Of a stretch of 64,000 nt of DNA, positions 1-64,000 are shown piece by piece. The translations under genes and the position numbers were made by a program. The stretch lies in assembly GCA_029268065.1 (NCBI GenBank), contig JAJUHC010000002.1, positions 62,001-126,000 on the forward strand, read 5' to 3'. Under the pieces are notes generated by a model, which saw only the letters and a list, made by a program, of their open reading frames with translations, was not told the origin of the DNA and did no database searches. How positions within the stretch are numbered: the first letter of the stretch is position 1; each line of letters begins with the position of its first letter. The stretch comes from Clostridiales bacterium (GTDB taxonomy: Bacteria; Bacillota; Clostridia; Oscillospirales; Oscillospiraceae).

Positions 1-602
1 TTCATCACGTTGTAATCCTCGGAGCTGTGCTTGTGATTTACCACCGCGACCCTTTTGAGTCCCCGGGCGGCAAATATCTCCGCCGCCTTACGGCCCGCCT
101 CATAGTTGTCCACGGAGAGCATGGAATACTTGTCCGTGCCTCCGTGAAGCATCACAACGGGGATATGCAGATCAAGCGAATTCATATACGCTATATCCTC
201 CCAGGAAACGGGAGGGACTATAACTCCGTTGTATTGCCCTCCCGTGAGGATGCTCTCAAGCTGGCTAAGCTTCCCCATCCTGAAGGGTTCAACCACAAAG
301 CGCATCTCTCGGGCTCCCCCTTCGTCAAAAAGAGCCTGCGCCTCGGAAATAAAAACAGTTAAAAAAGTCGAGTTCTGAACAGGAGTCCAGAAAAGCGCCA
401 CCTCTGGAAGAGAGGAACCGCCTCGGCTGGAAAGCTTTTTCGCTGCCAGGTTGGGTATGTACCCCAGTTCCTGCGAAGCCGCGAAAACCTTGTTTATAGT
501 TCTTTCGGAAATCCTCATTTCCTCTGCGCGCCCGTTCAGCACAAAGGATACAGTGCTGACCGAGACCCCCGCCTTGTTCGCCACGTCCTCAATACTGGCC
601 AT
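1..602 (-). CDS. LacI family transcriptional regulator (3' part outside window)
   Basis: The protein starts at an ATG whose complement lies at 600-602 and runs off the left edge after about 200 residues. The N terminus reads MASIEDVANKAGVSVSTVSF, the classic LacI/GalR helix-turn-helix, followed by a hinge region and the first half of a periplasmic-binding-protein-like sensor domain. A GGAGG ribosome site lies just upstream. It is divergent from the peptide-type ABC transporter operon, and a LacI-type operator lies downstream of that operon's promoter, so it probably represses the transporter and perhaps itself. The effector cannot be read from the sequence. LacI regulators usually sense sugars or nucleobases, so pairing with a peptide-type transporter is somewhat unusual. 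Confidence 0.9.
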   Translation of the reverse strand, partial: MASIEDVANKAGVSVSTVSFVLNGRAEEMRISERTINKVFAASQELGYIPNLAAKKLSSRGGSSLPEVALFWTPVQNSTFLTVFISEAQALFDEGGAREMRFVVEPFRMGKLSQLESILTGGQYNGVIVPPVSWEDIAYMNSLDLHIPVVMLHGGTDKYSMLSVDNYEAGRKAAEIFAARGLKRVAVVNHKHSSEDYNVM

Positions 603-630
603 CAAAAAACCTCCTGTTTTGTATGTTCCA

Positions 631-659
631 ATTATACATAAAGCACCATCTTTTTACAA
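631..659 (-). promoter_or_regulatory. Sigma-A-type promoter of the lacI-type gene
   Basis: Read on the minus strand, TTGTAA (659-654) and TATAAT (636-631) are separated by 17 bases, about 29 bases upstream of the regulator's start codon. Confidence 0.7.
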
Positions 660-689
660 GTCATTTCGCACAAACGAACTGATTATCAA

Positions 690-718
690 TTGACTTTACG
701 ATGTATTTTGTTTATAAT
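690..718 (+). promoter_or_regulatory. Sigma-A-type promoter of the ABC transporter operon
   Basis: TTGACT at 690-695 and TATAAT at 713-718 are separated by exactly 17 bases, close to the ideal housekeeping promoter. It lies about 125 bases before the binding-protein gene and points away from the LacI gene. Confidence 0.8.
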
Positions 719-747
719 CAATAATTAATTAGGAATGTGCGCTTTTG

Positions 748-761
748 CTAAATCGATTTAG
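748..761. promoter_or_regulatory. Putative LacI-family operator
   Basis: A perfect 14-base palindrome, CTAAATCGATTTAG, with the central CG typical of LacI-family operators. It starts about 22 bases downstream of the expected transcription start of the promoter at 690-718, so a bound repressor would block early elongation or promoter clearance. The adjacent LacI gene is the obvious candidate ligand. Confidence 0.65.
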
Positions 762-844
762 TTTCAAAGGCAACCGGCGCCGAGACCGCATCTTTCCGAA
801 GCCCCGACGCGTGGGGCGGCTTATAATTTATGAGGAGGATTGTA

Positions 845-2431
845 ATGAAAAAAGCATCAAAATTGGTATCGCTGCTGATGGCGGCGGCAATGCTGTTTGC
901 GCTGACCGCCTGCGGAGGCGGAACGCAGAGCACTCCCGCTCCCTCCGCAAGCTCGGCGGCGGCTACCGGCGGCACACTTACGATAGTCAACGGCGGCGTT
1001 CTCAAAAACGTATCCGGCTTCCCGATTGCGGGAGGTTTTGTTGAGCAGTTCTGCTCGGCTCCGGCAATCGAAACCCTTGCCCGCTATAACGAGAAGGGCG
1101 AGGTCATCCCCTGGCTTGCCAAGGAAATAAACGTTGACAAGCAGAACCTTAAGATCGTCGTTAAGCTGCAAGAAGGCGTTAAGTTTTCCGACGGGGCCGA
1201 TTTCAACGCAAAAACCGTAGTCGACGTATGGGACATCTACAAGGCAAACGGCTATGCGTCCAAGTTCTCCAATGTAAAGAGCTACTCCGCCACCGGCGCT
1301 AACGAGGTTACAGTTATTCTGACCCAGTGGGCGGCGGATACCCTCAGCCGTGTCTTTATCGAGGCAGGCTGGATGATTCAGCCCGAGCTCTTCAAGCAGT
1401 ACGGCATGGAAGGCATGTATACCAAGATCGTCGGCACCGGCCCCTTCATAGCGAAGTCCGTGAAGGTCGGCGAGGGCATCGAGTACGCGAAAAACCCCAA
1501 TTACAGAATCAAGGGCCAGCCTATACTCGACGGCATAAAGATTATCACCGCCAAGGACATCAATACCGCCGCGAACATTCTTAAAAGCGGCGAGGCCCAG
1601 GTTATGCTGAACATCGTGGATCCGAAAGTGTATACGGAACTCATCAGCGGCGGTTTCCAGCGCTTCGGTCTCGACACCTGCATCACCCCCACCCTCCAGG
1701 GCATATTCTTTGCCAGCGGAAGCAAGACAGACCCGATGGGCAATGTGCTCGTGCGTCAGGCCTTCTGCCACGCGATAGACACCAAGGCCATAATCAAGGC
1801 ATTTACATACGGCACCGGAACCTACACGAACCAGCTCGCGGTGCCGGGCACGCAGGAATACAACGACAAGGTCGCCGGCTATCCCTACGACGTCAACAAG
1901 GCGAAGGAGCTTCTCAAAAAGGCGGGGTACAGCGATACCAACAAGCCGACGGTCACGCTGACCTATCAGCTCCAGTTCAAGGATATTTACGTCGCCATTC
2001 AGGGCTATCTCCAGGCCGCGGGCTTCAACGTCAAGCTTGACGAGGTTGACGCGGCGGTGTACGGCGACCGTATAATCGTCGGCAAGCCGACTCCCTACAC
2101 CAGCACGGCCCAGTGGATAGCTCCCCCGAACGCCACGGGCTGGACCCGCTACTTCACCGCCACCCCGACGACCATGGTCGGACCCGCAATGGATCTGAAG
2201 GGAGCAGGTATAATCGATCTTTATTCCAAGTACATGTACGGCACGGATCCCGCCCGGCAGAAGGAGGCCCTGATGGAGCTCCAGAAGAAGAACGTCGACG
2301 AGCTCTGCCTGTACTTCCCGCTTTACATAACGCAGAACCTCTATGCCGGAACGGCAAAGGTCAAGGACCACGGCATCGCGACCACCGCCATTTCCTTATG
2401 GACGCCCGAAACCGTCAGGATCACCAAGTAA
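845..2431 (+). CDS. ABC transporter substrate-binding lipoprotein, SBP_bac_5 (dipeptide/oligopeptide/nickel) family
   Basis: A 528-residue extracytoplasmic solute-binding protein. It starts with a lipoprotein signal peptide (MKKASK, a hydrophobic core, then LTAC as lipobox), so the mature protein would be anchored at Cys about 25. The rest has the family-5 binding-protein layout: an early conserved segment around VKLQEGVKFSDG and a LVRQAFCHAID segment near residue 300. The ATG at 845 was chosen over an in-frame ATG at 830 because GAGGAGGA sits 5 bases before it. It is the first gene of a Dpp-like operon with two permeases and one fused ATPase. The natural ligand is unknown. Peptides are the default, but the nearby MmgE/PrpD and GRE genes suggest it could be a specialised organic molecule. 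Confidence 0.9.
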   Translation: MKKASKLVSLLMAAAMLFALTACGGGTQSTPAPSASSAAATGGTLTIVNGGVLKNVSGFPIAGGFVEQFCSAPAIETLARYNEKGEVIPWLAKEINVDKQNLKIVVKLQEGVKFSDGADFNAKTVVDVWDIYKANGYASKFSNVKSYSATGANEVTVILTQWAADTLSRVFIEAGWMIQPELFKQYGMEGMYTKIVGTGPFIAKSVKVGEGIEYAKNPNYRIKGQPILDGIKIITAKDINTAANILKSGEAQVMLNIVDPKVYTELISGGFQRFGLDTCITPTLQGIFFASGSKTDPMGNVLVRQAFCHAIDTKAIIKAFTYGTGTYTNQLAVPGTQEYNDKVAGYPYDVNKAKELLKKAGYSDTNKPTVTLTYQLQFKDIYVAIQGYLQAAGFNVKLDEVDAAVYGDRIIVGKPTPYTSTAQWIAPPNATGWTRYFTATPTTMVGPAMDLKGAGIIDLYSKYMYGTDPARQKEALMELQKKNVDELCLYFPLYITQNLYAGTAKVKDHGIATTAISLWTPETVRITK

Positions 2432-2445
2432 TGCCGCATTAGAAT

Positions 2446-2487
2446 TCGGGAACCGCCCGGCACGAAGGCATCCTGGGCGGTTCCCGA
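2446..2487 (+). terminator. Intercistronic hairpin between binding-protein and permease genes
   Basis: A perfect 13-bp inverted repeat (2446-2458 with 2475-2487, 16-base loop). No U-run follows, so it probably acts as an mRNA stabiliser or partial attenuator that keeps binding-protein message more abundant than permease message. This is a common arrangement in such operons. Confidence 0.6.
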
Positions 2488-2507
2488 GCTTTGCATAAGG
2501 AGCAGCT

Positions 2508-3452
2508 ATGGCTAAATACATAATAAACAGGCTTCTTCAGACCGTCGTGATTCTGCTGATCATATCCGTAATCGCGTTTTCGCTTATCCACCTGGTGCCC
2601 GGCGATCCCGTTTACGCGATGCTCGGCTCGGAAATCCCCCGCGAGTACCACGACCAGGTCTTTCATACGATGGGACTTGACAAACCGCTGATAGAACAAT
2701 ACTTCTTCTGGCTCGGCAATATACTGAAGGGGGATCTGGGCTATTCCTATTACTTCAGGCAGAGCGTCGCGGAGGTGGTTGCAAACCGTCTCCCCACGAC
2801 ACTGTATCTCGGCATCGTCTCCGCCGTTTTCAGCGTGATCCTGGGCATATTTTTCGGAATTGTAACCGCGGTCAGGCGCGGCTCCAAAACCGATTCCGTA
2901 ATCACTGTGCTCGCGAACATAGGCATCGCCATGCCCACATTCTGGCTGGCGGTAATCCTCATACTCATTTTCGGACTCAACCTGAAATGGCTCCCCGTGC
3001 ACGGCTTTACCCTGCCTTGGGTGAATTTGGGCCTGAGCGTAAGGCAGACGATAATGCCCGTGATATGCATGAGCGTGGGCGGCATCGCCATATACGCCAG
3101 GCAGACCCGCTCGAGCATGCTTGAGGTCATCCGTCAGGACTATATACGCACGGCGAGATCCAAGGGGCTTAAGGAATCGAGGATTATTTACGGTCACGCC
3201 GTCAAAAACGCTCTTATCCCTATACTGACCCTTATCGGGCTTACGCTTCGCAACAGTTTCGGCGGTTCGGCCATCATCGAAACGATATTTAACATTACCG
3301 GTCTCGGACAGGTCATGGTAATGTCGCTCAACAACCGTGATTACACGACTTTGCAGACCAGCCTCCTGCTTCTTGCAACGGTGACCTGCATATGCAACCT
3401 TCTGGTGGACATAGCCTATGCCTACGCCGACCCCCGCATCAGGCTGGAATAG
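2508..3452 (+). CDS. ABC transporter permease, DppB/OppB type
   Basis: A 314-residue inner-membrane permease. It has the DppB hallmark N terminus (an amphipathic start, then a first membrane helix followed by HLVPGDPV), a periplasmic loop and five further hydrophobic helices. The EAA-type cytoplasmic loop is at about residues 205-225 (DYIRTARSKGLKE), where the ATPase docks. An AAGGAG site precedes the ATG. The next permease follows 11 bases after the stop, so the two are co-translated and should form the heterodimeric pore. Confidence 0.92.
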   Translation: MAKYIINRLLQTVVILLIISVIAFSLIHLVPGDPVYAMLGSEIPREYHDQVFHTMGLDKPLIEQYFFWLGNILKGDLGYSYYFRQSVAEVVANRLPTTLYLGIVSAVFSVILGIFFGIVTAVRRGSKTDSVITVLANIGIAMPTFWLAVILILIFGLNLKWLPVHGFTLPWVNLGLSVRQTIMPVICMSVGGIAIYARQTRSSMLEVIRQDYIRTARSKGLKESRIIYGHAVKNALIPILTLIGLTLRNSFGGSAIIETIFNITGLGQVMVMSLNNRDYTTLQTSLLLLATVTCICNLLVDIAYAYADPRIRLE

Positions 3453-3463
3453 GAGGTCTTAAA

Positions 3464-4312
3464 ATGAACGATAAAACGAAGAGCTTTTTTGAAACCCTAT
3501 TCAGCCGGAAGCTCGTTATTGTTTCCGCGCTTGTCATACTGTTCTTCCTGCTCTGCGCGGTGGCCTCCCCGGTCTTTGCGACGCACGACCCCGACAAGCA
3601 GAATCTCGCAGAATTTCTTCAGGGCGCCTCCTCCAGCCACTGGCTCGGCACCGACCAGTACGGGCGGGACGTATACAGCCGCATAGTCTACGGCACGAGG
3701 ATAGCCTTCCTCGTCGGCATTTTCTCCGTTATTATGTCCGGCATATTCGGAACGGTTTTAGGTCTTTTGTCCGGTTACTTCGGCGGATGGGTCGACAACG
3801 TCATCATGAGACTGGTTGAAGCTATCATGGCCATCCCCCCGCTCATCCTCGCGCTCGCCCTGGTCGCCATACTCGGGCGCAGCACCACCATGCTCACCGT
3901 CGTGCTTGCGATCTCAAACATTCCGCCCTTTGCCCGGATGATGCGCGGCCAGGTACTGACCGTGCGCGACCTGGACTATGTGTCCGCAAGCAGGATTCGC
4001 GGCAACAGGAGCCTTGTCACAATGCTCAAGCATATTCTTCCCAACTGCCTCTCCCCCATGATAGTCATCATGACTCAGAGCATCGGCAATACCATTCTTT
4101 CCGAGGCCGCGCTAAGCTTCCTCGGGGCCGGAATACTGCCCCCCACGGCTTCCTGGGGCGCCATGGTCAACGACGGGTACAGGTACCTGACCACGAATTC
4201 CCTTTTTGCGCTGGCGCCAGGCTTTGCCATAATCGTTCTAGTGCTGGCCTTCAACATTTTCGGCGACGGACTGCGCGACGCCCTCGACCCGCGTCTGCGC
4301 GGCGCGCTGTGA
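3464..4312 (+). CDS. ABC transporter permease, DppC/OppC type
   Basis: A 282-residue permease starting with the ATG at 3464, which follows AGGAGG at good spacing; the upstream in-frame extension would overlap the previous gene. It has the DppC family pattern: one N-terminal helix, the segment HWLGTDQYGRDVYSRI after the first loop (about residues 60-75), then five membrane helices. The EAA loop reads YVSASRIRGNRS near residue 175. It pairs with the upstream DppB-like permease and the fused ATPase that starts 19 bases downstream. Confidence 0.92.
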   Translation: MNDKTKSFFETLFSRKLVIVSALVILFFLLCAVASPVFATHDPDKQNLAEFLQGASSSHWLGTDQYGRDVYSRIVYGTRIAFLVGIFSVIMSGIFGTVLGLLSGYFGGWVDNVIMRLVEAIMAIPPLILALALVAILGRSTTMLTVVLAISNIPPFARMMRGQVLTVRDLDYVSASRIRGNRSLVTMLKHILPNCLSPMIVIMTQSIGNTILSEAALSFLGAGILPPTASWGAMVNDGYRYLTTNSLFALAPGFAIIVLVLAFNIFGDGLRDALDPRLRGAL

Positions 4313-4331
4313 TCGCGGAAAGGAGCAGGAA

Positions 4332-6341
4332 ATGTCTGAGCATCTATTGGAAATCAAGCATCTCCGGACCGTCTTCCGCATGCGCGAAGGCCTTGTCCGC
4401 GCGGTCGACGACGCAAGCCTGCATGTGGACGAAGGCGAGGTCATCGGCATAGTGGGAGAGTCCGGCAGCGGCAAATCAGTTACCATGATGAGCGTTCTGA
4501 AGCTGATAGCTATGCCCCCCGGCGAAATCGTTGGCGGCGAAGCCGTATTTCAGGGCGAAAACATCCTATCCTACGGCACAAAAAGCAGCGAAATACGCAG
4601 GGTCCGCGGCGGCGGCATTTCCATGATATTTCAGGAGCCCATGACTTCATTAAACCCAGTCCTTACTGTCGGGCAGCAAATCGGGGAAAGCGTCATGCTG
4701 CATCTCGGCTACTCCAAGGCTAAGGCGCGCGAGCGCGCGATAGAGCTTCTTCGCCTTGTGGGCATTCCCGACGGCGAAAGCCGGATAAACTATTATCCGA
4801 CGCAGTTTTCAGGCGGCATGCGCCAGCGCATAATGATAGCGATGGCTATGGCCAGCAACCCGAAAATCCTTATCGCCGACGAGGCCACCACCGCCCTTGA
4901 CGTGACGACACAGGAGCAGATTCTCGAGCTGCTGCGCGAAATCGTCAAAAAGACCAATACGGCTCTCATAATAATCACCCACAACCTCAGCATAGTGGCA
5001 AGGTACGCCCAGCGCATTTATGTCATGTACGCCGGCAACATTGTCGAGAGGGGAACGAGCGAGGAAATATTCTGCGAAACGAGCCACCCGTACACCATGG
5101 GGCTCCTGAAGGCCATTCCCCGCCTTGACAGCGACAAGTCGAGGCGTCTTGTCGCCATAGACGGCCTGCCGCCGAATCCCGCGAAAAAGACCGGACGCTG
5201 TCCCTTTTCGGAGCGCTGCCCTTACGCCTCCGACAGGTGCTCCGAGGACGTCATGCCCCCCTATATCGAATACTCCCCCACCCACGCTTCCGCATGCTGG
5301 TTCAGGCCAGGGGAGCTTAAAAGCACGCGGTCCGATGCTGCCGAAGGCGTTTTGTCAAAAACCGTATCTTCCGAAGCTATACTCGAGCTGAAAAACGTCC
5401 GCAAGTACTTTCCCGTCTTCAAGGGCGTAACCCGAAGGAAGATAGCGGACGTAAGGGCCCTCGACGACGTCAGCTTCTCAATATACAAGGGTGAGACTCT
5501 GGGTCTCGTCGGCGAATCCGGCTGCGGCAAAACTACGCTCGCAAAAACCATACTCCGCCTTTATGACGTAACCGGCGGCAGCATAATTTTTAACGGCAGA
5601 GATATTTCAAGGCTTCCGGAGCGCCGGCTCAGGGACGTGCGCCGCGAGGTGCAGTTCATTTTCCAGGACCCCTTCGGCTCGCTCGACCCGCGCCAGAGCG
5701 CCGGAAGCATCGTGGGAGAGGCGATAAAGGCGCACGGGCTCGCCAAAACACCCGAAGAATACACCCGGAAGGTGGATGAGCTTTTCAGAGCCGTGGGGCT
5801 TGATCCCGCGCTTAAGGACAGGGTGCCTCACGAGTTTTCGGGCGGTCAGAGGCAGCGCCTCAGCATAGCGAGCGCGCTCTCGTCCGAGCCGAGCTTCGTC
5901 ATCTGCGACGAACCCATATCCGCGCTCGACGTGTCGATCCAGGCTCAGATAATAAACCTGCTGATAGACCTGCAGGCAAAGCGCGGACTCACTTATTTGT
6001 TTATCGCGCACGACCTTTCCGTGGTCCGTCATATCAGCGACAGGATAGTCGTTATGTACCTAGGCAGGGTGGTCGAAATATCCCCCTGGAACGAGCTGTA
6101 CGAAAGGCCTTTGCATCCCTATACGCAGGCCCTGCTTTCGGCTATCCCCATACCCGACCCGGTCGTCGAGAAGGGACGGGTACGCACCCGTATCGAGGGC
6201 GAGGTTCCGAGCCTCATAAACCGCCCCGACGGCTGCGTGTTCCACCCCCGCTGCCCCTACGCCACCGAGCGGTGCAGGCACTCCGCTCCCCCGCTCCAGG
6301 ATTACGGCAACGGACATCAGGCCGCCTGCCATAAAATATAG
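4332..6341 (+). CDS. Fused double ABC ATPase (DppD-DppF-like)
   Basis: A 669-residue cytoplasmic protein with two complete nucleotide-binding domains. The first has Walker A GESGSGKS (about residue 42), a signature read as FSGGMRQR and Walker [13 protein letters not shown]. It ends with the oligopeptide-type C-terminal region containing [14 protein letters not shown]. The second (from about residue 350) has [21 protein letters not shown] and [11 protein letters not shown] and again ends with a cysteine-rich [14 protein letters not shown] segment. DppD and DppF are usually separate genes; here they are one polypeptide. The two C-terminal four-Cys segments resemble the iron-sulfur or metal-binding tails seen in Opp/Dpp ATPases. 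It completes the transporter begun at 845. Confidence 0.93.
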
Positions 6342-6387
6342 ACCTTTCAAAAAACGCTTTTCCGGCGCCGGTGTACAAAAAACGGCC

Positions 6388-6406
6388 CAACCCGAAAAAC
6401 GGGTTG
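6388..6406 (+). terminator. Weak hairpin after the transporter operon
   Basis: CAACCCG and CGGGTTG form a 7-bp stem with a five-A loop, followed by TTCCCC rather than a true U-run. It may attenuate transcription between the transporter genes and the MmgE/PrpD gene rather than end it. Confidence 0.35.
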
Positions 6407-6448
6407 TTCCCCGTAACGCATTCATTACATCGAAGGAGGACCTTTCAA

Positions 6449-7828
6449 GTGGGACTGTCATATCAGCTTGCCGAATTTGTCTCGAAAACCGAATTTGAGG
6501 ATATACCCGCCTCCGTGATAGAAACACAGAAAAAATCAGTCATGGACGCGATTGCGATAACGCTGGGCGCGGCTACGCTGGGCGACGGCTGCCGCGAAAT
6601 GGTCAAACTCGCCGAGGAGCTGGCATCAGGCGGCAGGCCCGAGGCAACGGTGATAGGCTTCAGAAAAAAGCTTCCAGCCCCCTGGGCCGCCTTCGCCAAC
6701 GGCTCGATGGCTCATTCTCTCGACTTTGGCGACACTCACAGCAGGAGCACGATACATTCAAACTCCTCTTCCTTTCCGGCGGCGCTTGCCGTGGCCGAAA
6801 AGCTCGGAAACGTGGACGGCAAAAGCTTTCTGACCGCTCTCGTGGTTGGAAGCGAGGTGGCCTGTCGCATAGCCATGGGCGCGGACATCAACACGACCTC
6901 TTACGGCTTTTATATTCCAACCATCTATTCCTCGTTCGGCGCCGTCGCCGCGGTATCCAAGCTGCTCGGTCTATCCCCGGAGGAAACGGTAAACGCCTTC
7001 TCCTTCAATCTGTGCCAGGCGACCTGCAGCTCCGAGCTCTTGAACAATTCAGACACCGTTGTGCGCTCCGTGCGCGAAAGCTTCACCTCAAAGTCCGCGG
7101 TTTTGTCCTGTTATATGGCGAAGCGCGGGCTAAAGGGCTTTGCCGAACCTCTGGAGGGAAAAAACGGCTTTTATCACGCATATCTTCGCGGGGAATACAC
7201 CGAGCCGCGCGTGCTTGACGGCCTCGGCAGGGATTTTGAGTGCGAAAAGCTGACCTTCAAAGCCTGGCCGAGCTGCTTCGGCACACATTCCTGCATCGAC
7301 GCGGCTCTGCAGCTTGTGAAGGAGCATAAAATCCGCCCTGAGGAAATTACGCGCATTCATGTCAAGGCGGCGCAGCTCAACCGCATACTGCTCGAGCCGG
7401 AGGAAATAAGAAAGGCGCCCACCGCTTCCATAATAGCGAAGTTCAGCATACCCTTTACCGTTTCCGAAGCAATTATAAACGGCAACGTGACGCTTTCCAG
7501 CTTTTCCCCCGAGAAGTACGCCGACCCGCGAATCCTCGGCCTGACGCATAAGTTTACCCACGAAATATGCGAGGGATGGGGCAGAGGCAGGGAAACATGG
7601 TCCGAAACGACCATTTTTGCGGAGCGGGGAGTTTTCGGCAAGATGGTAACCTCGCCTTACGGCACCCCGGAAAACCCCATGGACCCCGAAGGCATGGCTG
7701 CAAAAATGCGCGCCTGCGCCGCAAGCGCTGTTTATCCCAGAAGCGAGGATGAGCTTGAGTCGCTCGAGCTTGCCGTCAGGAATCTTCAAAAGCTTGAAAA
7801 CATCTCTCAGCTTGCCGAATTGCTTTGA
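6449..7828 (+). CDS. MmgE/PrpD family protein (2-methylcitrate dehydratase / aconitate decarboxylase fold)
   Basis: A 459-residue protein of the MmgE/PrpD superfamily. Its characterised members dehydrate 2-methylcitrate, decarboxylate cis-aconitate or isomerise related acids without a metal cofactor. Family signs are AEFVSKTEFEDIPASVIETQ at the start, the NGSMAHSLDFGDTH segment near residue 85 (carrying the conserved Asp and His), and KAWPSCFGTHSCIDAALQL near residue 270. The GTG at 6449 was chosen because AAGGAGG lies 8 bases upstream; a longer in-frame start at 6371 has no ribosome site. It lies between the ABC transporter and a GRE gene, so it may act on the imported compound. The substrate is unknown. 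Confidence 0.85.
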   Translation: MGLSYQLAEFVSKTEFEDIPASVIETQKKSVMDAIAITLGAATLGDGCREMVKLAEELASGGRPEATVIGFRKKLPAPWAAFANGSMAHSLDFGDTHSRSTIHSNSSSFPAALAVAEKLGNVDGKSFLTALVVGSEVACRIAMGADINTTSYGFYIPTIYSSFGAVAAVSKLLGLSPEETVNAFSFNLCQATCSSELLNNSDTVVRSVRESFTSKSAVLSCYMAKRGLKGFAEPLEGKNGFYHAYLRGEYTEPRVLDGLGRDFECEKLTFKAWPSCFGTHSCIDAALQLVKEHKIRPEEITRIHVKAAQLNRILLEPEEIRKAPTASIIAKFSIPFTVSEAIINGNVTLSSFSPEKYADPRILGLTHKFTHEICEGWGRGRETWSETTIFAERGVFGKMVTSPYGTPENPMDPEGMAAKMRACAASAVYPRSEDELESLELAVRNLQKLENISQLAELL

Positions 7829-7847
7829 TACCTTAACATAACAGTAC

Positions 7848-7890
7848 AAACCCCGCCTTTGATAAAAACCATCAGCGCGGGGTTTTGTCC
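7848..7890 (+). terminator. Rho-independent terminator after the MmgE/PrpD gene
   Basis: A 9-bp stem (AAACCCCGC at 7848-7856 with GCGGGGTTT at 7877-7885) followed by TTGTCCTT. The rest of the 328-base gap to the next gene holds the promoter at 8046-8073 and nothing else recognisable. Confidence 0.75.
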
Positions 7891-8045
7891 TTGGAGAAAC
7901 ACGACGAACGACCGTGTTCACCTCCTCCGCAGCGGCGAGACTATTCCGGAGTTTGCGTTTTTCGGATACTATGTGCATCGTGCTGTTATTATTGCCGCCG
8001 CATGGCCAGCTTTGCATACACTTGCTTTTCAGCCGCCTTAAAGCC

Positions 8046-8073
8046 TTGAAAACGCGCTTTCGAATGATATACT
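8046..8073 (+). promoter_or_regulatory. Promoter of the first glycyl radical enzyme gene
   Basis: TTGAAA at 8046-8051 and TATACT at 8068-8073 are separated by 16 bases, with an extended -10 TG at 8065-8066. The start codon is 84 bases downstream. Together with the terminator at 7848-7890 it suggests the GRE gene is transcribed on its own. Confidence 0.6.
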
Positions 8074-8156
8074 TTAAGTAAAAACCCTATGGCTCAGCGG
8101 ATGTAACCGGCTTATTTCATACTGAAATCATTATATCAGAAAGCGAGGAACGCATA

Positions 8157-10547
8157 ATGACCGACAGAATCAAACGCATGCTGGCAGCTCTCAAGGTAGA
8201 CAAATATCCGATATGCGCCGAAAAGGCAAAGCTCGTCATTGAGGCCTGGAGCGCACACGAAGGGCTGCCGAGCATACTCCAGAGAGCCTACGAGACCGCA
8301 AACTACCTTGACAAAAGGACACTTTATGTTGACGACGACGAACTGATCGTGGGAAACGTCGCCTCCAAGCCTATGGGCATGGAGGCCTCCTGCTGGGGCC
8401 CCTTCTGGGACGACGAGGATCTTGACGGCCTCTTGCAGGGCAACTTCACGATCGATCCCGAGGACCGCAGGGCTCTTCGTGAGCTGGACGCCTTCTGGGC
8501 CGGAAAGGGCCGCCAGTTTTACGAATGGCAGGGCACCTTTTATGACGACGCGCGTATGTGGCCGTTTATTCGTTCCGGTATCCTTTGCCCGCCCTGGACG
8601 GATAAGCAGAAGGGCCGCGGGGGCGGCGGAGCCGGCTTTGGCTGGGGAATGGGCATAGGACTCAGCTTTTTCGTTCCCGATTATAACAGGATCATCTCTT
8701 ACGGAGTTAAGGCGACCCTCGACGAGGCGGAGGAAGAGCTCAGAAACCTTCGTTATACCGACAGCGAATCCTTCGACAAGTCGCAGTATCTGCAAGCCGT
8801 CATAATCGCCCTCGGCGCCATGGTTCGCATGTACCACCGCTACGGCGAAGTTTGCGCGGAAAAAGCAAAGACCGCATCAAACCCGCAGCGCAGGGCGGAG
8901 CTTCTGCGCATGGCTGACAGCTGCCACTGGATAGCCGAGCACCCTGCCCGCAATTTCCGCGACGCGATGCAGGCCTTCTGGTTCTACTGGATGATGATAG
9001 CCCACGGCGTCACGCCCGGCGGGCGCTTCGACCAGATTATGTATCCCTATTACAAAAAGGACCTCGAGAGCGGGGAGCTTACGCGCGACGAGGCGCTTGA
9101 GCTGATAGAATGCCTGCGCATCAAGATAATGCAGTTCAACTTTGTAAACGGCGGCAAGCAGCAGCGCGACAAGTGGGCAGGCATGGCAAGGTGGCACAAC
9201 TTCCTTATCGGCGGTGTCGACAGGGACGGCAGGGACGCCACGAACGAGCTTTCCTATCTTATAATCGAGGCTGCAAACGAGGTCCGCACGCCTCAGTACA
9301 CAATCACCGTCCGCGTTAACAAAGACACTCCAGACGAGCTTATGAAAAAGGCCATGGAACTGGTCAGAACCGGAATCGGAATGCCGGCCTTCGTTTCCGA
9401 CGAGAGCTACATAAGCGGGCTCGTCGGGCAGGGCGTCCCTCTCCAGGAAGCAAGGGATTACGCTCTGGCGGGCTGTCTTGACTTGAACCTGCCCGGAAAA
9501 TCCCGCATAAACGCGCTCGGCATGTTCATCGTTCCGAGGGTTCTCGACATCACGATGCACAACGGCGTAAATACCGCCACCGGCGAGCAGATAGGTCCGG
9601 CCACCGGAGAAATGAAGGACTTCAAGACCTTCGAGGACTTCTACGCCGCGTTCAAAAAGCAGCTCTATCACTTCATGAGCATGTACAATGAGGAGCACAA
9701 CATACTCTGCCGCTGCACAAGGGCGCTGCAGAACGACGTTGTCCATTCAGCTTTCACATATGAAGGAATAAAGTCCGGCAGGGATATGATGGACCGCAAA
9801 ATGCCCTACGAAAACGCCTCGATGCTTAACCCGATCGGCGTAATAAACGTGGCCAACGCGATGGCGGCCGTCAAGACTCTGGTATTCGAGCAGAAAAGGT
9901 TCACCATGGAGGACCTCTACAAGGCTATCGAAGCCGACTGGGAGGGCTACGAGGATATCCGCGCGCTCTGCCTTGAGGCCCCAAAATACGGCAACGGCAT
10001 AGACGTGGTGGACGATCTTGCGGCTGACCTCTACCAGTTCTGGGCCGACAGCGCAAACACCTTCACCGGCATCTATGGCGAGCCCCCGAGAGTAACGGGC
10101 ATTTCCATCACCTCCCACGCGCCCGGCGGCTCCTACACCTGCGCGACTCCCGACGGACGCAAAAAGGGCGAAACGCTCTCCGACGGCGCGGTCTCCCCGA
10201 TGCAGGGAACAGACACCAACGGCCCGACTGTATCTCTCAGAAGCGCGATGAAGATCAACCAGGACCCATTCAACGCGATGCTTTTGAATATGAAGATACA
10301 CCCCTCCGCGCTCAAATCGGACGAGGATCTTATGAAGCTCGCTTCTCTCGTAAAGATATATCTCACAAACGGAGGAAAGCACATTCAGTTCAACGTCGTT
10401 GACAACAAGGTGCTCATGGCGGCACAGGAAAAGCCTCAGGACTACAAGGATCTTATCGTCCGCGTCGCCGGGTACAGCACATACTTCACTCTGCTCACAA
10501 GACCCGTCCAGGACGAGATAATCAAACGCACGTCAAACGTGATATAG
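8157..10547 (+). CDS. Glycyl radical enzyme, PFL-like, substrate unknown (GRE1)
   Basis: A 796-residue oxygen-sensitive radical enzyme. The glycyl radical loop near the C terminus reads RVAGYSTYF, with the radical Gly at about residue 772. The catalytic Cys is residue 440 in LAGCLDLNLPGKSR. In diol dehydratase-type GREs this loop is usually GCVEP, with Glu two residues after Cys as the base; here that position is Asp and the following Pro is lost. Length and the shared start MTDRIKRML fit the PFL-like GRE family. It is clearly paralogous to the enzyme at 54970-57372. No activase lies next to it; the nearest is at 52221-53147. The chemistry (C-C, C-N or C-O cleavage, or dehydration) cannot be assigned from sequence alone. 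Confidence 0.88.
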   Translation: MTDRIKRMLAALKVDKYPICAEKAKLVIEAWSAHEGLPSILQRAYETANYLDKRTLYVDDDELIVGNVASKPMGMEASCWGPFWDDEDLDGLLQGNFTIDPEDRRALRELDAFWAGKGRQFYEWQGTFYDDARMWPFIRSGILCPPWTDKQKGRGGGGAGFGWGMGIGLSFFVPDYNRIISYGVKATLDEAEEELRNLRYTDSESFDKSQYLQAVIIALGAMVRMYHRYGEVCAEKAKTASNPQRRAELLRMADSCHWIAEHPARNFRDAMQAFWFYWMMIAHGVTPGGRFDQIMYPYYKKDLESGELTRDEALELIECLRIKIMQFNFVNGGKQQRDKWAGMARWHNFLIGGVDRDGRDATNELSYLIIEAANEVRTPQYTITVRVNKDTPDELMKKAMELVRTGIGMPAFVSDESYISGLVGQGVPLQEARDYALAGCLDLNLPGKSRINALGMFIVPRVLDITMHNGVNTATGEQIGPATGEMKDFKTFEDFYAAFKKQLYHFMSMYNEEHNILCRCTRALQNDVVHSAFTYEGIKSGRDMMDRKMPYENASMLNPIGVINVANAMAAVKTLVFEQKRFTMEDLYKAIEADWEGYEDIRALCLEAPKYGNGIDVVDDLAADLYQFWADSANTFTGIYGEPPRVTGISITSHAPGGSYTCATPDGRKKGETLSDGAVSPMQGTDTNGPTVSLRSAMKINQDPFNAMLLNMKIHPSALKSDEDLMKLASLVKIYLTNGGKHIQFNVVDNKVLMAAQEKPQDYKDLIVRVAGYSTYFTLLTRPVQDEIIKRTSNVI

Positions 10548-10577
10548 GCTCAAATACGTGGGATGCCCACGAATCCG

Positions 10578-10613
10578 AAGAGCGCTCCCGGCGTTTCGCC
10601 GTGAGCGCTCTTT
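10578..10613 (+). terminator. Strong terminator after GRE1
   Basis: A 10-bp stem (10578-10587 with 10603-10612) whose loop holds a second short hairpin (CGGCG/CGCCG), followed by TTTGCG. It lies 30 bases after the GRE stop codon and faces the minus-strand HAD gene. Confidence 0.75.
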
Positions 10614-10702
10614 GCGTGTCCAAGGACCTTTTCGCTATGGTTCAGAGTGGGATCGGAGCATCGATACTGCATCCCGCTTTCTCCGCCGACGGCGTTGCAG
10701 AG

Positions 10703-11170
10703 TCAAGCTCTCAATCCCGAAATCAGGCGCTTTGTGTCGAGCAGCAAATCGAGCGCGTCCTCGCTTGATTTCGCGAGCAGATCGGCTTCCGAAAGAATCG
10801 GCGCGTAAAGCCCCTCGTTCTCCAGCACCGCTATCGAGAGCGCCGCGGCCCTGAACATGAGCACGTCATTGTTCCCGTTGCCGACGCAGGCGCACATGTC
10901 GCAGCCCAGCTCCCTTACCGTCCGCAGCTTGCATTCGCCCGCGTTTGAGTTGTTGAAAATCCTGAGAGTAACCGGCAGCCCTTCAAGCTCTCTCGACGCG
11001 GTACCCTGCGTGTCCGAGGTGATTACATATACCTTGAATTGCTCGGCAAGGCGCATTATCCGACTCTTTACAGAGTCCTTCATTATCCCGTCGACCGCGA
11101 TAGTCCCGTTGAAGTCCATGACTACGTTTTCGATTTCCAAAACCCGATATCCCGGAATATCAATCTTCAT
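10703..11170 (-). CDS. Small HAD-superfamily protein ('soluble P-type ATPase'-like)
   Basis: A 155-residue cytoplasmic HAD protein. Motif I reads DFNGT (nucleophile Asp about residue 20), motif II has the Ser/Thr of VITSDTQGT, and the C-terminal motif is VGNGNNDVLM, as in the domain of P-type ATPases and COG4087-type proteins. The second Asp of the usual DxDGT phosphatase motif is Asn, which in P-type-like HADs goes with phosphoenzyme formation rather than fast hydrolysis. The ATG at 11170 was preferred to a GTG at 11176 because GAGGG is 7 bases before it. It follows the dynamin gene by 60 bases and is probably the last gene of the MutS-MutS-dynamin operon. No partner is known. Confidence 0.8.
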   Translation of the reverse strand: MKIDIPGYRVLEIENVVMDFNGTIAVDGIMKDSVKSRIMRLAEQFKVYVITSDTQGTASRELEGLPVTLRIFNNSNAGECKLRTVRELGCDMCACVGNGNNDVLMFRAAALSIAVLENEGLYAPILSEADLLAKSSEDALDLLLDTKRLISGLRA

Positions 11171-11230
11171 TTTCACACCCTCAAATCACTTGATTATTTG
11201 CACTTCACCAAGGAATAATAGCACATAAAT

Positions 11231-12883
11231 TCAACCCGAACAATCCATTTGGCGCATAATCTCCGCAAATCGGTTCTTTATCCTGTCAAAGCCCTCGCTC
11301 TCGGTTTTATGGTCCTTCTCCAGACGCTTGAGCAGTCTGATGAGCTCGGCGCTCATTTTCGTGATATCCTCGGAGAATTCCCTGCAAAGCGGACGGAGGC
11401 TTTCCTGCATTTTATAGCGGTAGTTGTAGAGAATATTGTTTTTATTGAGCTCAAGGTCGTCCATCGCCTTCTTGAGCGCACGCTCGAAAATCTTCTCGTT
11501 GGCCTTCGCTTTGGGCAGAAGATGCGTCAATCTGTCGGCGTCGAGGTAAATGCTTCCGCCTCGGCTCATCCGGAAGAAATAGTCGTCCCTGGCCGAAACG
11601 GCAAACTCTTTGGAGCTTACCGGATACTCTATCCCGAAGTACTCCCTTACCATGTCGGAAAGATACATCGCCGTATCGGCGGCTTTTTTGTTCAGAGAGC
11701 CCACTATGTCCGAATAACCCTCCTCAAGCATCAAAAGCCCCGCGTCATTAATTCTGCCGACCTCTTCACGGAGAAGGGTCTCGAGCTCGGCAAGCATCTT
11801 CTGCTCGAACTGCCTGGACGGCAGCGCTTTCAGTGTCTCATAACGGCTCTGAGCGGAGGCTCTCACGCCTGCAAGCAATTCCGGAAGCATGGCGTTTATG
11901 CGCTCCTCTATCCGTCCCACCAGCCTTTCGGCCTGTTTCCTCGCAAGCACCTGCACTTCGTCGGAGAGAAGCTCCAGGGAAGCCTGCTTTTTCATGATCT
12001 CGCCGACCCTGCTTTCAAGCTCCTCAGCCGGTATGGACGCCGCCTTCAGATAGAGATGCATCTTGGATTTCGCCTGAGAAATTATGTTGTCCAGCTTGAA
12101 GTCTATCGAGGAGGAAAGCAGCTCCTCGTAGGAGGCGCGTATATCCTCGCTAATCCTTTTGACGATTTCGCTTATCCCTTCACCGGTCTTGGCGCTTACA
12201 GGATAAAGAACCGCTTCAAAGCCCACCGATTCGGACAGCAGCCTGCCGCAATAGGATATGAATTCAGCCAGATTCTCGCGGCTGATCGTGTCGATCTTAT
12301 TCACCGCAAAATAGAACTTTGAAGCGTGTTCCCGGGTTTTCAGCAGGAATTCCCGCTCGGTCTCGCTTACGGGGCTGTCAACCGACAGGAGAAAAAGCAC
12401 GGCGTCGCTTTTTTCGATATAGCTGTGCGACGTTTCGGTATTGTGCTGGTGAACGGAGCCTACGCCGGGCGTATCAACCAGCACGACGCCCTTCCCGAAC
12501 AGTTCCCGCTCGGTCCAAAGCTTCACCGCCGCAACTTTCTTATGGTTGTCGCGGTTTTGCTGTTCGCTGACATACTCCGGCAGCTCCTCCCTCGGTATCT
12601 CCCTCTCGGGCCCGTCAGTAAAGCTGACAACCGCCCTGAAGCTCCCGCCGTGGCGTATTTCCGTAACGACGGTAGTTAGGGGGATTATTCCCACTGGAAG
12701 AATATCCTCTCCGAGCATCGCGTTAATAAGAGAGGATTTTCCCCTTTTGAACTGTCCTATAACCGATACGATCAGCTCCTTTTCAGAATACCTGCGGCTA
12801 AGTTCAAAGGCGCCCTGCACCTGCTCTTCAAGGATTCCTGTTTCGCTCATCAGCTTTATTATTGATTCAAGTTTCGCCTTCAA
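11231..12883 (-). CDS. Dynamin-like GTPase
   Basis: A 550-residue bacterial dynamin-family protein. The GTPase domain has a P-loop GQFKRGKSS at about residues 43-51, switch-I Thr in IPLTTVVTEI, DTPGVGS as G3 and NKID as G4. Long helical segments follow, with no obvious membrane-spanning helix, and a coiled-coil tail rich in Glu and Lys. The start is a TTG whose bases overlap the TGA stop of the upstream MutS-like gene (TTGA), so translation is coupled. Bacterial dynamins usually remodel membranes; association with two MutS-like ATPases is not part of any pathway I can name. A single dynamin gene is seen here rather than the common tandem pair. Confidence 0.85.
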   Translation of the reverse strand: MKAKLESIIKLMSETGILEEQVQGAFELSRRYSEKELIVSVIGQFKRGKSSLINAMLGEDILPVGIIPLTTVVTEIRHGGSFRAVVSFTDGPEREIPREELPEYVSEQQNRDNHKKVAAVKLWTERELFGKGVVLVDTPGVGSVHQHNTETSHSYIEKSDAVLFLLSVDSPVSETEREFLLKTREHASKFYFAVNKIDTISRENLAEFISYCGRLLSESVGFEAVLYPVSAKTGEGISEIVKRISEDIRASYEELLSSSIDFKLDNIISQAKSKMHLYLKAASIPAEELESRVGEIMKKQASLELLSDEVQVLARKQAERLVGRIEERINAMLPELLAGVRASAQSRYETLKALPSRQFEQKMLAELETLLREEVGRINDAGLLMLEEGYSDIVGSLNKKAADTAMYLSDMVREYFGIEYPVSSKEFAVSARDDYFFRMSRGGSIYLDADRLTHLLPKAKANEKIFERALKKAMDDLELNKNNILYNYRYKMQESLRPLCREFSEDITKMSAELIRLLKRLEKDHKTESEGFDRIKNRFAEIMRQMDCSG

Positions 12884-14367
12884 GCCAATTCCCCGCCTTT
12901 AACAAATATCTTTCTGTACAAATCCTCTCCGAAGGCCGTATGCAGCGGTTCCCCGGGCGTGACTCTGAAGCTTCGCTCGCCGTTTTCCAGACGCTCCGCC
13001 CTCAAATACTGGGTTTTTTCGTTTTTGAGGAACGCGGCGGCATATGTGTAGAGGTGAGTTACCGAGAAAACCTCGATTCCGTTTTCGATCAGGGCCTGCG
13101 TGATTTGGCGGCATATCTCCGAACCCTCGCGTTCGTTTGTCGCGGCAAAGGATTCGTTGAACAGTATGAGGGAGCCGCTTTGCAGCCGATCCGCCAGCGC
13201 GCTCATTCTGGAAAGCTCCTCATCCAGCTTCCCGCTGCTCATCGCCTTGTCCTCTTCCTTCTTGAAGTGGGTGAAAACCCCGTTCCTTACTGGCGCCGAA
13301 AAGCTCTCGGCGCCAACAAACATCCCCGCTTGAGCCATGAGCTGTGCCTGCCCCACGCTGCGCAGGAACGTGGATTTGCCGCCCTGATTGGCTCCGGTGA
13401 CTATATAAAGCCTCTTCGCGGAAGCAGAAAGCTCGTTTCCCACTACGGCCTCGTTCTTCGTAAGGGCGAGGCTGACATCATACAGCGCCTTCCACGACCG
13501 CTCTTCATCTTTGGCGGGCAGCAGCTCCGGAATGCATATCGGCATGCCCAAGGCGCTCAGCGAGTCCCTGAGGTTTATGCAGCCGACGAAGAAGGCAAGC
13601 TCGTCTCTAAGCATATTGAAAAAGCTTTCTATATGCTCGGCGGCCTGCGCCAGAGCGTTCGTAACGTCGTTTATCGCACGGTCGCGCCGGTTTCCCATGT
13701 CCTTTGCGCCCGCGTCGTCACGCGGCGCCAGAGAATACGAGGGCGCGAACGCCCAGTTTCGCCAAAAATGCGCGGTCTCTTTCCTGCGGAGAACGTAGTC
13801 AACGCCCTGCAAATAGCAGCCCAGCCTTGCGCTGACAAGCAGGCCTTCCCCATCCTTCAGCTCTTCCAGCAGCTCGCCCGCGCTCTCAAGATAGCTGTTG
13901 CTCAGCTCGCGCTGAAGCATGGTCAGAAGTTCAACAAAGCCCTCGGATTTGAAGCCGCCCAGGCTTTCATCCGCCACCGCACGGAACTCCGTCAGCATTT
14001 CCAGGTAAATCTTCAAAAGCCCCACGGCGCTGGAAAACGTGCTCGCAAGATATTGCGAGGGGTAAAGCCAATACCAGGATCCGCTTTTTTTCTTGTTTGT
14101 TTCGCAGGTTATTTCGTAGAGTCTCCTGACAGGCCCGGGATTTTCAAGGGCGTCCATCAGCACCGTCTGGCGGTAGCTTATATCCTCCGGTGAAGGCAGC
14201 GGGCGGAAGAGGGCCGCGTTGCACGCGGCTTTGATCGTATCGTCGCCGCGCGACATACAGACTATTATCCGCTCAAGCTCAAGGTCCGCCGTGAGGACCG
14301 CTTTTCCGAAGCAGGGCTCGGCCTTTATGTCAAAATCCCTGTCTCTGAACATCAGGTTTGCCTTCAT
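12880..14367 (-). CDS. MutS-like ATPase B (MutS domains III and V only)
   Basis: A 495-residue protein with a MutS core/lever region and a C-terminal ABC-type ATPase domain. Walker A reads TGANQGGKST (about residues 324-333, canonical GPNMGGKST). The Walker B region reads LILFNESFAATN, so the usual Asp-Glu is Asn-Glu. The mismatch-reading N-terminal domain with its Phe-x-Glu motif is absent, so it is not a classical mismatch repair protein. Its ATG overlaps the stop of the upstream MutS-like gene (ATGA), and it in turn overlaps the dynamin start. It probably forms a heterodimer with MutS-like A, since MutS ATPase sites are built from two subunits. Confidence 0.85.
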   Translation of the reverse strand: MKANLMFRDRDFDIKAEPCFGKAVLTADLELERIIVCMSRGDDTIKAACNAALFRPLPSPEDISYRQTVLMDALENPGPVRRLYEITCETNKKKSGSWYWLYPSQYLASTFSSAVGLLKIYLEMLTEFRAVADESLGGFKSEGFVELLTMLQRELSNSYLESAGELLEELKDGEGLLVSARLGCYLQGVDYVLRRKETAHFWRNWAFAPSYSLAPRDDAGAKDMGNRRDRAINDVTNALAQAAEHIESFFNMLRDELAFFVGCINLRDSLSALGMPICIPELLPAKDEERSWKALYDVSLALTKNEAVVGNELSASAKRLYIVTGANQGGKSTFLRSVGQAQLMAQAGMFVGAESFSAPVRNGVFTHFKKEEDKAMSSGKLDEELSRMSALADRLQSGSLILFNESFAATNEREGSEICRQITQALIENGIEVFSVTHLYTYAAAFLKNEKTQYLRAERLENGERSFRVTPGEPLHTAFGEDLYRKIFVKGGELA

Positions 14368-15908
14368 GCTTTTAGCCTCCTGCTGAGCTGTTCATATGTA
14401 AGGCCATGCCTGCCCGCGATATGCATGGCATACGCGAGGCCGTCCGGCGGCTTGCGTATGATTTTATAGGTCCGCTGCGAGGGGTCCTCCTCCTTTACAG
14501 TGCTCATCATGCTGACGGTCTCCTTGCCGCGGTTGGCCAGTTCGTCCAGAAAAGTCACCACAACCGCCGGAGCCCCCAGCTCCGCAAAGGCGTCCATCAT
14601 GCGTTCACCGAGGGTCAGCGCGTCGGAAAGCGTCGTTGATGAGAATATCTCGTTCACAACGATGACGCTTCTTTCGGTCGCGTTATCAAGCAGCTCGCGC
14701 AGGCGGACAAGGTCGTCCTGCAGCTTGCCGTTAAGGGTGGACAGGTCCTCCTCCCTGCCGAAATGAGTGAGAATATTATCGAAAAGGTACAGAAGCGATT
14801 TGCTTCCGGGCACGCAGAGTCCAAGCGACATCAGCCAGTGCAGCTGCCCGAAGGCGCGCGCAAAGGTTGTCTTGCCGCCCTGGTTGGGACCCGTGACCAC
14901 GATAATCCGTTCCGGTGCGTCAAGCACGAAATCGTTTGTAACCACTACGCCCTGCGTCTTCAGGGCGAGCGCGAGATCGAAGCCCTGATAATTGTAAATA
15001 CGCTCCGCATTTTCGCTCAGCCCGGGATAATTGAACCGAAGTCCCTTGCCCCGAAGCGAACGTATATAATCGAGCCACGCGATGTAAAACTGCACATCCG
15101 CGGCGAAACGAGTTATCGTGGCGTCCTGGAAGCGCAGGCGGCTTTCGCAGAATTTTTCGAGGTCCGCAAAAATATCCTTATGATACTTTGCCACCATATT
15201 CAGGACTGCCGCTTCCACATGGTCTGCCACAGGCTCGTTCGAGAGCTTTTTATGGTAGTCCTTTACGCCGTCCCGGCGAAACTTCTCGAACATTTCAATG
15301 ACCTGCACCGAAAGGTCCGCCTGTCCCTCGTATTTGCGGACGCGAATCGTACCGTTGTTAATCAGCATGTTATAGCTAACCGTCGCAAGCCTTTCACGGA
15401 GCCGGCTTATATCCTCTTCAAGCTTTACGAAAAAATCGGATCGCCTGTATTCGTTGAGATACCCGGAGAAAGCGCGCAGCCCCGAAGACTTAAGCTCCAA
15501 ACCGTTCAGCCCCTCCGAGAGGGCGGAAACCTCTTTGCAGTAAAGCTCCGCACAGTAGAGCATCCTGCCCCGGGTAAGATAATTATTATCATATGACTTG
15601 TCCGAACCCAGCAGCCTGTACAGTGTCTCCAGCTTCACGCCCAGATCGAAAACGGTTTCCGAAAAATGCGAGACGAGGGCAAACAGATCTTCGTTTTCCA
15701 GCTCCCGCATCACGTCCTGCCTGTATCTTATGACCACGGGATCGCGCAGTGACGTGCAGAAAAGCCCGTCAAGGTTAAACCGCTTTTTTCTCTCGAGGAG
15801 TGGCATGAATATCTGGTCAAGGTTCAGATCCCTGAAGCAGTCCGGCACATCCTTTGCCAAAGGCCGTTCCTGCCTCTCACGCTCAGGAAACAAAATACTG
15901 TAAAACAC
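14364..15908 (-). CDS. MutS-like ATPase A (MutS domains III and V only)
   Basis: A 514-residue paralog of the following gene. Walker A is TGPNQGGKTT at about residues 339-348. The Walker B region is VIVVNEIFSSTT, again with Asn instead of the first acidic residue. No mismatch-recognition domain is visible; the N terminus is helical and leads into a MutS lever-like segment. The start is GTG at 15908 with AAGGAG 7 bases upstream. It is the first gene of the coupled operon with MutS-like B, dynamin and HAD. Upstream is a structured leader resembling a fluoride riboswitch. MutS-family genes are, to my knowledge, among the gene classes reported downstream of crcB-motif RNAs. Confidence 0.85.
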   Translation of the reverse strand: MFYSILFPERERQERPLAKDVPDCFRDLNLDQIFMPLLERKKRFNLDGLFCTSLRDPVVIRYRQDVMRELENEDLFALVSHFSETVFDLGVKLETLYRLLGSDKSYDNNYLTRGRMLYCAELYCKEVSALSEGLNGLELKSSGLRAFSGYLNEYRRSDFFVKLEEDISRLRERLATVSYNMLINNGTIRVRKYEGQADLSVQVIEMFEKFRRDGVKDYHKKLSNEPVADHVEAAVLNMVAKYHKDIFADLEKFCESRLRFQDATITRFAADVQFYIAWLDYIRSLRGKGLRFNYPGLSENAERIYNYQGFDLALALKTQGVVVTNDFVLDAPERIIVVTGPNQGGKTTFARAFGQLHWLMSLGLCVPGSKSLLYLFDNILTHFGREEDLSTLNGKLQDDLVRLRELLDNATERSVIVVNEIFSSTTLSDALTLGERMMDAFAELGAPAVVVTFLDELANRGKETVSMMSTVKEEDPSQRTYKIIRKPPDGLAYAMHIAGRHGLTYEQLSRRLKA

Positions 15909-15921
15909 AAAATATCTCCTT

Positions 15922-16018
15922 CCTCAGAGACAAAACAGCTGATGTCTCTGCTATTTTAGCAGAAGTCATCAGCTGATTGCGGTTTCGGCTTTCGCCGGGG
16001 GAGAACTTCTTTCCCCGG
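15922..16018 (-). promoter_or_regulatory. Possible divergent fluoride (crcB-type) riboswitch leader of the MutS operon
   Basis: On the minus strand the leader holds AAGAAGTTC inside a GC-rich stem, then AAACCGC, a short spacer and GCTGATGACTTCT. These are the recognisable blocks of the crcB aptamer. The pseudoknot strands AGAAGT and ACTTCT differ from the common GGAGT/ACTCC but remain complementary. Two features are atypical: the loop lacks the exact GATG start, and a short hairpin (CGGC-GAAA-GCCG) is inserted before AAACC. AGCTGATGACTTCTGCT can instead pair with AGCAGAGACATCAGCT (one bulge) ahead of GTTTTGT, a plausible terminator that excludes the aptamer. The remaining gap to 16257 shows a TATAAT at 16067-16072 (minus) and otherwise only GC-rich sequence. 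Confidence 0.45.
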
Positions 16019-16257
16019 TATTCAGTCTGAAAAAGCGCAAGCCAAAGTAGGCCTGGCGCGGCGGAATTATATCGGCTGTTTGTGCCGCCCGCCGCGGCGC
16101 TTTCACATCCGGCGGCCACTATCACGGGAGCCGGGGGCGGCGGAAGAAACAGGGAAGGACAAAACAGCGTGTCGGTCCGTCTTGCTTACAACTTCAGGCG
16201 GCCGGGCGTGAGCCTGAGGCCGGCAAGCCGTACTCCCCCGATTCGGCTGATTGCCGC

Positions 16258-17259
16258 CTATTTATTCAGAGCCTCCGCGACGGCGACCGCGACGGCGACG
16301 GTGGCGCCGACCATAGGGTTGTTGCCCATGCCGAGGAAGCCCATCATTTCAACATGGGCCGGAACGGAACTCGAGCCCGCAAACTGCGCGTCCGAATGCA
16401 TTCTGCCCATCGTGTCCGTCATGCCGTAGGAAGCGGGGCCTGCAGCCATATTGTCCGGGTGCAGGGTACGCCCGGTACCGCCGCCGGAAGCGACAGAAAA
16501 GTACTTTTTCCCTTGCTCCACGCACTCCTTTTTATACGTCCCCGCGACAGGGTGCTGGAATCTTGTCGGATTTGTGGAATTGCCGGTAATGGACACGTCC
16601 ACTCCCTCAAGGTGCATGATTGCAACGCCCTCGCGCACGTCGTCCGCACCGTAGCAGCGCACCTGCGCGCGCTCCCCCTTGGAATAGGCGATTTCGCGTA
16701 CGACCTTGATTTCACCGGTATAATAATCAAACTGAGTCTGCACATAGGTGAAGCCATTGATGCGCGAAATTATCTGCGCCGCGTCCTTTCCCAGTCCGTT
16801 GAGGATAACGCGGAGCGGCACCCTTCTGGCCTTATTCGCGTTTTTTACGATGCCTATCGCGCCCTCGGCCGCGGCGAAGCTTTCATGTCCGGCTAAAAAC
16901 GCGAAGCATTTCGTCTCGTCGCGCAGCAGCATGGCCGCAAGATTTCCGTGTCCCAGCCCGACTTTGCGGTCTTCCGCAACACTGCCGGGGATGCAGAAGC
17001 TTTGAAGACCTATGCCTATGGCCTCCGCCGCGTCCGCCGCCGATTTTACGTTCCTCTTTATGGCGACGGCGGCCCCGGCAACGTAAGCCCATCCCGCGTT
17101 TTCGAATGCGATGGGCTGGACGGACTTTACGATATCCGCAGGGGAAACGCCGGCTTTATCGCAAATTGCCTTTGCCTCGTCAAGCGATGAAATCCCGTAT
17201 TCGGCCAACACGCCGTTTATCTTATCTATGCGGCGCTCATAGCTTTCAAACGTTGCCAT
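16258..17259 (-). CDS. GGGtGRT protein
   Basis: A 333-residue protein recognised by the diagnostic segment SGGGTGRTLHPDNMA at about residue 255. It has a glycine- and alanine-rich C terminus (GMGNNPMVGATVAVAVAVAE) and an early region AFENAGWAYVAGAAVAIKR. GGGtGRT proteins occur mainly in anaerobic Clostridia and are typically encoded next to a NifU-like scaffold, as here, where the gap is 11 bases. Their biochemical role is unknown; a link to iron-sulfur or redox metabolism is inferred only from this pairing. It is the second gene behind the fluoride riboswitch at 18081-18153, which would place it under fluoride control. Confidence 0.9.
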   Translation of the reverse strand: MATFESYERRIDKINGVLAEYGISSLDEAKAICDKAGVSPADIVKSVQPIAFENAGWAYVAGAAVAIKRNVKSAADAAEAIGIGLQSFCIPGSVAEDRKVGLGHGNLAAMLLRDETKCFAFLAGHESFAAAEGAIGIVKNANKARRVPLRVILNGLGKDAAQIISRINGFTYVQTQFDYYTGEIKVVREIAYSKGERAQVRCYGADDVREGVAIMHLEGVDVSITGNSTNPTRFQHPVAGTYKKECVEQGKKYFSVASGGGTGRTLHPDNMAAGPASYGMTDTMGRMHSDAQFAGSSSVPAHVEMMGFLGMGNNPMVGATVAVAVAVAEALNK

Positions 17260-17270
17260 GTGTCTCCTCC

Positions 17271-17963
17271 TTATTCGTGACGCGGGTCAATGTATTTTGC
17301 GGCCTCGGAGAAACGCCCGTATGTGCCCTTAGCCTTTTCAAGCGCCGCGTTCGCGTCCTCGCCCTTCTTTATGAAGTCCATCATCTTGCCAAGGCTTATA
17401 AATTCGTAACCAATTATCTCGTCGTTTTCGTCGAGTGCAACGCGGCTGACATAGCCCTCGGTCAGCTCGAGATAGCGGGCGCCCTTGGCCCTGGTGCCGA
17501 ACATGGTCCCTATCTGGCTCCTCATGCCCTTTCCCAAATCCTCAAGGCTCGCTCCGATAGGCAGTCCGCCCTCGGAAAAGGCGGTCTGGCTGCGTCCGTA
17601 CACTATCTGCAAAAACAGCTCGCGCATCGCAACGTTGATGGCATCGCAGACAAGGTCCGTGTTCAAGGCCTCCAGAATGGTCTTTCCAGGCAGGATTTCG
17701 GAAGCCATGGCCGCCGAATGCGTCATGCCGGAGCAGCCCAGGGTTTCCACCAGCGCCTCCTCGATAACGCCGTCCTTCACGTTCAGCGTCAGCTTGCAGG
17801 CGCCCTGCTGCGGCGCGCACCAGCCGACACCGTGAGTCAGGCCGGAGATGTCCTTGATTTCCTTTGCCTGCACCCATTTGCCCTCCTCGGGAATAGGCGC
17901 GGGGCCGTGGTATGCGCCCTTGGCGACGGCGCACATATGCTCCACTTCGCTCGAATACAGCAT
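17271..17963 (-). CDS. NifU-like iron-sulfur cluster assembly scaffold protein
   Basis: A 230-residue protein with an IscU/NifU-N-like fold. Candidate cluster-ligand cysteines are in GVGWCAPQQGACKL and ETLGCSGMTHSAAMASE, the latter matching the Cys-containing loop of SufU/IscU-type scaffolds. It is longer than IscU (about 130 residues) and carries a C-terminal extension ending in YIDPRHE. The ATG at 17963 was chosen because AGGAGG lies 7 bases upstream; the in-frame upstream extension runs through the riboswitch. It is the first gene of the two-gene NifU-GGGtGRT operon. The scaffold role is inferred from family; which apo-protein it serves is not evident. Confidence 0.85.
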   Translation of the reverse strand: MLYSSEVEHMCAVAKGAYHGPAPIPEEGKWVQAKEIKDISGLTHGVGWCAPQQGACKLTLNVKDGVIEEALVETLGCSGMTHSAAMASEILPGKTILEALNTDLVCDAINVAMRELFLQIVYGRSQTAFSEGGLPIGASLEDLGKGMRSQIGTMFGTRAKGARYLELTEGYVSRVALDENDEIIGYEFISLGKMMDFIKKGEDANAALEKAKGTYGRFSEAAKYIDPRHE

Positions 17964-18080
17964 TTGCTTTCCTCCTGTACTTATATATTGCAATTGAAGC
18001 GATTGAATCGTTTGTCCGGAAGCGCCCCGATTATTGTCATGCGAAATATCCACGTCTTCCAACCCGGACATAAACATGGC

Positions 18081-18153
18081 CCCCGCAAATAACCATCGGG
18101 TTATTCGTAGGAGTCATCAGCTTACAGCGGTTAAGGCGAACTCCATCACCGTG
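18081..18153 (-). ncRNA. Fluoride riboswitch (crcB motif) of the NifU-GGGtGRT operon
   Basis: The minus-strand RNA reads GGTGATGGAGTTCGCC, then TTAACCGCTGTAAGCTGATG and ACTCCTACG. This reproduces the aptamer closely: a stem GGTG/CGCC with loop ATGGAGTT, a second stem GCT/AGC, and a pseudoknot GGAGT with ACTCC. Immediately downstream CCTACGAATAACC can pair with GGTTATTTGCGGGG (4-base loop), using the aptamer's 3' strand, so ligand binding and this hairpin are mutually exclusive. A promoter ends 5 bases upstream of the aptamer. Between here and the NifU start (17964-18080) there is only leader sequence; 18188-18363 shows nothing else recognisable. Confidence 0.85.
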
Positions 18154-18157
18154 TCTG

Positions 18158-18187
18158 ATTATAGCACTAAACAGGCTTTGTTTTCAA
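18158..18187 (-). promoter_or_regulatory. Promoter of the fluoride riboswitch transcript
   Basis: Minus-strand TTGAAA (18187-18182) and TATAAT (18163-18158) are 18 bases apart, with an extended -10 TGC. Transcription would begin a few bases before the aptamer, as expected for a cis-acting riboswitch. Confidence 0.75.
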
Positions 18188-18363
18188 GTACAATGTGGGT
18201 CGGGCTCGTCCACCTTTCGCCTCGCTGCGCTAATTACCCTCATTATCCCGTCAAGCTCCTGAGGTTTCACCCAAAAAATCGCAGTACCGGCCTGGGTTCC
18301 CGCTTATTTTTAAGACGCTTGCCCTGCAAATCGTCAGTTTTGCCCCGTCGGGAATAACGAAAC

Positions 18364-18399
18364 GGGGACCGTCTCAAAGCAGAAATTGAGATGGTCCCC
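18364..18399 (-). terminator. Terminator of the phloroglucinol operon
   Basis: A 14-bp stem with one G-T wobble (18364-18377 with 18386-18399, 8-base loop), followed on the minus strand by GTTTCGTTATT. It lies 48 bases after the stop of the CoA-transferase beta-subunit gene. Confidence 0.7.
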
Positions 18400-18446
18400 T
18401 GAAAATAAGCATGCCGCCGTGCCGCCCGCATACGCGCGGGCGGCGC

Positions 18447-19103
18447 TCACGCCATAGGCTTAAGATTCGGAGAAACGATAAGCGTTGCCTCCGTCGCGCC
18501 CTGTACCTGTTCGGGTGTAAATTCGGGGTTGATTTCGCTCAGCACGAGTCCTGCGTCGGTTACTTCCATCACGCCCATTTCAGTAATTATCAAATCGACG
18601 CAGTTTATTGCCGTGAGCGGCAACCGGCAGTTTTTCAGTATTTTGGGTTCCCCCTTCTGCGTATGCTCCATGGTGACTATCACCCTTTTCGCCCCGACTA
18701 CCAAATCCATCGCGCCGCCCATTCCCGGAAGCTTTTTGCCGGGAATTATCCAGTTCGAAATGCTGCCTTTTTCGTCGACTTCAAGCGCACCGAGCACCGT
18801 TACGTCTATATGTCCGCCTCTGATCATGCCGAAGGATGTACAGGAATCGAAATAACAGCCGCCCGGAGCGACGGTCACGGGAGTAGCGCCCGCGTCGACC
18901 TTATAAACGGGATCGTAGCTTTCCTTTGTGCAGGGCACGACGCCCATCAGTCCGTTTTCAGCCTGAATCGTGACCTCTACGCCTTCCGGCAGATAATTAG
19001 GAATCATGGTGGGCATGCCTATTCCGAGATTTACGATATCTCCGTCCTTCAATTCCTTTGCCGCGCGGGCAATAATATAGCTTTTAATATTTTCCTTATC
19101 CAT
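18447..19103 (-). CDS. Acetoacetate-type CoA-transferase, beta subunit (AtoA/ScoB family)
   Basis: A 218-residue small subunit of a class I CoA-transferase. The catalytic Glu is residue 49 in IQAENGLMG, and the GIGMPTMIPNYLP segment that precedes it is typical. The ATG at 19103 was preferred because AGGA lies in front of it; it overlaps the alpha-subunit gene by 8 bases, so the two subunits are co-translated. In this operon the enzyme would move CoA from an acyl-CoA to the free acetoacetate released by the BKACE-type lyase, feeding the thiolase. Use of another short 3-oxo or 3-hydroxy acid is possible. Confidence 0.9.
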   Translation of the reverse strand: MDKENIKSYIIARAAKELKDGDIVNLGIGMPTMIPNYLPEGVEVTIQAENGLMGVVPCTKESYDPVYKVDAGATPVTVAPGGCYFDSCTSFGMIRGGHIDVTVLGALEVDEKGSISNWIIPGKKLPGMGGAMDLVVGAKRVIVTMEHTQKGEPKILKNCRLPLTAINCVDLIITEMGVMEVTDAGLVLSEINPEFTPEQVQGATEATLIVSPNLKPMA

Positions 19104-19791
19104 TCGCTTTTCCTCCGTCCACGACGTAGTCCACAAAAATGCCGGAGGTCATCACGTTCTCGGGTTCAATTTCGCCGGCTTCGACCACGTTATCGGCTTC
19201 AACGATAACAGTTTTCGCAGCGGTCGCCATAGCCCAGCCGAAATTCCGCGTCGAGCCTTTGTACCACACGTTGCCAGCCTTATCCACCTTGTAGCCGCTG
19301 ATCAAAGCGAAGTCCGCCTTCAGAGGCTTCATCAAAAGATATTTTCTGCCGTCGATTTCCTGTACGGAGTGGACGTAGTCCCTGTAATCCTCGACGATGG
19401 TTCCGACGCCGGTCGGAGTGAGAACGCCGCCGAGCCCCGCTCCTCCCGCTCTGATCATTTCGGCAAACGAGCCCTGCGGGATCAGATCCACCCGCATCGA
19501 GCCTTCGTTCATCTGCAATCCGACCTCGGGGTTCAGACCTACATGGGTCGCCACCATATGTTTTACCTGGCGGTTATGTATCAGCTTCGCAACGCCGTAG
19601 TATTCCTCGCCCATCGGTCCGCCGGGCTGAGCGCCGTCGTTGCAGATAAGCTTGAAATTCCCTTTGCCGCTCTTGGAGAGGGCGTCTATTACTTTATGCG
19701 GATTCCCGCAGCCCATAAAGCCCCCGACCATTATCGAAGCCCCGTCAGGTATCATCTCCACTGCTTCCGCTAATGTTATAAATTTTGGCAC
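19096..19791 (-). CDS. Acetoacetate-type CoA-transferase, alpha subunit (AtoD/ScoA family)
   Basis: A 231-residue alpha subunit of a class I CoA-transferase. It has the oxyanion-hole loop [12 protein letters not shown] near residue 22, the [18 protein letters not shown] segment near residue 105 and VLTPTGVGT just after. It lies 17 bases after the thiolase gene and overlaps the beta-subunit gene. Order, spacing and context fit a single operon in which thiolase and CoA-transferase finish the conversion of phloroglucinol carbon to acetyl-CoA. Confidence 0.9.
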
Positions 19792-19808
19792 GGCTTACCT
19801 CCTGCTTA

Positions 19809-20993
19809 CTATTCGCATTTTTCGAAAACGGTCGCCACGCCCATTCCGCCGCCTACGCAGAGCGTAGCCAGGCCGCGTTTGGCTTCCGGCCTTCTGCGCA
19901 TTTCATGGAGGAGAGTTACTATTATGCGGGCGCCGGAGGCTCCGACAGGATGTCCCATCGCGATAGCTCCGCCGTTCACGTTTACCTTCTTCATATCGAA
20001 CCCCAGCTCCTGAGCCACCGCAAGCGCCTGCGCCGCAAAGGCTTCGTTCGCTTCCACGAGATCGATGTCTCCCATCGTAAGTCCCGCTTTCTTCAAAGCG
20101 CTTTTTGACGCCGGGACAGGTCCTATGCCCATGATCTGCGGATCGACTCCGCCCTGCCCCCACCCGATCAGCTTTGCCATAGGCTTTAGGCCATGCTTCC
20201 TTACGGCTTCGGCAGAGGCCAGCAGTATCGCGGCGGCTCCGTCATTTATGCCGGAGGCGTTGCCCGCCGTCACCTTTCCGTCGGGTTTGAACGCGGGTTT
20301 AAGCCTGGAGAGCGCTTCCGCGCTGGTATCGCTCCTCGGATATTCGTCCGTGTCAAACAAGATAATGTCTTTTTTTACTTTTACCGGCACGGGGACGATC
20401 TCGGCGGCAAACTTAGACGCTGTTTTGGCAGCCGCAGCTTTTTCCTGCGAGGAGAGGGCGAAAGCGTCCAGGGCCTCGCGGCTCAGCCCCCACTTCTCAA
20501 TGATATTCTCCGCGGTGACGCCCATGTGATAGTTATTGAACGCATCGGTAAGCGCGTCGTTCACCATAACGTCCACGAGCTTGCCCTCACCCATTCTGGC
20601 TCCCCACCGCGCGGCGGGGACGGCATAGGGCGCGGCCGACATATTCTCCGTGCCTCCCGCAACGACAATGTCGGCGTCTCCCGCGAGTATTGCCCGCGAC
20701 GCTTCGATAACGGACTTCATGCCGGAGCCGCACACCATGTCTATGGTGCAGGCGGGAACCTCAACGGGAATCCCCGCCTTGACCGCCGCCTGACGGGCGA
20801 CGTTCTGCCCTAGCCCCGCCGTAAGCACGCATCCGAACATGACCTCGTCAACCAGCTCAGGCGCAACCCCGCCCCTCGCGAGGACTTCCCTGATCACCAC
20901 CGCGCCCAGTTCGGGAGCGGGGCTGTCTTTGAGGCTGCCTCCGAAGCTGCCGATTGCCGTCCTGCAGCAATTTACTATATACACTTCCTTCAT
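19809..20993 (-). CDS. Thiolase (acetyl-CoA C-acetyltransferase)
   Basis: A 394-residue thiolase of normal length. The nucleophilic Cys is in [11 protein letters not shown] (about residue 88), the conserved NEAFAAQAL segment precedes the active-site His in [17 protein letters not shown] (about residue 350), and the second Cys is in [12 protein letters not shown]. In this context it would cleave acetoacetyl-CoA into two acetyl-CoA, although the reaction is reversible. A 130-base gap with a hairpin at 21082-21110 separates it from the upstream lyase gene, so its level may differ from the upper pathway. Confidence 0.92.
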
Positions 20994-21081
20994 CCGGAAT
21001 CCTCCAAACAGATTATTGATTTATGAGCAAACGCCCGCGTATTTTGCCTCCGTTCACCCGGCGAAATTCAAAACCGCATAA

Positions 21082-21110
21082 GAAAATGACATCCCGAAGA
21101 TGCCATTTTC
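21082..21110 (-). terminator. Hairpin inside the phloroglucinol operon
   Basis: GAAAATGaCATC and GATGcCATTTTC form a 12-bp stem with one mismatch and a 5-base loop. The minus strand continues TTATGCGGTTTTG. It may reduce transcription of the thiolase and CoA-transferase genes relative to the genes before it. Confidence 0.45.
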
Positions 21111-21123
21111 ATTAACGGCAGGC

Positions 21124-21978
21124 TCAGGTTCTCGGGCTTAGCCGCAGTATTTCCCTTGCTTCGTCCGGGGTCGCGGCGTCGCAGCCGAATTCCTCTATAA
21201 TTCGCTTTGCGCGGGCGACGAACTGCACGTTGCTGTCGGCCAGGACGCCCTTCCTGTAATAAATATTGTCTTCCATTCCGACGCGGACATGTCCGCCCAT
21301 GGCTACGGTCGCGTATAATATCTCCATGGCGCTCGCGCCGACTCCGAACGCCGACCATGTTGAGCCCGGGGCCACCTCTTCCATCGTGTCTCTCATGAAG
21401 ACCAGGTTCTTTGTAGAAGCCCCTATGCCCCCCGGTACGCCCATGCAGAACTGGAAATGAAGCGGAGCCTTTATAAAGCCCTTTTTCAGCAGATATCCCG
21501 CGTTGTATATCATGCCGGGGTCGAACACCTCGATTTCAGGCTTCACTCCCTTTTCCTGCATCAGAAGGCCCAGCTTTTCAAGGAACTTCGGGTTGTTTTC
21601 AAAAACTGTCGTGTTCTGCCAGTTCATCGTGCCGCAGTCGTAAGAAGCCATCTCGGGTACAAGCTCGTAGAAGGGCCTTATCCTGTCCTCCTCCAGCAGG
21701 TTCACGCCGCCCGAGGTGGTCAGGTTTATAACTATGTCGCAGTCCTTTCTGGATTTCAGAAGCCTCACGGTTTCTTCAAACTTCTCGAATACCATCGCCG
21801 CCTTACCCTTGTCGTCGCGGCAATGGATATGCGCTATCGCGGCTCCCGCCTTCCAGCAGTTATATATCTCCTCCGCGATTTCAGCCGGCTCTATGGGCAC
21901 ATTAGGCGTATTTTCCTTCGTAGGCCACGCGCCGGTTGTCGCCACCGTAATTATCCTTTTGTTTTTAAGCTCTGTCAT
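21124..21978 (-). CDS. BKACE-family lyase, probable triacetate acetoacetate-lyase
   Basis: A 284-residue beta-keto acid cleavage enzyme, of the family of 3-keto-5-aminohexanoate cleavage protein. Zinc ligands are in IAHIHCRDD (about residue 45), and the conserved HVRVGMEDN segment lies near residue 225. Family members condense a beta-keto acid with acetyl-CoA, giving acetoacetate and a new acyl-CoA. With the neighbouring genes the best substrate is triacetate (3,5-dioxohexanoate), yielding acetoacetate and acetoacetyl-CoA. The ATG at 21978 was chosen because GAGGA is 9 bases upstream; an in-frame ATG at 21987 abuts that site. Alternatives are dehydrocarnitine or 3-keto-5-aminohexanoate cleavage, but genes for those pathways are absent here. 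Confidence 0.85.
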   Translation of the reverse strand: MTELKNKRIITVATTGAWPTKENTPNVPIEPAEIAEEIYNCWKAGAAIAHIHCRDDKGKAAMVFEKFEETVRLLKSRKDCDIVINLTTSGGVNLLEEDRIRPFYELVPEMASYDCGTMNWQNTTVFENNPKFLEKLGLLMQEKGVKPEIEVFDPGMIYNAGYLLKKGFIKAPLHFQFCMGVPGGIGASTKNLVFMRDTMEEVAPGSTWSAFGVGASAMEILYATVAMGGHVRVGMEDNIYYRKGVLADSNVQFVARAKRIIEEFGCDAATPDEAREILRLSPRT

Positions 21979-22036
21979 TGTAATCATTCCTCGGTTTCAA
22001 AAGTATTGGCATTGCCGTTTTAGGGCGCAGCCCGTC

Positions 22037-22975
22037 TCAAATGCATCCGCCGTAAGCGTAGGTCCTGTCCGGAACGTCGTTCAGATCGTCCTCGTCTATT
22101 TCGGCGACGCAGCGGACCATGGAGCCGTCCCCCATGTACCAGCGGAGGGGGAAGCAGTAGAACCTGAAGCGCTTGCCCGTGACCTTGTCAAGATCTCCGC
22201 CGAGGTTTTCAACGCCCACTATCCCATGCCCCAGCATCTGCTTGTGGCAGGGCTCCCATGTACCCCAGCAGCCGATCGCTTCCAGGTCTCCGAACTTTTT
22301 GTCGTATGCTTCCTTGCCGTGGACCTTTATGTAAACTTCCTTGTCAAATTCGGCGTACGCCTCTTCGCCGAACTGCTCGATGTACTCCTCGCATATCGTT
22401 TTTCCGGAGGCCCCGATCAGATTCATGCGGGTCATGCCGTTGTTCCCCATTGCGGTGTGCAGCGGGTGGTCAAGCGCCTGGCTGTCCATCGCCACGCACT
22501 TAACCTTATGCTTTACAAACCACCTTCCCGCCTCTACGCCGGTGCCGCTGGCATAGTGATAATATTCCTTGCTGTCGTCAAACTTGCGGTGCATACCCGT
22601 ATTAAGGCACAGGACCATGCCTTCAAGCTCGCTCGGCTTCACGCCGATCCTTTCGCAGGCCTCCTCGAGATGCCTGGGAAGTATGAGTCCCCAGCGCTCG
22701 ATTTCTATCGGGAGGCAGACGGCGTCGCCGGTATACGCGTCAACGGGCATTTCATGCGTATACCGCGCCCTTTTGCCGTCAAACTCGATTTCCATGACGT
22801 GGCGCGGCGCGTCGGCGTGGGTTCCGGTGTGCATAGTGCAGCTTATCTTCTGCGTCAGAACGCCGCCCTTGGCCATTGTATGGGCATTATCGATCACCGG
22901 CTTGTCAAAATAGGGCCAGCGGGGAATTTCCGCGCTGAAGGGGTGCGTCAGGTCAACGAATACTTTCTTTCCCAT
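22037..22975 (-). CDS. Cyclase-family metallohydrolase, probable dihydrophloroglucinol cyclohydrolase
   Basis: A 312-residue protein of the cyclase / kynurenine-formamidase-like superfamily. The metal-binding motif HTGTHADAPRH is at about residues 49-59, and VDLTHPFS near the N terminus is also typical. Members hydrolyse C-N or C-C bonds with Mn or Zn. In the characterised anaerobic phloroglucinol pathway such an enzyme opens the ring of dihydrophloroglucinol to 3-hydroxy-5-oxohexanoate. Its position between the SDR/dehydrogenase genes and the BKACE gene supports that role. It is longer than simple formamidases (about 210-260 residues). Sequence alone does not exclude another cyclic diketone as substrate. 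Confidence 0.8.
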   Translation of the reverse strand: MGKKVFVDLTHPFSAEIPRWPYFDKPVIDNAHTMAKGGVLTQKISCTMHTGTHADAPRHVMEIEFDGKRARYTHEMPVDAYTGDAVCLPIEIERWGLILPRHLEEACERIGVKPSELEGMVLCLNTGMHRKFDDSKEYYHYASGTGVEAGRWFVKHKVKCVAMDSQALDHPLHTAMGNNGMTRMNLIGASGKTICEEYIEQFGEEAYAEFDKEVYIKVHGKEAYDKKFGDLEAIGCWGTWEPCHKQMLGHGIVGVENLGGDLDKVTGKRFRFYCFPLRWYMGDGSMVRCVAEIDEDDLNDVPDRTYAYGGCI

Positions 22976-23039
22976 TGTAATTTCCTCCGTTATAATTGAC
23001 TTTTCTGCATTTTTTGACTGAAACAGCCATGCGTAAAGC

Positions 23040-23975
23040 TCATTTCCTGTCTTTTGCGGCGTAATCGATGAGGTATTCCTTCAGGCCGTCGCCGGACGCC
23101 TTCATCTGTTCAGGAGTCCATTCCTGCCAGCCTTTTCCGCTTTTAAATCCTAGCTCGCCGCGGTCGAGCATTTCCTGAAGCAGGCGCGAGGGCTCGTGAT
23201 TGTCCGCAAGATGCCCGAGAATATACTTATGTATATTGTTCGTAAGCTCGATCCCCACAAGATCGGAATTTTCCATCGGCCCCATTACCGGCCATCGCAG
23301 TCCAGGACCGAACTTGCAGGCATCATCCACCGTCGCGGGGTCGGCTATGCCGTTTTCCACCATGTAAAAGGCCTCGCGCCACAAGGCGTGCTGGAGACGG
23401 TTCGCCACAAAGCCGGGAACGTCCTTTTTGCAGTATATGGGCTTTTTCCCGACGCGCCTGAGAAGCACCATCGTCGCCTGCATCACTTCCTCGCTGGTAA
23501 AATCCGACTTCACGACCTCCACCAGCGGAATCAGATGACCGGGGTTCCAGAAGTGCGCGCCGACGACCCTTTCCCTGCGCCTGCACTTTTGAGAAATCTC
23601 GGTCGGGCTCATCACCGACGTGTTGGTCGCAAGTATGCAGTCATCGCGGCAAAAGTTTTCGATGTGCGCGAACAAATCCTGCTTTGTCTCCATGACCTCC
23701 GGGTAGCACTCGATGACGAAATCAGCATCCGTATAGGCCGAGGCGTCGTCCGTAACAAAGCTTATGCGGCTTAGAATCGCCTCTTTGTCGGCTTGGGTGC
23801 CCGCGCCCCGCGCGATCATGATGTCAAGGTTATCGGCTATCGGCCTGTATCTGTCGTCCTTGAGCGCGCGGGTTTTCAAAACGACGTTCAAATCCGGATC
23901 TGAAGCAAAAACCTGGGCGATGGAATTGCCCATCATTCCCGCCCCGACAATCACCACATTTTTTATAGGCTTCAT
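23040..23975 (-). CDS. 3-hydroxyacyl dehydrogenase-type enzyme, probable 3-hydroxy-5-oxohexanoate dehydrogenase
   Basis: A 311-residue NAD-dependent dehydrogenase of the 3-hydroxyacyl-CoA / L-carnitine dehydrogenase family. The Rossmann motif is VVIVGAGMMGNSIAQVFA at residues 7-24, the catalytic His lies in GAHFWNPGHLIPLVEVV near residue 143, and the C-terminal helical domain contains DVPGFVANRLQHALWREA. In this operon it would oxidise 3-hydroxy-5-oxohexanoate to triacetate, the substrate of the BKACE-type lyase. L-carnitine dehydrogenase is the main alternative, as that enzyme also works with a BKACE partner, but the cyclase and SDR genes argue for the phloroglucinol route. Its stop is 64 bases before the cyclase gene. 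Confidence 0.82.
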   Translation of the reverse strand: MKPIKNVVIVGAGMMGNSIAQVFASDPDLNVVLKTRALKDDRYRPIADNLDIMIARGAGTQADKEAILSRISFVTDDASAYTDADFVIECYPEVMETKQDLFAHIENFCRDDCILATNTSVMSPTEISQKCRRRERVVGAHFWNPGHLIPLVEVVKSDFTSEEVMQATMVLLRRVGKKPIYCKKDVPGFVANRLQHALWREAFYMVENGIADPATVDDACKFGPGLRWPVMGPMENSDLVGIELTNNIHKYILGHLADNHEPSRLLQEMLDRGELGFKSGKGWQEWTPEQMKASGDGLKEYLIDYAAKDRK

Positions 23976-23978
23976 ACG

Positions 23979-24770
23979 TCAGTTGCTCCAGTAGCCGCCG
24001 GTCGCGTCGTAATTGCCGCCGGTCAGAAAGTCCGAGGCCGGGGAGGCCAGGAAGGTTGCCAGTCCCACGAAATCCTGCACTTCACCGAGCCGCCCGATGG
24101 GAAGGCGCTTAAGGAAATTCTGATAGACGGCCGATTCCGGGTCGAACATCCACTCCGTAAGCTCCGAACGGAACACCGTGGGGTTAATCGTGTTGACGTT
24201 GATGTGATACGGCGCGAGATCTATTGCCATGGACTGAATCATCAGATCGCAGCCGCCCTTTGAGGCGCAGTAGCCCGTGTACCCCTTCATGCCCATTTTG
24301 CTGCGCGCCGAGGACGTAACGACTATCTTTCCGCCTTTGCCCTGGGCGACCATCCGCTCCGCCGCAGCCTTGCATACTATGTAGACGCTCTTCAGGTCCG
24401 CGTCCATGATGGCCTGCCATTCCTCGACGCTCTGCTCAAGAACGCCCTTCGGATTGTTGTAGCCGTGGCAGACGGCCAGAATATTCAGTTCGCCATACGT
24501 CTCGGCCACAAACTCAATTGCCTTTTTCACCTCGGCCACAACGCCGGCGTCGGCTGCAATGATCGCGCAGTCGATGCCTTCGGCCTTAAACTCGGCTTCC
24601 AGCTCCCTGAGCTTCGACGCGTTGCGCGCAGTCATCACGACTCTTGCGCCCTGATAGCCATACGCTTTCGCGACCGCGCCGCCCAAGGCGCCGGTGGCGC
24701 CGGTTACAAGAGCGACCTTGCCGCGCACTCCGAACATACCTTGGACAAAATCTTTTTCAACCTTTATCAT
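23979..24770 (-). CDS. Short-chain dehydrogenase/reductase, probable phloroglucinol reductase
   Basis: A 263-residue classical SDR. The cofactor motif is TGATGALGG (about residues 24-32), and the catalytic residues are Ser in TSSARSKMG and Tyr/Lys in [10 protein letters not shown]. Phloroglucinol reductase of anaerobes is an NADPH-dependent SDR that makes dihydrophloroglucinol, and this gene is next to the other enzymes of that route. The stop is 3 bases before the following dehydrogenase gene. The basic MTARN after the second strand would fit NADPH, but this is weak evidence. Without that context only 'SDR oxidoreductase' could be claimed. Confidence 0.8.
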
Positions 24771-24780
24771 ACTTTCACCC

Positions 24781-25128
24781 TCAATTCGGATAATTGATTA
24801 CCACGAGCATAACAGCGGGCCTGTTCGTTGCGTTTATGAGATGCCTGCCTTCGTTTGGGGCAAAGGAGATTGATTCTCCCGGACGGATGACGAATTTGCT
24901 GCCCGCCTTGTCCGTTACCGTCATTTCCCCCTCGAGCACATAGTAAAATTTTTCGAGCGGGTTGTCCTCATAGGCATATTCGGCTCCGCCGCCGGGAAGA
25001 AACGTGGACAGCCCTACCCAGAACTTCTCGGCACCCGTTTCCTCTTTCCCGTGGATCCTCATTGCCGTCATTTTAAAATGTCCGGGAGCCTCGTAGGTTT
25101 TTAGTTCTTCCAATGTGCGTTTTATCAC
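24781..25128 (-). CDS. Cupin-domain protein at the head of the phloroglucinol operon
   Basis: A 115-residue single-domain cupin. The barrel contains [30 protein letters not shown] and a C-terminal strand ending VINYPN. Only part of the usual His/Glu metal set is visible (Glu in VLEGE, His in GRHLIN). The GTG at 25128 is the likely start because a GGCGG-type ribosome site lies about 8 bases upstream; no ATG fits. It is the first gene behind the regulatory element at 25183-25259, with 10 bases to the SDR gene. It could be an isomerase or small-molecule sensor of the pathway; no function is assigned. Confidence 0.75.
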
Positions 25129-25182
25129 AAAAATTACCGCCTTTCTTTTTTTACAGTAAGGAGATAGCTGCTGTACCAGCCG

Positions 25183-25259
25183 CAAATTTAGTATATAATA
25201 CACAAAATGAAATCGCAATACGCACTCTATTGTCAGCAAGTTACCTAAAAGTAAGTGCC
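25183..25259 (-). promoter_or_regulatory. Promoter and LysR-like box of the phloroglucinol operon (element B)
   Basis: On the minus strand, TTGCGA (25218-25213) and TATACT (25195-25190) are 17 bases apart. Further upstream is TTAC-N6-GTAA, read on the plus strand at 25241-25254. The centre of that box is about 64 bases upstream of the expected start site, the usual recognition-site position for LysR regulators, and it satisfies T-N11-A. The 77-base block matches the one at 28408-28484 without gaps at 58 positions by hand count. The rest of the 25129-25451 gap holds the terminator at 25295-25341. Confidence 0.7.
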
Positions 25260-25294
25260 TTCTTTCCCCCACCCGCCTTTCATCACTTTGCTTG

Positions 25295-25341
25295 ATAAGC
25301 GACAGGTTCCGTTTCAAAACGAAACGGAACCTGTCGCTTAT
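25295..25341. terminator. Strong bidirectional hairpin between the GPH transporter and cupin genes
   Basis: A perfect 21-bp stem (25295-25315 with 25321-25341) and a 5-base loop. It lies after the stop of the minus-strand transporter gene and before the promoter of the cupin operon, insulating one from the other. The U-run is poor on both sides. Confidence 0.75.
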
Positions 25342-25451
25342 ATTTAAGAGAGGAGAGGGTATCATTATACATATTCAGATTGCGCAGTTTTGGCTTTGAT
25401 TTGATGCCCGGTATGCGCAAAAACGGCTTTTTAAATACTTCACAGGCACTG

Positions 25452-26822
25452 TTACCGCGTCGCTTCCCTTCTGGCCCGTAATTCCTTCTGAATTTCGGGA
25501 AGCTGCTTTTCAAGGCGATAGGTCAAGAGGAAAACGACCAGCAGGATTAAATAAACCAGCGGAGACAGTCCTGTCAGTGTCAGTTTTATGGTATTAATTG
25601 CTTGAGGGGTCTGCGCCTTTCCGCCTGTGACAAAGCCGCCCGCAGCCAAAGAAAAACCCATCAGTGCGGTGCCCAGCGCGCCGCCTACTTTGGAGCCAAA
25701 ACAGCGCAGGCAAACAGTCACGCCCTCAGAACGAATACCGTTCTTCCACTCGCCGTAGTCAACGGCCGCAGCGGCAAAGGCGTTAATCTGCGTGAGAGTG
25801 AACAACTGGCCGCCCATAAGAATGAAGAAGAACGCAACAATTACCACAATAGTGCTCTTGCTGTCGGTTAACAGAATAGCGCCAAAGCCCAAAACCGCCA
25901 TAGCGGCGCCGACGGCAAACAGCGTTCTGCTCCCAAACCGTTTGACAATTGGGATCCCGATGAAGATGCCGATCAGGGTGCCTATGGTACCGGCCAGCAT
26001 AAATTTGGTATACGCGCCGGTATCCTTAAGAACATATGTAGCATAGTAGGTCCCGCAGCCCTGAAGGATGGAGCCGCCGCACTGATTCAGCAGAATGTAC
26101 ACCAGAACCAGCATCGCATACTTATTCTTAAACAAAGCTTTAATCAGTTCACCAATTTTGGGGGTCTCAACCTGCTTACCAATGACATAGTTCTCTATGT
26201 CCTGCTCGGTGACCAGCAGGTAGCACAGGACGCAAAAGATGAAGGACATTAAGGCAAAGGTGACAAACACCTTTTGATACCCGAAGGCGTTGACCATGGG
26301 AAATATTATGGCCATCAGGAACCCGACAATCACTACGCCAGCGCCGTTGCAAACCACGGCCAGAGTGCCGCGTTCCTTAGGGCTGGAGGTCATGCGGGGC
26401 AGCAGGGCGCCGCCTGCAACGCCCAGCATAGTGCCGAACACGGAGATGGTCAATGCATAGGTCACAGCCAGCATTATAAGCTTGGCCGCCGGGTTCCATG
26501 ATGTGGGAACGCAAAACTCCAGGGCGAAGCAAAGTGAATAGGGCAGGGCCATCCACAAAAACCACGGACGTGCCTTACCGGCTTTGCTCCTGGTCTTATC
26601 CACTATAAAACCCGCAAGAACGTCGGTAACGCCGTCGAGCACCTTGACAACAGTCATCATCAGGCTGACGGCGACGATGGAAAGAGCCAGACTTTGGGTC
26701 CCGTAGAAAATGAGGAAGGTAGGAATTGCAACCTGGAAGCCGGTAGCTTGCATAGCGAAGAAATAACCTAATCTGCCTTTGAACGAAACCTGATTATCAT
26801 TGCTTAACGTTTTTTCTTGCAT
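25452..26822 (-). CDS. MFS transporter, GPH (glycoside-pentoside-hexuronide:cation symporter) family
   Basis: A 456-residue carrier with about 12 hydrophobic helices. The loop DGVTDVLAGFIVDKTRSKAG after the second helix matches the GPH signature (DAxxDPxxGxxxDRTxxxxG), and ARPWFLWMALPY follows it directly. The ATG at 26822 is preceded by AAAGGAGA. GPH carriers import glycosides or related compounds with Na+ or H+. Inside an aromatic-degradation island it could take up a phenolic glycoside or phloroglucinol-type compound; this is inference from location only. Upstream and downstream hairpins suggest it has its own transcript. Confidence 0.85.
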   Translation of the reverse strand: MQEKTLSNDNQVSFKGRLGYFFAMQATGFQVAIPTFLIFYGTQSLALSIVAVSLMMTVVKVLDGVTDVLAGFIVDKTRSKAGKARPWFLWMALPYSLCFALEFCVPTSWNPAAKLIMLAVTYALTISVFGTMLGVAGGALLPRMTSSPKERGTLAVVCNGAGVVIVGFLMAIIFPMVNAFGYQKVFVTFALMSFIFCVLCYLLVTEQDIENYVIGKQVETPKIGELIKALFKNKYAMLVLVYILLNQCGGSILQGCGTYYATYVLKDTGAYTKFMLAGTIGTLIGIFIGIPIVKRFGSRTLFAVGAAMAVLGFGAILLTDSKSTIVVIVAFFFILMGGQLFTLTQINAFAAAAVDYGEWKNGIRSEGVTVCLRCFGSKVGGALGTALMGFSLAAGGFVTGGKAQTPQAINTIKLTLTGLSPLVYLILLVVFLLTYRLEKQLPEIQKELRARREATR

Positions 26823-26883
26823 TTGCAGTTCTCCTTTTTTCATATTTTTAAAAAATATAAACTTTTTAATTAGGGCTTGCCAA

Positions 26884-26943
26884 AAAACCCGAAAGCTCAC
26901 GCAAAAAGCAAAAAACGTTAAACTGAGAGCCTGCGTGGGTTTT
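26884..26943 (-). terminator. Probable terminator after the second MmgE/PrpD gene
   Basis: Minus-strand CCACGCA and TGCGTG (26932-26937 with 26898-26903) pair across a T-rich loop, with flanking AAACC and GGTTT and a final run of six T. It lies 20 bases after the stop codon. Confidence 0.5.
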
Positions 26944-26962
26944 CTAGCGACACTAATTATTG

Positions 26963-28357
26963 TTATGGGATAAGAAGATTTGTAATTTCACGCATGTCGT
27001 CAATATCTTCCAGTCTGTCAATTAAATCGATTACCTTCCCGGCCTTGGCATGGGTTAAAAGCCCATAGCTGTTTATTTGATCCCAGTATTTTGACAAAAG
27101 CTGCTCCCGCGAAGGATAGTTATGCATATCGAAATCAAGGCTGGTTTTTGTTACGATATGCTTTGTGCCGTCTTTTTCACTGACAGCAGCACGTATGGTA
27201 CTCGGTTTTGCGCTGAGGCTTGAATCGTGTATTATCCTCGTCATGCCGCAGAGCCGGATTAGCTCGGGACTGCGCAGTACTTCTTCAGAATAGTGCCTTA
27301 CGCTGAATGGCCCGCGCAGAATCGGGGCGCAGAGAGCGTACTGATAGCTGAACTGTGCGTGAGTAAGCGGATCGCGTCCCGTCTCATAAGGCGCAGTATA
27401 GTACATTTCCGTATATCCGTCCGGGATGGCAAGCTCGATATCCACTATATTTTCAGTCTTGCAGCAGCCATAGAGTTCGCCGCCCGCAAAAGCCACGATA
27501 GTAGCGGGGCTTCCCACGGGATACAGCTTTATGGATTCTTCCATATAAAACTTTTTGCCGTAATCTTTGTATAGAAATTCCCCGTTGCACGCCTCCTCCA
27601 TACCGCGGTACTGGCGAAAAAGGTTGCGCGGTCCTTCAAAAATGTTATTTAAGCTGGGGAAACCCTCCTTAGCGAGACGAGTGGCGAAATCCGCATTTCT
27701 TATGTTGTAGCCCGCTCCAAGTTTGGCGGAGGTGGCATAATCAAAAATATTCGACATGGTGCCGCCGACCATATTCATCGCCAAGCCCCAAGCATCGTTA
27801 AGCTGAAGTGCGTTTAGTCCCCGTATGCGCGCAAACTGGGCGCATACGCCGTATATCGGCATAGTGAACGAGCTGTCCCAGCCCAGATCGAAGTTCCATC
27901 TGCCGCCGGCAGCCATAATACGGACGGAGAGGTCCTCGCCTATGATTTCATGTGTTATGTAATCCTTTCCGGAAAAGCCGTAGACATCGCCCGCAGTCAA
28001 AACCGCGTTTATAAGCGTCGCAGATTCTTTTGAAGGCCAGCGCACACCGTCAAGGTTCATGAACATCGGTTCAAAATCATTTGAACGGGACGAGAGCGCG
28101 TTTACCATTGCCGCATTGCCCAGCGACGCTCTGCCGCCCAGCATGAATATCGGCGCCTCTCCATTCTCTCCATAAGATGCGATAACCCGCGCAAGTTCTC
28201 TGTTGCCGAACGCGAGCGCCCCGCCCGCTATGTTGCCGATATTATCCAAAAGTTTATCCTTGCAGATTCTTACGTTGTTTTCGCTGATATCTTCAAACCT
28301 GACTTTTAAAACGCTTTCCGACAAAATCTTATTGACGTTTTTTTGATTTTCAGCCAT
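26963..28357 (-). CDS. MmgE/PrpD family protein, divergent
   Basis: A 464-residue protein related to 2-methylcitrate dehydratase / aconitate decarboxylase. The fold is suggested by the N-terminal helix pair KVRFEDISENNVRICKDK, GNAAMVNALSSRSNDFEPM at the position of the catalytic Asp/His loop, and KLYPVGSPATIVAFAGGELY near residue 290. The usual LDFxDxH segment is altered to NDFEPMF, lacking the His, so its chemistry may differ from classic members. It differs clearly from the MmgE/PrpD protein at 6449-7828. The ATG at 28357 has AAGGGA 9 bases upstream. It shares a promoter element with the phloroglucinol operon, so it is probably co-regulated with it. Substrate unknown. Confidence 0.75.
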   Translation of the reverse strand: MAENQKNVNKILSESVLKVRFEDISENNVRICKDKLLDNIGNIAGGALAFGNRELARVIASYGENGEAPIFMLGGRASLGNAAMVNALSSRSNDFEPMFMNLDGVRWPSKESATLINAVLTAGDVYGFSGKDYITHEIIGEDLSVRIMAAGGRWNFDLGWDSSFTMPIYGVCAQFARIRGLNALQLNDAWGLAMNMVGGTMSNIFDYATSAKLGAGYNIRNADFATRLAKEGFPSLNNIFEGPRNLFRQYRGMEEACNGEFLYKDYGKKFYMEESIKLYPVGSPATIVAFAGGELYGCCKTENIVDIELAIPDGYTEMYYTAPYETGRDPLTHAQFSYQYALCAPILRGPFSVRHYSEEVLRSPELIRLCGMTRIIHDSSLSAKPSTIRAAVSEKDGTKHIVTKTSLDFDMHNYPSREQLLSKYWDQINSYGLLTHAKAGKVIDLIDRLEDIDDMREITNLLIP

Positions 28358-28407
28358 AATCATTTTTCCCTTATAACGTTCTAACATATTAGCATCAACA
28401 TCATTTT

Positions 28408-28484
28408 CAAATTTAATATATAATAAACAAGTTTAAAGCACAATACAGACAATAATATCAGCAAATTACACAAAAGTAACTTGC
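28408..28484 (-). promoter_or_regulatory. Promoter and LysR-like box of the MmgE/PrpD gene (element A)
   Basis: Minus-strand TTGTGC (28443-28438) and TATATT (28420-28415) are 17 bases apart. TTAC-N6-GTAA lies on the plus strand at 28466-28479, centred about 64 bases upstream of the likely start. It is the gap-free counterpart of the element at 25183-25259. Candidate regulators in the same island are the LysR protein (32013-32900) and the HxlR protein (28561-28980). Confidence 0.7.
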
Positions 28485-28501
28485 TTTCATGGCGGTAATC
28501 A

Positions 28502-28547
28502 AATAACCCCCCGCATCAAGCGGCGGAGCTTGACGCGGGGGGTTATT
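28502..28547 (-). terminator. Terminator of the HxlR gene
   Basis: A 20-bp stem with one mismatch (28502-28521 with 28528-28547) and a 6-base loop, 14 bases after the HxlR stop codon. Confidence 0.75.
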
Positions 28548-28560
28548 AGAGCTTCTCTGT

Positions 28561-28980
28561 CTAGCGGTACGGTATAATGCTAATCAATTCCTTCAGGGGT
28601 TCGACATACTTTTCGCTGTTGTGCACCAGGAAGGCATCGGGATCTATCGGTATATCCAGCTCGGTCATCCTTTGAATGCTCCAAATGTACAACAAATCCA
28701 GGGCCGGGACGAGCCTTTCCCCCGCCGGCGTCAATACATATTCCACCTTAACGGGTATCGTCTCATACTGTATCCTGCGGATCAGGCCGTCGTCCATCAG
28801 TTCCCTCAACTGCTGGCTGAAAACCTTCTCCGATATCGGCAACGTTTTTAAAGTCTGATTGAAACGAATAGACCCGTAGGTGTGAATATGATGCAGAATC
28901 GTCATCTTCCATTTGCCAAGCAGGCAATGCCGGACATAATGATACGGGTTGACTCCTTCAGCAATGTCGTCATCTTGCAT
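28561..28980 (-). CDS. HxlR-family winged-helix regulator
   Basis: A 139-residue DNA-binding protein. The HxlR pattern is clear: HCLLGKWKMTILHHI, then RFNQTLKTLPISEKVFSQQL as recognition helix region and a wing around EYVLTPAGERL. The ATG at 28980 was chosen because GGAGGTG lies 8 bases upstream; a longer in-frame start at 29019 has none. A Cys in RHCLLGKW is at the position often used for redox or electrophile sensing in HxlR/YodB proteins, so it might sense a quinone or phenolic compound. It follows the C-C hydrolase gene on the same strand with a gap of 127 bases. Confidence 0.87.
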   Translation of the reverse strand: MQDDDIAEGVNPYHYVRHCLLGKWKMTILHHIHTYGSIRFNQTLKTLPISEKVFSQQLRELMDDGLIRRIQYETIPVKVEYVLTPAGERLVPALDLLYIWSIQRMTELDIPIDPDAFLVHNSEKYVEPLKELISIIPYR

Positions 28981-29107
28981 ATTTAAAACACCTCCGCACA
29001 TCAGAAATATATCAGCCATAACTCCAGGGGCATTTATATTGCGCTTCTTGAGACGGCGTCCAAAGCGGAAGCGTCCCGGCGGCCGACGCCGAAGCTCCGC
29101 CCGGCGC

Positions 29108-29878
29108 TCAGAACTTGTCGTGAAACTCGGCGTACACCTCCGGCAGGATAGCCGCGAGGTTGGTGAATTCCTTGATATTGTGAAGCAGCAGGGACTTGAC
29201 CGGCTCCAGGGGGAACTGAGCGCCTTCCGGGAGAATCTTCGACGGCCTTCCGTTTATCACGTTGTAGCCCATCCAGAAGCGCGTGCGCAGCTCCGAGCCC
29301 TCCTTGGTCGGGCGCATGAAATGGCACATTATGACGGGGCTTTCCTCGTTTCCGGAGCAGACTATCGTGCCTTTGAAGCTCTTCAGCTTTTCCGGGTCGA
29401 ATCCTATGTCGGCAGGATTTCTGAAGTTGATTGTGACCTTCTGCTTTCCCTTGCCGACGTCCTCAAAAATGTCGTGGGTCGTGTCCCAATAACGCTCCTT
29501 CATTGACAGCGAAGAATCCAGAGCCTTTTCCAGATTGCGCGTCTGGCAGTAGTAATGCTCGTCGTGATTCCATATTTTATAGCGCATGGGCGCGACACCG
29601 TGCCACGCGAACCACCAGTCGAACATCTCGGGCGTGACTCCAGGCATCTGCGTCAGGTTTGCAAGCGTGGCCGTCCCGTCGGGCATACGGCAATAGCCTA
29701 TTTCGCCCGGCAGATAGCCGTCGTCAAACAGCCTGTTCATCTCCTGCACCGGCAGCGCCGACTCCGGATTCATAGGCTCCTGCACCTCCTCGTAGCGGGA
29801 GGGGGCCGGAGGGATCATTTCCCGTATGTAATACTTATAAAGAGGCGAATTGCGCTCTTCTTCTGTTATGGGTACCAT
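29108..29878 (-). CDS. PhlG / phloretin-hydrolase-type C-C bond hydrolase
   Basis: A 256-residue protein resembling 2,4-diacetylphloroglucinol hydrolase PhlG and phloretin hydrolase of anaerobic flavonoid degraders. Visible features are GVTPEMFDWWFAWHG (about residue 80), WNHDEHYY with candidate metal-binding His, CHFMRP near residue 185, and LLHNIKEFTNL giving a His-x3-Glu pair like the one that holds zinc in PhlG. Such enzymes cut an aryl ketone to release phloroglucinol and a carboxylic acid. That would feed the operon at 18447-25128 directly. The gene lies 23 bases after the flavoprotein gene, in the same direction. Exact substrate (phloretin, another acylphloroglucinol) is inferred. Confidence 0.75.
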   Translation of the reverse strand: MVPITEEERNSPLYKYYIREMIPPAPSRYEEVQEPMNPESALPVQEMNRLFDDGYLPGEIGYCRMPDGTATLANLTQMPGVTPEMFDWWFAWHGVAPMRYKIWNHDEHYYCQTRNLEKALDSSLSMKERYWDTTHDIFEDVGKGKQKVTINFRNPADIGFDPEKLKSFKGTIVCSGNEESPVIMCHFMRPTKEGSELRTRFWMGYNVINGRPSKILPEGAQFPLEPVKSLLLHNIKEFTNLAAILPEVYAEFHDKF

Positions 29879-29901
29879 TTTTACGCTCCTTTACTGTTTG
29901 T

Positions 29902-31575
29902 TTACGGTCTTACGGGCCATTTTTCTATGGGAATGTCCCTGGTGGTATATGTCATCTCGCCGTTCACGTTTTTTACTATTATCCACTTGAGCCAGTTCTC
30001 GTTGTCCATATCGGGATAATCCTCCCGCAGGAACCAGCCGCGGGACTCCTTGCGTATGTCTGATGCAAAGAAATGCATTTCGGCGGACAGAACCATCGCC
30101 TCAGCCTCGTGGCAGGACAGCAGGTCGTGCAGGTCTTCGGCCTTCATCTTTCCCGAAAGCTCTCTCGCCTTTTTGATGTACTGCATGGCCAATTCCATCC
30201 GGTCCTTGCTCATGAATACGGACTGTTCCACGGGAGCCATGGCCTTTTGCACAAGCGCTATTACCTCCTTGGCCGAAGTCCCCTCGTTCCTCTCAAGGGG
30301 TGCGAAAAGGCGCTCCCGGCACGCTTCCGCCTGTGCCATGTCAACCTTCGCCCCGTCGCTCAGACCCGAATCGGCAATGCTTTCGGCGCATACCAGCGCC
30401 GCAAACACGGCGTTAAGGATGCCCGAACCGCGGTTACGCCCCGGAGGAGCCGGCACCGCCCCCGGCGCTCCCGAGCCGCAGTAGCTGCAGTCCCCTATCG
30501 CGTACAGCCCCGCCACCGTGGTCTGCATGTCGTGGCCGACGCACACCGGCGACTGTTCTCCGATAAACAGCGGGCAAACCTCGAGATCCGTATCCACCTC
30601 GGCAGCGCTGCTTTCATTGAACTCGCGGAATCTCTGGCCGTAGCTCTGGTCCCTCAGCCTGTCCTGAAGCGCACTCGCTCCGGGTCCCGGGTGTCCCTCG
30701 CCGAACTCGAGATGTATAGGACCCTTGCCGCTTTTCATCTGAACATACCATTCACGTATCGCGGTGCTGCTGATGTCGGTTTCCCTGGTCTTGCGGAAGT
30801 TTCTGGTAATAAACTCGCCCTGCGCATTGTACATGTTGTTCTCGCCGAATACGACCTCGTGGTGGCTCTTTACCTTGGCCAGCTGAGCAAAATTGCCGAA
30901 TTCGGCATTGCGCATTTCGGCGCCCGCACGGTAGGCCGCCGCGATGCCGTCCCCCCTGCCGCTGCTCCACATAGATCCGATACGGTAGTTTTGACTGCCG
31001 GTGGCAAGCACCACGGCCTTTGCCTGTATCACATAAAATGTGCCGTCAATGATGCTGAAAGCGGCGGCGCCGGCTATCCTCCCGCCGTCCGTCAAAAGGT
31101 CGGACAGCGCGGTCTTATCCATAAAGCGCACTCCGAGCTTCTCGGCCCTGCGTCTTACCTGCACCGTAATGTCGAGGTCCGCGCGTATCATCGCCGTCAT
31201 CGGACCGGTTGGCATAACGCGGTAGCGGCCGTTTTCGTCCCGGGGAATGCTCACGCCCCATTCAGAGAGCTTGTCGATCATCTCCTTATTCATCGCCACA
31301 TATCTCAGCATCATATCCTGATCGCCGAGATAGCACCCGATTTCCTTGACATGTAATTTCAGAAAATCTATCGGCTGCACCTTCTCAGGGTCAAAATACT
31401 GAAGCACGCCGCCGCCCTTGTTGGCTTTTCCGGAGTATCCCGCCGTCTGCTTCTCTATAACAAGAACATCCGTTTCCGGCATGCGTTCCTTGATTGAAAC
31501 GGCGAATGAAAGACCTCCGATGCCTCCTCCGGCCACCAAAATATCACAGTTTAAACTTTTCTTTTCGAAGCTCAC
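29902..31575 (-). CDS. FAD-dependent oxidoreductase of the AprA / fumarate reductase flavoprotein family
   Basis: A 557-residue flavoprotein. The FAD-binding motif is CDILVAGGGIGGLSFAVSI at residues 9-27, with a second nucleotide motif AKAVVLATGSQNYR near 185 and GLYAIGDCSYCGSGAPG near 360. The last 150 residues form the helical domain of the fumarate reductase/APS reductase family. There is no signal peptide or heme domain, so electrons must come from a partner, evidently the ferredoxin encoded 14 bases upstream. In flavonoid- and lignan-degrading gut bacteria, flavoproteins of this broad family reduce benzyl ethers or double bonds, so this pair may act on a polyphenol before the C-C hydrolase. 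That role is inference; APS reductase itself is unlikely because no sulfate pathway genes are near. Confidence 0.75.
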   Translation of the reverse strand: MSFEKKSLNCDILVAGGGIGGLSFAVSIKERMPETDVLVIEKQTAGYSGKANKGGGVLQYFDPEKVQPIDFLKLHVKEIGCYLGDQDMMLRYVAMNKEMIDKLSEWGVSIPRDENGRYRVMPTGPMTAMIRADLDITVQVRRRAEKLGVRFMDKTALSDLLTDGGRIAGAAAFSIIDGTFYVIQAKAVVLATGSQNYRIGSMWSSGRGDGIAAAYRAGAEMRNAEFGNFAQLAKVKSHHEVVFGENNMYNAQGEFITRNFRKTRETDISSTAIREWYVQMKSGKGPIHLEFGEGHPGPGASALQDRLRDQSYGQRFREFNESSAAEVDTDLEVCPLFIGEQSPVCVGHDMQTTVAGLYAIGDCSYCGSGAPGAVPAPPGRNRGSGILNAVFAALVCAESIADSGLSDGAKVDMAQAEACRERLFAPLERNEGTSAKEVIALVQKAMAPVEQSVFMSKDRMELAMQYIKKARELSGKMKAEDLHDLLSCHEAEAMVLSAEMHFFASDIRKESRGWFLREDYPDMDNENWLKWIIVKNVNGEMTYTTRDIPIEKWPVRP

Positions 31576-31589
31576 TATTATTCCTCCCC

Positions 31590-31835
31590 TCAGGCGTAGC
31601 GCTCAAACGACTGCAGAAGATGCTCGCTCGAGTAATCCGGGATAACGCGTATGGCATCCTTCCTGCAGACCGCCTGGCAGCAAAAGCAATGCTCGCAGTC
31701 GCTCACGTATTTGAATACCGGTTTCTTTGCCTCCGGGTCCCAGCGAATAACGTCTACAAAGCAGGCCTTGTAGCAAAGCTGGCACCCAACGCATTTTTCA
31801 GGAAAAAATTCGATTCGGTGCGCCGTGTTGATCAT
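31590..31835 (-). CDS. Two-cluster ferredoxin, AprB-like partner of the flavoprotein
   Basis: An 81-residue protein with two 4Fe-4S sites: CVGCQLCYKAC at about residues 14-24, and CEHCFCCQAVC near residue 50. The insertion between them and the C-terminal tail resemble AprB-type ferredoxins rather than plain 2[4Fe-4S] ferredoxins. The ATG at 31835 is preceded by GGGAGA; the upstream in-frame extension runs into the LysR terminator. The flavoprotein gene follows after 14 bases, so the two proteins probably form a complex that feeds electrons to the flavin. Confidence 0.82.
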   Translation of the reverse strand: MINTAHRIEFFPEKCVGCQLCYKACFVDVIRWDPEAKKPVFKYVSDCEHCFCCQAVCRKDAIRVIPDYSSEHLLQSFERYA

Positions 31836-31930
31836 AGTCTGTTCTCCCTTCCAATATTTTTTTCGCTCTTCGTATACCCACGCAGGCAAGGTTGCGGGGG
31901 CTTTCTTTTGGCATCGTTCCATATAAAAAT

Positions 31931-31966
31931 AAACTCCTATCGATCCTTGCGTTATGATAGGAGTTT
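31931..31966 (-). terminator. Terminator of the LysR gene
   Basis: A perfect 11-bp stem (31931-31941 with 31956-31966), 14-base loop, followed on the minus strand by a T-rich tract. Confidence 0.75.
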
Positions 31967-32012
31967 TCGCTATAAAAATATTAACTTGTAATATATAATT
32001 TGTAAAATTCGA

Positions 32013-32900
32013 TTATTTTATGGACTCATAAACGGAAACGAACGACGATATGCAAGGATTATTGTTTGTGCGGTTCCACACCATAACCGTTTCAAGCGGC
32101 TTGAGATCGCGCAGAAATTTGGTCTTGATGCGGCTGTTATATGCCGCGATATTGTTTACGCTGCATATAGCCACGCCCTTACCCGCTTCCATGTATAGAA
32201 TCTGCGAGTATATGTCGGGAGCCTCTATAAACTTGGGCGCAAAGCCGGCCTTTCCGCACTCGATCTTTAAAAGCGAGTTTATAGCGGGAGACTCCTTCGA
32301 CGAAATATTTATGAAGGTATCGTCCCTGAAGTCCGATAAGGACAAATCCTCTCTTTTTGAAAGAGGGTGCTTTTCCGTGAGAAGCAAAACGGTTTCGAGG
32401 CTGAAAACCTCCCTGTAAGCCAGCCCCTTTTTGTCTTCGACGTCTATTTTCAGGGCAAAGGCAATATCAAGGGTATTGTTGGATACCCCCTTCATCAGCT
32501 CGCTGTTGCTGCCCCTCAGCAGGGAAAGCTCGACTTCCGGGAACGCTTCCTGAAACCGGTCGAATATCGTCAGTATACGCTCGTCCATCCTGTTGCTGCC
32601 GAAAAGTCCTATCTTCAGCGTACCGGCCTTTCCTTCGTGAATTTTGCGGGCTTTCTGAAGAATATTCTCATATTGCTCCCATAATTCCTTCATTCCCTCG
32701 TACATTGCCGCGCCGGCCGGCGTCAGATATGTATCCTTGCGCTTGTTGCTGCGCGCAAAAAGCTCGACGCCCCATTCCTGTTCAAGCAGGGAAATATTGT
32801 GGCTCAAGGCTGGCTGGGAAATAAACAGCTCTGCTGCGGCCTGAGTAAAGTTCAGGCAGCCGGCGGCAGCAAGAAAGCAGCGGATTTGCATCGTATTCAT
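32013..32900 (-). CDS. LysR-family transcriptional regulator
   Basis: A 295-residue LysR protein. The N-terminal winged helix-turn-helix reads FLAAAGCLNFTQAAAELFIS, then QPALSHNISLLEQEWG, and the two-lobed effector domain follows from about residue 90. It is the outermost gene of the catabolic island and the likely reader of the T-N11-A type boxes at about -64 in front of the cupin operon and the second MmgE/PrpD gene, probably as an activator. The effector may be phloroglucinol or an upstream phenolic; nothing in the sequence identifies it. Confidence 0.88.
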   Translation of the reverse strand: MNTMQIRCFLAAAGCLNFTQAAAELFISQPALSHNISLLEQEWGVELFARSNKRKDTYLTPAGAAMYEGMKELWEQYENILQKARKIHEGKAGTLKIGLFGSNRMDERILTIFDRFQEAFPEVELSLLRGSNSELMKGVSNNTLDIAFALKIDVEDKKGLAYREVFSLETVLLLTEKHPLSKREDLSLSDFRDDTFINISSKESPAINSLLKIECGKAGFAPKFIEAPDIYSQILYMEAGKGVAICSVNNIAAYNSRIKTKFLRDLKPLETVMVWNRTNNNPCISSFVSVYESIK

Positions 32901-32948
32901 ACTGTCCCCTCAAATTCCGTTAAAGATTATTTAGCGGTGGCTTGTTCT

Positions 32949-32977
32949 ATTATAATATATTTTCTGTATTTTTCCAA
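32949..32977 (-). promoter_or_regulatory. Promoter of the LysR gene
   Basis: Minus-strand TTGGAA (32977-32972) and TATAAT (32954-32949) are 17 bases apart, about 50 bases before the LysR start. Confidence 0.7.
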
Positions 32978-33302
32978 TCGTTTTATGTAATATTGGAAAT
33001 ACCGCCCACAATACTCTTTGTCAGGCCCCGATAACAGGCCGGGGAGATGAGAGTAATTGCATTTTTGGCATCTTTAAGGCTCGGAGGCTTGCAGAGGTTC
33101 AATTAACGTCAGAAAAACGGCCTTTTTCAAACTTCAGCTCCAATTTGTCGGATATGTATTTACTGTTACCGCGAACAGGAGTATACTTTTTCCAGCACGT
33201 AATACGCTTTGTTTGCGCTATTGCCGGACTTTTGGTCCGATGCGGCGCCGCCGTAATCGATACGGAACTTGCGAAGAAAGCACGACGGGAGGACGGGACA
33301 AT
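32978..33302. other. Intergenic region between the LysR and LRR genes
   Basis: No gene or known RNA was recognised. A possible promoter for the LRR gene is TTTACT at 33159-33164 with TATACT at 33182-33187 (17-base spacing). The rest is of mixed composition without strong hairpins. Confidence 0.4.
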
Positions 33303-35462
33303 ATGAAGAGCCCGAGAAGGGCGTTAAGCCTGTTAATCGCGCTGTCAGCCGCGGTCTCATTGCTGAACGCGCCGGCAAGGGCCTCCGATTCAAACAATTT
33401 TATCGTTGAAAACGGTGTGCTCATTAATTACAGCGGCCCCGGCGGAGACGTTGTTATACCCGGCGATATGGGGATAACGGCGATAGGCGGGGAGGTTTTC
33501 CAAGACAACACTAGCATAAGGTCGGTAAAAATACCCTCCGGCGTCACATCGATAGGGGAGTCCGCGTTTTCACGATGCAGCCTTGCTTCGGTCACGCTTC
33601 CGGATGGTCTGACCGAGATAGGAAAGCTTGCTTTCGGCGGCTGCGCCAATCTCTCCGATGCAGTTATTACCGACAGCGTCACATCCATCGGCGCGCTTGC
33701 GTTTTTTTCCTCCGGCCTCACATCCATGGAGATTCCGAAAAGCGTGGTATCCATAGGAGCCTATGCTTTCAGCAAATGCGCCGCGTTAAAGTCTGTTGTC
33801 CTAAAAAACGATATGGTTTCCGTGGGGCAGGGTGCTTTTTCCGACTCCGGGCTCGAAGCGCCCCTGTTCACGGAAAACGGCAGCGTCTTATGCTACGTTC
33901 CCATGTCATTTACAAGCTACTCTATACCAAAAGGCGTAACAAGAATCAACAGCGGGGCCTTTGATATGGCTCGCAGCCTCAGCTCCGTTGAAATACCGGA
34001 AGGCGTAGCTTCGATCGGCGATTACGCCTTTAATGCGAGCGGTCTGACGGAATTAAAGCTGCCGGATGGCTTGAAATCCATCGGCAAAAACGCTTTCTAT
34101 TTTTGCACAAACCTCACTTCAGTCAGTATTCCGGGAAGCGTGGATACAATCGGCGACGACGCCTTCGGATACTGCATGAATCTCTCGGCGGTGAATATTT
34201 CGGAGGGCGTGGCTTCGATCGGCAGGGGCGCGTTTAATAACTGCCGCAGCCTTAAAACGATCAACATCCCGAAAAGCCTGAGTTCAATCGGCGACGGCGC
34301 CTTTATCGGCTGCGCCATGGAATTTCCCCTGCTTTCCAACGACGGAAGCCAGCTTTACTTCGTGCCTCTCGGCACGACGGAGTACAAAGTGCCCGATACG
34401 GTCACAAAAATCAGGGCCGGAGCGTTCCATTACTGTGAACGGCTCGCTTCAGTGACCCTGCCCGACGGCCTGACCGAAATCGGCAATTTTGCCTTTCACA
34501 AATGCCAAGGGCTGAGCGAAATCAATATCCCCCCAACCGTCGGAGCCATAGGCGACGCAGCCTTCTTCGGATGCTCCGGCCTCAAGGAGCTTTACATGCC
34601 TGACAGCGTTACCGCGGTCGGCCAAAGCGCTTTCGCGCAATGCACGGGCCTTGCCTCCATAAGACTGTCCGACAACATCAAGGTAATCGGCGACGATATG
34701 TTTGGGAACTGCCGAAGTCTGGTCTCGGTCCGAATCCCGAACGGCGTGACCACAATAGGCGAATGGGCATTTAACGAATGCAGGGCGCTGACGGCGATCA
34801 CGCTTCCGGACACGGTCGTCTCTATCGGCAAAGACGCGTTTTTGGGCTGCGTCAATCTTAATTCCGCGTTTATCCCGGAGAGCGTAAGCTCCATAGGCGG
34901 ATGCGTTTTTGAAAAGTGCCCGGGCGTTACGATTTCCGGAGCAAAGGGCTCATACGCCGAGGTCTATGCCGCAAAAAACAAAATACCCTTCAGCCCGATG
35001 ATAAAAACCGCTTCGCCGACGAATTCGACCTTAACCGTCAACGGAAAAGCCGTAAAAATCGAAGCCTACAACATCGACGACAACAACTACTTCAAGCTGC
35101 GGGACATAGCGGCAGTCTTCAACGGGACAAAAAAGCAGTTCAGCGCAACCTGGGACCCCGACCTTCAGGGAGTGGTCCTCGTATCGGGAAAGGCCTACCT
35201 CCCCGTCGGCGGCGAGCTCGCCCTTTCCGGAGGAGTTCGGAATGCGGAAGCAGTTTTATCAGCCCCGCTTGTGTGGCTCGACGGAAAACGAATAAGCCTG
35301 AAGACCTACGAAATCTTCGGCTGCAATTATTTGAAATTGCGAGACCTCGCCAGGATTTTGGATTTTGCGGTCACATACGACGCGGCGGCGGACGCGATTT
35401 CCGTGAATACGGACGCTTATTACAATTCATCCGGCGGCAGCGCCGCCCCGTCCGGTTCCTGA
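33303..35462 (+). CDS. BspA-type leucine-rich-repeat surface protein with copper-amine-oxidase-like N-domain
   Basis: A 719-residue secreted protein. Residues 1-27 are a signal peptide (MKSPRRALS followed by a hydrophobic stretch to ARAS). About residues 30-565 are tandem LRR_5/BspA repeats with the recurring pattern IP-SV-SIG--AF--C--L and closing YAEVYAAKNKIPF. The last part (about 575-705) is a copper amine oxidase N-terminal-like module (STLTVNGKAV, YNIDDNNYFKLRDIA and a second half with NYLKLRDLARIL). Such modules are common on clostridial surface proteins and are not enzymes. No LPXTG or S-layer domain is seen. The ATG at 33303 follows GGAGG; an upstream extension lacks a site. It is likely a surface or adhesion protein. 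Confidence 0.85.
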   Translation: MKSPRRALSLLIALSAAVSLLNAPARASDSNNFIVENGVLINYSGPGGDVVIPGDMGITAIGGEVFQDNTSIRSVKIPSGVTSIGESAFSRCSLASVTLPDGLTEIGKLAFGGCANLSDAVITDSVTSIGALAFFSSGLTSMEIPKSVVSIGAYAFSKCAALKSVVLKNDMVSVGQGAFSDSGLEAPLFTENGSVLCYVPMSFTSYSIPKGVTRINSGAFDMARSLSSVEIPEGVASIGDYAFNASGLTELKLPDGLKSIGKNAFYFCTNLTSVSIPGSVDTIGDDAFGYCMNLSAVNISEGVASIGRGAFNNCRSLKTINIPKSLSSIGDGAFIGCAMEFPLLSNDGSQLYFVPLGTTEYKVPDTVTKIRAGAFHYCERLASVTLPDGLTEIGNFAFHKCQGLSEINIPPTVGAIGDAAFFGCSGLKELYMPDSVTAVGQSAFAQCTGLASIRLSDNIKVIGDDMFGNCRSLVSVRIPNGVTTIGEWAFNECRALTAITLPDTVVSIGKDAFLGCVNLNSAFIPESVSSIGGCVFEKCPGVTISGAKGSYAEVYAAKNKIPFSPMIKTASPTNSTLTVNGKAVKIEAYNIDDNNYFKLRDIAAVFNGTKKQFSATWDPDLQGVVLVSGKAYLPVGGELALSGGVRNAEAVLSAPLVWLDGKRISLKTYEIFGCNYLKLRDLARILDFAVTYDAAADAISVNTDAYYNSSGGSAAPSGS

Positions 35463-35869
35463 GCGAAGAAACCGATTCTTCCGGAACAACGGCTCCGAAA
35501 GGTACGCGCCGAGGGGAACGCGCCGTACCGCTTCGGCTTGTATGTCCCCGCCCGTCGCAGCGGGCCGCCGGAGGGCGAATACTCTCCGGAGGGCGGCAAG
35601 TCTTCGCAAAGCTGCTCATGAGAATACAACGGGCGCTGCCGGTAGGCAGCGCCCGAGCGCGTTAAAAAAGTCTCCAGGCGCACTTCCATGCGGCATGGGG
35701 CGCCGCCAGCCGCGACGCGTGGCGCGGGATAATATGTCCTCCCTTGGTCCCGCCGACAAATAACAAAGTCTTCTTAATTCAGTGTTGCACTTAACCTGAC
35801 AATCCGCCAAACGCGTTTCCGTCATGTGTGCGCACTTTCATGCCTCGTTTCACTGTTTTTGCCCAGAAG
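35463..35869. other. Gap with hairpins between the LRR gene and the permease pseudogene
   Basis: No gene was recognised. GGTACG and CGTACC around 35501-35529 can pair with an inner GCGC stem. GGGCGCTGCC at 35631-35640 pairs perfectly with 35645-35654 over a 4-base loop. The sequence CCGGAGGGCG is repeated twice near 35567-35610. The second hairpin could end transcription from either side, though its U-run is poor. Confidence 0.45.
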
Positions 35870-36976
35870 TCAGAATATCCGTTGGGCGATTGCCAGCATC
35901 ACCGCGAGGAGAGCAAAGTTGACGCCGCTGAAAATCAAAAGGTAGCGTCCTCTTTTCGCGTTAGGCGCAAAGCTGTAAAGCTTATACGAAATCAGGCTCG
36001 CAAGAGACGCCACTATCGTTCCGAGACCGCCGATATTGGTGCCTATTATGAGCGCCCTGGAATTATCCGTGAAGGACGACAGCGTGATCGCGGCCGGCAC
36101 GTTGCTGATGAACTGGCTGAACAGCGCCGACACCATTATTTCCCGCCCCTCGACGGCTTTTGAAATGAATTCCTTCACAACGCCGATTCTCGCTATATTG
36201 CCAGCGAAAACGAAAAAGCACACAAAGGTCAGAAGCAGCAGATAATCGATGCTTGCTAGGATCCTTCTGTCCCTGAGGAAAAAGCCTAAAAGCACAAAAG
36301 CCAGACACACCCTGCAATCGAGAAGATTAAACACCGTGAGAAGACAAATTACAAACAGGGCCAGATAAATCAGGGCATTCGCCTTATCGATAATTACTTC
36401 TCTCTCAGATTGCAGCGCCTCGATTCTGCCTCCGCGGGCGCAGAGCATAATCAGGACGATGAGAGCGAGGCTTACGAGCCCCAGGGGGAGTGTGACGGAG
36501 AAAAACGAGCCTATATCCATGTTATACTCTGAAAACAAAAATAAGTTTTGGGGATTGCCGACCGGGGTTACAAGGCTGCCGAGGTTCGCCGCGACGGTTT
36601 CCATCACAACCACGAATATCAGCCTTTTCTCATCGTCGTTTTTTTAAATGTCTATGCTGAGAGGCACTATGGTAATCAGGGCAACATCATTGGTTATCAG
36701 CATCGCAAGGAAAAAGCACAAAAGGACCAGTATCATGCCGACCGTCTTCGCGTCTTTCGTTTTGGAAAGGAGCGAGCGCGACAAAAGCTCAAATACACCG
36801 GTGCTTTTTATACCCGCCACAACCGCGAGCAGGCAGAAGAGCAATACGAGCACATGAAGGTTAATGTAGGCGAAATACTCCCTCGAGGGAGGTACAAAAA
36901 GCGCGGAAGCGAGCGCGCAGCCGGCGGTAATCACAAACACCGCCTCTTTTTTTATGAAACCGGATATGCTTTTCAT
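35870..36976 (-). pseudogene. SLC13/ArsB-like permease interrupted by an in-frame stop
   Basis: Two open segments in the same reading frame (36976-36644 and 36643-35870) together encode one permease of about 369 codons. They are separated by a single TAA at 36646-36644. The first part ends MLITNDVALITIVPLSIDI and the second continues KNDDEKRLIF, then METVAANLGSLVTPVGNPQN. These two conserved blocks lie next to each other in intact ArsB/NhaD/SLC13-type carriers. No frameshift is needed to join them, so a nonsense substitution is the simplest explanation. The final helices are intact. A sequencing error or read-through are alternatives; a restart at GTG 36613 would give a protein lacking the first four helices. 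Confidence 0.75.
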
Positions 36977-37173
36977 CTGTCTTTTCCCCGCCGACGCAAA
37001 AAGGTGAGGGCAAAAACGCCCGCAGGAATTTTATCAGCTCACACCCCGTTTTACAAGAAGAAAATGCCTTCCGAAAACCTTATTGCGCTTTTTTGCAGGG
37101 ATATGCCGCAAATTTATAAAAATGTTCACGCTTTTTTAATATTTTTGCAGCTTCCTCCATCTTCCGTTCAAAT

Positions 37174-37202
37174 TTGACAAGTTTTGTGGTATTATTTATT
37201 CG
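37174..37202 (+). promoter_or_regulatory. Possible promoter of the acyltransferase gene
   Basis: A consensus TTGACA (37174-37179) is followed after 17 bases by TATTCG, a weak -10. The remaining intergenic sequence (36977-37261) shows nothing else. Confidence 0.4.
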
Positions 37203-37261
37203 TTGGTACCAATAAATTAATGCCGCGTTTGCCTTATACGGCGAAATCAGAGGAGTACATA

Positions 37262-38359
37262 ATGAAAGAGCGTCATATCGGCATTGACCTTCTCAGGATA
37301 CTGTCAATGTTTTTGGTTTTGATCCTGCATATTCTCGGACAGGGCGGCATTATCACCGCTCTCAACCCCCTGTCGCTCAAATATAAGGCAGTCTGGCTTC
37401 TCGAAATCGCAGCCTACTGTTCGGTAAACTGCTACGCCCTTGTCACCGGCTATGTTTCCGTGGACTCAAAATTCAAATACTCCAGGATTATAGCCCTTTG
37501 GCTGCAGGTGGCGTTCTATACCGTCCTCATCACCGTTTGCTTTAAGATTTTTATGCCGAAAGCGCTTTGGTCCGGCGCTTTGACTGCGGCGCTCATGCCG
37601 GTAACGAAGGTTCAGTACTGGTACTTCACGGCCTATTTCGGAATGTTCTTCTTCATACCCTACATCAACGCGCTGATTGCCGCCCTGAAAAAGCCGCAGT
37701 TCAAGGCGCTGATTTTCACTCTGGTGCTGCTCTTTTCCGTGATCCCCACCTTCGCTCAGGCGGACCTCTTCAGCATTTCCGGCGGATACAGCATGCTCTG
37801 GCTCGTCGCGCTCTACTTCATTGGCGCGTATGTAAAGCTCTACGGCTCGGGCAGAGCCGGCGGAAAGCTCCGGTATTTCCTGGGGTTTTTGCTTTTCGTC
37901 CTTGTTTGCTGGTGCAGCAAGTTCATTTCCACAGGTATCAGCTATAATCCGGATATGTTTATCGGCTACACCTCCCCGCTTATCGTGGGGGCCTCGGTCT
38001 GCATGTTCATGCTCTGTTCCAAAATATATTCTCTCGGAAATATTCCGGCTTTCCTGATAAGATTCTTCACGCCCGCTTCCTTCGGCGTTTACCTTATACA
38101 TACGAACCCGCTCGTATGGCAGCTGCTTTTGACCAAACGTTTCGCCTCCTACGCCGCCTTCGGCGCCCTCAAGCTTATTGCCTCAGTGCTGGGAACGGCT
38201 CTGGCGGTTTATTTTGCCTGCTCTGTCGTAGATATTCTGAGGTCGGCCCTTTTCAGGCTGCTGAGAATCAACAGAATCTCCGAAGCCGCGGAAAAGCTGA
38301 TAGGACGAGCGCTGAAGGCTTCACTCTTCAGCGAAAGTAAAATTATGGAAAAAAAGTGA
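37262..38359 (+). CDS. Acyltransferase-3 family membrane protein
   Basis: A 365-residue integral membrane protein with about 10 hydrophobic helices. The family start motif is IGIDLLRILSMFLVLILHI (Arg in helix 1 and His at the end), and YWYFTAYFGMFFFIPYIN near residue 120 is also characteristic. The C-terminal part contains FGVYLIHTNPLVW. Such enzymes O-acylate surface polysaccharides or similar acceptors across the membrane. The ATG at 37262 follows GAGG; the upstream in-frame segment overlaps the promoter. It stands alone between the permease pseudogene and the GGDEF gene, so the acceptor is unknown. Confidence 0.87.
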   Translation: MKERHIGIDLLRILSMFLVLILHILGQGGIITALNPLSLKYKAVWLLEIAAYCSVNCYALVTGYVSVDSKFKYSRIIALWLQVAFYTVLITVCFKIFMPKALWSGALTAALMPVTKVQYWYFTAYFGMFFFIPYINALIAALKKPQFKALIFTLVLLFSVIPTFAQADLFSISGGYSMLWLVALYFIGAYVKLYGSGRAGGKLRYFLGFLLFVLVCWCSKFISTGISYNPDMFIGYTSPLIVGASVCMFMLCSKIYSLGNIPAFLIRFFTPASFGVYLIHTNPLVWQLLLTKRFASYAAFGALKLIASVLGTALAVYFACSVVDILRSALFRLLRINRISEAAEKLIGRALKASLFSESKIMEKK

Positions 38360-38367
38360 GCAAATAT

Positions 38368-38396
38368 TGCATATAATTGTAATATATTGTATAATG
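38368..38396 (+). promoter_or_regulatory. Promoter of the GGDEF gene
   Basis: TTGCAT (38368-38373) and TATAAT (38391-38396) are 17 bases apart, 43 bases before the start codon. Confidence 0.7.
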
Positions 38397-38439
38397 ATTA
38401 TGCATAGCATCGTATTCTGCAGGAAGGTGGATCCTTTGT

Positions 38440-40113
38440 TTGAAAAAGGCTGCTGTATTTTACATCTGGGTATTCGGAGTTCCGATTTTCTTAGCGCTTT
38501 CGATAATCGTTTACGCCGTTTTCACCTTTTCTCTTGAGGACTCTCCCCTCAGCCTATACAGGCTGTCTAACTTCAGCTCCTCCTGGGTGCGCCAAACCGA
38601 AAACGGATACGAGGAGATTCCTCCCCTCCCCGCAGATCTGAAAACCATCGGAAATACGGTGGTTATTCAAAACACCATACCTTCCGCCATCGACAGGAAT
38701 TCGGTGCTTGCGGTGAAGCTCCGTTTTCATAAGCTCCGAGCATATCTTGACTCCGAGCTCATTTACGAGGCGGGTTATAACGACAGGGCCCCCTTCGGCT
38801 TCGGTTTCGGTTTTCAGAGAGTCTTTATACCCATACTATACGGATACGAGGGAAAAACCATCCGCCTTGAGTTTTACTCTCCTGTCAACGTCGATAAGAT
38901 AAGCGTCGACTCAATCTTGTTCGGTAACGAGGTCGCGGCCTTTATCGCCATATTCAGACAAAACTTCCTGATGGCTATGCTGTGCGTATTCACCCTTTTC
39001 ATCAGCGTATTTTTCTTTGTAATAAGCTACATAATGCATTCCAGATTCCCTCGGGTGAGCTTAAAAAGCAATATATATCTCGGCTTCTTCTTTTTCATCA
39101 CCGCGTTCTGGCTTTTGACGGAGTGCGATTTTCTTCAGTTTTTTGTAGGCCCCAGAACGGTGTTTTACCTGCTGTCCTTCTACTCGTTTATGCTCCTCCC
39201 CGTACCCTTCCTTCTTTTCATTAACGAGCTGTGCAATCGGAAACGAAAAATACTTCCGACGCTGTGCATACTCTTTTCACTGAATTTTGTAGTATGCAAT
39301 CTGCTGTATATTTTTAATATCTTAGATCTTATTCAGTCCATTGTATCGACCCATTTTTTGATTATCGCGTCAATTATTTCAATTTTATTTGTGAGCATTG
39401 AGGAAAGCAGGGCCCAAAACCGGGAGCTGAAGGAAATCATCATCGGAATCGTCCTCCTGACCGTAACCAGCTTCATCTCGCTGGCCGATTATTACAATTC
39501 CAGAGTGGATTACTACAAATTGTTCGGCTTCGGCATATTCCTGTTCAACCTGTTCATGGCCACGGGAGCCTTCAAAAAGGTGCTCATCCTCGTCAACGCG
39601 AGCGTTTCCGCTTCGACATACAAAACGCTTGCATATACCGACTCCATGACGGGCCTTGGAAACCGCGCCGCTTTTTCAGAGGCGATCGACAAGATCAACA
39701 AGGAGAAGGGCTCTTTTTCCACGCTTGCGCTCATGATATTCGACATTGATAAATTAAAGCCCGTTAACGACACTCTCGGACATATCTCCGGCGACGAGCT
39801 GATAAGGGGAGTCGGGTACTGTCTTGGCGCGGCTTTTTCCGGCACGGGTCAATGCTTCCGTATAGGCGGCGACGAATTTGCCGTTATTGTTACGGACAGT
39901 GACGAGGACGAGCTTTTAGAGCGGCTCAGGGCGCTCGACAAATTCATAGAAAAATACAATTGCGAGCATACGGGCAAAATCGGGCTCTCCCTGGGTTTTG
40001 AATTCTGCGGGGCGCATGAGCTCCTCACGGCGTCCATATACGACATTTTCAACCGTGCGGACGCTAAGATGTACGAACACAAGAATTCCAAGAGGCACGC
40101 CCGCACTACATAA
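38440..40113 (+). CDS. Membrane-anchored GGDEF protein (probable diguanylate cyclase) with 7TM sensor region
   Basis: A 557-residue protein. One N-terminal helix (residues 5-27) precedes an extracytoplasmic beta-rich domain of about 140 residues. Seven more membrane helices (about 170-385) give a 7TMR-DISM-like layout, and the C terminus is a GGDEF domain with DSMTGLGNRAAFSEAI and the active-site RIGGDEFAVI. An RxxD inhibitory site is not obvious. Start is TTG at 38440 with AGGTGG 9 bases upstream. It should make cyclic di-GMP in response to an external ligand. The convergent SpoIIP gene follows. Confidence 0.88.
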   Translation: MKKAAVFYIWVFGVPIFLALSIIVYAVFTFSLEDSPLSLYRLSNFSSSWVRQTENGYEEIPPLPADLKTIGNTVVIQNTIPSAIDRNSVLAVKLRFHKLRAYLDSELIYEAGYNDRAPFGFGFGFQRVFIPILYGYEGKTIRLEFYSPVNVDKISVDSILFGNEVAAFIAIFRQNFLMAMLCVFTLFISVFFFVISYIMHSRFPRVSLKSNIYLGFFFFITAFWLLTECDFLQFFVGPRTVFYLLSFYSFMLLPVPFLLFINELCNRKRKILPTLCILFSLNFVVCNLLYIFNILDLIQSIVSTHFLIIASIISILFVSIEESRAQNRELKEIIIGIVLLTVTSFISLADYYNSRVDYYKLFGFGIFLFNLFMATGAFKKVLILVNASVSASTYKTLAYTDSMTGLGNRAAFSEAIDKINKEKGSFSTLALMIFDIDKLKPVNDTLGHISGDELIRGVGYCLGAAFSGTGQCFRIGGDEFAVIVTDSDEDELLERLRALDKFIEKYNCEHTGKIGLSLGFEFCGAHELLTASIYDIFNRADAKMYEHKNSKRHARTT

Positions 40114-40133
40114 CATAAAAAAATGACAATAAA

Positions 40134-40163
40134 ACGGCGCGGACAACCGCACCGTCTTTTTTT
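40134..40163. terminator. Bidirectional terminator between the GGDEF and spoIIP genes
   Basis: ACGGCGCGG (40134-40142) pairs with CCGCACCGT (40147-40155) with one mismatch and a 4-base loop. It is followed by CTTTTTTTA and preceded by an A-run, so it works on both strands. Confidence 0.75.
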
Positions 40164-41310
40164 ACTGGCCGAGGACTATCGCCAAAGCGTCCGCAAGCAG
40201 CCTTGCCGATTTTACGGACTCCTCAAGAGTATTGCCGTTGCAGCCTATCTCAATAAGCAGGGACCCCGAAGTTGCGTGCTCGTTATAGCGATCCGCGGAA
40301 ATTACGATGGGGCGCGCAAGTCCCGGGTATTTTGCGTTCAGCGCGGCCTGCAGCTTTACGGCGAGCTTCAGATTTTCCTTCCAGTGCGGATTTTCAAGGC
40401 CTCCGGAGCCCTTGCCCACCACCATCATTATCTGGGAAACGCTTTTGCCGTCTATGACCGCAGAGGCTTTTACCGGGTTTCCGTTTGAATCCGCCGCCGC
40501 GTCCCTGTGGATGTCGAGGACAAGCTTTATGCCGGGATACTTTTTCAGGTACGACATTATCGCTCCGAGAGAGCGCTCGTATGAGCCTGTATAGCTCGGA
40601 TAGTCGTATACCCCGCGGTCATGTATCACCGAGTAGCCCTTTTCCTTGAGCGCCAGGCTCAGCTCTTCTCCGACTCTGAGCACGCCCTTATTTATGTCAT
40701 GCGTCCTGTAAGCCCCCATTTCCGGGTAGGCGCTTTCGTTGACGTATGCTTCCGTAGCATGCGTGTGTATTATCAAAATCGAGGGCCGCGTTTCAAGCTT
40801 TATGCCAAGGGCTTCCTTCAAAAGCGCGGCCGCGTTTACTCCTTCCGTCACGCCCTTGAATTGGATTCCTTCGGCAGTGAGCGAAAAGCTCTGCTGCGAC
40901 GCCGCTTCGCCCTTGGTGGCTCGGGCCGGCTCGGAGGACGCAGTCGGCGCCGTCCCGTCGGCTCCCTGTATTGTCGGAGGCGGGCTTTGTGGTAAATCCG
41001 AATCTCCGGGGGAGGCTTGTACGGATTTTGAGTCAAAAAAGAGCGGAAAGGCCGCCGGAAAAAGAGCGGGAACGATATTGTCCCTGCAAACCCCCGCTTT
41101 TAACTCCAACGCAAGCGCGGCGCCCAGCAGCTTATCGCTGCCGCCCGCGCATCTTGCAAGGCTTTCAATCGCGTTGACAGCGCCCGCCGCGCAGAAAATG
41201 TTGACCGCAAGCGCAAAACACATACAAGGCGCCGCGTTTCTCAGGCCCTTTGCAAAGCGCGAAAGCCTGTAAAGCCTTATATGTATATTCCGTCTTTTGT
41301 GACTTCTCAT
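40162..41310 (-). CDS. spoIIP: Stage II sporulation protein P (SpoIIP), peptidoglycan amidase/endopeptidase
   Basis: A 382-residue protein with one N-terminal membrane helix (about residues 28-50), a low-complexity Pro/Ala/Ser linker and the SpoIIP catalytic domain from about residue 150. Catalytic-site features are SILIIHTHATEAY (the first His pair), VLDIHRDAA near residue 270 and LLIEIGCNGNTLEESVKSA near the end. SpoIIP works with SpoIID and SpoIIM to remodel peptidoglycan during engulfment. Its presence indicates that the organism can form endospores. It is encoded alone and divergently from the TSCPD gene. Confidence 0.9.
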   Translation of the reverse strand: MRSHKRRNIHIRLYRLSRFAKGLRNAAPCMCFALAVNIFCAAGAVNAIESLARCAGGSDKLLGAALALELKAGVCRDNIVPALFPAAFPLFFDSKSVQASPGDSDLPQSPPPTIQGADGTAPTASSEPARATKGEAASQQSFSLTAEGIQFKGVTEGVNAAALLKEALGIKLETRPSILIIHTHATEAYVNESAYPEMGAYRTHDINKGVLRVGEELSLALKEKGYSVIHDRGVYDYPSYTGSYERSLGAIMSYLKKYPGIKLVLDIHRDAAADSNGNPVKASAVIDGKSVSQIMMVVGKGSGGLENPHWKENLKLAVKLQAALNAKYPGLARPIVISADRYNEHATSGSLLIEIGCNGNTLEESVKSARLLADALAIVLGQ

Positions 41311-41378
41311 TTTTTATTACCCCCGTTGTTCATAATAAAAATATATGCCCTTTTATGAAAAATATGACGGACAGGCCG

Positions 41379-41407
41379 TTGCGCCGAGAATGCCGTTGTG
41401 GTAAAAT
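41379..41407 (+). promoter_or_regulatory. Promoter of the TSCPD gene
   Basis: TTGCGC (41379-41384) and TAAAAT (41402-41407) are 17 bases apart, 30 bases before the start codon. Confidence 0.55.
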
Positions 41408-41437
41408 GCTCTAAAAATCGGAGACAGGAGCTGCGTT

Positions 41438-41698
41438 ATGCATTATGTATATATACCTTCAGGCGTTTGTTCAAAGGAATTTTTGATAGAGCTTGAGGGC
41501 GACCGGATAAAAAAGGTTGCGGTAAAGGGCGGCTGCAGCGGCAATCTTCAGGGAATATCACGCCTTGTTGAGGGAATGAACGTAAACGATGCCATTTCCA
41601 GGATGCGGGGGATACGCTGCGGCAGCAAAAACACTTCCTGCCCCGACCAGCTTTCCATCGGGCTCGAAAGAGCCTTGAAAAGCAGGAAAGCCCCCTGA
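41438..41698 (+). CDS. TSCPD-domain protein (TIGR03905-like)
   Basis: An 86-residue protein consisting of one TSCPD domain, as found at the end of vitamin B12-dependent ribonucleotide reductases. Key features are the conserved cysteines in SGVCSKEF, KGGCSGNLQG and RCGSKNTSCPDQL. The small stand-alone form is widespread in Clostridia and has no assigned function; metal or iron-sulfur binding through the cysteines is plausible. It is transcribed alone or with the small gene at 41845-42018. Confidence 0.88.
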   Translation: MHYVYIPSGVCSKEFLIELEGDRIKKVAVKGGCSGNLQGISRLVEGMNVNDAISRMRGIRCGSKNTSCPDQLSIGLERALKSRKAP

Positions 41699-41844
41699 TT
41701 TCAACCATTTTCTGCCTGCAAATTAATAATTTTCTTGTGATTATTTTTCCTTCCGAGGGCATACTTACAGCAGGCAAAGCTTAAGGCTGCTAAAGCAACG
41801 CATTTATTGCCTTAAAGTATGTCAGCAAATTCAGGAGGTAGATT

Positions 41845-42018
41845 ATGGCGGACATGAATACAAGATTTGCGCGGGGCATGGTCATCGGCATGATTGCCGG
41901 AGCGGCAGTGGGTGCCGCCCTAATGCCGAAGAAGAAAAATGGAAAGCACTACGCCGGCAGAGCGCTCCGTGCGGCCGGCGGAGTATTGGATCAGATTTCA
42001 GATATTTTAGGCGTATAA
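41845..42018 (+). CDS. Small glycine/alanine-rich membrane peptide
   Basis: A 57-residue product starting MADMNTRFARGMVIGMIAGA and ending DQISDILGV. One hydrophobic glycine-zipper-like helix (about residues 11-27) is followed by a basic PKKKNGK segment. AGGAGG lies 7 bases before the ATG, strong evidence that it is translated. It resembles the YtxH/small envelope-peptide type in layout, but no family can be claimed with confidence. Confidence 0.65.
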   Translation: MADMNTRFARGMVIGMIAGAAVGAALMPKKKNGKHYAGRALRAAGGVLDQISDILGV

Positions 42019-42181
42019 GCAAAAGGTCAGGCAGACAAAAGCAGCGGCCGGCACATCATGCGTGCCGGCCGGATTCAATATCATACATACCCGACTCCGA
42101 GCGCGGGCATCCGATACTGTAAAAAGATAAAAAAACAGTTGCATTTTATGTTTCATCGTGTTAATATACTTAGGCACGTAT

Positions 42182-42258
42182 GCGCCTGTAGCTCAGCCGG
42201 ATAGAGTGACTGGCTACGAACCAGTAGGTCAGGGGTTCGAATCCCTTCAGGCGTGCCA
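42182..42258 (+). tRNA. tRNA-Arg (anticodon ACG)
   Basis: A complete 77-base cloverleaf with encoded CCA. The acceptor GCGCCTG pairs with CAGGCGT (one G-T pair), the anticodon arm is ACTGG-CTACGAA-CCAGT with anticodon ACG, and the T arm contains GGTTCGAATCC. ACG (A34 modified to inosine) reads CGN arginine codons. A possible promoter is TTGCAT (42139-42144) with TAATAT at 42162-42167. Confidence 0.95.
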
Positions 42259-42264
42259 AGTGTC

Positions 42265-42312
42265 AAATGCCCTGAAAACGCTGTATTTATGCGGCTTTCA
42301 GGGCATTTTTGC
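42265..42312 (+). terminator. Terminator of tRNA-Arg
   Basis: A perfect 13-bp stem (AAATGCCCTGAAA at 42265-42277 with 42296-42308) followed by TT, 6 bases after the tRNA. Confidence 0.8.
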
Positions 42313-42431
42313 GCCTCTGGCCGAAAAAATTGCCGCCCGGAAAGATGAAGGCGTCTTATTTTTTGGTAATTATTGTAATTTTGCAGTATTTATGTTACAA
42401 TATGCCTATTCATTATGATTGGGGTGTTATT

Positions 42432-43325
42432 GTGACGAAAAGCAGGTTACTGCAGACAATAAGGCTTTGCTTTATAAGGACCGCGAAAGGCAGGGCGGAT
42501 TACATAAGGGCTAAGGGAATATTCAATCACATGGGTGAGGATTCAACCTATATGCCGCGGACAATACCCCTGTATGCCAATTTGATAAGAATACATAACA
42601 ATGTGCATATAGCTTCCGATGTGCGCTTTGTAACGCACGATATTTCACATGACATGCTCAACCTTAAAAGCAAGCGCGAAAAATTGAACTATCCCGTTTT
42701 TTATAAAAAAATCGGGTGCATAGAAATCATGGACAACGTCTACATAGGTGCCGGGGTTACCATTATGAACAACGTCAGAATCAGCGAAAACGTAATCGCC
42801 GCCGCTGGCTGCGTTATTACAAAGGACATACCGCCCAACAGCGTCGTTGCCGGCGTACCCGCAGCGGTTATAAAAAGCCTTGATGAATACCTTCAAAAGA
42901 AAATGAAAGAAACCTCATATCCCCGCGAACTAAAAGCAACGAATCAGATATGCGGAAAAGAGCTGTCCGAGTGGGCGTGGAACGAGTTTTCGGGAAAAGG
43001 GCCGGCTGCGGCCCACGGAAATCCTGATATGCTTTTGTGCCGTCTTAATACCCGCTCATGGTCACTGACCCTTCCCGATAATCTGCAATCAACAAAGAGC
43101 CCAGCTTTTCAAAACGCTTTTTCGAAACGCCCTAAGCCGCAGGGTCAATTACGACCCTGCGGCTTTGTCATTATCTATCTGAAGCAGCGGCACAAACAGC
43201 AGCGGCGTCTGCGGCGTCTAGGAGCGCACATACTCACACCTCCTAATAGATACTCGTTCCATTATATTCGACAGGGTGTGACATGTTTAGAAGAAAAGGC
43301 CGCCGGGTCTGCCCGCCTGCTTTGA
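42432..43325 (+). CDS. Hexapeptide-repeat acetyltransferase, C terminus probably run-on
   Basis: The first about 185 residues form a left-handed beta-helix acyltransferase: IRIHNNVHIASDVRFVTHD with the catalytic-type His, then VYIGAGVTIMNNVRISENV and IPPNSVVAGVPAAVI. Such enzymes acetylate sugars or sugar-nucleotide-derived acceptors. GTG at 42432 follows GGGGTG; an upstream in-frame start runs through the tRNA terminator. After WAWNEFSGKG (about residue 200), where relatives end, the frame continues for nearly 100 residues. That extension has low conservation character and passes straight through a perfect terminator hairpin at 43134-43165. The extension is most likely due to loss of the original stop. 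Confidence 0.75.
   Translation: MTKSRLLQTIRLCFIRTAKGRADYIRAKGIFNHMGEDSTYMPRTIPLYANLIRIHNNVHIASDVRFVTHDISHDMLNLKSKREKLNYPVFYKKIGCIEIMDNVYIGAGVTIMNNVRISENVIAAAGCVITKDIPPNSVVAGVPAAVIKSLDEYLQKKMKETSYPRELKATNQICGKELSEWAWNEFSGKGPAAAHGNPDMLLCRLNTRSWSLTLPDNLQSTKSPAFQNAFSKRPKPQGQLRPCGFVIIYLKQRHKQQRRLRRLGAHILTPPNRYSFHYIRQGVTCLEEKAAGSARLL
43134..43165 (+). terminator. Terminator lying inside the extended acetyltransferase frame
   Basis: A perfect 13-bp stem (43134-43146 with 43153-43165) with a 6-base loop, then TGTCATTAT. It marks the probable real end of the acetyltransferase transcription unit. Confidence 0.75.
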
Positions 43326-43354
43326 TCTCCGGACCGCTCCGAATGCCTTCAGGA

Positions 43355-44503
43355 TTACCACTCGCCGTTTATTTCGGCGTCCACATGGTCTGCGCCGAAA
43401 TCCTTCCTGTCAAAATAGTTGAAGCCCGCGCTGCCGAAGGTCGCGTCGACATTTATCCACCTCGCCTCCGAAGCGCTGTATATCTGATTCCAGGCGTGGT
43501 CGCCCCAGGCGCTGCCGTCAAAGGCGACGCCGGAAATAAATCTCACCCTTACATTGACCGCCCGACACATCGCGACGTACAGGCAGGAGTAGTCGAAGCA
43601 TACTCCTCTTCTTGAACTGAAGGCCTCAACCGCTCCGGAGGACACTTTGGAAGGGTTCCTGGTTATCGCGGCGACCTTCTCCTTATCGTACTTTATATTT
43701 TTGCTGACCCACTTATAGAGCAGATATGCCTTTTCCCTGTCGCCGCTTTCGCCCCCCGCTATATTTCTCGCAGTCTCGTTTATGGCATCGTTCGATTTCA
43801 CGGCCTCGTCGAGCGTCACGCCGTTAAAATACGTTACTACCAGCACGTCTCCCGTTTCCGGGCTAGAGCCTTCAGACCCTTTCTTCAGCGAATCCTTCAG
43901 CATGACCGGTATCCGCTTTGCAAGACCTGAATTCAGAATCGGATTTAGGATGCTGTTTTCGACGAAGCTATATGCCGAGGATCTGCCAAGATATGCCTCA
44001 AGATAGGGGTTGGCACTAAGCCCCGCCGAAAAGCTCAGGAGCAGCGATAATGCCAAAACCATAGCGGCGGCTTTGGGAAGCTGCCATAAGCCGCCGGCTA
44101 TTCCCCTCACGACTCCGTTCATCCCGCAATACGCGAGATACATTTTTTGGGCCAGAGGCTCCAGAACACGCGTGTAAATACGAATTCCTAAAATATGGAT
44201 GGCTCGGTTCAGCACGAGGGTCAGCGCCGATATGAGAACTATATTAATATTGAGATTCCTGAGCGCGGGGATCGCTTTGTAGAGTCTAAGAACCATCGCG
44301 CCACCGCCGCACGAGAGCAGGGCCCTTGAAAGGAGAACCGAGGCGGCAAGGGCGATTATAAACTCTATGGAAACGAGCAGCGTCCATATGGATTCGTGCA
44401 TTTTTTTGTACGAAAAGGGGATGAACATGCCCAGAATGACCGGCAGTGCGAAAAAGCCGATTATGAGCACCGTTATCCAATTGACATTGTCAGTAATAAC
44501 CAT
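43355..44503 (-). CDS. Membrane protein with transglutaminase-like domain
   Basis: A 382-residue protein. The N-terminal 170 residues hold about five membrane helices (CvpA-like in spacing). The C-terminal domain, about residues 215-380, is transglutaminase-like with Cys in RRGVCFDYSCL, His in GDHAWNQIY and Asp in WINVDATFG, a complete Cys-His-Asp triad. These domains in bacteria are usually peptidases or amidases acting at the cell envelope. It lies 108 bases after the zinc-ribbon gene, on the same strand. Target unknown. Confidence 0.82.
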   Translation of the reverse strand: MVITDNVNWITVLIIGFFALPVILGMFIPFSYKKMHESIWTLLVSIEFIIALAASVLLSRALLSCGGGAMVLRLYKAIPALRNLNINIVLISALTLVLNRAIHILGIRIYTRVLEPLAQKMYLAYCGMNGVVRGIAGGLWQLPKAAAMVLALSLLLSFSAGLSANPYLEAYLGRSSAYSFVENSILNPILNSGLAKRIPVMLKDSLKKGSEGSSPETGDVLVVTYFNGVTLDEAVKSNDAINETARNIAGGESGDREKAYLLYKWVSKNIKYDKEKVAAITRNPSKVSSGAVEAFSSRRGVCFDYSCLYVAMCRAVNVRVRFISGVAFDGSAWGDHAWNQIYSASEARWINVDATFGSAGFNYFDRKDFGADHVDAEINGEW

Positions 44504-44611
44504 TATCCGTCCCCTGCGCCGCCCGCTTCACCTCAGTAATATCATGATTTATTTTAGCACACCGCAGTTTTATTGTCCACGCCTTACCTCCGCTGCACGT
44601 TAACAGGACTA

Positions 44612-44872
44612 TTATTCCTTTTCGTCCGGAAGCCTTTCCGCCTTCTTCCCCTCGGTCAGTTTGTTATAGAGCTCTTCTCCCACGCAAAGCTTTGCATATT
44701 TGCACCACGAAATACAGGACTGGATGTCGTTGTACGCGACAAACCCGCATTTGTCGCAGGGAACTGAGATATCGGTGGAAAAAAGCTCGATTTCACTCCC
44801 GCACCGGGGGCAGATTTTGATTGTAAGCGTCGGCGTCCTGAGCCTGCTTACTCCGGGGCATGAGCCGTACAT
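44612..44872 (-). CDS. Small zinc-ribbon protein
   Basis: An 86-residue protein with a treble cysteine pattern: ICPRCGSEIE, then VPCDKCGFVAYN, followed by CISWCKYAKLC. The first two pairs form a TFIIB/rubredoxin-like zinc ribbon. GGAGGGAG precedes the ATG. It lies 31 bases after the 4Fe-4S protein gene and is probably co-transcribed with it. Function unknown. Confidence 0.75.
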   Translation of the reverse strand: MYGSCPGVSRLRTPTLTIKICPRCGSEIELFSTDISVPCDKCGFVAYNDIQSCISWCKYAKLCVGEELYNKLTEGKKAERLPDEKE

Positions 44873-44903
44873 AAACTCCCTCCTCTCTCACTTTGAGTCT
44901 TAT

Positions 44904-45611
44904 TTAGTCCTCCAATATTTGACCGTCTATGGAAACGGTTACCACCCGCCAGGGGATATACTTTCCGCTGCTTTTAAGCGCCGTGACGACCGCGTGCTCC
45001 ATGCCTCCGCAGCAGGGCACCTCCATCTTCACTACGGTAACGCTCTTAATATCGTTATTTCTGATGATGGCCGTCAGCTTCTCGCTGTAATCCACATCGT
45101 CGAGCTTCGTGCAGCCTATCAGGGTCACCCTGTTTTTCATAAACCTTGTGTGGAAATCCCCGAAGGCGTACGCCGTGCAGTCGGCGGCTATCAGCAGGTT
45201 GCAGTCCTTAAAGTAGGGAGCGTTTACCGGCGCCAGCTTTATCTGAACCGGCCATTGCGAGAGCTGGCTTTCGGTTTTTCCTCTTTCCTCTGCGCCGCAG
45301 CTCTTAGGCACGACATGCTTCAGGGTCTTTGACCGGCTCCCCGGGCAGCCGCAGGGCAGCTCCTCCCCCTGCTTGTTCATCTGCTTCTCCTTTACGGCGG
45401 CTTCGTTGAACTCCGGAGCCTCACGCTTATCTATCGTTATCGCTCCCGTCGGACATGCCGGCAGGCAGTTTCCGAGTCCGTCGCAATAATCCTCCCGAAG
45501 GAGCCTCGCTTTACCCTCGATTATGCCGATGGCTCCTTCGTGGCAGGCAGCGGCGCAGAGACCGCAGCCGTTGCATTTATCTTCATCAATTTTTATAATA
45601 TTTCTGAGCAT
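44904..45611 (-). CDS. 4Fe-4S protein with C-terminal cysteine domain
   Basis: A 235-residue protein. Two ferredoxin motifs occupy the N terminus (CNGCGLCAAACHEGAI and the degenerate CDGLGNCLPACPTGAI). A linker with CGCPGS follows, and a C-terminal domain includes LLIAADCTAYAFGDFH, LIGCTKLDD and VPCCGGMEHAV. This layout is widespread in Clostridia next to a Crp/Fnr regulator, as here. It probably acts in electron transfer or as a redox sensor; the partner is unknown. ATG at 45611 has GGAGGG 8 bases upstream. Confidence 0.85.
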   Translation of the reverse strand: MLRNIIKIDEDKCNGCGLCAAACHEGAIGIIEGKARLLREDYCDGLGNCLPACPTGAITIDKREAPEFNEAAVKEKQMNKQGEELPCGCPGSRSKTLKHVVPKSCGAEERGKTESQLSQWPVQIKLAPVNAPYFKDCNLLIAADCTAYAFGDFHTRFMKNRVTLIGCTKLDDVDYSEKLTAIIRNNDIKSVTVVKMEVPCCGGMEHAVVTALKSSGKYIPWRVVTVSIDGQILED

Positions 45612-45636
45612 TTTTTAACCCTCCGTTTATATTTGA

Positions 45637-45666
45637 TTGACTTTTCCGCCTTGATTCTAGTATACT
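45637..45666 (+). promoter_or_regulatory. Promoter of the Crp/Fnr gene
   Basis: TTGACT (45637-45642) and TATACT (45661-45666) are 18 bases apart, 42 bases before the start codon, in the divergent gap shared with the 4Fe-4S gene. Confidence 0.65.
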
Positions 45667-45708
45667 TAAGCCAAAGCGTCTGTTGTTTTTACAACGAAAG
45701 GTTTGGGA

Positions 45709-46371
45709 ATGAAAAAATATCTGAATGTATTGAAAAAGGCCGAGCTCTTTTCGGGGATAAGGGAGTCTGATATCGACGCCCTGATCTCCTGCCTATCGGC
45801 AAGGCCCGTCCATTACGAAAAAGCCCGCTACGTCTATCTAAGCGGGGACGGCTTCGAGGGTATGGGCATTGTCCTTTCCGGTATGCTGCAGATAATCAAG
45901 GAGGACTATTACGGCAACCGCCTTATCATAGCCGAGGTCGGGGAGGGGCAGCTTTTCGGCGAGACCTTTGCCTGCGCCGATATAAAGGCTCTTCCCGTAA
46001 GCGTATACTCCGCAACCGAGAGCGACGTTTTGTTTATTGACTACCGCAAGCTCATTTCACCCTGCTCCGCCGCCTGCTCCTTCCACAACAGGCTTATCTA
46101 CAACATGCTCCGCATTGTGGCCATGAAAAATATCATCCTGAACGAGAAAATCGAGGTCATGTCAAAGCGCAGCACCAGGGACAAGCTCATCGCCTATCTC
46201 TCCTCCGAGGCGCAGAAGGCAAAAAGCAGCCGCTTTTCCATTCCCTTCAACCGCCAGGAGCTTGCAGACTACCTTTCCGTGGACCGCAGCGCCATGTCGG
46301 CCGAGCTTGGCAGAATGCGCGACGAGGGGCTGCTGAAGTTTGAGAAAAACCGCTTTGAACTGCTGCTTTGA
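45709..46371 (+). CDS. Crp/Fnr-family transcriptional regulator
   Basis: A 220-residue regulator. The N-terminal cNMP-binding-like barrel covers about residues 10-120 (GIVLSGMLQIIKEDYYGN, then EVGEGQLFGETFAC). A dimer helix follows, and the C-terminal winged helix has FNRQELADYLSVDRSAMSAE as recognition helix. No N-terminal Fnr cysteine cluster is seen. The gene is divergent from the 4Fe-4S protein, which suggests that protein's gene as a target. The ATG at 45709 was preferred to an in-frame TTG at 45703 for spacing to AAAGG. Confidence 0.88.
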   Translation: MKKYLNVLKKAELFSGIRESDIDALISCLSARPVHYEKARYVYLSGDGFEGMGIVLSGMLQIIKEDYYGNRLIIAEVGEGQLFGETFACADIKALPVSVYSATESDVLFIDYRKLISPCSAACSFHNRLIYNMLRIVAMKNIILNEKIEVMSKRSTRDKLIAYLSSEAQKAKSSRFSIPFNRQELADYLSVDRSAMSAELGRMRDEGLLKFEKNRFELLL

Positions 46372-46539
46372 AATAAAAAAGGGGCTGTTGCAAGACGCCC
46401 TGGTCGAAAAGTAATGTACAAAAATGCGCCTTGATTTGGCCTTAAAAGCCATTTCAAAGCGCATTTTTTTGTTTGTAGGGCCGCTTTTTTGTCCAATTTG
46501 CCATCGCAAATTTGTTTTGCAACAGCCCCTTTTTTATTT
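46371..46539. repeat. 169-bp inverted-repeat element between convergent genes
   Basis: Perfect 23-bp terminal inverted repeats (46371-46393 and 46517-46539) enclose two further hairpins: AAATGCGC/GCGCATTT with an inner TGGC/GCCA stem, and a CAATTTGC/GCAAATTG stem. The left arm begins at the last base of the Crp/Fnr stop codon, and the right arm ends 6 bases before the stop of the opposite gene. With its A- and T-runs it can terminate transcription in both directions. The size and perfect ends also fit a MITE-like element. No second copy is seen in the window. Confidence 0.7.
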
Positions 46540-46545
46540 CAGGGA

Positions 46546-47559
46546 TTACATCCTGCCCTTAAGCCTGTCGAAATAGTGCTCCCCGTAGGTATCGTACTCG
46601 TCCGCTATGATGGGACTTATCGCCTTGTTGAGCGGATGGTTCGGATGCGCAGGGATAAAGTTGCCCGGCGCGCAATACTCGTCTATGGAGCGGCGCACCT
46701 CCTTGCGGATTGCGGCTTCGTTTATCGTCGTTCCGTCCTCGATCACGGCGCTGTCCACGCCGCCCTGAAGCGCCATCTTCTTGCCTACTTCCTTCTGTAT
46801 CCACTTGATGTTGTTCTGCGGTATGACTCCCTGCCATACGTCTACGCCGATCTCCGCCATGTCCGGGGTGATGGGTTCGCAGATACAGTCGGCATGGTGC
46901 TGAACGATCACGCCGCGCTCATGCATGTAGGCGTAAATCCTGGCCCAACGCGGCTTGAGGATCTTTCTCCATGTATCAGGCGATACAAACAGGCTCTTTT
47001 TGTTGCCCCAGTCGTCGTGAATCTGGATGATGTCGGGCTTGATATGATCGCAAATCAGCTTAAGGCACTCGAGCTTGAACTCAGTTAAAACGTCCAGGAG
47101 CTCTCCCATGGCTTCCGGCTCCTCCAGATAGTTTGCAAGAGCGTCCTCAAAGCCCATGAGAGCGTGCGTCATTTCAAACAGCCCGCGGGGCATGCTGAGA
47201 TAGAGGAGCTGGTTTTTCCTGTCGTGGGCCTGAGCCTGCGCCTCGTGGGGCGCCCAGTCGATCTTCATCTTCGAAGGCCACGGTACATCTATGTATTTGT
47301 CCCACTTTGTTATATCTTTGATTACCTTATTCTGCTCGGTAGTAAAGGGCACCGCCGCAGGCTGGCCGGGCTCGAGAACCCAGGTTACTCCCCAGTTATC
47401 CTTGAACTCGCCCGGAGACTGCGTTCCGTGAAAGCCGAAGGCGCGGTCAAACATAGGCTTGCCGGTATAATGCTCTACTGCGCATATGTACTGCGGGTCG
47501 TCACCTTTAAGATGCCTGAGGTAATTTTCTCTCGGTGTAATCTTGTTTGTGAAATCCAT
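46546..47559 (-). CDS. Uroporphyrinogen decarboxylase-family protein (URO-D / MtaA-like methyltransferase fold)
   Basis: A 337-residue TIM-barrel protein of the URO-D superfamily. Helpful segments are DIIQIHDDWGNKKSLFVSP at about residue 180, VIVQHHADCICEPITPD near 220 and MALQGGVDSAVIEDG near 270. Heme-pathway HemE motifs are absent. In anaerobes such proteins are usually corrinoid methyltransferases that move methyl groups from or to aromatic ethers, amines or thiols. No corrinoid protein or activase lies beside it, so it stands alone. It might serve O-demethylation of plant phenolics, which would fit the catabolic island, but this is a guess. Confidence 0.75.
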   Translation of the reverse strand: MDFTNKITPRENYLRHLKGDDPQYICAVEHYTGKPMFDRAFGFHGTQSPGEFKDNWGVTWVLEPGQPAAVPFTTEQNKVIKDITKWDKYIDVPWPSKMKIDWAPHEAQAQAHDRKNQLLYLSMPRGLFEMTHALMGFEDALANYLEEPEAMGELLDVLTEFKLECLKLICDHIKPDIIQIHDDWGNKKSLFVSPDTWRKILKPRWARIYAYMHERGVIVQHHADCICEPITPDMAEIGVDVWQGVIPQNNIKWIQKEVGKKMALQGGVDSAVIEDGTTINEAAIRKEVRRSIDEYCAPGNFIPAHPNHPLNKAISPIIADEYDTYGEHYFDRLKGRM

Positions 47560-47870
47560 GATTCTCCCTCTTTCTCAGAATAGTTTAACATTTTATTACA
47601 AGCGACGGGGACAATGCGTCCCAAAAACGCATCGTCTTCCGGACGCTTCAATAAACAAGCCTTCAGCGAAAAACAATACAAACGTTTAATTCCTAGACCG
47701 TTAGTTCACATTTAATATGTATATCATATTTTCGGATTATATTATATAAATAAATTTTACAAAAATAATAAATATTTTATTAAAAGCATAATTTACTTCA
47801 AAAAAGCCAAAAAAATTAATGCTCAAAGCTCCGCACTGGCAGATAGCTTTAAGCATTAATTTTATCGTAA
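47560..47870. other. AT-rich gap with terminator for the split-barrel gene
   Basis: The part from 47690 to 47810 is strongly AT-rich and would contain the minus-strand promoter of the URO-D gene, without one clear choice. At 47813-47862 a long stem (two blocks, AAATTAATGCT and AAAGCT, with complements) is followed on the minus strand by a T-run, a good terminator for the flavin split-barrel gene. Confidence 0.6.
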
Positions 47871-48263
47871 TCAGAACCTTATTACCACGGGAGGCTCGGT
47901 ATAGGAGCTGATCGTCGCCACGGCGTCCTTGAGATAGAGCACCTCGCAGTTGCCGTCGTCAGCCGAATACCTGCCCTTCAGCCTCGGATTGGTATCGAGA
48001 AAATGCTGCCTGGCTTCCACCCTGTCGTCTTCGATAGCCTTTGCCTCTATCCTTATCCATTTGCCGTCCGTCATGCCGCAAATCTCCACCTTCGGATTCG
48101 CGCTCATCTGCTTTGAAACGTTTTTCGATTTCCCCGTCTGGATATAGAGCTTGTTTTCAAAAATATCCACCACGCCAAAGGGGCGCACCCTGGGCTGGTC
48201 GCCTTCTGCGGTTGCGAGATAAAAAACGCCGCACTTTTTAAGGAACTCGTAAACCTCTTCCAT
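47871..48263 (-). CDS. Pyridoxamine 5'-phosphate oxidase-like FMN split-barrel protein
   Basis: A 130-residue protein of the PNPOx-like family. It has the usual start VYEFLKKCGVFYLATAEGDQ, then RVRPFGVVDIFENKLYI and TGKSKNVSKQMSANPKVEIC, all typical of small anaerobe flavin-binding proteins. These bind FMN or F420/heme and reduce small molecules, but individual substrates are seldom known. GGAGG precedes the ATG at 48263. It lies alone between the URO-D gene and the nucleotidase-like gene. Confidence 0.87.
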   Translation of the reverse strand: MEEVYEFLKKCGVFYLATAEGDQPRVRPFGVVDIFENKLYIQTGKSKNVSKQMSANPKVEICGMTDGKWIRIEAKAIEDDRVEARQHFLDTNPRLKGRYSADDGNCEVLYLKDAVATISSYTEPPVVIRF

Positions 48264-48355
48264 TCTTACACCTCCGTAATTGGAATATTTTAACGCCCGT
48301 AATATAAATATATCACTTTGAATCTGAAAATCAAGTACAAGCTGCAAACTGCGGA

Positions 48356-49186
48356 CTATCCGCTGAACGAAACATCGGCCCCGAAGGCCTTTAATATCTC
48401 ATCCTTCTCCGAATCTTCTATGTAGAAGGCCTCGTCAAGCCTTACCTCCCACGCTCTCAGCGAGAATATGACCCTCTGAAGCTCAGGCGAGTTGAACGAT
48501 GAAATAAGAGCCGTCCTGACCGGAACACTCTCCGACGAAAATTCCTTCTGCAAAAGCGCCACCGTTTTGAACATTTTTGCAAAGGGGCCTTCCGGCACAT
48601 TTTTTTGTATGTTTATCTTCTCATACTCCAGAAACGCCGCCATCCCGTAGTTCTGGTAAATCAGCTCGGCCTCCGAGGAATACTTTATGGAGCTGATGTC
48701 GAAGCCCAGCCTGATCTGATTTATTTCTTCATCCGCCCCGCCGGCAGGAAAACGGATAAGCCCCGCCGCAATATTTGCGCACACGGCCTCCCGGACGTCC
48801 CTCTCATTGGAAGACAGAAAAAGGTCTGTATTGAAAGCGTAAAGATAGGGCCTCAGGCTCGCCCCTCCAACCAAAGCCGCCCGAGAGATTTCCAGCCCGT
48901 AATACTGCAGGGAGTTGAAAATCCGAAGGCTCGTATTTGCTATATTGCGCGACATTACGATAACTTCGGTTCTTCTCTCCCCCTTCAGGAGTGTATTGAT
49001 ATTTAGCAGAGCTTTTACGAGCCGAAACCCTATTCCCGGCTTAAGTATATCCCTTTCGTGCTCTACCTGATAGGCCTGATATTCCATCTGGCCTTTTTCC
49101 TGATAGATCCTGTTTTCCTCCTCCATATCAAAGAGCGCGCTTGAAGAAATACCAATAACCAAATGTTCCCTGCGTTCGGACGGCAT
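48356..49186 (-). CDS. 5'-nucleotidase (NT5C1/PF06189-type) homolog with altered active site
   Basis: A 276-residue protein matching cytosolic 5'-nucleotidase 1-type proteins: LVIGISSSALFDMEEENRIY at the start (the Asp of LFDMEEE is the expected nucleophile region), EVIVMSRNIANTSLRIFNS, and LYAFNTDLFLSSNERDVREA. The later segment that normally reads like FDGDAVLF reads FDISSIKYSS here, so an acidic residue expected in the active site appears lost. The ATG at 49186 has AGGA 8 bases upstream; a TTG just before it is less likely. It may have reduced or changed phosphatase activity. Confidence 0.78.
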   Translation of the reverse strand: MPSERREHLVIGISSSALFDMEEENRIYQEKGQMEYQAYQVEHERDILKPGIGFRLVKALLNINTLLKGERRTEVIVMSRNIANTSLRIFNSLQYYGLEISRAALVGGASLRPYLYAFNTDLFLSSNERDVREAVCANIAAGLIRFPAGGADEEINQIRLGFDISSIKYSSEAELIYQNYGMAAFLEYEKINIQKNVPEGPFAKMFKTVALLQKEFSSESVPVRTALISSFNSPELQRVIFSLRAWEVRLDEAFYIEDSEKDEILKAFGADVSFSG

Positions 49187-49306
49187 CAAATCATTCCTTT
49201 CAGCTTAAGTATCTGATCGCAGCAAATAGCTTATTTCCATTTTTATCCATTGTATCACCCTTTTGTGAAATATTCCACAGTATTTTCATTTTCTCTGTAA
49301 TAAACA

Positions 49307-49340
49307 AAAGCTCCTCGGGTTTTTTGCCCGTGGAGCCTTG
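49307..49340 (-). terminator. Terminator of the shorter FMN-binding gene
   Basis: AAAGCTCCTCGGG pairs with CCCGTGGAGCCTT (one mismatch) across an 8-base T-rich loop; on the minus strand it ends in TTTTGTTT, 9 bases after the stop codon. Confidence 0.7.
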
Positions 49341-49348
49341 AGCTTGCT

Positions 49349-49765
49349 TTATTCCTTTATTTTCGCCTTTTCAAGGGCGTTTTCAACAGCTTTCAAATGC
49401 GCCTTGCAGGTAAGCGTCGCGCCGCTTACCGTGTCCACCTTAAGCGACTGCTCCTTGATGACCTTTTCAAAAAGGCTGCTGGCAACGGCTGCGTTTTTCG
49501 CTTCCGCCCTTTGCTTAATTTTGTCGAGAGCGTCCCTCTTCACCTTGATTTTGGTAACCGCTCCGGAAGAAACCTTCACTTCCACCGAAACGTCTCTGAA
49601 GCTGTCTTTTGTTCCCTTGAACCTGCCTTCAAAGGTTCCGTCCCGCAGCCTCTTGAAATCCACATCGGCTATCTCCATGCATTTTAGCTCGTTCAGGCCC
49701 GGAGCGCTCCTTATCACAGGTATCGCAAGAATTATTAACAGAACAATCACAATTGCTATCCACAT
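49349..49765 (-). CDS. FMN-binding-domain protein, membrane-anchored (second copy)
   Basis: A 138-residue protein. An N-terminal membrane helix (residues 2-19) anchors an extracytoplasmic FMN_bind domain. Near the end DTVSGATLTCKAHLKAVENA contains the SGAT flavinylation motif, whose Thr receives FMN covalently from ApbE. It is a close paralog of the protein at 49947-50408 and lies downstream of apbE, but a hairpin at 49871-49901 separates them. Likely function: covalent-flavin electron carrier on the outer face of the membrane. Confidence 0.85.
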   Translation of the reverse strand: MWIAIVIVLLIILAIPVIRSAPGLNELKCMEIADVDFKRLRDGTFEGRFKGTKDSFRDVSVEVKVSSGAVTKIKVKRDALDKIKQRAEAKNAAVASSLFEKVIKEQSLKVDTVSGATLTCKAHLKAVENALEKAKIKE

Positions 49766-49870
49766 ACCGATTTCCCCTTCCGGCGGGCAGTCCGCTCAGC
49801 GTCCCGCAGCTAAAGCTCGCCTCATTTACGGGCATGATTTTTTCCGCTAATAAATTAAATATTAAAACGC

Positions 49871-49901
49871 AAAAAAAATCAACCTCGCGGTCGATTTTTT
49901 T
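49871..49901 (-). terminator. Hairpin between the two FMN-binding genes
   Basis: Minus-strand AAATC-ACC and GGT-GATTT pair around a GCGA loop and are followed by a run of T. It should end most transcripts after the first FMN-binding gene. Confidence 0.65.
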
Positions 49902-49946
49902 GAGCATTTTTCCATTATTGAGCCGTGATTTGAAAATCGCTTCGCG

Positions 49947-50408
49947 TTAGCTGCATTTTGCCTGTTCGAGCGCGTTTTCGACTGCCTTCAAATGCGCGTT
50001 GCTTGTAAGCGTCGCGCCGCTTATGACGTCAACCTTCAGCGACTGAGCTTTTATCACCTCACCGAAGAGACCTTCTATTGTTTTGCCTTTCCCCAGGTCG
50101 TTTTTCTGCTTGTCGCCCGCTAGGGCGCCCTCTGTAACGCGTATCTTTGTTACTGCTCCCGATGACACCGTGACCTCAACGCCTGCGTTCCTGAGCTTAT
50201 CCTTCGCGCCTATGTACCTGCCAGTATAAACTCCGTCGCGGAGCTTTTTAAAATCAATGTTGGAAATGGACACGTTTTTAAGTTCGTTTCTTCCCGGCGC
50301 GGTAGCTCCGGCCGCAATCCCCAAACCGGCTCCTATTACCGCCACTATTGATAACGCCACTGTCAGCACTCTGATTTTCCCCTTCCTTTTTTTGATTGCC
50401 ATACTCAT
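49947..50408 (-). CDS. FMN-binding-domain protein, membrane-anchored (first copy)
   Basis: A 153-residue protein with a basic N terminus, one membrane helix (about residues 13-34) and an FMN_bind domain. The flavinylation site is in SGATLTSNAHLKAV near residue 128. It begins 10 bases after apbE, which encodes the enzyme that would attach FMN to this Thr. Together with the paralog downstream it forms a small extracytoplasmic flavin relay. The terminal electron acceptor is not encoded nearby. Confidence 0.87.
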   Translation of the reverse strand: MSMAIKKRKGKIRVLTVALSIVAVIGAGLGIAAGATAPGRNELKNVSISNIDFKKLRDGVYTGRYIGAKDKLRNAGVEVTVSSGAVTKIRVTEGALAGDKQKNDLGKGKTIEGLFGEVIKAQSLKVDVISGATLTSNAHLKAVENALEQAKCS

Positions 50409-50418
50409 TTTGCCTTTC

Positions 50419-51372
50419 TCAGATATATTTCAGCGCTATTCCCGAAGCTGATTCGAATCGGCCTTTCAATCCCCGCGTTACATAGACACGCAGCTTTTCG
50501 TCTATCAAAACCGCCTCGGCCTGCAGATATTTTTTCAATATCTCCGCACCGCGTTCAAGCCCCGCGACAAACACCGCAGTCGAAAGCGCGTCGGCAAGCA
50601 TCGCGCTTCCCGCAACCACGGTCACGCTGATAAGCCCCGACTCGGCGGGATAGCCCGTTTTGGGATCAAGAATATGATGATACCTCTTTCCGGCGTCGTC
50701 GGTAAAATAGCGTTCATAGTCACCAGACGTCACCACCGCCTCCCCGGATGCCTCGACGACGCCCATAAGGTCCTCCGCCCTCGGATGCCTTATCCCGACC
50801 CTCCACGCGGAGCCGTCCGGCTTGCTCCCCAGGGTGGACACGTTGCCCCCAATATTTGAAAAGGCTGAGGCGACGCCGCGCTCCCTGAATATCTGCATAA
50901 AGCGATCGCTCGCATAGCCCTTGGCAATGCCCCCGAGATCTATCGACTGCCCCTCGCGTTTAAGTCCCGCGCTTCCTTCCGCCACGTCAAGCTCGAGGTC
51001 CCGCCAGCCGACAAGAGAAAGAATTTCCCTTATCCTTTCGGCTTCGGGAGGCTTGACCGCGTTTTTATAGTCCCAGAGGTCGGCCAGAGGGGCGACGGTT
51101 ACGTCGAAGCAGCCACGGGAGCTCAGCGATACGCCGGCGGCAAGCTCCAGTATTTTCAAGGTCTCCAAGCTGATTGTCGCGGGCTTCCTGCCTGCCCCGG
51201 CGTTTATGCGTCCTATGTCGCTTTCAGGTATAAAGCGGCTTAATAGCCGCTCCAGCCTTTTCGCCTCCTCTTCAACAGCTTTTAGAGCCTCCGCGGCGTT
51301 TTCGCCGCAGGCCCTGTGCGCCATCTCCGTTCCCATGCCGAAATGCACGGCGTCCAAAGCATTATCGCTCAA
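50419..51372 (-). CDS. apbE: FAD:protein FMN transferase ApbE
   Basis: A 317-residue ApbE. Motifs are SRFIPESDIGRINAGAG, SIDLGGIAKGYASDRFM near residue 150, ILDPKTGYPAESGLISV near 235 and SAMLADALSTAVFVAG near 255, including the acidic residues that bind Mg and FAD. It transfers FMN from FAD to Thr in SGAT motifs. Unusually, no signal peptide or lipobox is seen at the start, although its presumed substrates are exported. The start is TTG at 51372 with AAGGAGG 8 bases upstream. It lies 37 bases after the TetR gene and 10 before the first FMN-binding gene. Confidence 0.9.
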   Translation of the reverse strand: MSDNALDAVHFGMGTEMAHRACGENAAEALKAVEEEAKRLERLLSRFIPESDIGRINAGAGRKPATISLETLKILELAAGVSLSSRGCFDVTVAPLADLWDYKNAVKPPEAERIREILSLVGWRDLELDVAEGSAGLKREGQSIDLGGIAKGYASDRFMQIFRERGVASAFSNIGGNVSTLGSKPDGSAWRVGIRHPRAEDLMGVVEASGEAVVTSGDYERYFTDDAGKRYHHILDPKTGYPAESGLISVTVVAGSAMLADALSTAVFVAGLERGAEILKKYLQAEAVLIDEKLRVYVTRGLKGRFESASGIALKYI

Positions 51373-51409
51373 ACCAAACGCCTCCTTCGCTGCAAATATG
51401 CTTCGCTGA

Positions 51410-51985
51410 TTAAAAGTCGGTCAGCCCGCGTAAAACGAAATCCGTCAGACGGTCCTGAAGCTCGGGAAAGTACTTGAGTCCTATCTCTTCCTTGTGGTAG
51501 CCTATCCTGATTATGGCTTCAAACATCGCCATTATCATCTCGCTAGGAATGTCGCTTCTCATCTTGCCGGCGCGCTGCCAGTCCGAGACCATTTTCAGAA
51601 AGTCGCGGTAAAGAAACTCCATTCCCTGGAGCATGTTCTCTTCCCGGTACAGCTTTTCGATCTTATTGTATACATCCGGGCTGTACCACTGCCTCAATAT
51701 CGGGTTTGACCGCATTCCCTCGTTGTTTAACTCTAAAAATCGCTTCAAAAGACACGCAGGCTCCTCGTTCATATCTATTTTGCCGAGATTTTCCTTCATC
51801 AAAGCCTCATTTTCGCGCTCCATTACCTCCAGAAACAGCCGGTCCTTGGAAGCATAGTAGTTATAGAAGGTGCCTACGCTGCAGCCTGCCATTTGAGTAA
51901 TGTCGGCTACGCTGGTATCCTTGTAGCCCTTTGTCGCAAAAAGCTCCCTTGCGCAATCGTAAAGCACTTTCTTTTTGTCTTCCAT
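51410..51985 (-). CDS. TetR-family regulator
   Basis: A 191-residue repressor-type protein. The N-terminal helix-turn-helix is clear: KKKVLYDCARELFATKGYKD, then ADITQMAGCSVGTFYNYYAS. The ligand-binding region is helical and unassigned. The ATG at 51985 was chosen because an in-frame start at 52030 lies inside the operator palindrome at 52001-52040. It heads the TetR-apbE-FMN-binding unit and very probably represses it. Confidence 0.88.
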   Translation of the reverse strand: MEDKKKVLYDCARELFATKGYKDTSVADITQMAGCSVGTFYNYYASKDRLFLEVMERENEALMKENLGKIDMNEEPACLLKRFLELNNEGMRSNPILRQWYSPDVYNKIEKLYREENMLQGMEFLYRDFLKMVSDWQRAGKMRSDIPSEMIMAMFEAIIRIGYHKEEIGLKYFPELQDRLTDFVLRGLTDF

Positions 51986-52000
51986 CCCATCGCCCCGCCT

Positions 52001-52040
52001 TACTATCTGAATGAATATTTTTGTGTTCATTCAGATAGTA
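52001..52040. promoter_or_regulatory. TetR operator palindrome
   Basis: A perfect 15-bp inverted repeat (TACTATCTGAATGAA at 52001-52015 with its complement at 52026-52040), 10-base spacer, directly before the TetR start. A second, weaker GTGAA...TTCAC pair lies at 52072-52095. Autoregulation is the natural reading. Confidence 0.75.
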
Positions 52041-52145
52041 GCATACCGCGCCTCATTTGTCAACGTGTTTTGTGAACATTTTGAAAAATATTCACCCAAT
52101 GGTTTTTTGTGACTGCGGCGCTTAATTTACGCTATTTGACACAAA

Positions 52146-52193
52146 ATCAATAAGCCGAAGCCACGGGCACGCCCGCGGCTTCGGCTTATTGAT
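52146..52193 (-). terminator. Terminator of the PucR-GRE activase unit
   Basis: A perfect 17-bp stem (52146-52162 with 52177-52193) with an inner CGGGC/GCCCG stem, 28 bases after the activase stop codon. Confidence 0.75.
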
Positions 52194-52220
52194 ACGTTTC
52201 CATAAGTGTCACGCGGAATA

Positions 52221-53147
52221 TCAGCCGCCTATTACCGCTTCGAGCCCGAAGCCCGCCACAATGGCGCGCAGCTTTTCCATATGCGCGTCCGAAGGCGGCT
52301 CCGCCTGCATTCTTCCCTCGGACCTTTCCATGCGGTCGTTTTTAGACTCGCCCAGGCGATGATACGGCAGAAGGTGTACCTTTACGGACGTGTCCAGCCT
52401 GCTCACGATGAATTCTGAAAGCGCCCTCATATTCTCTTCGCTATCGTTGAAGCCTGGAATGACGGGAACCCTCGCCGCCATTTTCTTTTTTGCCTCCCTG
52501 AAAACACGCTCAGCGTTTTCAAGTATGAGCTCGTTCCCTACCCCGGTGCCCTTTTTGTGCATCTCGCTGTCCATATGCTTGAAATCGTACAGCACGAGGT
52601 CCGTGTGCTCCAATATCTTTGAGAGCTTGTCCCAGCTCCCGAAACCGCAGGTTTCAATAGCCGTATTGGCCCCGCCCTCCTTGCAGAGCGCAAGTATAGC
52701 GGAGCTGAACTCGGGCTGGCACAGCACCTCTCCGCCGCTTAGAGTCACGCCGCCCCCGGAGCCGTCAAAAAACAACTTGTCTCGGAGCACGGCGTCGGCT
52801 ATCTCTCCCGCGCTTTTCTCCTCTCCCACTATTTCCCTGGCATCCGCCGGGCAGGCATGAACGCAGGCGCCGCAGGCGTCGCAGAGCTTTCTGTCGGTGG
52901 AAGCCTTGCCGGCGGCTATCGTTACCGCCTTTTTAGGACATACGGAAACGCAGGCGCCGCAGCCGATGCATTTCTCCGCCATAAAAAACAGCTTCGGCTC
53001 CATTGTTCCCGACTCCGGATTCTGGCACCACCAGCAGCGAAGCGGACAGCCGCTTAGAAAGACGGTAGTCCTTATGCCAGGCCCGTCGTGTATCGAATAG
53101 CCCTGTATATTGAATATTCTTCCTTTTACTTCTCTGAGATTAAGCAT
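52221..53147 (-). CDS. Glycyl radical enzyme activating enzyme (radical SAM)
   Basis: A 308-residue activase. The radical SAM motif CPLRCWWC (Cys 34, 38, 41) follows GYSIHDGPGIRTTVFLSG, typical of GRE activases. An inserted ferredoxin domain with CIGCGACVSVCP and CDACGACVHACP binds two more 4Fe-4S clusters, and TLSGGEVLCQPEF is the conserved GGE motif. It would abstract H from the glycine of a GRE. The ATG at 53147 overlaps the PucR gene by 8 bases. It is the only activase in the window; the divergent GRE at 54970 is the likely substrate, and the GRE at 8157 perhaps also. Confidence 0.9.
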   Translation of the reverse strand: MLNLREVKGRIFNIQGYSIHDGPGIRTTVFLSGCPLRCWWCQNPESGTMEPKLFFMAEKCIGCGACVSVCPKKAVTIAAGKASTDRKLCDACGACVHACPADAREIVGEEKSAGEIADAVLRDKLFFDGSGGGVTLSGGEVLCQPEFSSAILALCKEGGANTAIETCGFGSWDKLSKILEHTDLVLYDFKHMDSEMHKKGTGVGNELILENAERVFREAKKKMAARVPVIPGFNDSEENMRALSEFIVSRLDTSVKVHLLPYHRLGESKNDRMERSEGRMQAEPPSDAHMEKLRAIVAGFGLEAVIGG

Positions 53148-54726
53148 TTTTTCCCCCGTCAAGATTAAGTCTCAGGCCCATGACCCTTTCGTAGTACAAA
53201 ATGAGCTGGCACGAGAAAAGCAGCTGCTGCCTTATCGCTCCGTCCTCAAAATTGATGTCTATGAGTTCCTCTATCTTTTTCAGCTTGTTGAATATCGTAT
53301 TCCTGTGCATAAATGTTTTCGCCGCGGTTTTCGATATGCTGCAGTCGTTCATGAGATACACATACAGCACGTCGCGAAGATTGTTGTTATGGTCGCGGTC
53401 ATAGCGCGTCAGGTGGATTATGGCCGGATGATTGAGCAGGATAATGTCGTTGTTTCCGTATACGCTGCAGTAGCGCTGCGCGCAAAGCTCAATTATGCAG
53501 TACACACTGTACTTCTCGTGCGTGAATATGCGCTCGTTCGGCTCCAGCTCGAGCTGCCTCCCCAAAGTCAATATCTGCCTCGCGAGTCTGTACTGGCTCC
53601 CCAGCTTGATATACTCCCTCGTCGCCCCCGAGTAGCTCAGATATGCGTCGTACTTCTCCAAAAAAGCTTTCAGTCTGAGATCGTTTTCCAGCTCCAGAGA
53701 AAACAGCCTCTTCGGATGATACAGCACCACCACCATTTCGGACTCTTCCGCAGCTATATGACTTATCGGGAATATCTTGTGAAGCTCGGCAATGATTTCG
53801 GCGGTTCGTGACGTCGGCTTTTCAAAGCCGATCAAAATCACACGCGAAAACGCAAGCGGTTTTGTAGGATATTTTATCAGCTCGTCCCTAATTTCCGACG
53901 AGTTGTTGAAACGCTTGTCCAGTATGTCATTCCATAGCTGCTTGAAGCGGCGGTCCTCCTCCGACAGGTCCCTGCTGCCCAGCGCGAGAAGCGACAGCGC
54001 AAGGGGCTCCTCGGAATAGTTGGTAAGCGATCTGAGGTCGAAAGGCATCACGGGCCTTTCGTAAATGAAAATCAGCATCACATAAGACTCTTTTATCGGA
54101 ATGGTGCGGCTGTAAACCGTAAGGTCATAGTTGGGGAAAGAGATCCTGCCGTAACCGTCGTGCAGCTCGCTGTCCGACTTCAGCGAGCTTAGCTGCCCGG
54201 CCGACAGTCGCCCCTCTCCGACAAGACTTCTGAAAACCGGTATCCTGCTGCTGAGCTTGTTGCACCCGGCCACAACAAAGCCCTCGGGATCTATCAAAAA
54301 AACCGAAGCGCCGGATTCTTCGGAGAGATACTCCATTATCATTTGCGTGCTCGGGCTGCTTTTCATCCCCTGGAGCTCCCTTTGCCAGCGTCTTTGCCTC
54401 CGCATAATCCCGTTTATGAGGTTATAGCATTCCGCAAGGCTGAGCGAGGTTTCAATGAAGCTTATTTTGAACCCGCTTGTAAGCTCGTCCGGAAGCGGCT
54501 CGGCCGCTTCAGCGGTTATGACAAGCGCAGACGGCTCCACATCAGGGTTGGAAGCGAGGACATCCCGAACCTGTTTCTGGGTCCCGATGTAAATGAGGTC
54601 GGACTGAAGCGCGCGCTGAGAGTCGAGAAGCTCTATTTCCCTGTTTTTTTCAAAATCCGCGGGAAATAACTTCTCCGAAATCAGGCTGTCGCCCAGGCAC
54701 GCTCTGATATATTTCAGATTGAACAT
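53140..54726 (-). CDS. PucR/CdaR-type transcriptional regulator
   Basis: A 528-residue regulator. The C terminus has the PucR helix-turn-helix: YVYLMNDCSISKTAAKTFMH, then RNTIFNKLKKIEELI. The first 300 residues hold a sensory region without a clear family match, possibly a GAF-like domain (ASVFLIDPEGFVVAGCNKL near residue 140). It overlaps the activase gene and is divergent from the second GRE gene, so it probably controls both in response to the GRE substrate. PucR-type proteins typically sense nitrogenous or aromatic compounds; the ligand here is unknown. Confidence 0.8.
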   Translation of the reverse strand: MFNLKYIRACLGDSLISEKLFPADFEKNREIELLDSQRALQSDLIYIGTQKQVRDVLASNPDVEPSALVITAEAAEPLPDELTSGFKISFIETSLSLAECYNLINGIMRRQRRWQRELQGMKSSPSTQMIMEYLSEESGASVFLIDPEGFVVAGCNKLSSRIPVFRSLVGEGRLSAGQLSSLKSDSELHDGYGRISFPNYDLTVYSRTIPIKESYVMLIFIYERPVMPFDLRSLTNYSEEPLALSLLALGSRDLSEEDRRFKQLWNDILDKRFNNSSEIRDELIKYPTKPLAFSRVILIGFEKPTSRTAEIIAELHKIFPISHIAAEESEMVVVLYHPKRLFSLELENDLRLKAFLEKYDAYLSYSGATREYIKLGSQYRLARQILTLGRQLELEPNERIFTHEKYSVYCIIELCAQRYCSVYGNNDIILLNHPAIIHLTRYDRDHNNNLRDVLYVYLMNDCSISKTAAKTFMHRNTIFNKLKKIEELIDINFEDGAIRQQLLFSCQLILYYERVMGLRLNLDGGKNA

Positions 54727-54779
54727 TCAGACACCCCTTCTCACTTTGCCGCACTTATGAGGCAATTATATATTACCGC

Positions 54780-54808
54780 TTGTCTATATTCTACAATAAA
54801 TTTATAAA
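54780..54808 (+). promoter_or_regulatory. Putative promoter of the second GRE gene
   Basis: TTGTCT (54780-54785) and TATAAA (54803-54808) are 17 bases apart and would leave a leader of about 155 bases. PucR sites are expected in this divergent gap (54727-54969), but no palindrome stands out. Confidence 0.5.
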
Positions 54809-54969
54809 AACTAAAACCAATAAGTGAAATGCACACATTTTATCTGCTCCAATGTGCTTGCGATACAGAATGAACGCCTCTGGGCATCGTGTGCTTGAAA
54901 GCGTCACTTGCTCATGATATTTTCAATGATAGATAGAATGATGCAAAACATTATGAAAGAGGAAAAGGT

Positions 54970-57372
54970 ATGACAGACAGAGTTAAACGCATGATAGAAA
55001 GCCTTAACATAAATAAATACCCTCTCTGCATAGAGAAGTTCCGTTTGGCCAACGAATCGCTGGACTCCACCTCCGGCGAACCAATGATGATCCGCAGAGC
55101 CAAGCTGCACGAGCATATACTGGACAACATCACTATTTTCATCGAGGACGACGATCCGATAGCGGGCGTCGGCGCGAGCAAGCCCTTCGGACTGGAAATG
55201 GACTATGAATACGGAGTCTGGACCCCCGACGAGGTCCAGTCCCTGAAAAGCGAGATATACACCATTTCTCCCGAGGACGAAAAGGAGCTTTACGAGCTCA
55301 ACGCGCGCTTTGCCGGCAACAGCCTGAACTCGAACCTTGTCGACGCGCTTTCCAAATCCCTGGCATACAACGACAGGCTGTGGCCGTTCATGAAATCGGG
55401 CGTCATACTGCCGCCATGGAAGGATAAAAAGGGCGGCTCAGGCGGCGGCTTCGCCATGTCCGGAATGGGTCTCGGTCCGGGCTTCTTCCTCGTATGCATA
55501 GATTTTGAAAAAATCCTCAGGGAAGGCGCGAAATCCGTAATCAGCGAAGCAAAAAAGTGCCTTGAAGACCTTCGCTACACCGACGGTGAGAGCATACAGA
55601 GGCGCTATTACTGGGAAGCCGTCGTGAGAGTATTCGAGGCGTGGATACGCTGGGCAAAACGTTACGCGGATCTCGCGGAAGGTATGGCGGCCGGAGAAAA
55701 CGACCCCGTCCGCAGGGCGGAGCTGCTTGAAATGTCCCGCATGTGCAGAAAGGTTCCCTATGAGCCTGCCGACACCTTCAAGGAGGCAATGCAGTCTTTT
55801 TGGCTTACCTTTTTGCTCGCCTGCCCCTCGCCCACCACGACCGCCGGGCGCTTTGACCAGTACATGTATCCCTTCTACAAGAAGGATATAGAAGCCGGCG
55901 TCATTACAAGGGACGAGGCGCTTGAATGGCTCGAAATTCTGCGCTGCAAGACGATGAAGATAAACCGCGTGTCCGGTCAGGCCAACCGCGCCAAAAACTC
56001 CGGCATGGCAAAGTGGTATAACTGGACCATCGGCGGAGTCAGGGCGGACGGAAGCGACGCGACGAACGAGCTTTCCTACCTCCTTCTCGAGGCCGCTATG
56101 GAGACCCAGCTTCCCCACCACACGATAACCGTCCGCGTGCACGAGAACACACCCCCCGAGCTTATGAAAAAATCCCTTGAGCTTGTCCGCTCGGGTCTCG
56201 GAATGCCCGCCTTCCTCGGGGACAAAAGCTATATCAGGTTCTTTACCATGAACGGCGTCCCCCTCGAGGACGCCCGCGACTACTGCGCGACGGGCTGCGT
56301 GGACGGGAACATTCCCGCGGTAACAAGAAGCCAGGTCGTGATATTCTTCATCATCGCCCAGGCCTTCGATGTCTTCCTGCACAACGGATACTGCCGCTTT
56401 ACCAAGGAGGATGTCGGCATCAAAAGCGGGGACGTTACGAAGATGGCCACCTTTGAGGATTTCAAGGAGGCCTTCTACAAGCAGCTGCACTACCTAATCG
56501 GTCTTGCCGCAGAGAGGAACAACGTCGAACAGATCTCGCAGCGCGAGCTCTTTCCGGACGCCTTCCGCTCCGCCCTTATGCGCGACGGCGTAAAGATCGG
56601 AAAGGACCTCCTGGACCGCAGATTCGATTTTGAAAACAGCAACCTTTTGGGAGCGGTCGGCGGCGTCAACGTCGGCGACTCGCTCATGGCGATAAAGAAG
56701 CTCATATTTGACGATAAAAAGTACAGCATGGAGGAGCTGCTGAACGCGCTCGACGCAAACTGGGAGGGCTACGACGAGATGCGCCGCGACTTCAGGGACG
56801 CTCCTAAATACGGCAACGATATCGACGAGGTGGATTACCTGGTCGCGGAAGTCTATCAGAAGTTCTCTGACTTCTGCTACGGTTATTCGAACGCATACGG
56901 CGGCACCGTTGTTCCGAATGCTATATCAATATCCGCGCATCAGCCCGGCGGCGCCAACACCGGGGCCACTCCCGACGGACGCAAGGGAGGCGAGATTCTC
57001 GCCGACGCCTCACTTTCCCCGAACCACGGAATGGATAAAAACGGTCCGCTCGCCGTGTTTAAGAGCGCCATGAAAATAAACGCCGATCCCTATCAGGGCA
57101 TGCTGCACAACATGAAATTCCATCCTTCGGCCCTGAAAACCGACGAGGACCTTAATAAGCTCGGAAACCTTATCAAAACATACCTTACAAACGGAGGAAA
57201 GCACATACAGTTCAACGTTGTGAAACGTGAGGAGATGGTGGAGGCCAAGGCGCTCCCCGAGCGTCACCGCGACCTCGTGGTCCGCGTAGCCGGATACAGC
57301 GCTTACTTTACGCGGCTTACCCCCCAGATCCAGGACGAGGTCATCAACAGGACATCCTTTGAAAACATTTAG
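54970..57372 (+). CDS. Glycyl radical enzyme, PFL-like, substrate unknown (GRE2)
   Basis: An 800-residue enzyme paralogous to the one at 8157-10547. The glycyl radical Gly is at about residue 775 in RVAGYSAYF, and the catalytic Cys is residue 443 in CATGCVDGNIPAVTR. As in the paralog, the residue two after Cys is Asp rather than the Glu of GCVEP-type dehydratases. Conserved blocks shared by both enzymes include FHPSALKTDEDL and YLTNGGKHIQFNVV. AGGAAAAGG precedes the ATG. Activase and PucR regulator genes lie divergently upstream, and two hydrolase genes downstream in the same direction, which could prepare its substrate. The reaction is not assigned. Confidence 0.9.
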   Translation: MTDRVKRMIESLNINKYPLCIEKFRLANESLDSTSGEPMMIRRAKLHEHILDNITIFIEDDDPIAGVGASKPFGLEMDYEYGVWTPDEVQSLKSEIYTISPEDEKELYELNARFAGNSLNSNLVDALSKSLAYNDRLWPFMKSGVILPPWKDKKGGSGGGFAMSGMGLGPGFFLVCIDFEKILREGAKSVISEAKKCLEDLRYTDGESIQRRYYWEAVVRVFEAWIRWAKRYADLAEGMAAGENDPVRRAELLEMSRMCRKVPYEPADTFKEAMQSFWLTFLLACPSPTTTAGRFDQYMYPFYKKDIEAGVITRDEALEWLEILRCKTMKINRVSGQANRAKNSGMAKWYNWTIGGVRADGSDATNELSYLLLEAAMETQLPHHTITVRVHENTPPELMKKSLELVRSGLGMPAFLGDKSYIRFFTMNGVPLEDARDYCATGCVDGNIPAVTRSQVVIFFIIAQAFDVFLHNGYCRFTKEDVGIKSGDVTKMATFEDFKEAFYKQLHYLIGLAAERNNVEQISQRELFPDAFRSALMRDGVKIGKDLLDRRFDFENSNLLGAVGGVNVGDSLMAIKKLIFDDKKYSMEELLNALDANWEGYDEMRRDFRDAPKYGNDIDEVDYLVAEVYQKFSDFCYGYSNAYGGTVVPNAISISAHQPGGANTGATPDGRKGGEILADASLSPNHGMDKNGPLAVFKSAMKINADPYQGMLHNMKFHPSALKTDEDLNKLGNLIKTYLTNGGKHIQFNVVKREEMVEAKALPERHRDLVVRVAGYSAYFTRLTPQIQDEVINRTSFENI

Positions 57373-57407
57373 GACCGGAATGCCGCCGGTCGGATTGGAC
57401 CAACATA

Positions 57408-57436
57408 AAACCCCGTAGTTTCAGGCTGCGGGGTTT
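57408..57436 (+). terminator. Terminator after GRE2
   Basis: AAACCCCG (57408-57415) pairs with CGGGGTTT (57429-57436), followed by GCCCTGTTT. Leaky termination would still allow the hydrolase gene, whose start is 40 bases on, to be read. Confidence 0.6.
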
Positions 57437-57475
57437 GCCCTGTTTGGATTTTTGCGGAAGGAGCAAGGACGACAT

Positions 57476-60400
57476 ATGGATGCATCTGAAAAAACGGTCA
57501 CGGGGAAAAAATATCCCCGAATCAAGAAGCTTTCAAGATATATCGGCGGCTTTGACGGCACGAGGCTTGCCGCCGATATAGTCATGCCGGCTGATGAAAA
57601 CGGGGACACGCCGAAGGAAAAGCTGCCGGTTATACTTACGGCGTCTCGGGGAGGCAGATGGCAGGATGACTGCGTGACCGAAAAAAAGCTCATCGCGTGC
57701 GGCTACGTCTATGTGATTGTGGAAATGCGCGGCTGCGGGGCGTCGTACGGCGTGAACGACAGCTTCGCTTCAATTGAAAACCGCAAAGATGTCGCGGCGA
57801 TAATAGGCTGGATTTCTGACCAGCCATGGTGCGACGGCAACATAGGCATGCTTGGAGGCTCGAACAGGGGCTTCATCCAGCTTGCCTCGGCAACTCTTGC
57901 GCCCCGGGGGCTGAGGTCTATCATACCTGCGGTCGCGAACATCGACTTTTACTATCAGAATTACCCGAACGGCGTCTCTGCGCTCCCCTCGAGAATGCTT
58001 TCCGGCTTCTCCTCACCCGTAAAAAGGACGAAAGAGGAGCTTCTCGAGACGGTTTCCCCCGTCGACGAGGACGCCGGGGGATATATGGCATATGAGGCTT
58101 ACGAAAAAGACCAGTTTCCCAACAACAGGAATTTTGTGGGGAACCTTCTTCTGCCGAACATGTACAGGGATTCCGAAAACCCGAACTTCGGAGGCGCAAA
58201 GACAAATCTTCTTATACCGCCGGTCGCGTACACAGACGCTTTCAAAAAAAGCGACATAAAAATGTATCAAATCGGCGGATGGTTCGATTCAAATGTTCTC
58301 GGACAGCTTATCGCTCAGAAGAGCTGGGGCGGACTTCTGACGATCGGTCCCTGGAATCATTTTGAGTGCAGCCGCAGCAGGGCCCCGGAAAACGTGGGCT
58401 TCACAAACTCCAATTTGGACTTGGCCGGGGAATACAGGCGCTGGTTCGACCGCACGCTCAAGAATGAGGAGAACGGTATGGAGCAGCGCCCGCCCCTCCT
58501 ATACTATACGCTTGGAGCTAAGCCGGGGCAGGAGTGGCGCTACGCCGAAAGCTGGCCGCCCTACAACACGGTTAAAACGAAGCTCTACTTCGACGGGGCA
58601 AAATCCGGCACGGTTTCATCAGTGAACGACGGAACGTTGAGCCAGACAATGCCCGAAAAGCCCTCCAGGGACCGCTGTATTGCCGACACCTCCGTGAAGG
58701 TATTTGACAACGGGGACGGGAAGGGCGGCTTTGACCGTATGAACCGCCATTGGGACGGCGACATGTCGGTCTGCGTGGACAGCAAGGGGCTTACTTACAC
58801 CTCGGCGCCCCTTTTCCAAGTCTATGAAAATGAAATGACCGGAACGCCCCTCGTCGACCTTTGGGTCTCCTCGACGGCGCCCGATGCCGATTTTCTCGTA
58901 TACCTTGAAGAGGTCTTCCCCGACGGGCGCTCCAAATTCATAACCGAGGGCGAGATTCGCGCCTCTCACAGAAGCGTGGAGGCCAACGAAGCCTGGGAGG
59001 CCGTGGGAGCGGTTTATCATCCGAGTCTCGAAGACGATTGCATAAGGCGCCTCAAAGAGGGAATGAACGAGCCCGTTAACCTTTGCTTCGCGCTCGAGCC
59101 CACATCCTATGTTTTCTCAAAAGGGAGCCGGATACGCGTTACCGTTACCTTTGCGGACTTTCAAACCTTCCAGCACCCCATGTACACAGGCGGCGAGCCG
59201 TCCGTCGAGCTCTGCCTCGGCGGCGACAGGGCTTCTTCAATCACGCTCCCCTTCGTCGAGCACACGGAAAACGTATATAACGGAAGCGTGAGCATCGGAT
59301 CGTACGAAGGACCCGCCACGCTATACATGTTCAGGGACAAAATGTTCCTGAACTTCGGCGGAGTCTGGAAAAGCTGGGATATGGAAAGTACTGACGCAGA
59401 ATATGAGCTTGCGGGCCGCAGCGCTGTTTTCAAAAACGCGGGCTTTGCGTTTACGCCGGAGGGAGACCCGCTGAAAAACGGCGCAGCGCAGAACTACCAG
59501 GGAGGCTCTAAGACCACTCAGCCCTTCCCCGCCGCCCGGCATATGCATCTGGCCGCCGTGCCAACCCAAATTCGCAGTGAAACCCTTTTTGTCCCCGCCG
59601 AGAAAAACCTGCTTATCGATCTTTTTAAGCCTGAAAGCGGGCAAGACAAAGCTCCCTGTGTAATTTTTATACACGGCTACGGCGGATCGCTGTCAATACT
59701 CGACCCGCAGCTTGTAAAGCTCATTGACAACGGCTTTGCCGTCGCGGGAGTCGACCTTCGAAATTACCCCCCCAACTATTCTCCCGATCACATACACGAT
59801 ATCAAGGGCAGCGTGCGCTATCTGCGCGCAAACGCCGACAGGATAGGCATAGATCCCGACAGGATAGGCGTCTACGGCTATTCGCTGGGCGGAAATATGG
59901 CTCTCATGCTCGCCGTGAGCGGAGACGACGAGGAATTTGAAGGCACGGTGGGCGGAAACCTCGGATACTCGAGCCGCGTCCAGGCGGCCGTCGCCGGCTA
60001 CGCCTGGAGCGACGCCCTGTATATGGGTCTTGACCTTGCCAACGAGTACAGCTATGACCCCTCTGTGGCGGCTGAAAAGCTCATCGTCTCCGACGGAGAG
60101 TTTTCGCCCTCCTGTGAAATTTTCGGCTTTTCCGGCAAGGGAAAGGGCATAGGCGTACTCCGGGCTTATATCGAGGCCGGCCTGGAGGGCACAAACGAGC
60201 TTTACGACAGAAAAATCGCGGAAGCGAAAAAGTGCAGCCCCCTGTATCACATAAAACCCGACGCGCCGCCAATCGCATTGTTCCACGGTCTCGGGATGAC
60301 CAGAGTGCATATTCCGAACAATCAGACATACCGCACCTTCGAGGCTCTCAGCCGGAACGGCGTGCGCGCGTTCATGTTCAGCAACACGCAGGGCGAATAC

Positions 60401-60823
60401 GGCTCAGCGCCGGAAATACAGGACGCCGTACTGTCGTTTCTCAAAAACCACCTTATGCATCCTCCGAAAAACATGAAGGCGGTCGTAAAAGAAGGCTCGA
60501 AAAAGGCAGTCGTAAACAACCTGAGCCGTGAAATGGAGGCCGAGGCGTTTACGAGCGGCGGACGCATGATGCTCCCCGTATCTTTTGTTGCGGAAATACT
60601 TGGCGATGTGGTACAATGGGGTGCTGGTTCAAATAGCGTTATCGTAAAGAATAAAGGTGATTCTTTTGCGTGCGAACCGAAATTGTCCGCAGAGGAGAAG
60701 GGAGATGTTCTTCGGTCAGGGGACGGGACGCTGTTTTGCGATGTCTGCCGCATGGGCAGACTTGCGGGAGCGGAAATAAGAAGCTTTGACAACTTCAAAA
60801 TGGTCACGATTACAATGCAGTAA
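57476..60823 (+). CDS. Double alpha/beta hydrolase: CocE/NonD-type plus second esterase domain and stalk module
   Basis: A 1115-residue protein with several domains in order. Residues about 20-340 form a CocE/NonD X-prolyl dipeptidyl-peptidase-type hydrolase with nucleophile Ser129 in LGGSNRG. Residues about 370-620 form the jelly-roll C-terminal domain of that family. Residues about 710-995 form a second alpha/beta hydrolase with the oxyanion segment FIHGYGGS and nucleophile Ser803 in YGYSLGGN. Residues about 1000-1115 resemble a copper amine oxidase N-terminal module, as in the LRR protein at 33303. No signal peptide is seen at the ATG at 57476, which has AAGGA 6 bases upstream. It may cleave esters or amides, possibly releasing the GRE substrate. 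Confidence 0.82.
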   Translation: MDASEKTVTGKKYPRIKKLSRYIGGFDGTRLAADIVMPADENGDTPKEKLPVILTASRGGRWQDDCVTEKKLIACGYVYVIVEMRGCGASYGVNDSFASIENRKDVAAIIGWISDQPWCDGNIGMLGGSNRGFIQLASATLAPRGLRSIIPAVANIDFYYQNYPNGVSALPSRMLSGFSSPVKRTKEELLETVSPVDEDAGGYMAYEAYEKDQFPNNRNFVGNLLLPNMYRDSENPNFGGAKTNLLIPPVAYTDAFKKSDIKMYQIGGWFDSNVLGQLIAQKSWGGLLTIGPWNHFECSRSRAPENVGFTNSNLDLAGEYRRWFDRTLKNEENGMEQRPPLLYYTLGAKPGQEWRYAESWPPYNTVKTKLYFDGAKSGTVSSVNDGTLSQTMPEKPSRDRCIADTSVKVFDNGDGKGGFDRMNRHWDGDMSVCVDSKGLTYTSAPLFQVYENEMTGTPLVDLWVSSTAPDADFLVYLEEVFPDGRSKFITEGEIRASHRSVEANEAWEAVGAVYHPSLEDDCIRRLKEGMNEPVNLCFALEPTSYVFSKGSRIRVTVTFADFQTFQHPMYTGGEPSVELCLGGDRASSITLPFVEHTENVYNGSVSIGSYEGPATLYMFRDKMFLNFGGVWKSWDMESTDAEYELAGRSAVFKNAGFAFTPEGDPLKNGAAQNYQGGSKTTQPFPAARHMHLAAVPTQIRSETLFVPAEKNLLIDLFKPESGQDKAPCVIFIHGYGGSLSILDPQLVKLIDNGFAVAGVDLRNYPPNYSPDHIHDIKGSVRYLRANADRIGIDPDRIGVYGYSLGGNMALMLAVSGDDEEFEGTVGGNLGYSSRVQAAVAGYAWSDALYMGLDLANEYSYDPSVAAEKLIVSDGEFSPSCEIFGFSGKGKGIGVLRAYIEAGLEGTNELYDRKIAEAKKCSPLYHIKPDAPPIALFHGLGMTRVHIPNNQTYRTFEALSRNGVRAFMFSNTQGEYGSAPEIQDAVLSFLKNHLMHPPKNMKAVVKEGSKKAVVNNLSREMEAEAFTSGGRMMLPVSFVAEILGDVVQWGAGSNSVIVKNKGDSFACEPKLSAEEKGDVLRSGDGTLFCDVCRMGRLAGAEIRSFDNFKMVTITMQ

Positions 60824-60848
60824 AGTACTGTTTATACAAGGAGTGAAT

Positions 60849-62027
60849 ATGGACGATTTCACAAGACTTGATGAGCTGCTGAGAGAATTCGCCGGAAAAA
60901 GCGTTCCCAGCTGTGCCTGCGCCGTGGCGCGGGACGGCGAAATAATCTACGAGGGATATTACGGCTATGCGGATATTGAGGAAAAAAAGCCGCTCGGCCC
61001 CGATTCCCTGTACAGGCAGGCTTCAATGACGAAGCTTGTGACTTACGCAATACTTATGATGCTCTTTGAGCACGGCCAATTCCAGATGCATCAGCCCATA
61101 TCCGATTTCTTCCCGGAATGGGCCGAAAAGAAGAAATTCATAATTCTTCCTGACGGCAGCCTTGATGTGGCTCCGCTGAACAAGCCGATAACGGTCAGAG
61201 ACGCCGTGATAATGTCCTGCGGTCTGCCTTATTGCTTTTCTCCTGTCGGCAGGGACTGCAAAAACCCAACCACCCTTGCCATGAGCAGAGCAATGGAGCC
61301 GCTCTGGGAAAAGGGTCATTACACCCTGCGCGAGGTCATAAGGGCCGTCGCGGACGTTCCGGTGGCGTTTGAGCCGGGCACCCGCTGGCTTTACGGCTTC
61401 GGAAGCGAACTCGTCGCCGGCATAGTCGAGGAGCTCACGGGTATGCCTCTTAGTATCGCCATGAACGACTATATCTTTAATCCTCTCGGCATGCGTGAAA
61501 CCGATACGCATTTCCGCGACGATATGGAGTCGCGGCTTGTGGCCATGTACGGCGTTATGCGCGACGGCTTTAAAAAAATGCCCGGGGAAATGGACAGGAT
61601 CCACCGCCCCGGCGAGGAAAACGAGCTCGGCAGGCCCATGCTGCTGACTAATGTGCGTGATTTTTCCAAATTCATGCAAATGCTCGCCTGCGGCGGCATT
61701 TATAACGGCAAGCGTCTGCTCAGCGAAAAAACAGTAGAATTCATGAGGACAAACTGCCTTCGCGGCGAAGCCCTCGATGAATTCCAGCAGGAAAACAACG
61801 GCTATAACAGCTTTTACGGCTACGGCTACGGGGTCCGCACACTGCTTAATTACGCGCCCGGCTGCGGCTCGCCGGGCTCATTCGGCTGGACTGGCGGCTA
61901 CGGCACCTGGTGCGAGGCCGATCCGGCGAGAGGCCTTTCCATAGTCTATATGCACAATATGCTGCCCAACATGGAAAAGGAACACCACCACAGGGTGCGC
62001 GAAACGGTTTACAGTTGTGTAGAATAA
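60849..62027 (+). CDS. Beta-lactamase-fold serine hydrolase (EstB/class C-like)
   Basis: A 392-residue hydrolase. The Ser-x-x-Lys motif is ASMTKLV (Ser about residue 60). The Tyr motif is in RWLYGFGSE (YxN altered to YGF), and the third motif is GWTGGYGTW in place of KTG/HTG. This fits esterases of the class C beta-lactamase superfamily better than true lactamases. No signal peptide is seen. AAGGAG precedes the ATG, 25 bases after the double hydrolase, so the two are co-transcribed. It probably hydrolyses an ester or amide in the same catabolic unit. Confidence 0.85.
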   Translation: MDDFTRLDELLREFAGKSVPSCACAVARDGEIIYEGYYGYADIEEKKPLGPDSLYRQASMTKLVTYAILMMLFEHGQFQMHQPISDFFPEWAEKKKFIILPDGSLDVAPLNKPITVRDAVIMSCGLPYCFSPVGRDCKNPTTLAMSRAMEPLWEKGHYTLREVIRAVADVPVAFEPGTRWLYGFGSELVAGIVEELTGMPLSIAMNDYIFNPLGMRETDTHFRDDMESRLVAMYGVMRDGFKKMPGEMDRIHRPGEENELGRPMLLTNVRDFSKFMQMLACGGIYNGKRLLSEKTVEFMRTNCLRGEALDEFQQENNGYNSFYGYGYGVRTLLNYAPGCGSPGSFGWTGGYGTWCEADPARGLSIVYMHNMLPNMEKEHHHRVRETVYSCVE

Positions 62028-62049
62028 TAATATCCTTATTTGGATAATA

Positions 62050-62092
62050 CACAAAGCCCGCGGTCTATCGAGACCGCGGGCTTTGTGTTTTT
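62050..62092 (+). terminator. Strong terminator after the serine hydrolase gene
   Basis: A perfect 17-bp stem (62050-62066 with 62071-62087), 4-base loop and a TTTTT tail. It also faces the minus-strand gene ending at 62121. Confidence 0.9.
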
Positions 62093-62120
62093 GCCGGCTT
62101 CAGGCTGTTGCCGCCGCTTT

Positions 62121-62603
62121 CTACTGCTTTGCCGGGAGCAGGTGCTTACTTACATACTCGAGCTGTTCCTTTGTCATTTTACCCTTCTCCTTTAACACCT
62201 GCAGCGCCGCCCCCGGCAGATAGGTTTCCTCGCTTGGTGTATAAGGGAGTCCAAGATAATACGCCGTAAACATTTTTACCGAGCCCGTGCCGATTTCATA
62301 CTGTGATCCCGCGTACTTTGTTTCGAGGTCCTTGCACTTGAAATTAGCGGCCTCGCCTTCGCTCAGCCCGAACGCGTCAGCGAGATCCTTCAGTGGTATC
62401 TTAAACAGGCTGCTTATTTCTGAGAACGAATACGAGCCCCTGATATCCGCAGGATTATATACCTCCGCCAGCTTTTCATCACGATACTTTACCGGAACCT
62501 TGGTCGACTGCGTTTTCCAGATGCCTCCCAGATTGGCTGCCACTATCCCCACCACAAATATTGCAATTACGATAATTATCGCGGCCTGCGGCTTAATTTT
62601 CAT
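62121..62603 (-). CDS. Small membrane-anchored partner of the NapH-like protein
   Basis: A 160-residue protein with one N-terminal membrane helix (about residues 6-25) and an exported helical domain. That domain holds two Glu/Lys-rich blocks (SEISSLFKIPLKDLADAFG and KGKMTKEQLEYVSKHLLPA). No heme-binding or cysteine motif is seen apart from a single Cys in FKCKD. The ATG at 62603 follows AAGGAAGGTG and overlaps the NapH-like gene by 11 bases, so both are made together. Its role is unknown; an accessory subunit of a membrane electron-transfer complex is the most natural reading. Confidence 0.7.
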   Translation of the reverse strand: MKIKPQAAIIIVIAIFVVGIVAANLGGIWKTQSTKVPVKYRDEKLAEVYNPADIRGSYSFSEISSLFKIPLKDLADAFGLSEGEAANFKCKDLETKYAGSQYEIGTGSVKMFTAYYLGLPYTPSEETYLPGAALQVLKEKGKMTKEQLEYVSKHLLPAKQ

Positions 62604-63438
62604 GTGCTGCACCTTCCTTTCTGACAGAAATGGTAACCGTATCCTTCACCGGGCAGGAAACCTCGCTTGTGCATTTGTGACAGCTTATGCACTGGAGGTC
62701 GCTGATTACTTCCTTTCCGGATACTTCTACGTTCATAGGGCAGACCTTATCGCACTTTTTGCAGTTTATGCATGTGCTTTTGCTGCGTCTCAGCTTGAAT
62801 ATCCTGATTTTGTTGAAGAGCCCAAGCAGCGCTCCGTACGGGCAGAGGTACTTGCACCAGGGTCTCTCTACAACCAGAGAAAGCACGGTTACAACTCCGA
62901 GCATTATGTACGCCGAGACGGCCACTTCGTTCGTGAAGAAGTTGAAAAGCGCGTAGAAGGGGTCTGCATTCTGGAAAACAAGCTTCGCGGTTGCCGCGGT
63001 ATTGTAAACAACCATAACAAGCACAATATACCTGATATAGCGCAGCGCCTTGTCAAGCTTCGCCGGAACGGCCCTGTTGTATATTTTCGGAAACAGCTTC
63101 CTGCCAAGCCTTCCTATCCATTCCTGAAACGCTCCGAACGGACAAATATACCCGCAGAAAACAGCCCCGAAGAGCAGCGCAGTCACCGCCGAGATTATCG
63201 CGAGGATAAAAGACGAGCTATGTACCTTCTGCACAAACATGCCCGTCATGACCAATTGATAAAGCGTTTCCACTCCTCCGAAGGGACAGACCGCATGCAG
63301 CGATGCCTGCGACGCAAAGGGTATGCTTATGCCTTTTTCAGCAAGCCATTTGCTGACGGTAATAAAGAACACCAGGGCAAAAACAGCTATCTGAACTATC
63401 CGCCTTAAAGCGGCGGCGCTTCTCTTTTTATTGTTCAT
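62593..63438 (-). CDS. NapH/CcoG-like membrane 4Fe-4S protein
   Basis: A 281-residue protein with about four membrane helices and cytoplasmic iron-sulfur domains. Typical motifs are CGYICPFGAFQEW and CKYLCPYGALLGLF at the ends of helices, as in NapH, NosR and RdxA. Two 4Fe-4S motifs follow: CINCKKCDKVCP and CISCHKCTSEVSCP. It probably passes quinol or flavin electrons to a periplasmic partner; here that may be an FMN-binding protein or the small co-encoded protein. No start upstream of 63438 is better placed. Confidence 0.85.
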   Translation of the reverse strand: MNNKKRSAAALRRIVQIAVFALVFFITVSKWLAEKGISIPFASQASLHAVCPFGGVETLYQLVMTGMFVQKVHSSSFILAIISAVTALLFGAVFCGYICPFGAFQEWIGRLGRKLFPKIYNRAVPAKLDKALRYIRYIVLVMVVYNTAATAKLVFQNADPFYALFNFFTNEVAVSAYIMLGVVTVLSLVVERPWCKYLCPYGALLGLFNKIRIFKLRRSKSTCINCKKCDKVCPMNVEVSGKEVISDLQCISCHKCTSEVSCPVKDTVTISVRKEGAAHEN

Positions 63439-63617
63439 TAAACTTCCTCCTTCTTTTTGTGCTCATACTAATTTCTAAAGTTGTCAAAATTGTGTCTTTT
63501 CATTAATTAATTCTTGTCATTTTTATTCGTCGATGCATGGATAACATCTTAACCTGATTTCCGCTGTGCAAGATGCCTAAATCCGCATTATATTACATGC
63601 TATATTTAGTAATGATG

Positions 63618-63646
63618 TTGAACAAAACGTTTTAGCATGTTACAAT
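63618..63646 (+). promoter_or_regulatory. Promoter of the MatC-like carrier gene
   Basis: TTGAAC (63618-63623) and TACAAT (63641-63646) are 17 bases apart, 112 bases before the start. The rest of the 63439-63758 gap is AT-rich and should hold the divergent NapH-like promoter, which was not pinned down. Confidence 0.6.
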
Positions 63647-63758
63647 ACCAGCGAAATGTCGCATTCCCTTTTCCCCGCGCTCAGTATGTTTATGTATTGC
63701 CGCACAGAAGCTTTCAGTCAGGCAAAGCATAAAAGAATTAGGAGGTAAAAGAAGAGAA

Positions 63759-64000
63759 ATGACAAACGTTCTTATTTTCTTCGCAGGCTTTATTCTCGCA
63801 ATCGTAATTGGTCAGATCTTTAAGATCAACCCCGGCTTTGTCGCCATCGCGCTCGGCTTTATTATCACTTGGCTTTTCCTCGGCGTCAAAGGGACGTCAA
63901 ATTCTTTCATCAACCTCTTCCCCATCAGCCTCTTTTGGAACTACGGCATGCCTATCATTTTCTACGCCTTTGCGGCGGCAAACGGCACGCTGAACTCTCT
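63759..64000 (+). CDS. MatC/SLC13-type dicarboxylate carrier, N-terminal part only
   Basis: The first 80 residues run off the right edge. They start MTNVLIFFAGFILAIVIGQI and contain KINPGFVAIALGF, LFPISLFW and FAAANGTLNS. These resemble the N terminus of MatC-type malonate/dicarboxylate carriers and other SLC13-like permeases, which begin with helices separated by a conserved Asn-Pro/Gly and an NGT motif. GGAGG lies 13 bases before the ATG. The substrate cannot be inferred from this fragment. Confidence 0.65.
   Translation, partial: MTNVLIFFAGFILAIVIGQIFKINPGFVAIALGFIITWLFLGVKGTSNSFINLFPISLFWNYGMPIIFYAFAAANGTLNS

Follow-up and report, generated by a model that had tools for sequence, protein, structure and literature searches.

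Gene organization of the locus

The window analysed here is a stretch of 64,000 nucleotides from the genome of a Clostridiales bacterium (GCA_029268065.1, contig JAJUHC010000002.1, positions 62,001 to 126,000). In this window, a promoter and a fluoride riboswitch aptamer precede a NifU-like gene and a gene of the GGGtGRT family. The features are as follows.

18158 to 18187, minus strand: sigma-70-type promoter TTGAAA-18-TATAAT, 11 of 12 consensus matches
18101 to 18159, minus strand: fluoride riboswitch aptamer (RF01734), short form, 59.0 bits by Rfam cmscan
18144-18140 (GGAGU) and 18114-18110 (ACUCC), minus strand: pseudoknot strands of this aptamer
18080 to 18113, minus strand: putative expression-platform hairpin with the pseudoknot CUCC paired to GGGGG, no U-tract (fold, z -1.54)
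17971 to 17976, minus strand: Shine-Dalgarno-like AGGAGG of the NifU-like gene
17271 to 17963, minus strand: distant NifU/IscU-like protein, 230 aa (PF01592, 20.7 bits, cut-off 22)
16258 to 17259, minus strand: GGGtGRT protein (PF14057), 333 aa (profile 645.6 bits, cut-off 27)
15953 to 16024, minus strand: second fluoride riboswitch aptamer (RF01734), long form, 35.9 bits against a cut-off of 34
15936 to 15975, minus strand: hairpin that resembles a terminator and overlaps the second aptamer at its 3' end, with the tail UUUUGUCU (-23.2 kcal/mol, z -3.36)
14364 to 15908, minus strand: MutS-like ATPase, 514 aa, MutS domain V only
12880 to 14367, minus strand: second MutS-like ATPase, 495 aa, MutS domain V only

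An earlier note on this DNA had placed NifU-like and GGGtGRT genes downstream of the aptamer, and both are found there, at 17963-17271 and 17259-16258. A neighbouring operon on the same strand (18447-24770, minus) encodes a CoA-transferase pair, BKACE and Cyclase proteins. Its further open reading frames look like thiolase, hydroxyacyl-CoA dehydrogenase and SDR by inspection.

The NifU-like and GGGtGRT proteins

IscU/NifU scaffolds carry three conserved cluster-ligand cysteines. The NifU-like protein of the window is weakly similar to these scaffolds over residues 50-109 and has conserved cysteines; Cys 49, 56, 77 and 106 are invariant in 32 aligned sequences. It differs from them in its 230 amino acids with a long extra C-terminal part, and it scores below the Pfam and NCBIfam cut-offs for IscU/NifU (PF01592, 20.7 against 22 bits; TIGR03419, 26.2 against 187.9; TIGR01999, 22.2 against 192.4). 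The predicted structure is poor (pTM 0.49), too poor for placing the four invariant cysteines.

The second protein is a full-length member of the GGGtGRT family PF14057. The mean column identity is 87% over 42 sequences, which were chosen among the 80 top-scoring matches to this protein and span Bacillota, Bacteroidota, Spirochaetota, Pseudomonadota, and Deferribacterota. The window protein is set apart by its surroundings, whereas most other members in our genome draws have no adjoining fluoride switch. Its AlphaFold2 model is fair (pLDDT 80.7, pTM 0.82), with residues 259-283, including the GGGTGRT motif, below 50. Foldseek found no PDB match to this model at E <= 0.001, and a search of the PDB with the sequence returned only two diaminopimelate decarboxylase chains at E 0.49. 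The best VIA-align Z of 8.6 is near the 7-8 typical of models without a clear match, and no fold or enzyme class was assigned from it.

A plasmid search with the 5.3 kb unit returned 36 records, but in no record did a single place cover 80% of the query. A record from Bacteroides finegoldii carries an annotated GGGtGRT protein and an iron-sulfur cluster assembly scaffold protein.

The fluoride riboswitch in front of the NifU-like gene

The earlier note had described a crcB-type aptamer with stems and a pseudoknot just behind a good promoter, and had proposed a covariance-model search with the Rfam fluoride model. The description holds, and the search is significant. The aptamer (18159-18101, minus) matches RF01734 at 59.0 bits (E 8e-14, Rfam cmscan) against a gathering cut-off of 34 bits, and model positions 1-64 are covered entirely. 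In the covariance-model alignment, the P1 stem GGUG/CGCC is intact, and the GGAGU/ACUCC pseudoknot is complete with five of five Watson-Crick pairs. Only four of the 106 RF01734 matches listed for 391 genomes of the class score higher. Across 16 aptamers, 80 of 80 pseudoknot cells are paired and both sides are changed at one of the five pairs; the covariation score is reached by 8 of 500 shuffles, and the count of such pairs by 157 of 500.

The aptamer lies in a 5' leader directly behind the promoter (18187-18158). The scan gave two promoter-like sites against 1.5 in shuffles, a count that is not significant alone, and the placement of this one is right. Judged by sequence and predicted fold, it is nearly certain that the element at 18159-18101 belongs to the fluoride riboswitch class. 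Its short form resembles the crcB switch of the same genome, whereas the kin loci have the long form. That crcB switch, the third fluoride switch of the genome, precedes two crcB genes.

A second riboswitch and the MutS-like pair

A second aptamer, absent from the earlier note, lies about 230 nt beyond the GGGtGRT gene and before the two MutS-like genes. Its pseudoknot AGAAGU/ACUUCU is paired. The hairpin at 15936-15975 that overlaps its 3' end was not picked by the consensus terminator scan.

MutS proteins of mismatch repair have a mismatch-binding domain, MutS_I. This domain was not found in either MutS-like protein, where MutS_V is the sole MutS domain up to E 1. The pair is weakly similar to KamC, the lysine 5,6-aminomutase reactivase (33.9 and 63.7 bits, cut-off 300), and scores 72.6 and 58.1 bits against MutS2. 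In Weinberg et al. 2010 (PMC2864571), mutS is reported as a target of the fluoride switch (crcB RNA). The pair resembles those genes in being headed by a switch, both in the window and at the related locus L102, but differs from them in having domain V only and in its weak likeness to KamC. What is called 'mutS' in fluoride regulons may thus serve to reactivate an enzyme, as a pair, and not act in mismatch repair.

At L102, in genome G160, a cobalamin riboswitch (5246-5069, minus, 117 bits) and an ATP:corrinoid adenosyltransferase gene stand directly behind the MutS-like pair, which could fit a link of this pair to B12 enzymes. At another locus, L017, the R1 model described below has two plus-strand fluoride matches, at 1061-1131 and 3632-3703 (63.7 and 21.2 bits). 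A crcB pair follows the first, and a MutSb-like gene fragment follows the second.

Recurrence at other GGGtGRT loci

The earlier note had proposed a survey of other GGGtGRT operons for the same RNA. At least 586 GGGtGRT loci were available from named genomes, and we examined the best 80 of them, using a model (R1) built from 16 aptamers, the window's included, and then Rfam. Among these, the same RNA is found directly before NifU and over the Rfam cut-off at L025 (45.7 bits), L063 (44.2 bits), and L071 (41.2 bits); most of the operons are without it. L102, the locus of G160 in the class draw, also has it in this place (38.5 bits). The switch at L101 is weak, with 25.7 bits under the cut-off of 34 and its pseudoknot out of register. 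L081 is doubtful as a fluoride switch, with 20.8 bits by R1, no Rfam match at E 0.01, and no pseudoknot of at least four pairs. The elements at L101 (90-160) and L081 (4180-4252) both keep the core AACCGC and GCUGAUGA, have lost the canonical pseudoknot, and share a UCGUU loop. These variant aptamers might reflect decay or a changed ligand.

L102 belongs to another family of the class, and its order of switch, NifU, GGGtGRT, switch, and MutS-like pair repeats the double unit of the window. The identity to the window is 90% for NifU, 90% for GGGtGRT, and 59 and 65% for the MutS-like pair. The second switch of L102 scores 33.2 bits, just below the cut-off of 34, and a C-terminal relic of CrcB (PF02537, 34.6 bits) lies between GGGtGRT and this switch. 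In Anaerotignum neopropionicum (L063), the order is switch, NifU, GGGtGRT, Usp, and Na_H_Exchanger. At L025, the switch, NifU, and GGGtGRT are followed by a second switch and Na_H_Exchanger. The family draw has 17 other loci with a fluoride switch, and 9 of them carry a gene related to the antiporters of L063 and L025. No switch was found at the close kin loci L028, L069, and L027. L069 is a switchless sister of the window in the tree of these loci, and degraded fragments of a Na+/H+ antiporter (6102-6480) directly follow its GGGtGRT gene.

The searches of the L025, L063, and L071 genomes gave no fluoride switch outside this locus. CrcB was not found in these three genomes, and G160 showed just the relic; there is one crcB gene in the genome of L101 and two in that of the window (G000). 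The search for CLC genes gave none for L025, G160, L101, and G000, but two for the L063 genome and one for the L071 genome. The assemblies behind L025, L071, and L101 are metagenomic or from uncultured organisms, so that such an absence is not proof.

Frequency and origin

Co-location of a switch with GGGtGRT is rare. It was compared by eye from listed positions, with stricter filters for the large draws; the window's genome was counted in each draw, and the rates refer to the matches listed. In the class draw of 391 genomes, a switch was found in 86 and GGGtGRT in 191; among the matches listed, the two share a place only in G000 and G160 (2/191 GGGtGRT genomes). In the order draw (225 genomes, 50 and 144), they do so in G000 and in G563, whose coordinates identify it as the L025 genome (2/144). 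In the family draw (120 genomes, 17 and 31), only G000 has both at one place (1/31). For G413, G370, G132, and G640, whose GGGtGRT positions were not listed, tblastn found no NifU or GGGtGRT around the switch; antiporters lie near those of G413 and G370. In G286, which has two GGGtGRT matches of unlisted position and two switch sites, neither gene was found at the one site examined. Because most of the examined GGGtGRT operons are switchless, the switch cannot be the general control of the pair.

With chosen round values of 120 switches for the class, a span of 300 nt, and 2.5 Mb per genome, chance would place about 0.001 switches in the 300 nt ahead of NifU across 73 loci; 4 were counted, one of them the weak L101. 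These 73 of the 80 loci are those where the NifU match is complete and unbroken and is preceded by 130 nt or more, so that L033, L042, L074, L082, L083, L084, and L098 do not enter the count. Applied to the draws, the calculation yields 0.0035 expected against one case (G160) for the class, and 0.0026 against one (G563) for the order.

A tree of NifU and GGGtGRT with 75 rows places the loci that carry a switch in three separate parts. The window, L102, and L025 form one clade with the switchless L027, L028, and L069. L063 stands alone, and L071 and L101 (and L081) are in another clade that also holds switchless rows. Repeated gain of the switch and a single gain with losses and transfers fit this tree equally. 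Since the window has the short form and its kin the long form, the switch may have been exchanged at least once.

Probable control of the operon

The aptamer, its pseudoknot, and its position behind the promoter are accompanied by recurrence of the arrangement beside known fluoride-regulon genes. The proposal of the earlier note, a fluoride riboswitch controlling the NifU-GGGtGRT operon, is well supported and extends to other lineages. The element is likely to switch the operon on in response to fluoride entering the cell. Together with Mg2+, fluoride would lock the GGAGU/ACUCC pseudoknot. The locked ACUCC strand would then be kept from pairing with the downstream GGGGG strand, and the transcript would continue through NifU and GGGtGRT.

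We infer fluoride binding by the window RNA, and the ON direction from the switch class and, by analogy, from the hairpins of orthologous leaders. This class is described as a transcription switch that is ON with fluoride (PMC2864571, PMC13273304). In L102, L063, L025, L071, and L101, a leader hairpin takes the 3' part of the aptamer (a stretch like GCUGAUGACUUC), and the tail behind it is U-rich to a varying degree; z is -4.1 to -7.3 for hand-picked pieces starting at or just before the shared GCUGAUGA stretch. Competition of the hairpin with the aptamer is clear in L102, L063, L071, and L101. Bound fluoride would prevent this overlapping hairpin in the orthologous leaders, as in a transcription switch that is ON with fluoride.

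Another explanation is that the switch belongs to the antiporter, crcB, or MutS genes of a fluoride regulon, and that NifU and GGGtGRT were inserted behind it with no role in fluoride stress. Fluoride genes or relics do lie directly downstream in L063, L102, and L025, the antiporter next to the pair in L069 is degraded, and the switch is missing from most examined GGGtGRT operons. However, the switch is followed first by NifU in all of the window, L102, L025, L063, L071, and L101, and the downstream genes own a separate switch in the window, L102, and L025. In the DNA examined around L071 and L101, tblastn found no relative of the antiporter, USP, or CrcB. Furthermore, the likeness of the window's short form to its own crcB switch, against the long form of the kin loci, suggests that the control of NifU was renewed. 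We consider such an insertion unlikely.

The leader of the window itself raises the question of whether an intact aptamer sits on a broken platform, leaving the operon constitutive. The earlier note had proposed a hairpin that consumes the 3' strand of the aptamer. It is present (18113-18080, CUCCU-A-CGAAUAACC-CGAU-GGUUAUUUG-C-GGGGG, -15.4 kcal/mol), but weaker than implied. It is modestly above shuffles (z -1.54, with 21 of 200 shuffles equally good), is followed by CCAUGUUUAUGUCC instead of a U-tract, and was not picked up when the window was scanned for terminator-like sites. It may act as a weak terminator, in another way, or not at all. The distance of 137 nt from the aptamer to the start codon is longer than in the other switch-bearing leaders. 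On the other hand, the CUCC/GGGGG pairing and the arm UUUGCGGGGG match the crcB leader of the same genome, where the U-tract missing here is present. The high rank of the aptamer among the class-draw matches listed would also be unlikely had selection ended. Loss of control is improbable.

A translational switch from an upstream start, with GGGGG as a ribosome site 8 nt before ATG 18071 that is sequestered by CUCCU and NifU extended by 36-38 amino acids, fits in spacing, complementarity, and a frame open from this ATG to NifU (open frames upstream of NifU also occur in L025 and L071, there through the aptamer itself), but it is very improbable since GC3 is 0.42 in the extension against 0.76 in NifU, and AGGAGG precedes the start codon at 17963.

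Possible role in fluoride stress

The preferred reading is a fluoride riboswitch in front of NifU and GGGtGRT that is ordinary in class and unusual and recurrent in target. It shares with RF01734 the aptamer, the pseudoknot, the place in a 5' leader, and the expected ON logic. The targets named in the consulted part of PMC11139923 are exporters, Na+/H+ antiporters, pyrophosphatase, enolase, formate hydrogen lyase, and haloacid dehalogenases, and NifU-GGGtGRT is unlike these. A link between GGGtGRT and fluoride was not found in the literature searched, though the gene tables of Baker et al. 2012 (Science) might list NifU.

Expression studies connect the pair to iron. GGGtGRT-NifU of Bacteroides thetaiotaomicron (BT0173-74) falls 11- to 12.8-fold in iron-depleted medium (PMC10434189), and GGGtGRT of Clostridium pasteurianum rises 7.1-fold with iron in the early phase (PMC5395762). 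The pair thus behaves like an iron-dependent system. In anaerobic E. coli, suf and iron-uptake genes are raised by NaF (PMC10100675). Since the pair falls under iron depletion (PMC10434189), reading fluoride as iron starvation would predict the opposite sign, and the pair is not a simple iron-starvation gene.

These responses fit the hypothesis that fluoride disturbs iron or iron-sulfur metabolism and the switch calls up the pair for iron-sulfur repair; the earlier note had suggested a role in fluoride damage, for example to iron-sulfur enzymes. The operon might supply an activity that depends on iron, probably an iron-sulfur one, which is needed once iron is tied up or metalloenzymes are inhibited by fluoride, a step less firm than the control itself. 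The link to fluoride stress gains support from the neighbours, namely the crcB relic, the Na+/H+ antiporter, the universal stress protein, and the second switches. A true role of NifU-GGGtGRT in fluoride stress is nevertheless a tentative proposal, one that we hold below even chance. With the same reserve, we suggest that in some bacteria an iron-dependent NifU-GGGtGRT pair may have been put under fluoride control more than once and may carry them through fluoride stress.

GGGtGRT is a very conserved family of unknown function. Since the ligand of the riboswitch is known, a defined inducer is at hand for a direct test of its role. If the proposal is true, the pair would, for example, rebuild iron-sulfur capacity or replace a fluoride-inhibited enzyme. 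It would be a main part of the response to fluoride in genomes such as those of L025 and G160, where intact CrcB and CLC were not found. An iron-linked pair would thereby join the fluoride regulon of exporters, antiporters, and phosphoryl-transfer enzymes, as far as the consulted sources describe it, and this would be the first functional clue for GGGtGRT.
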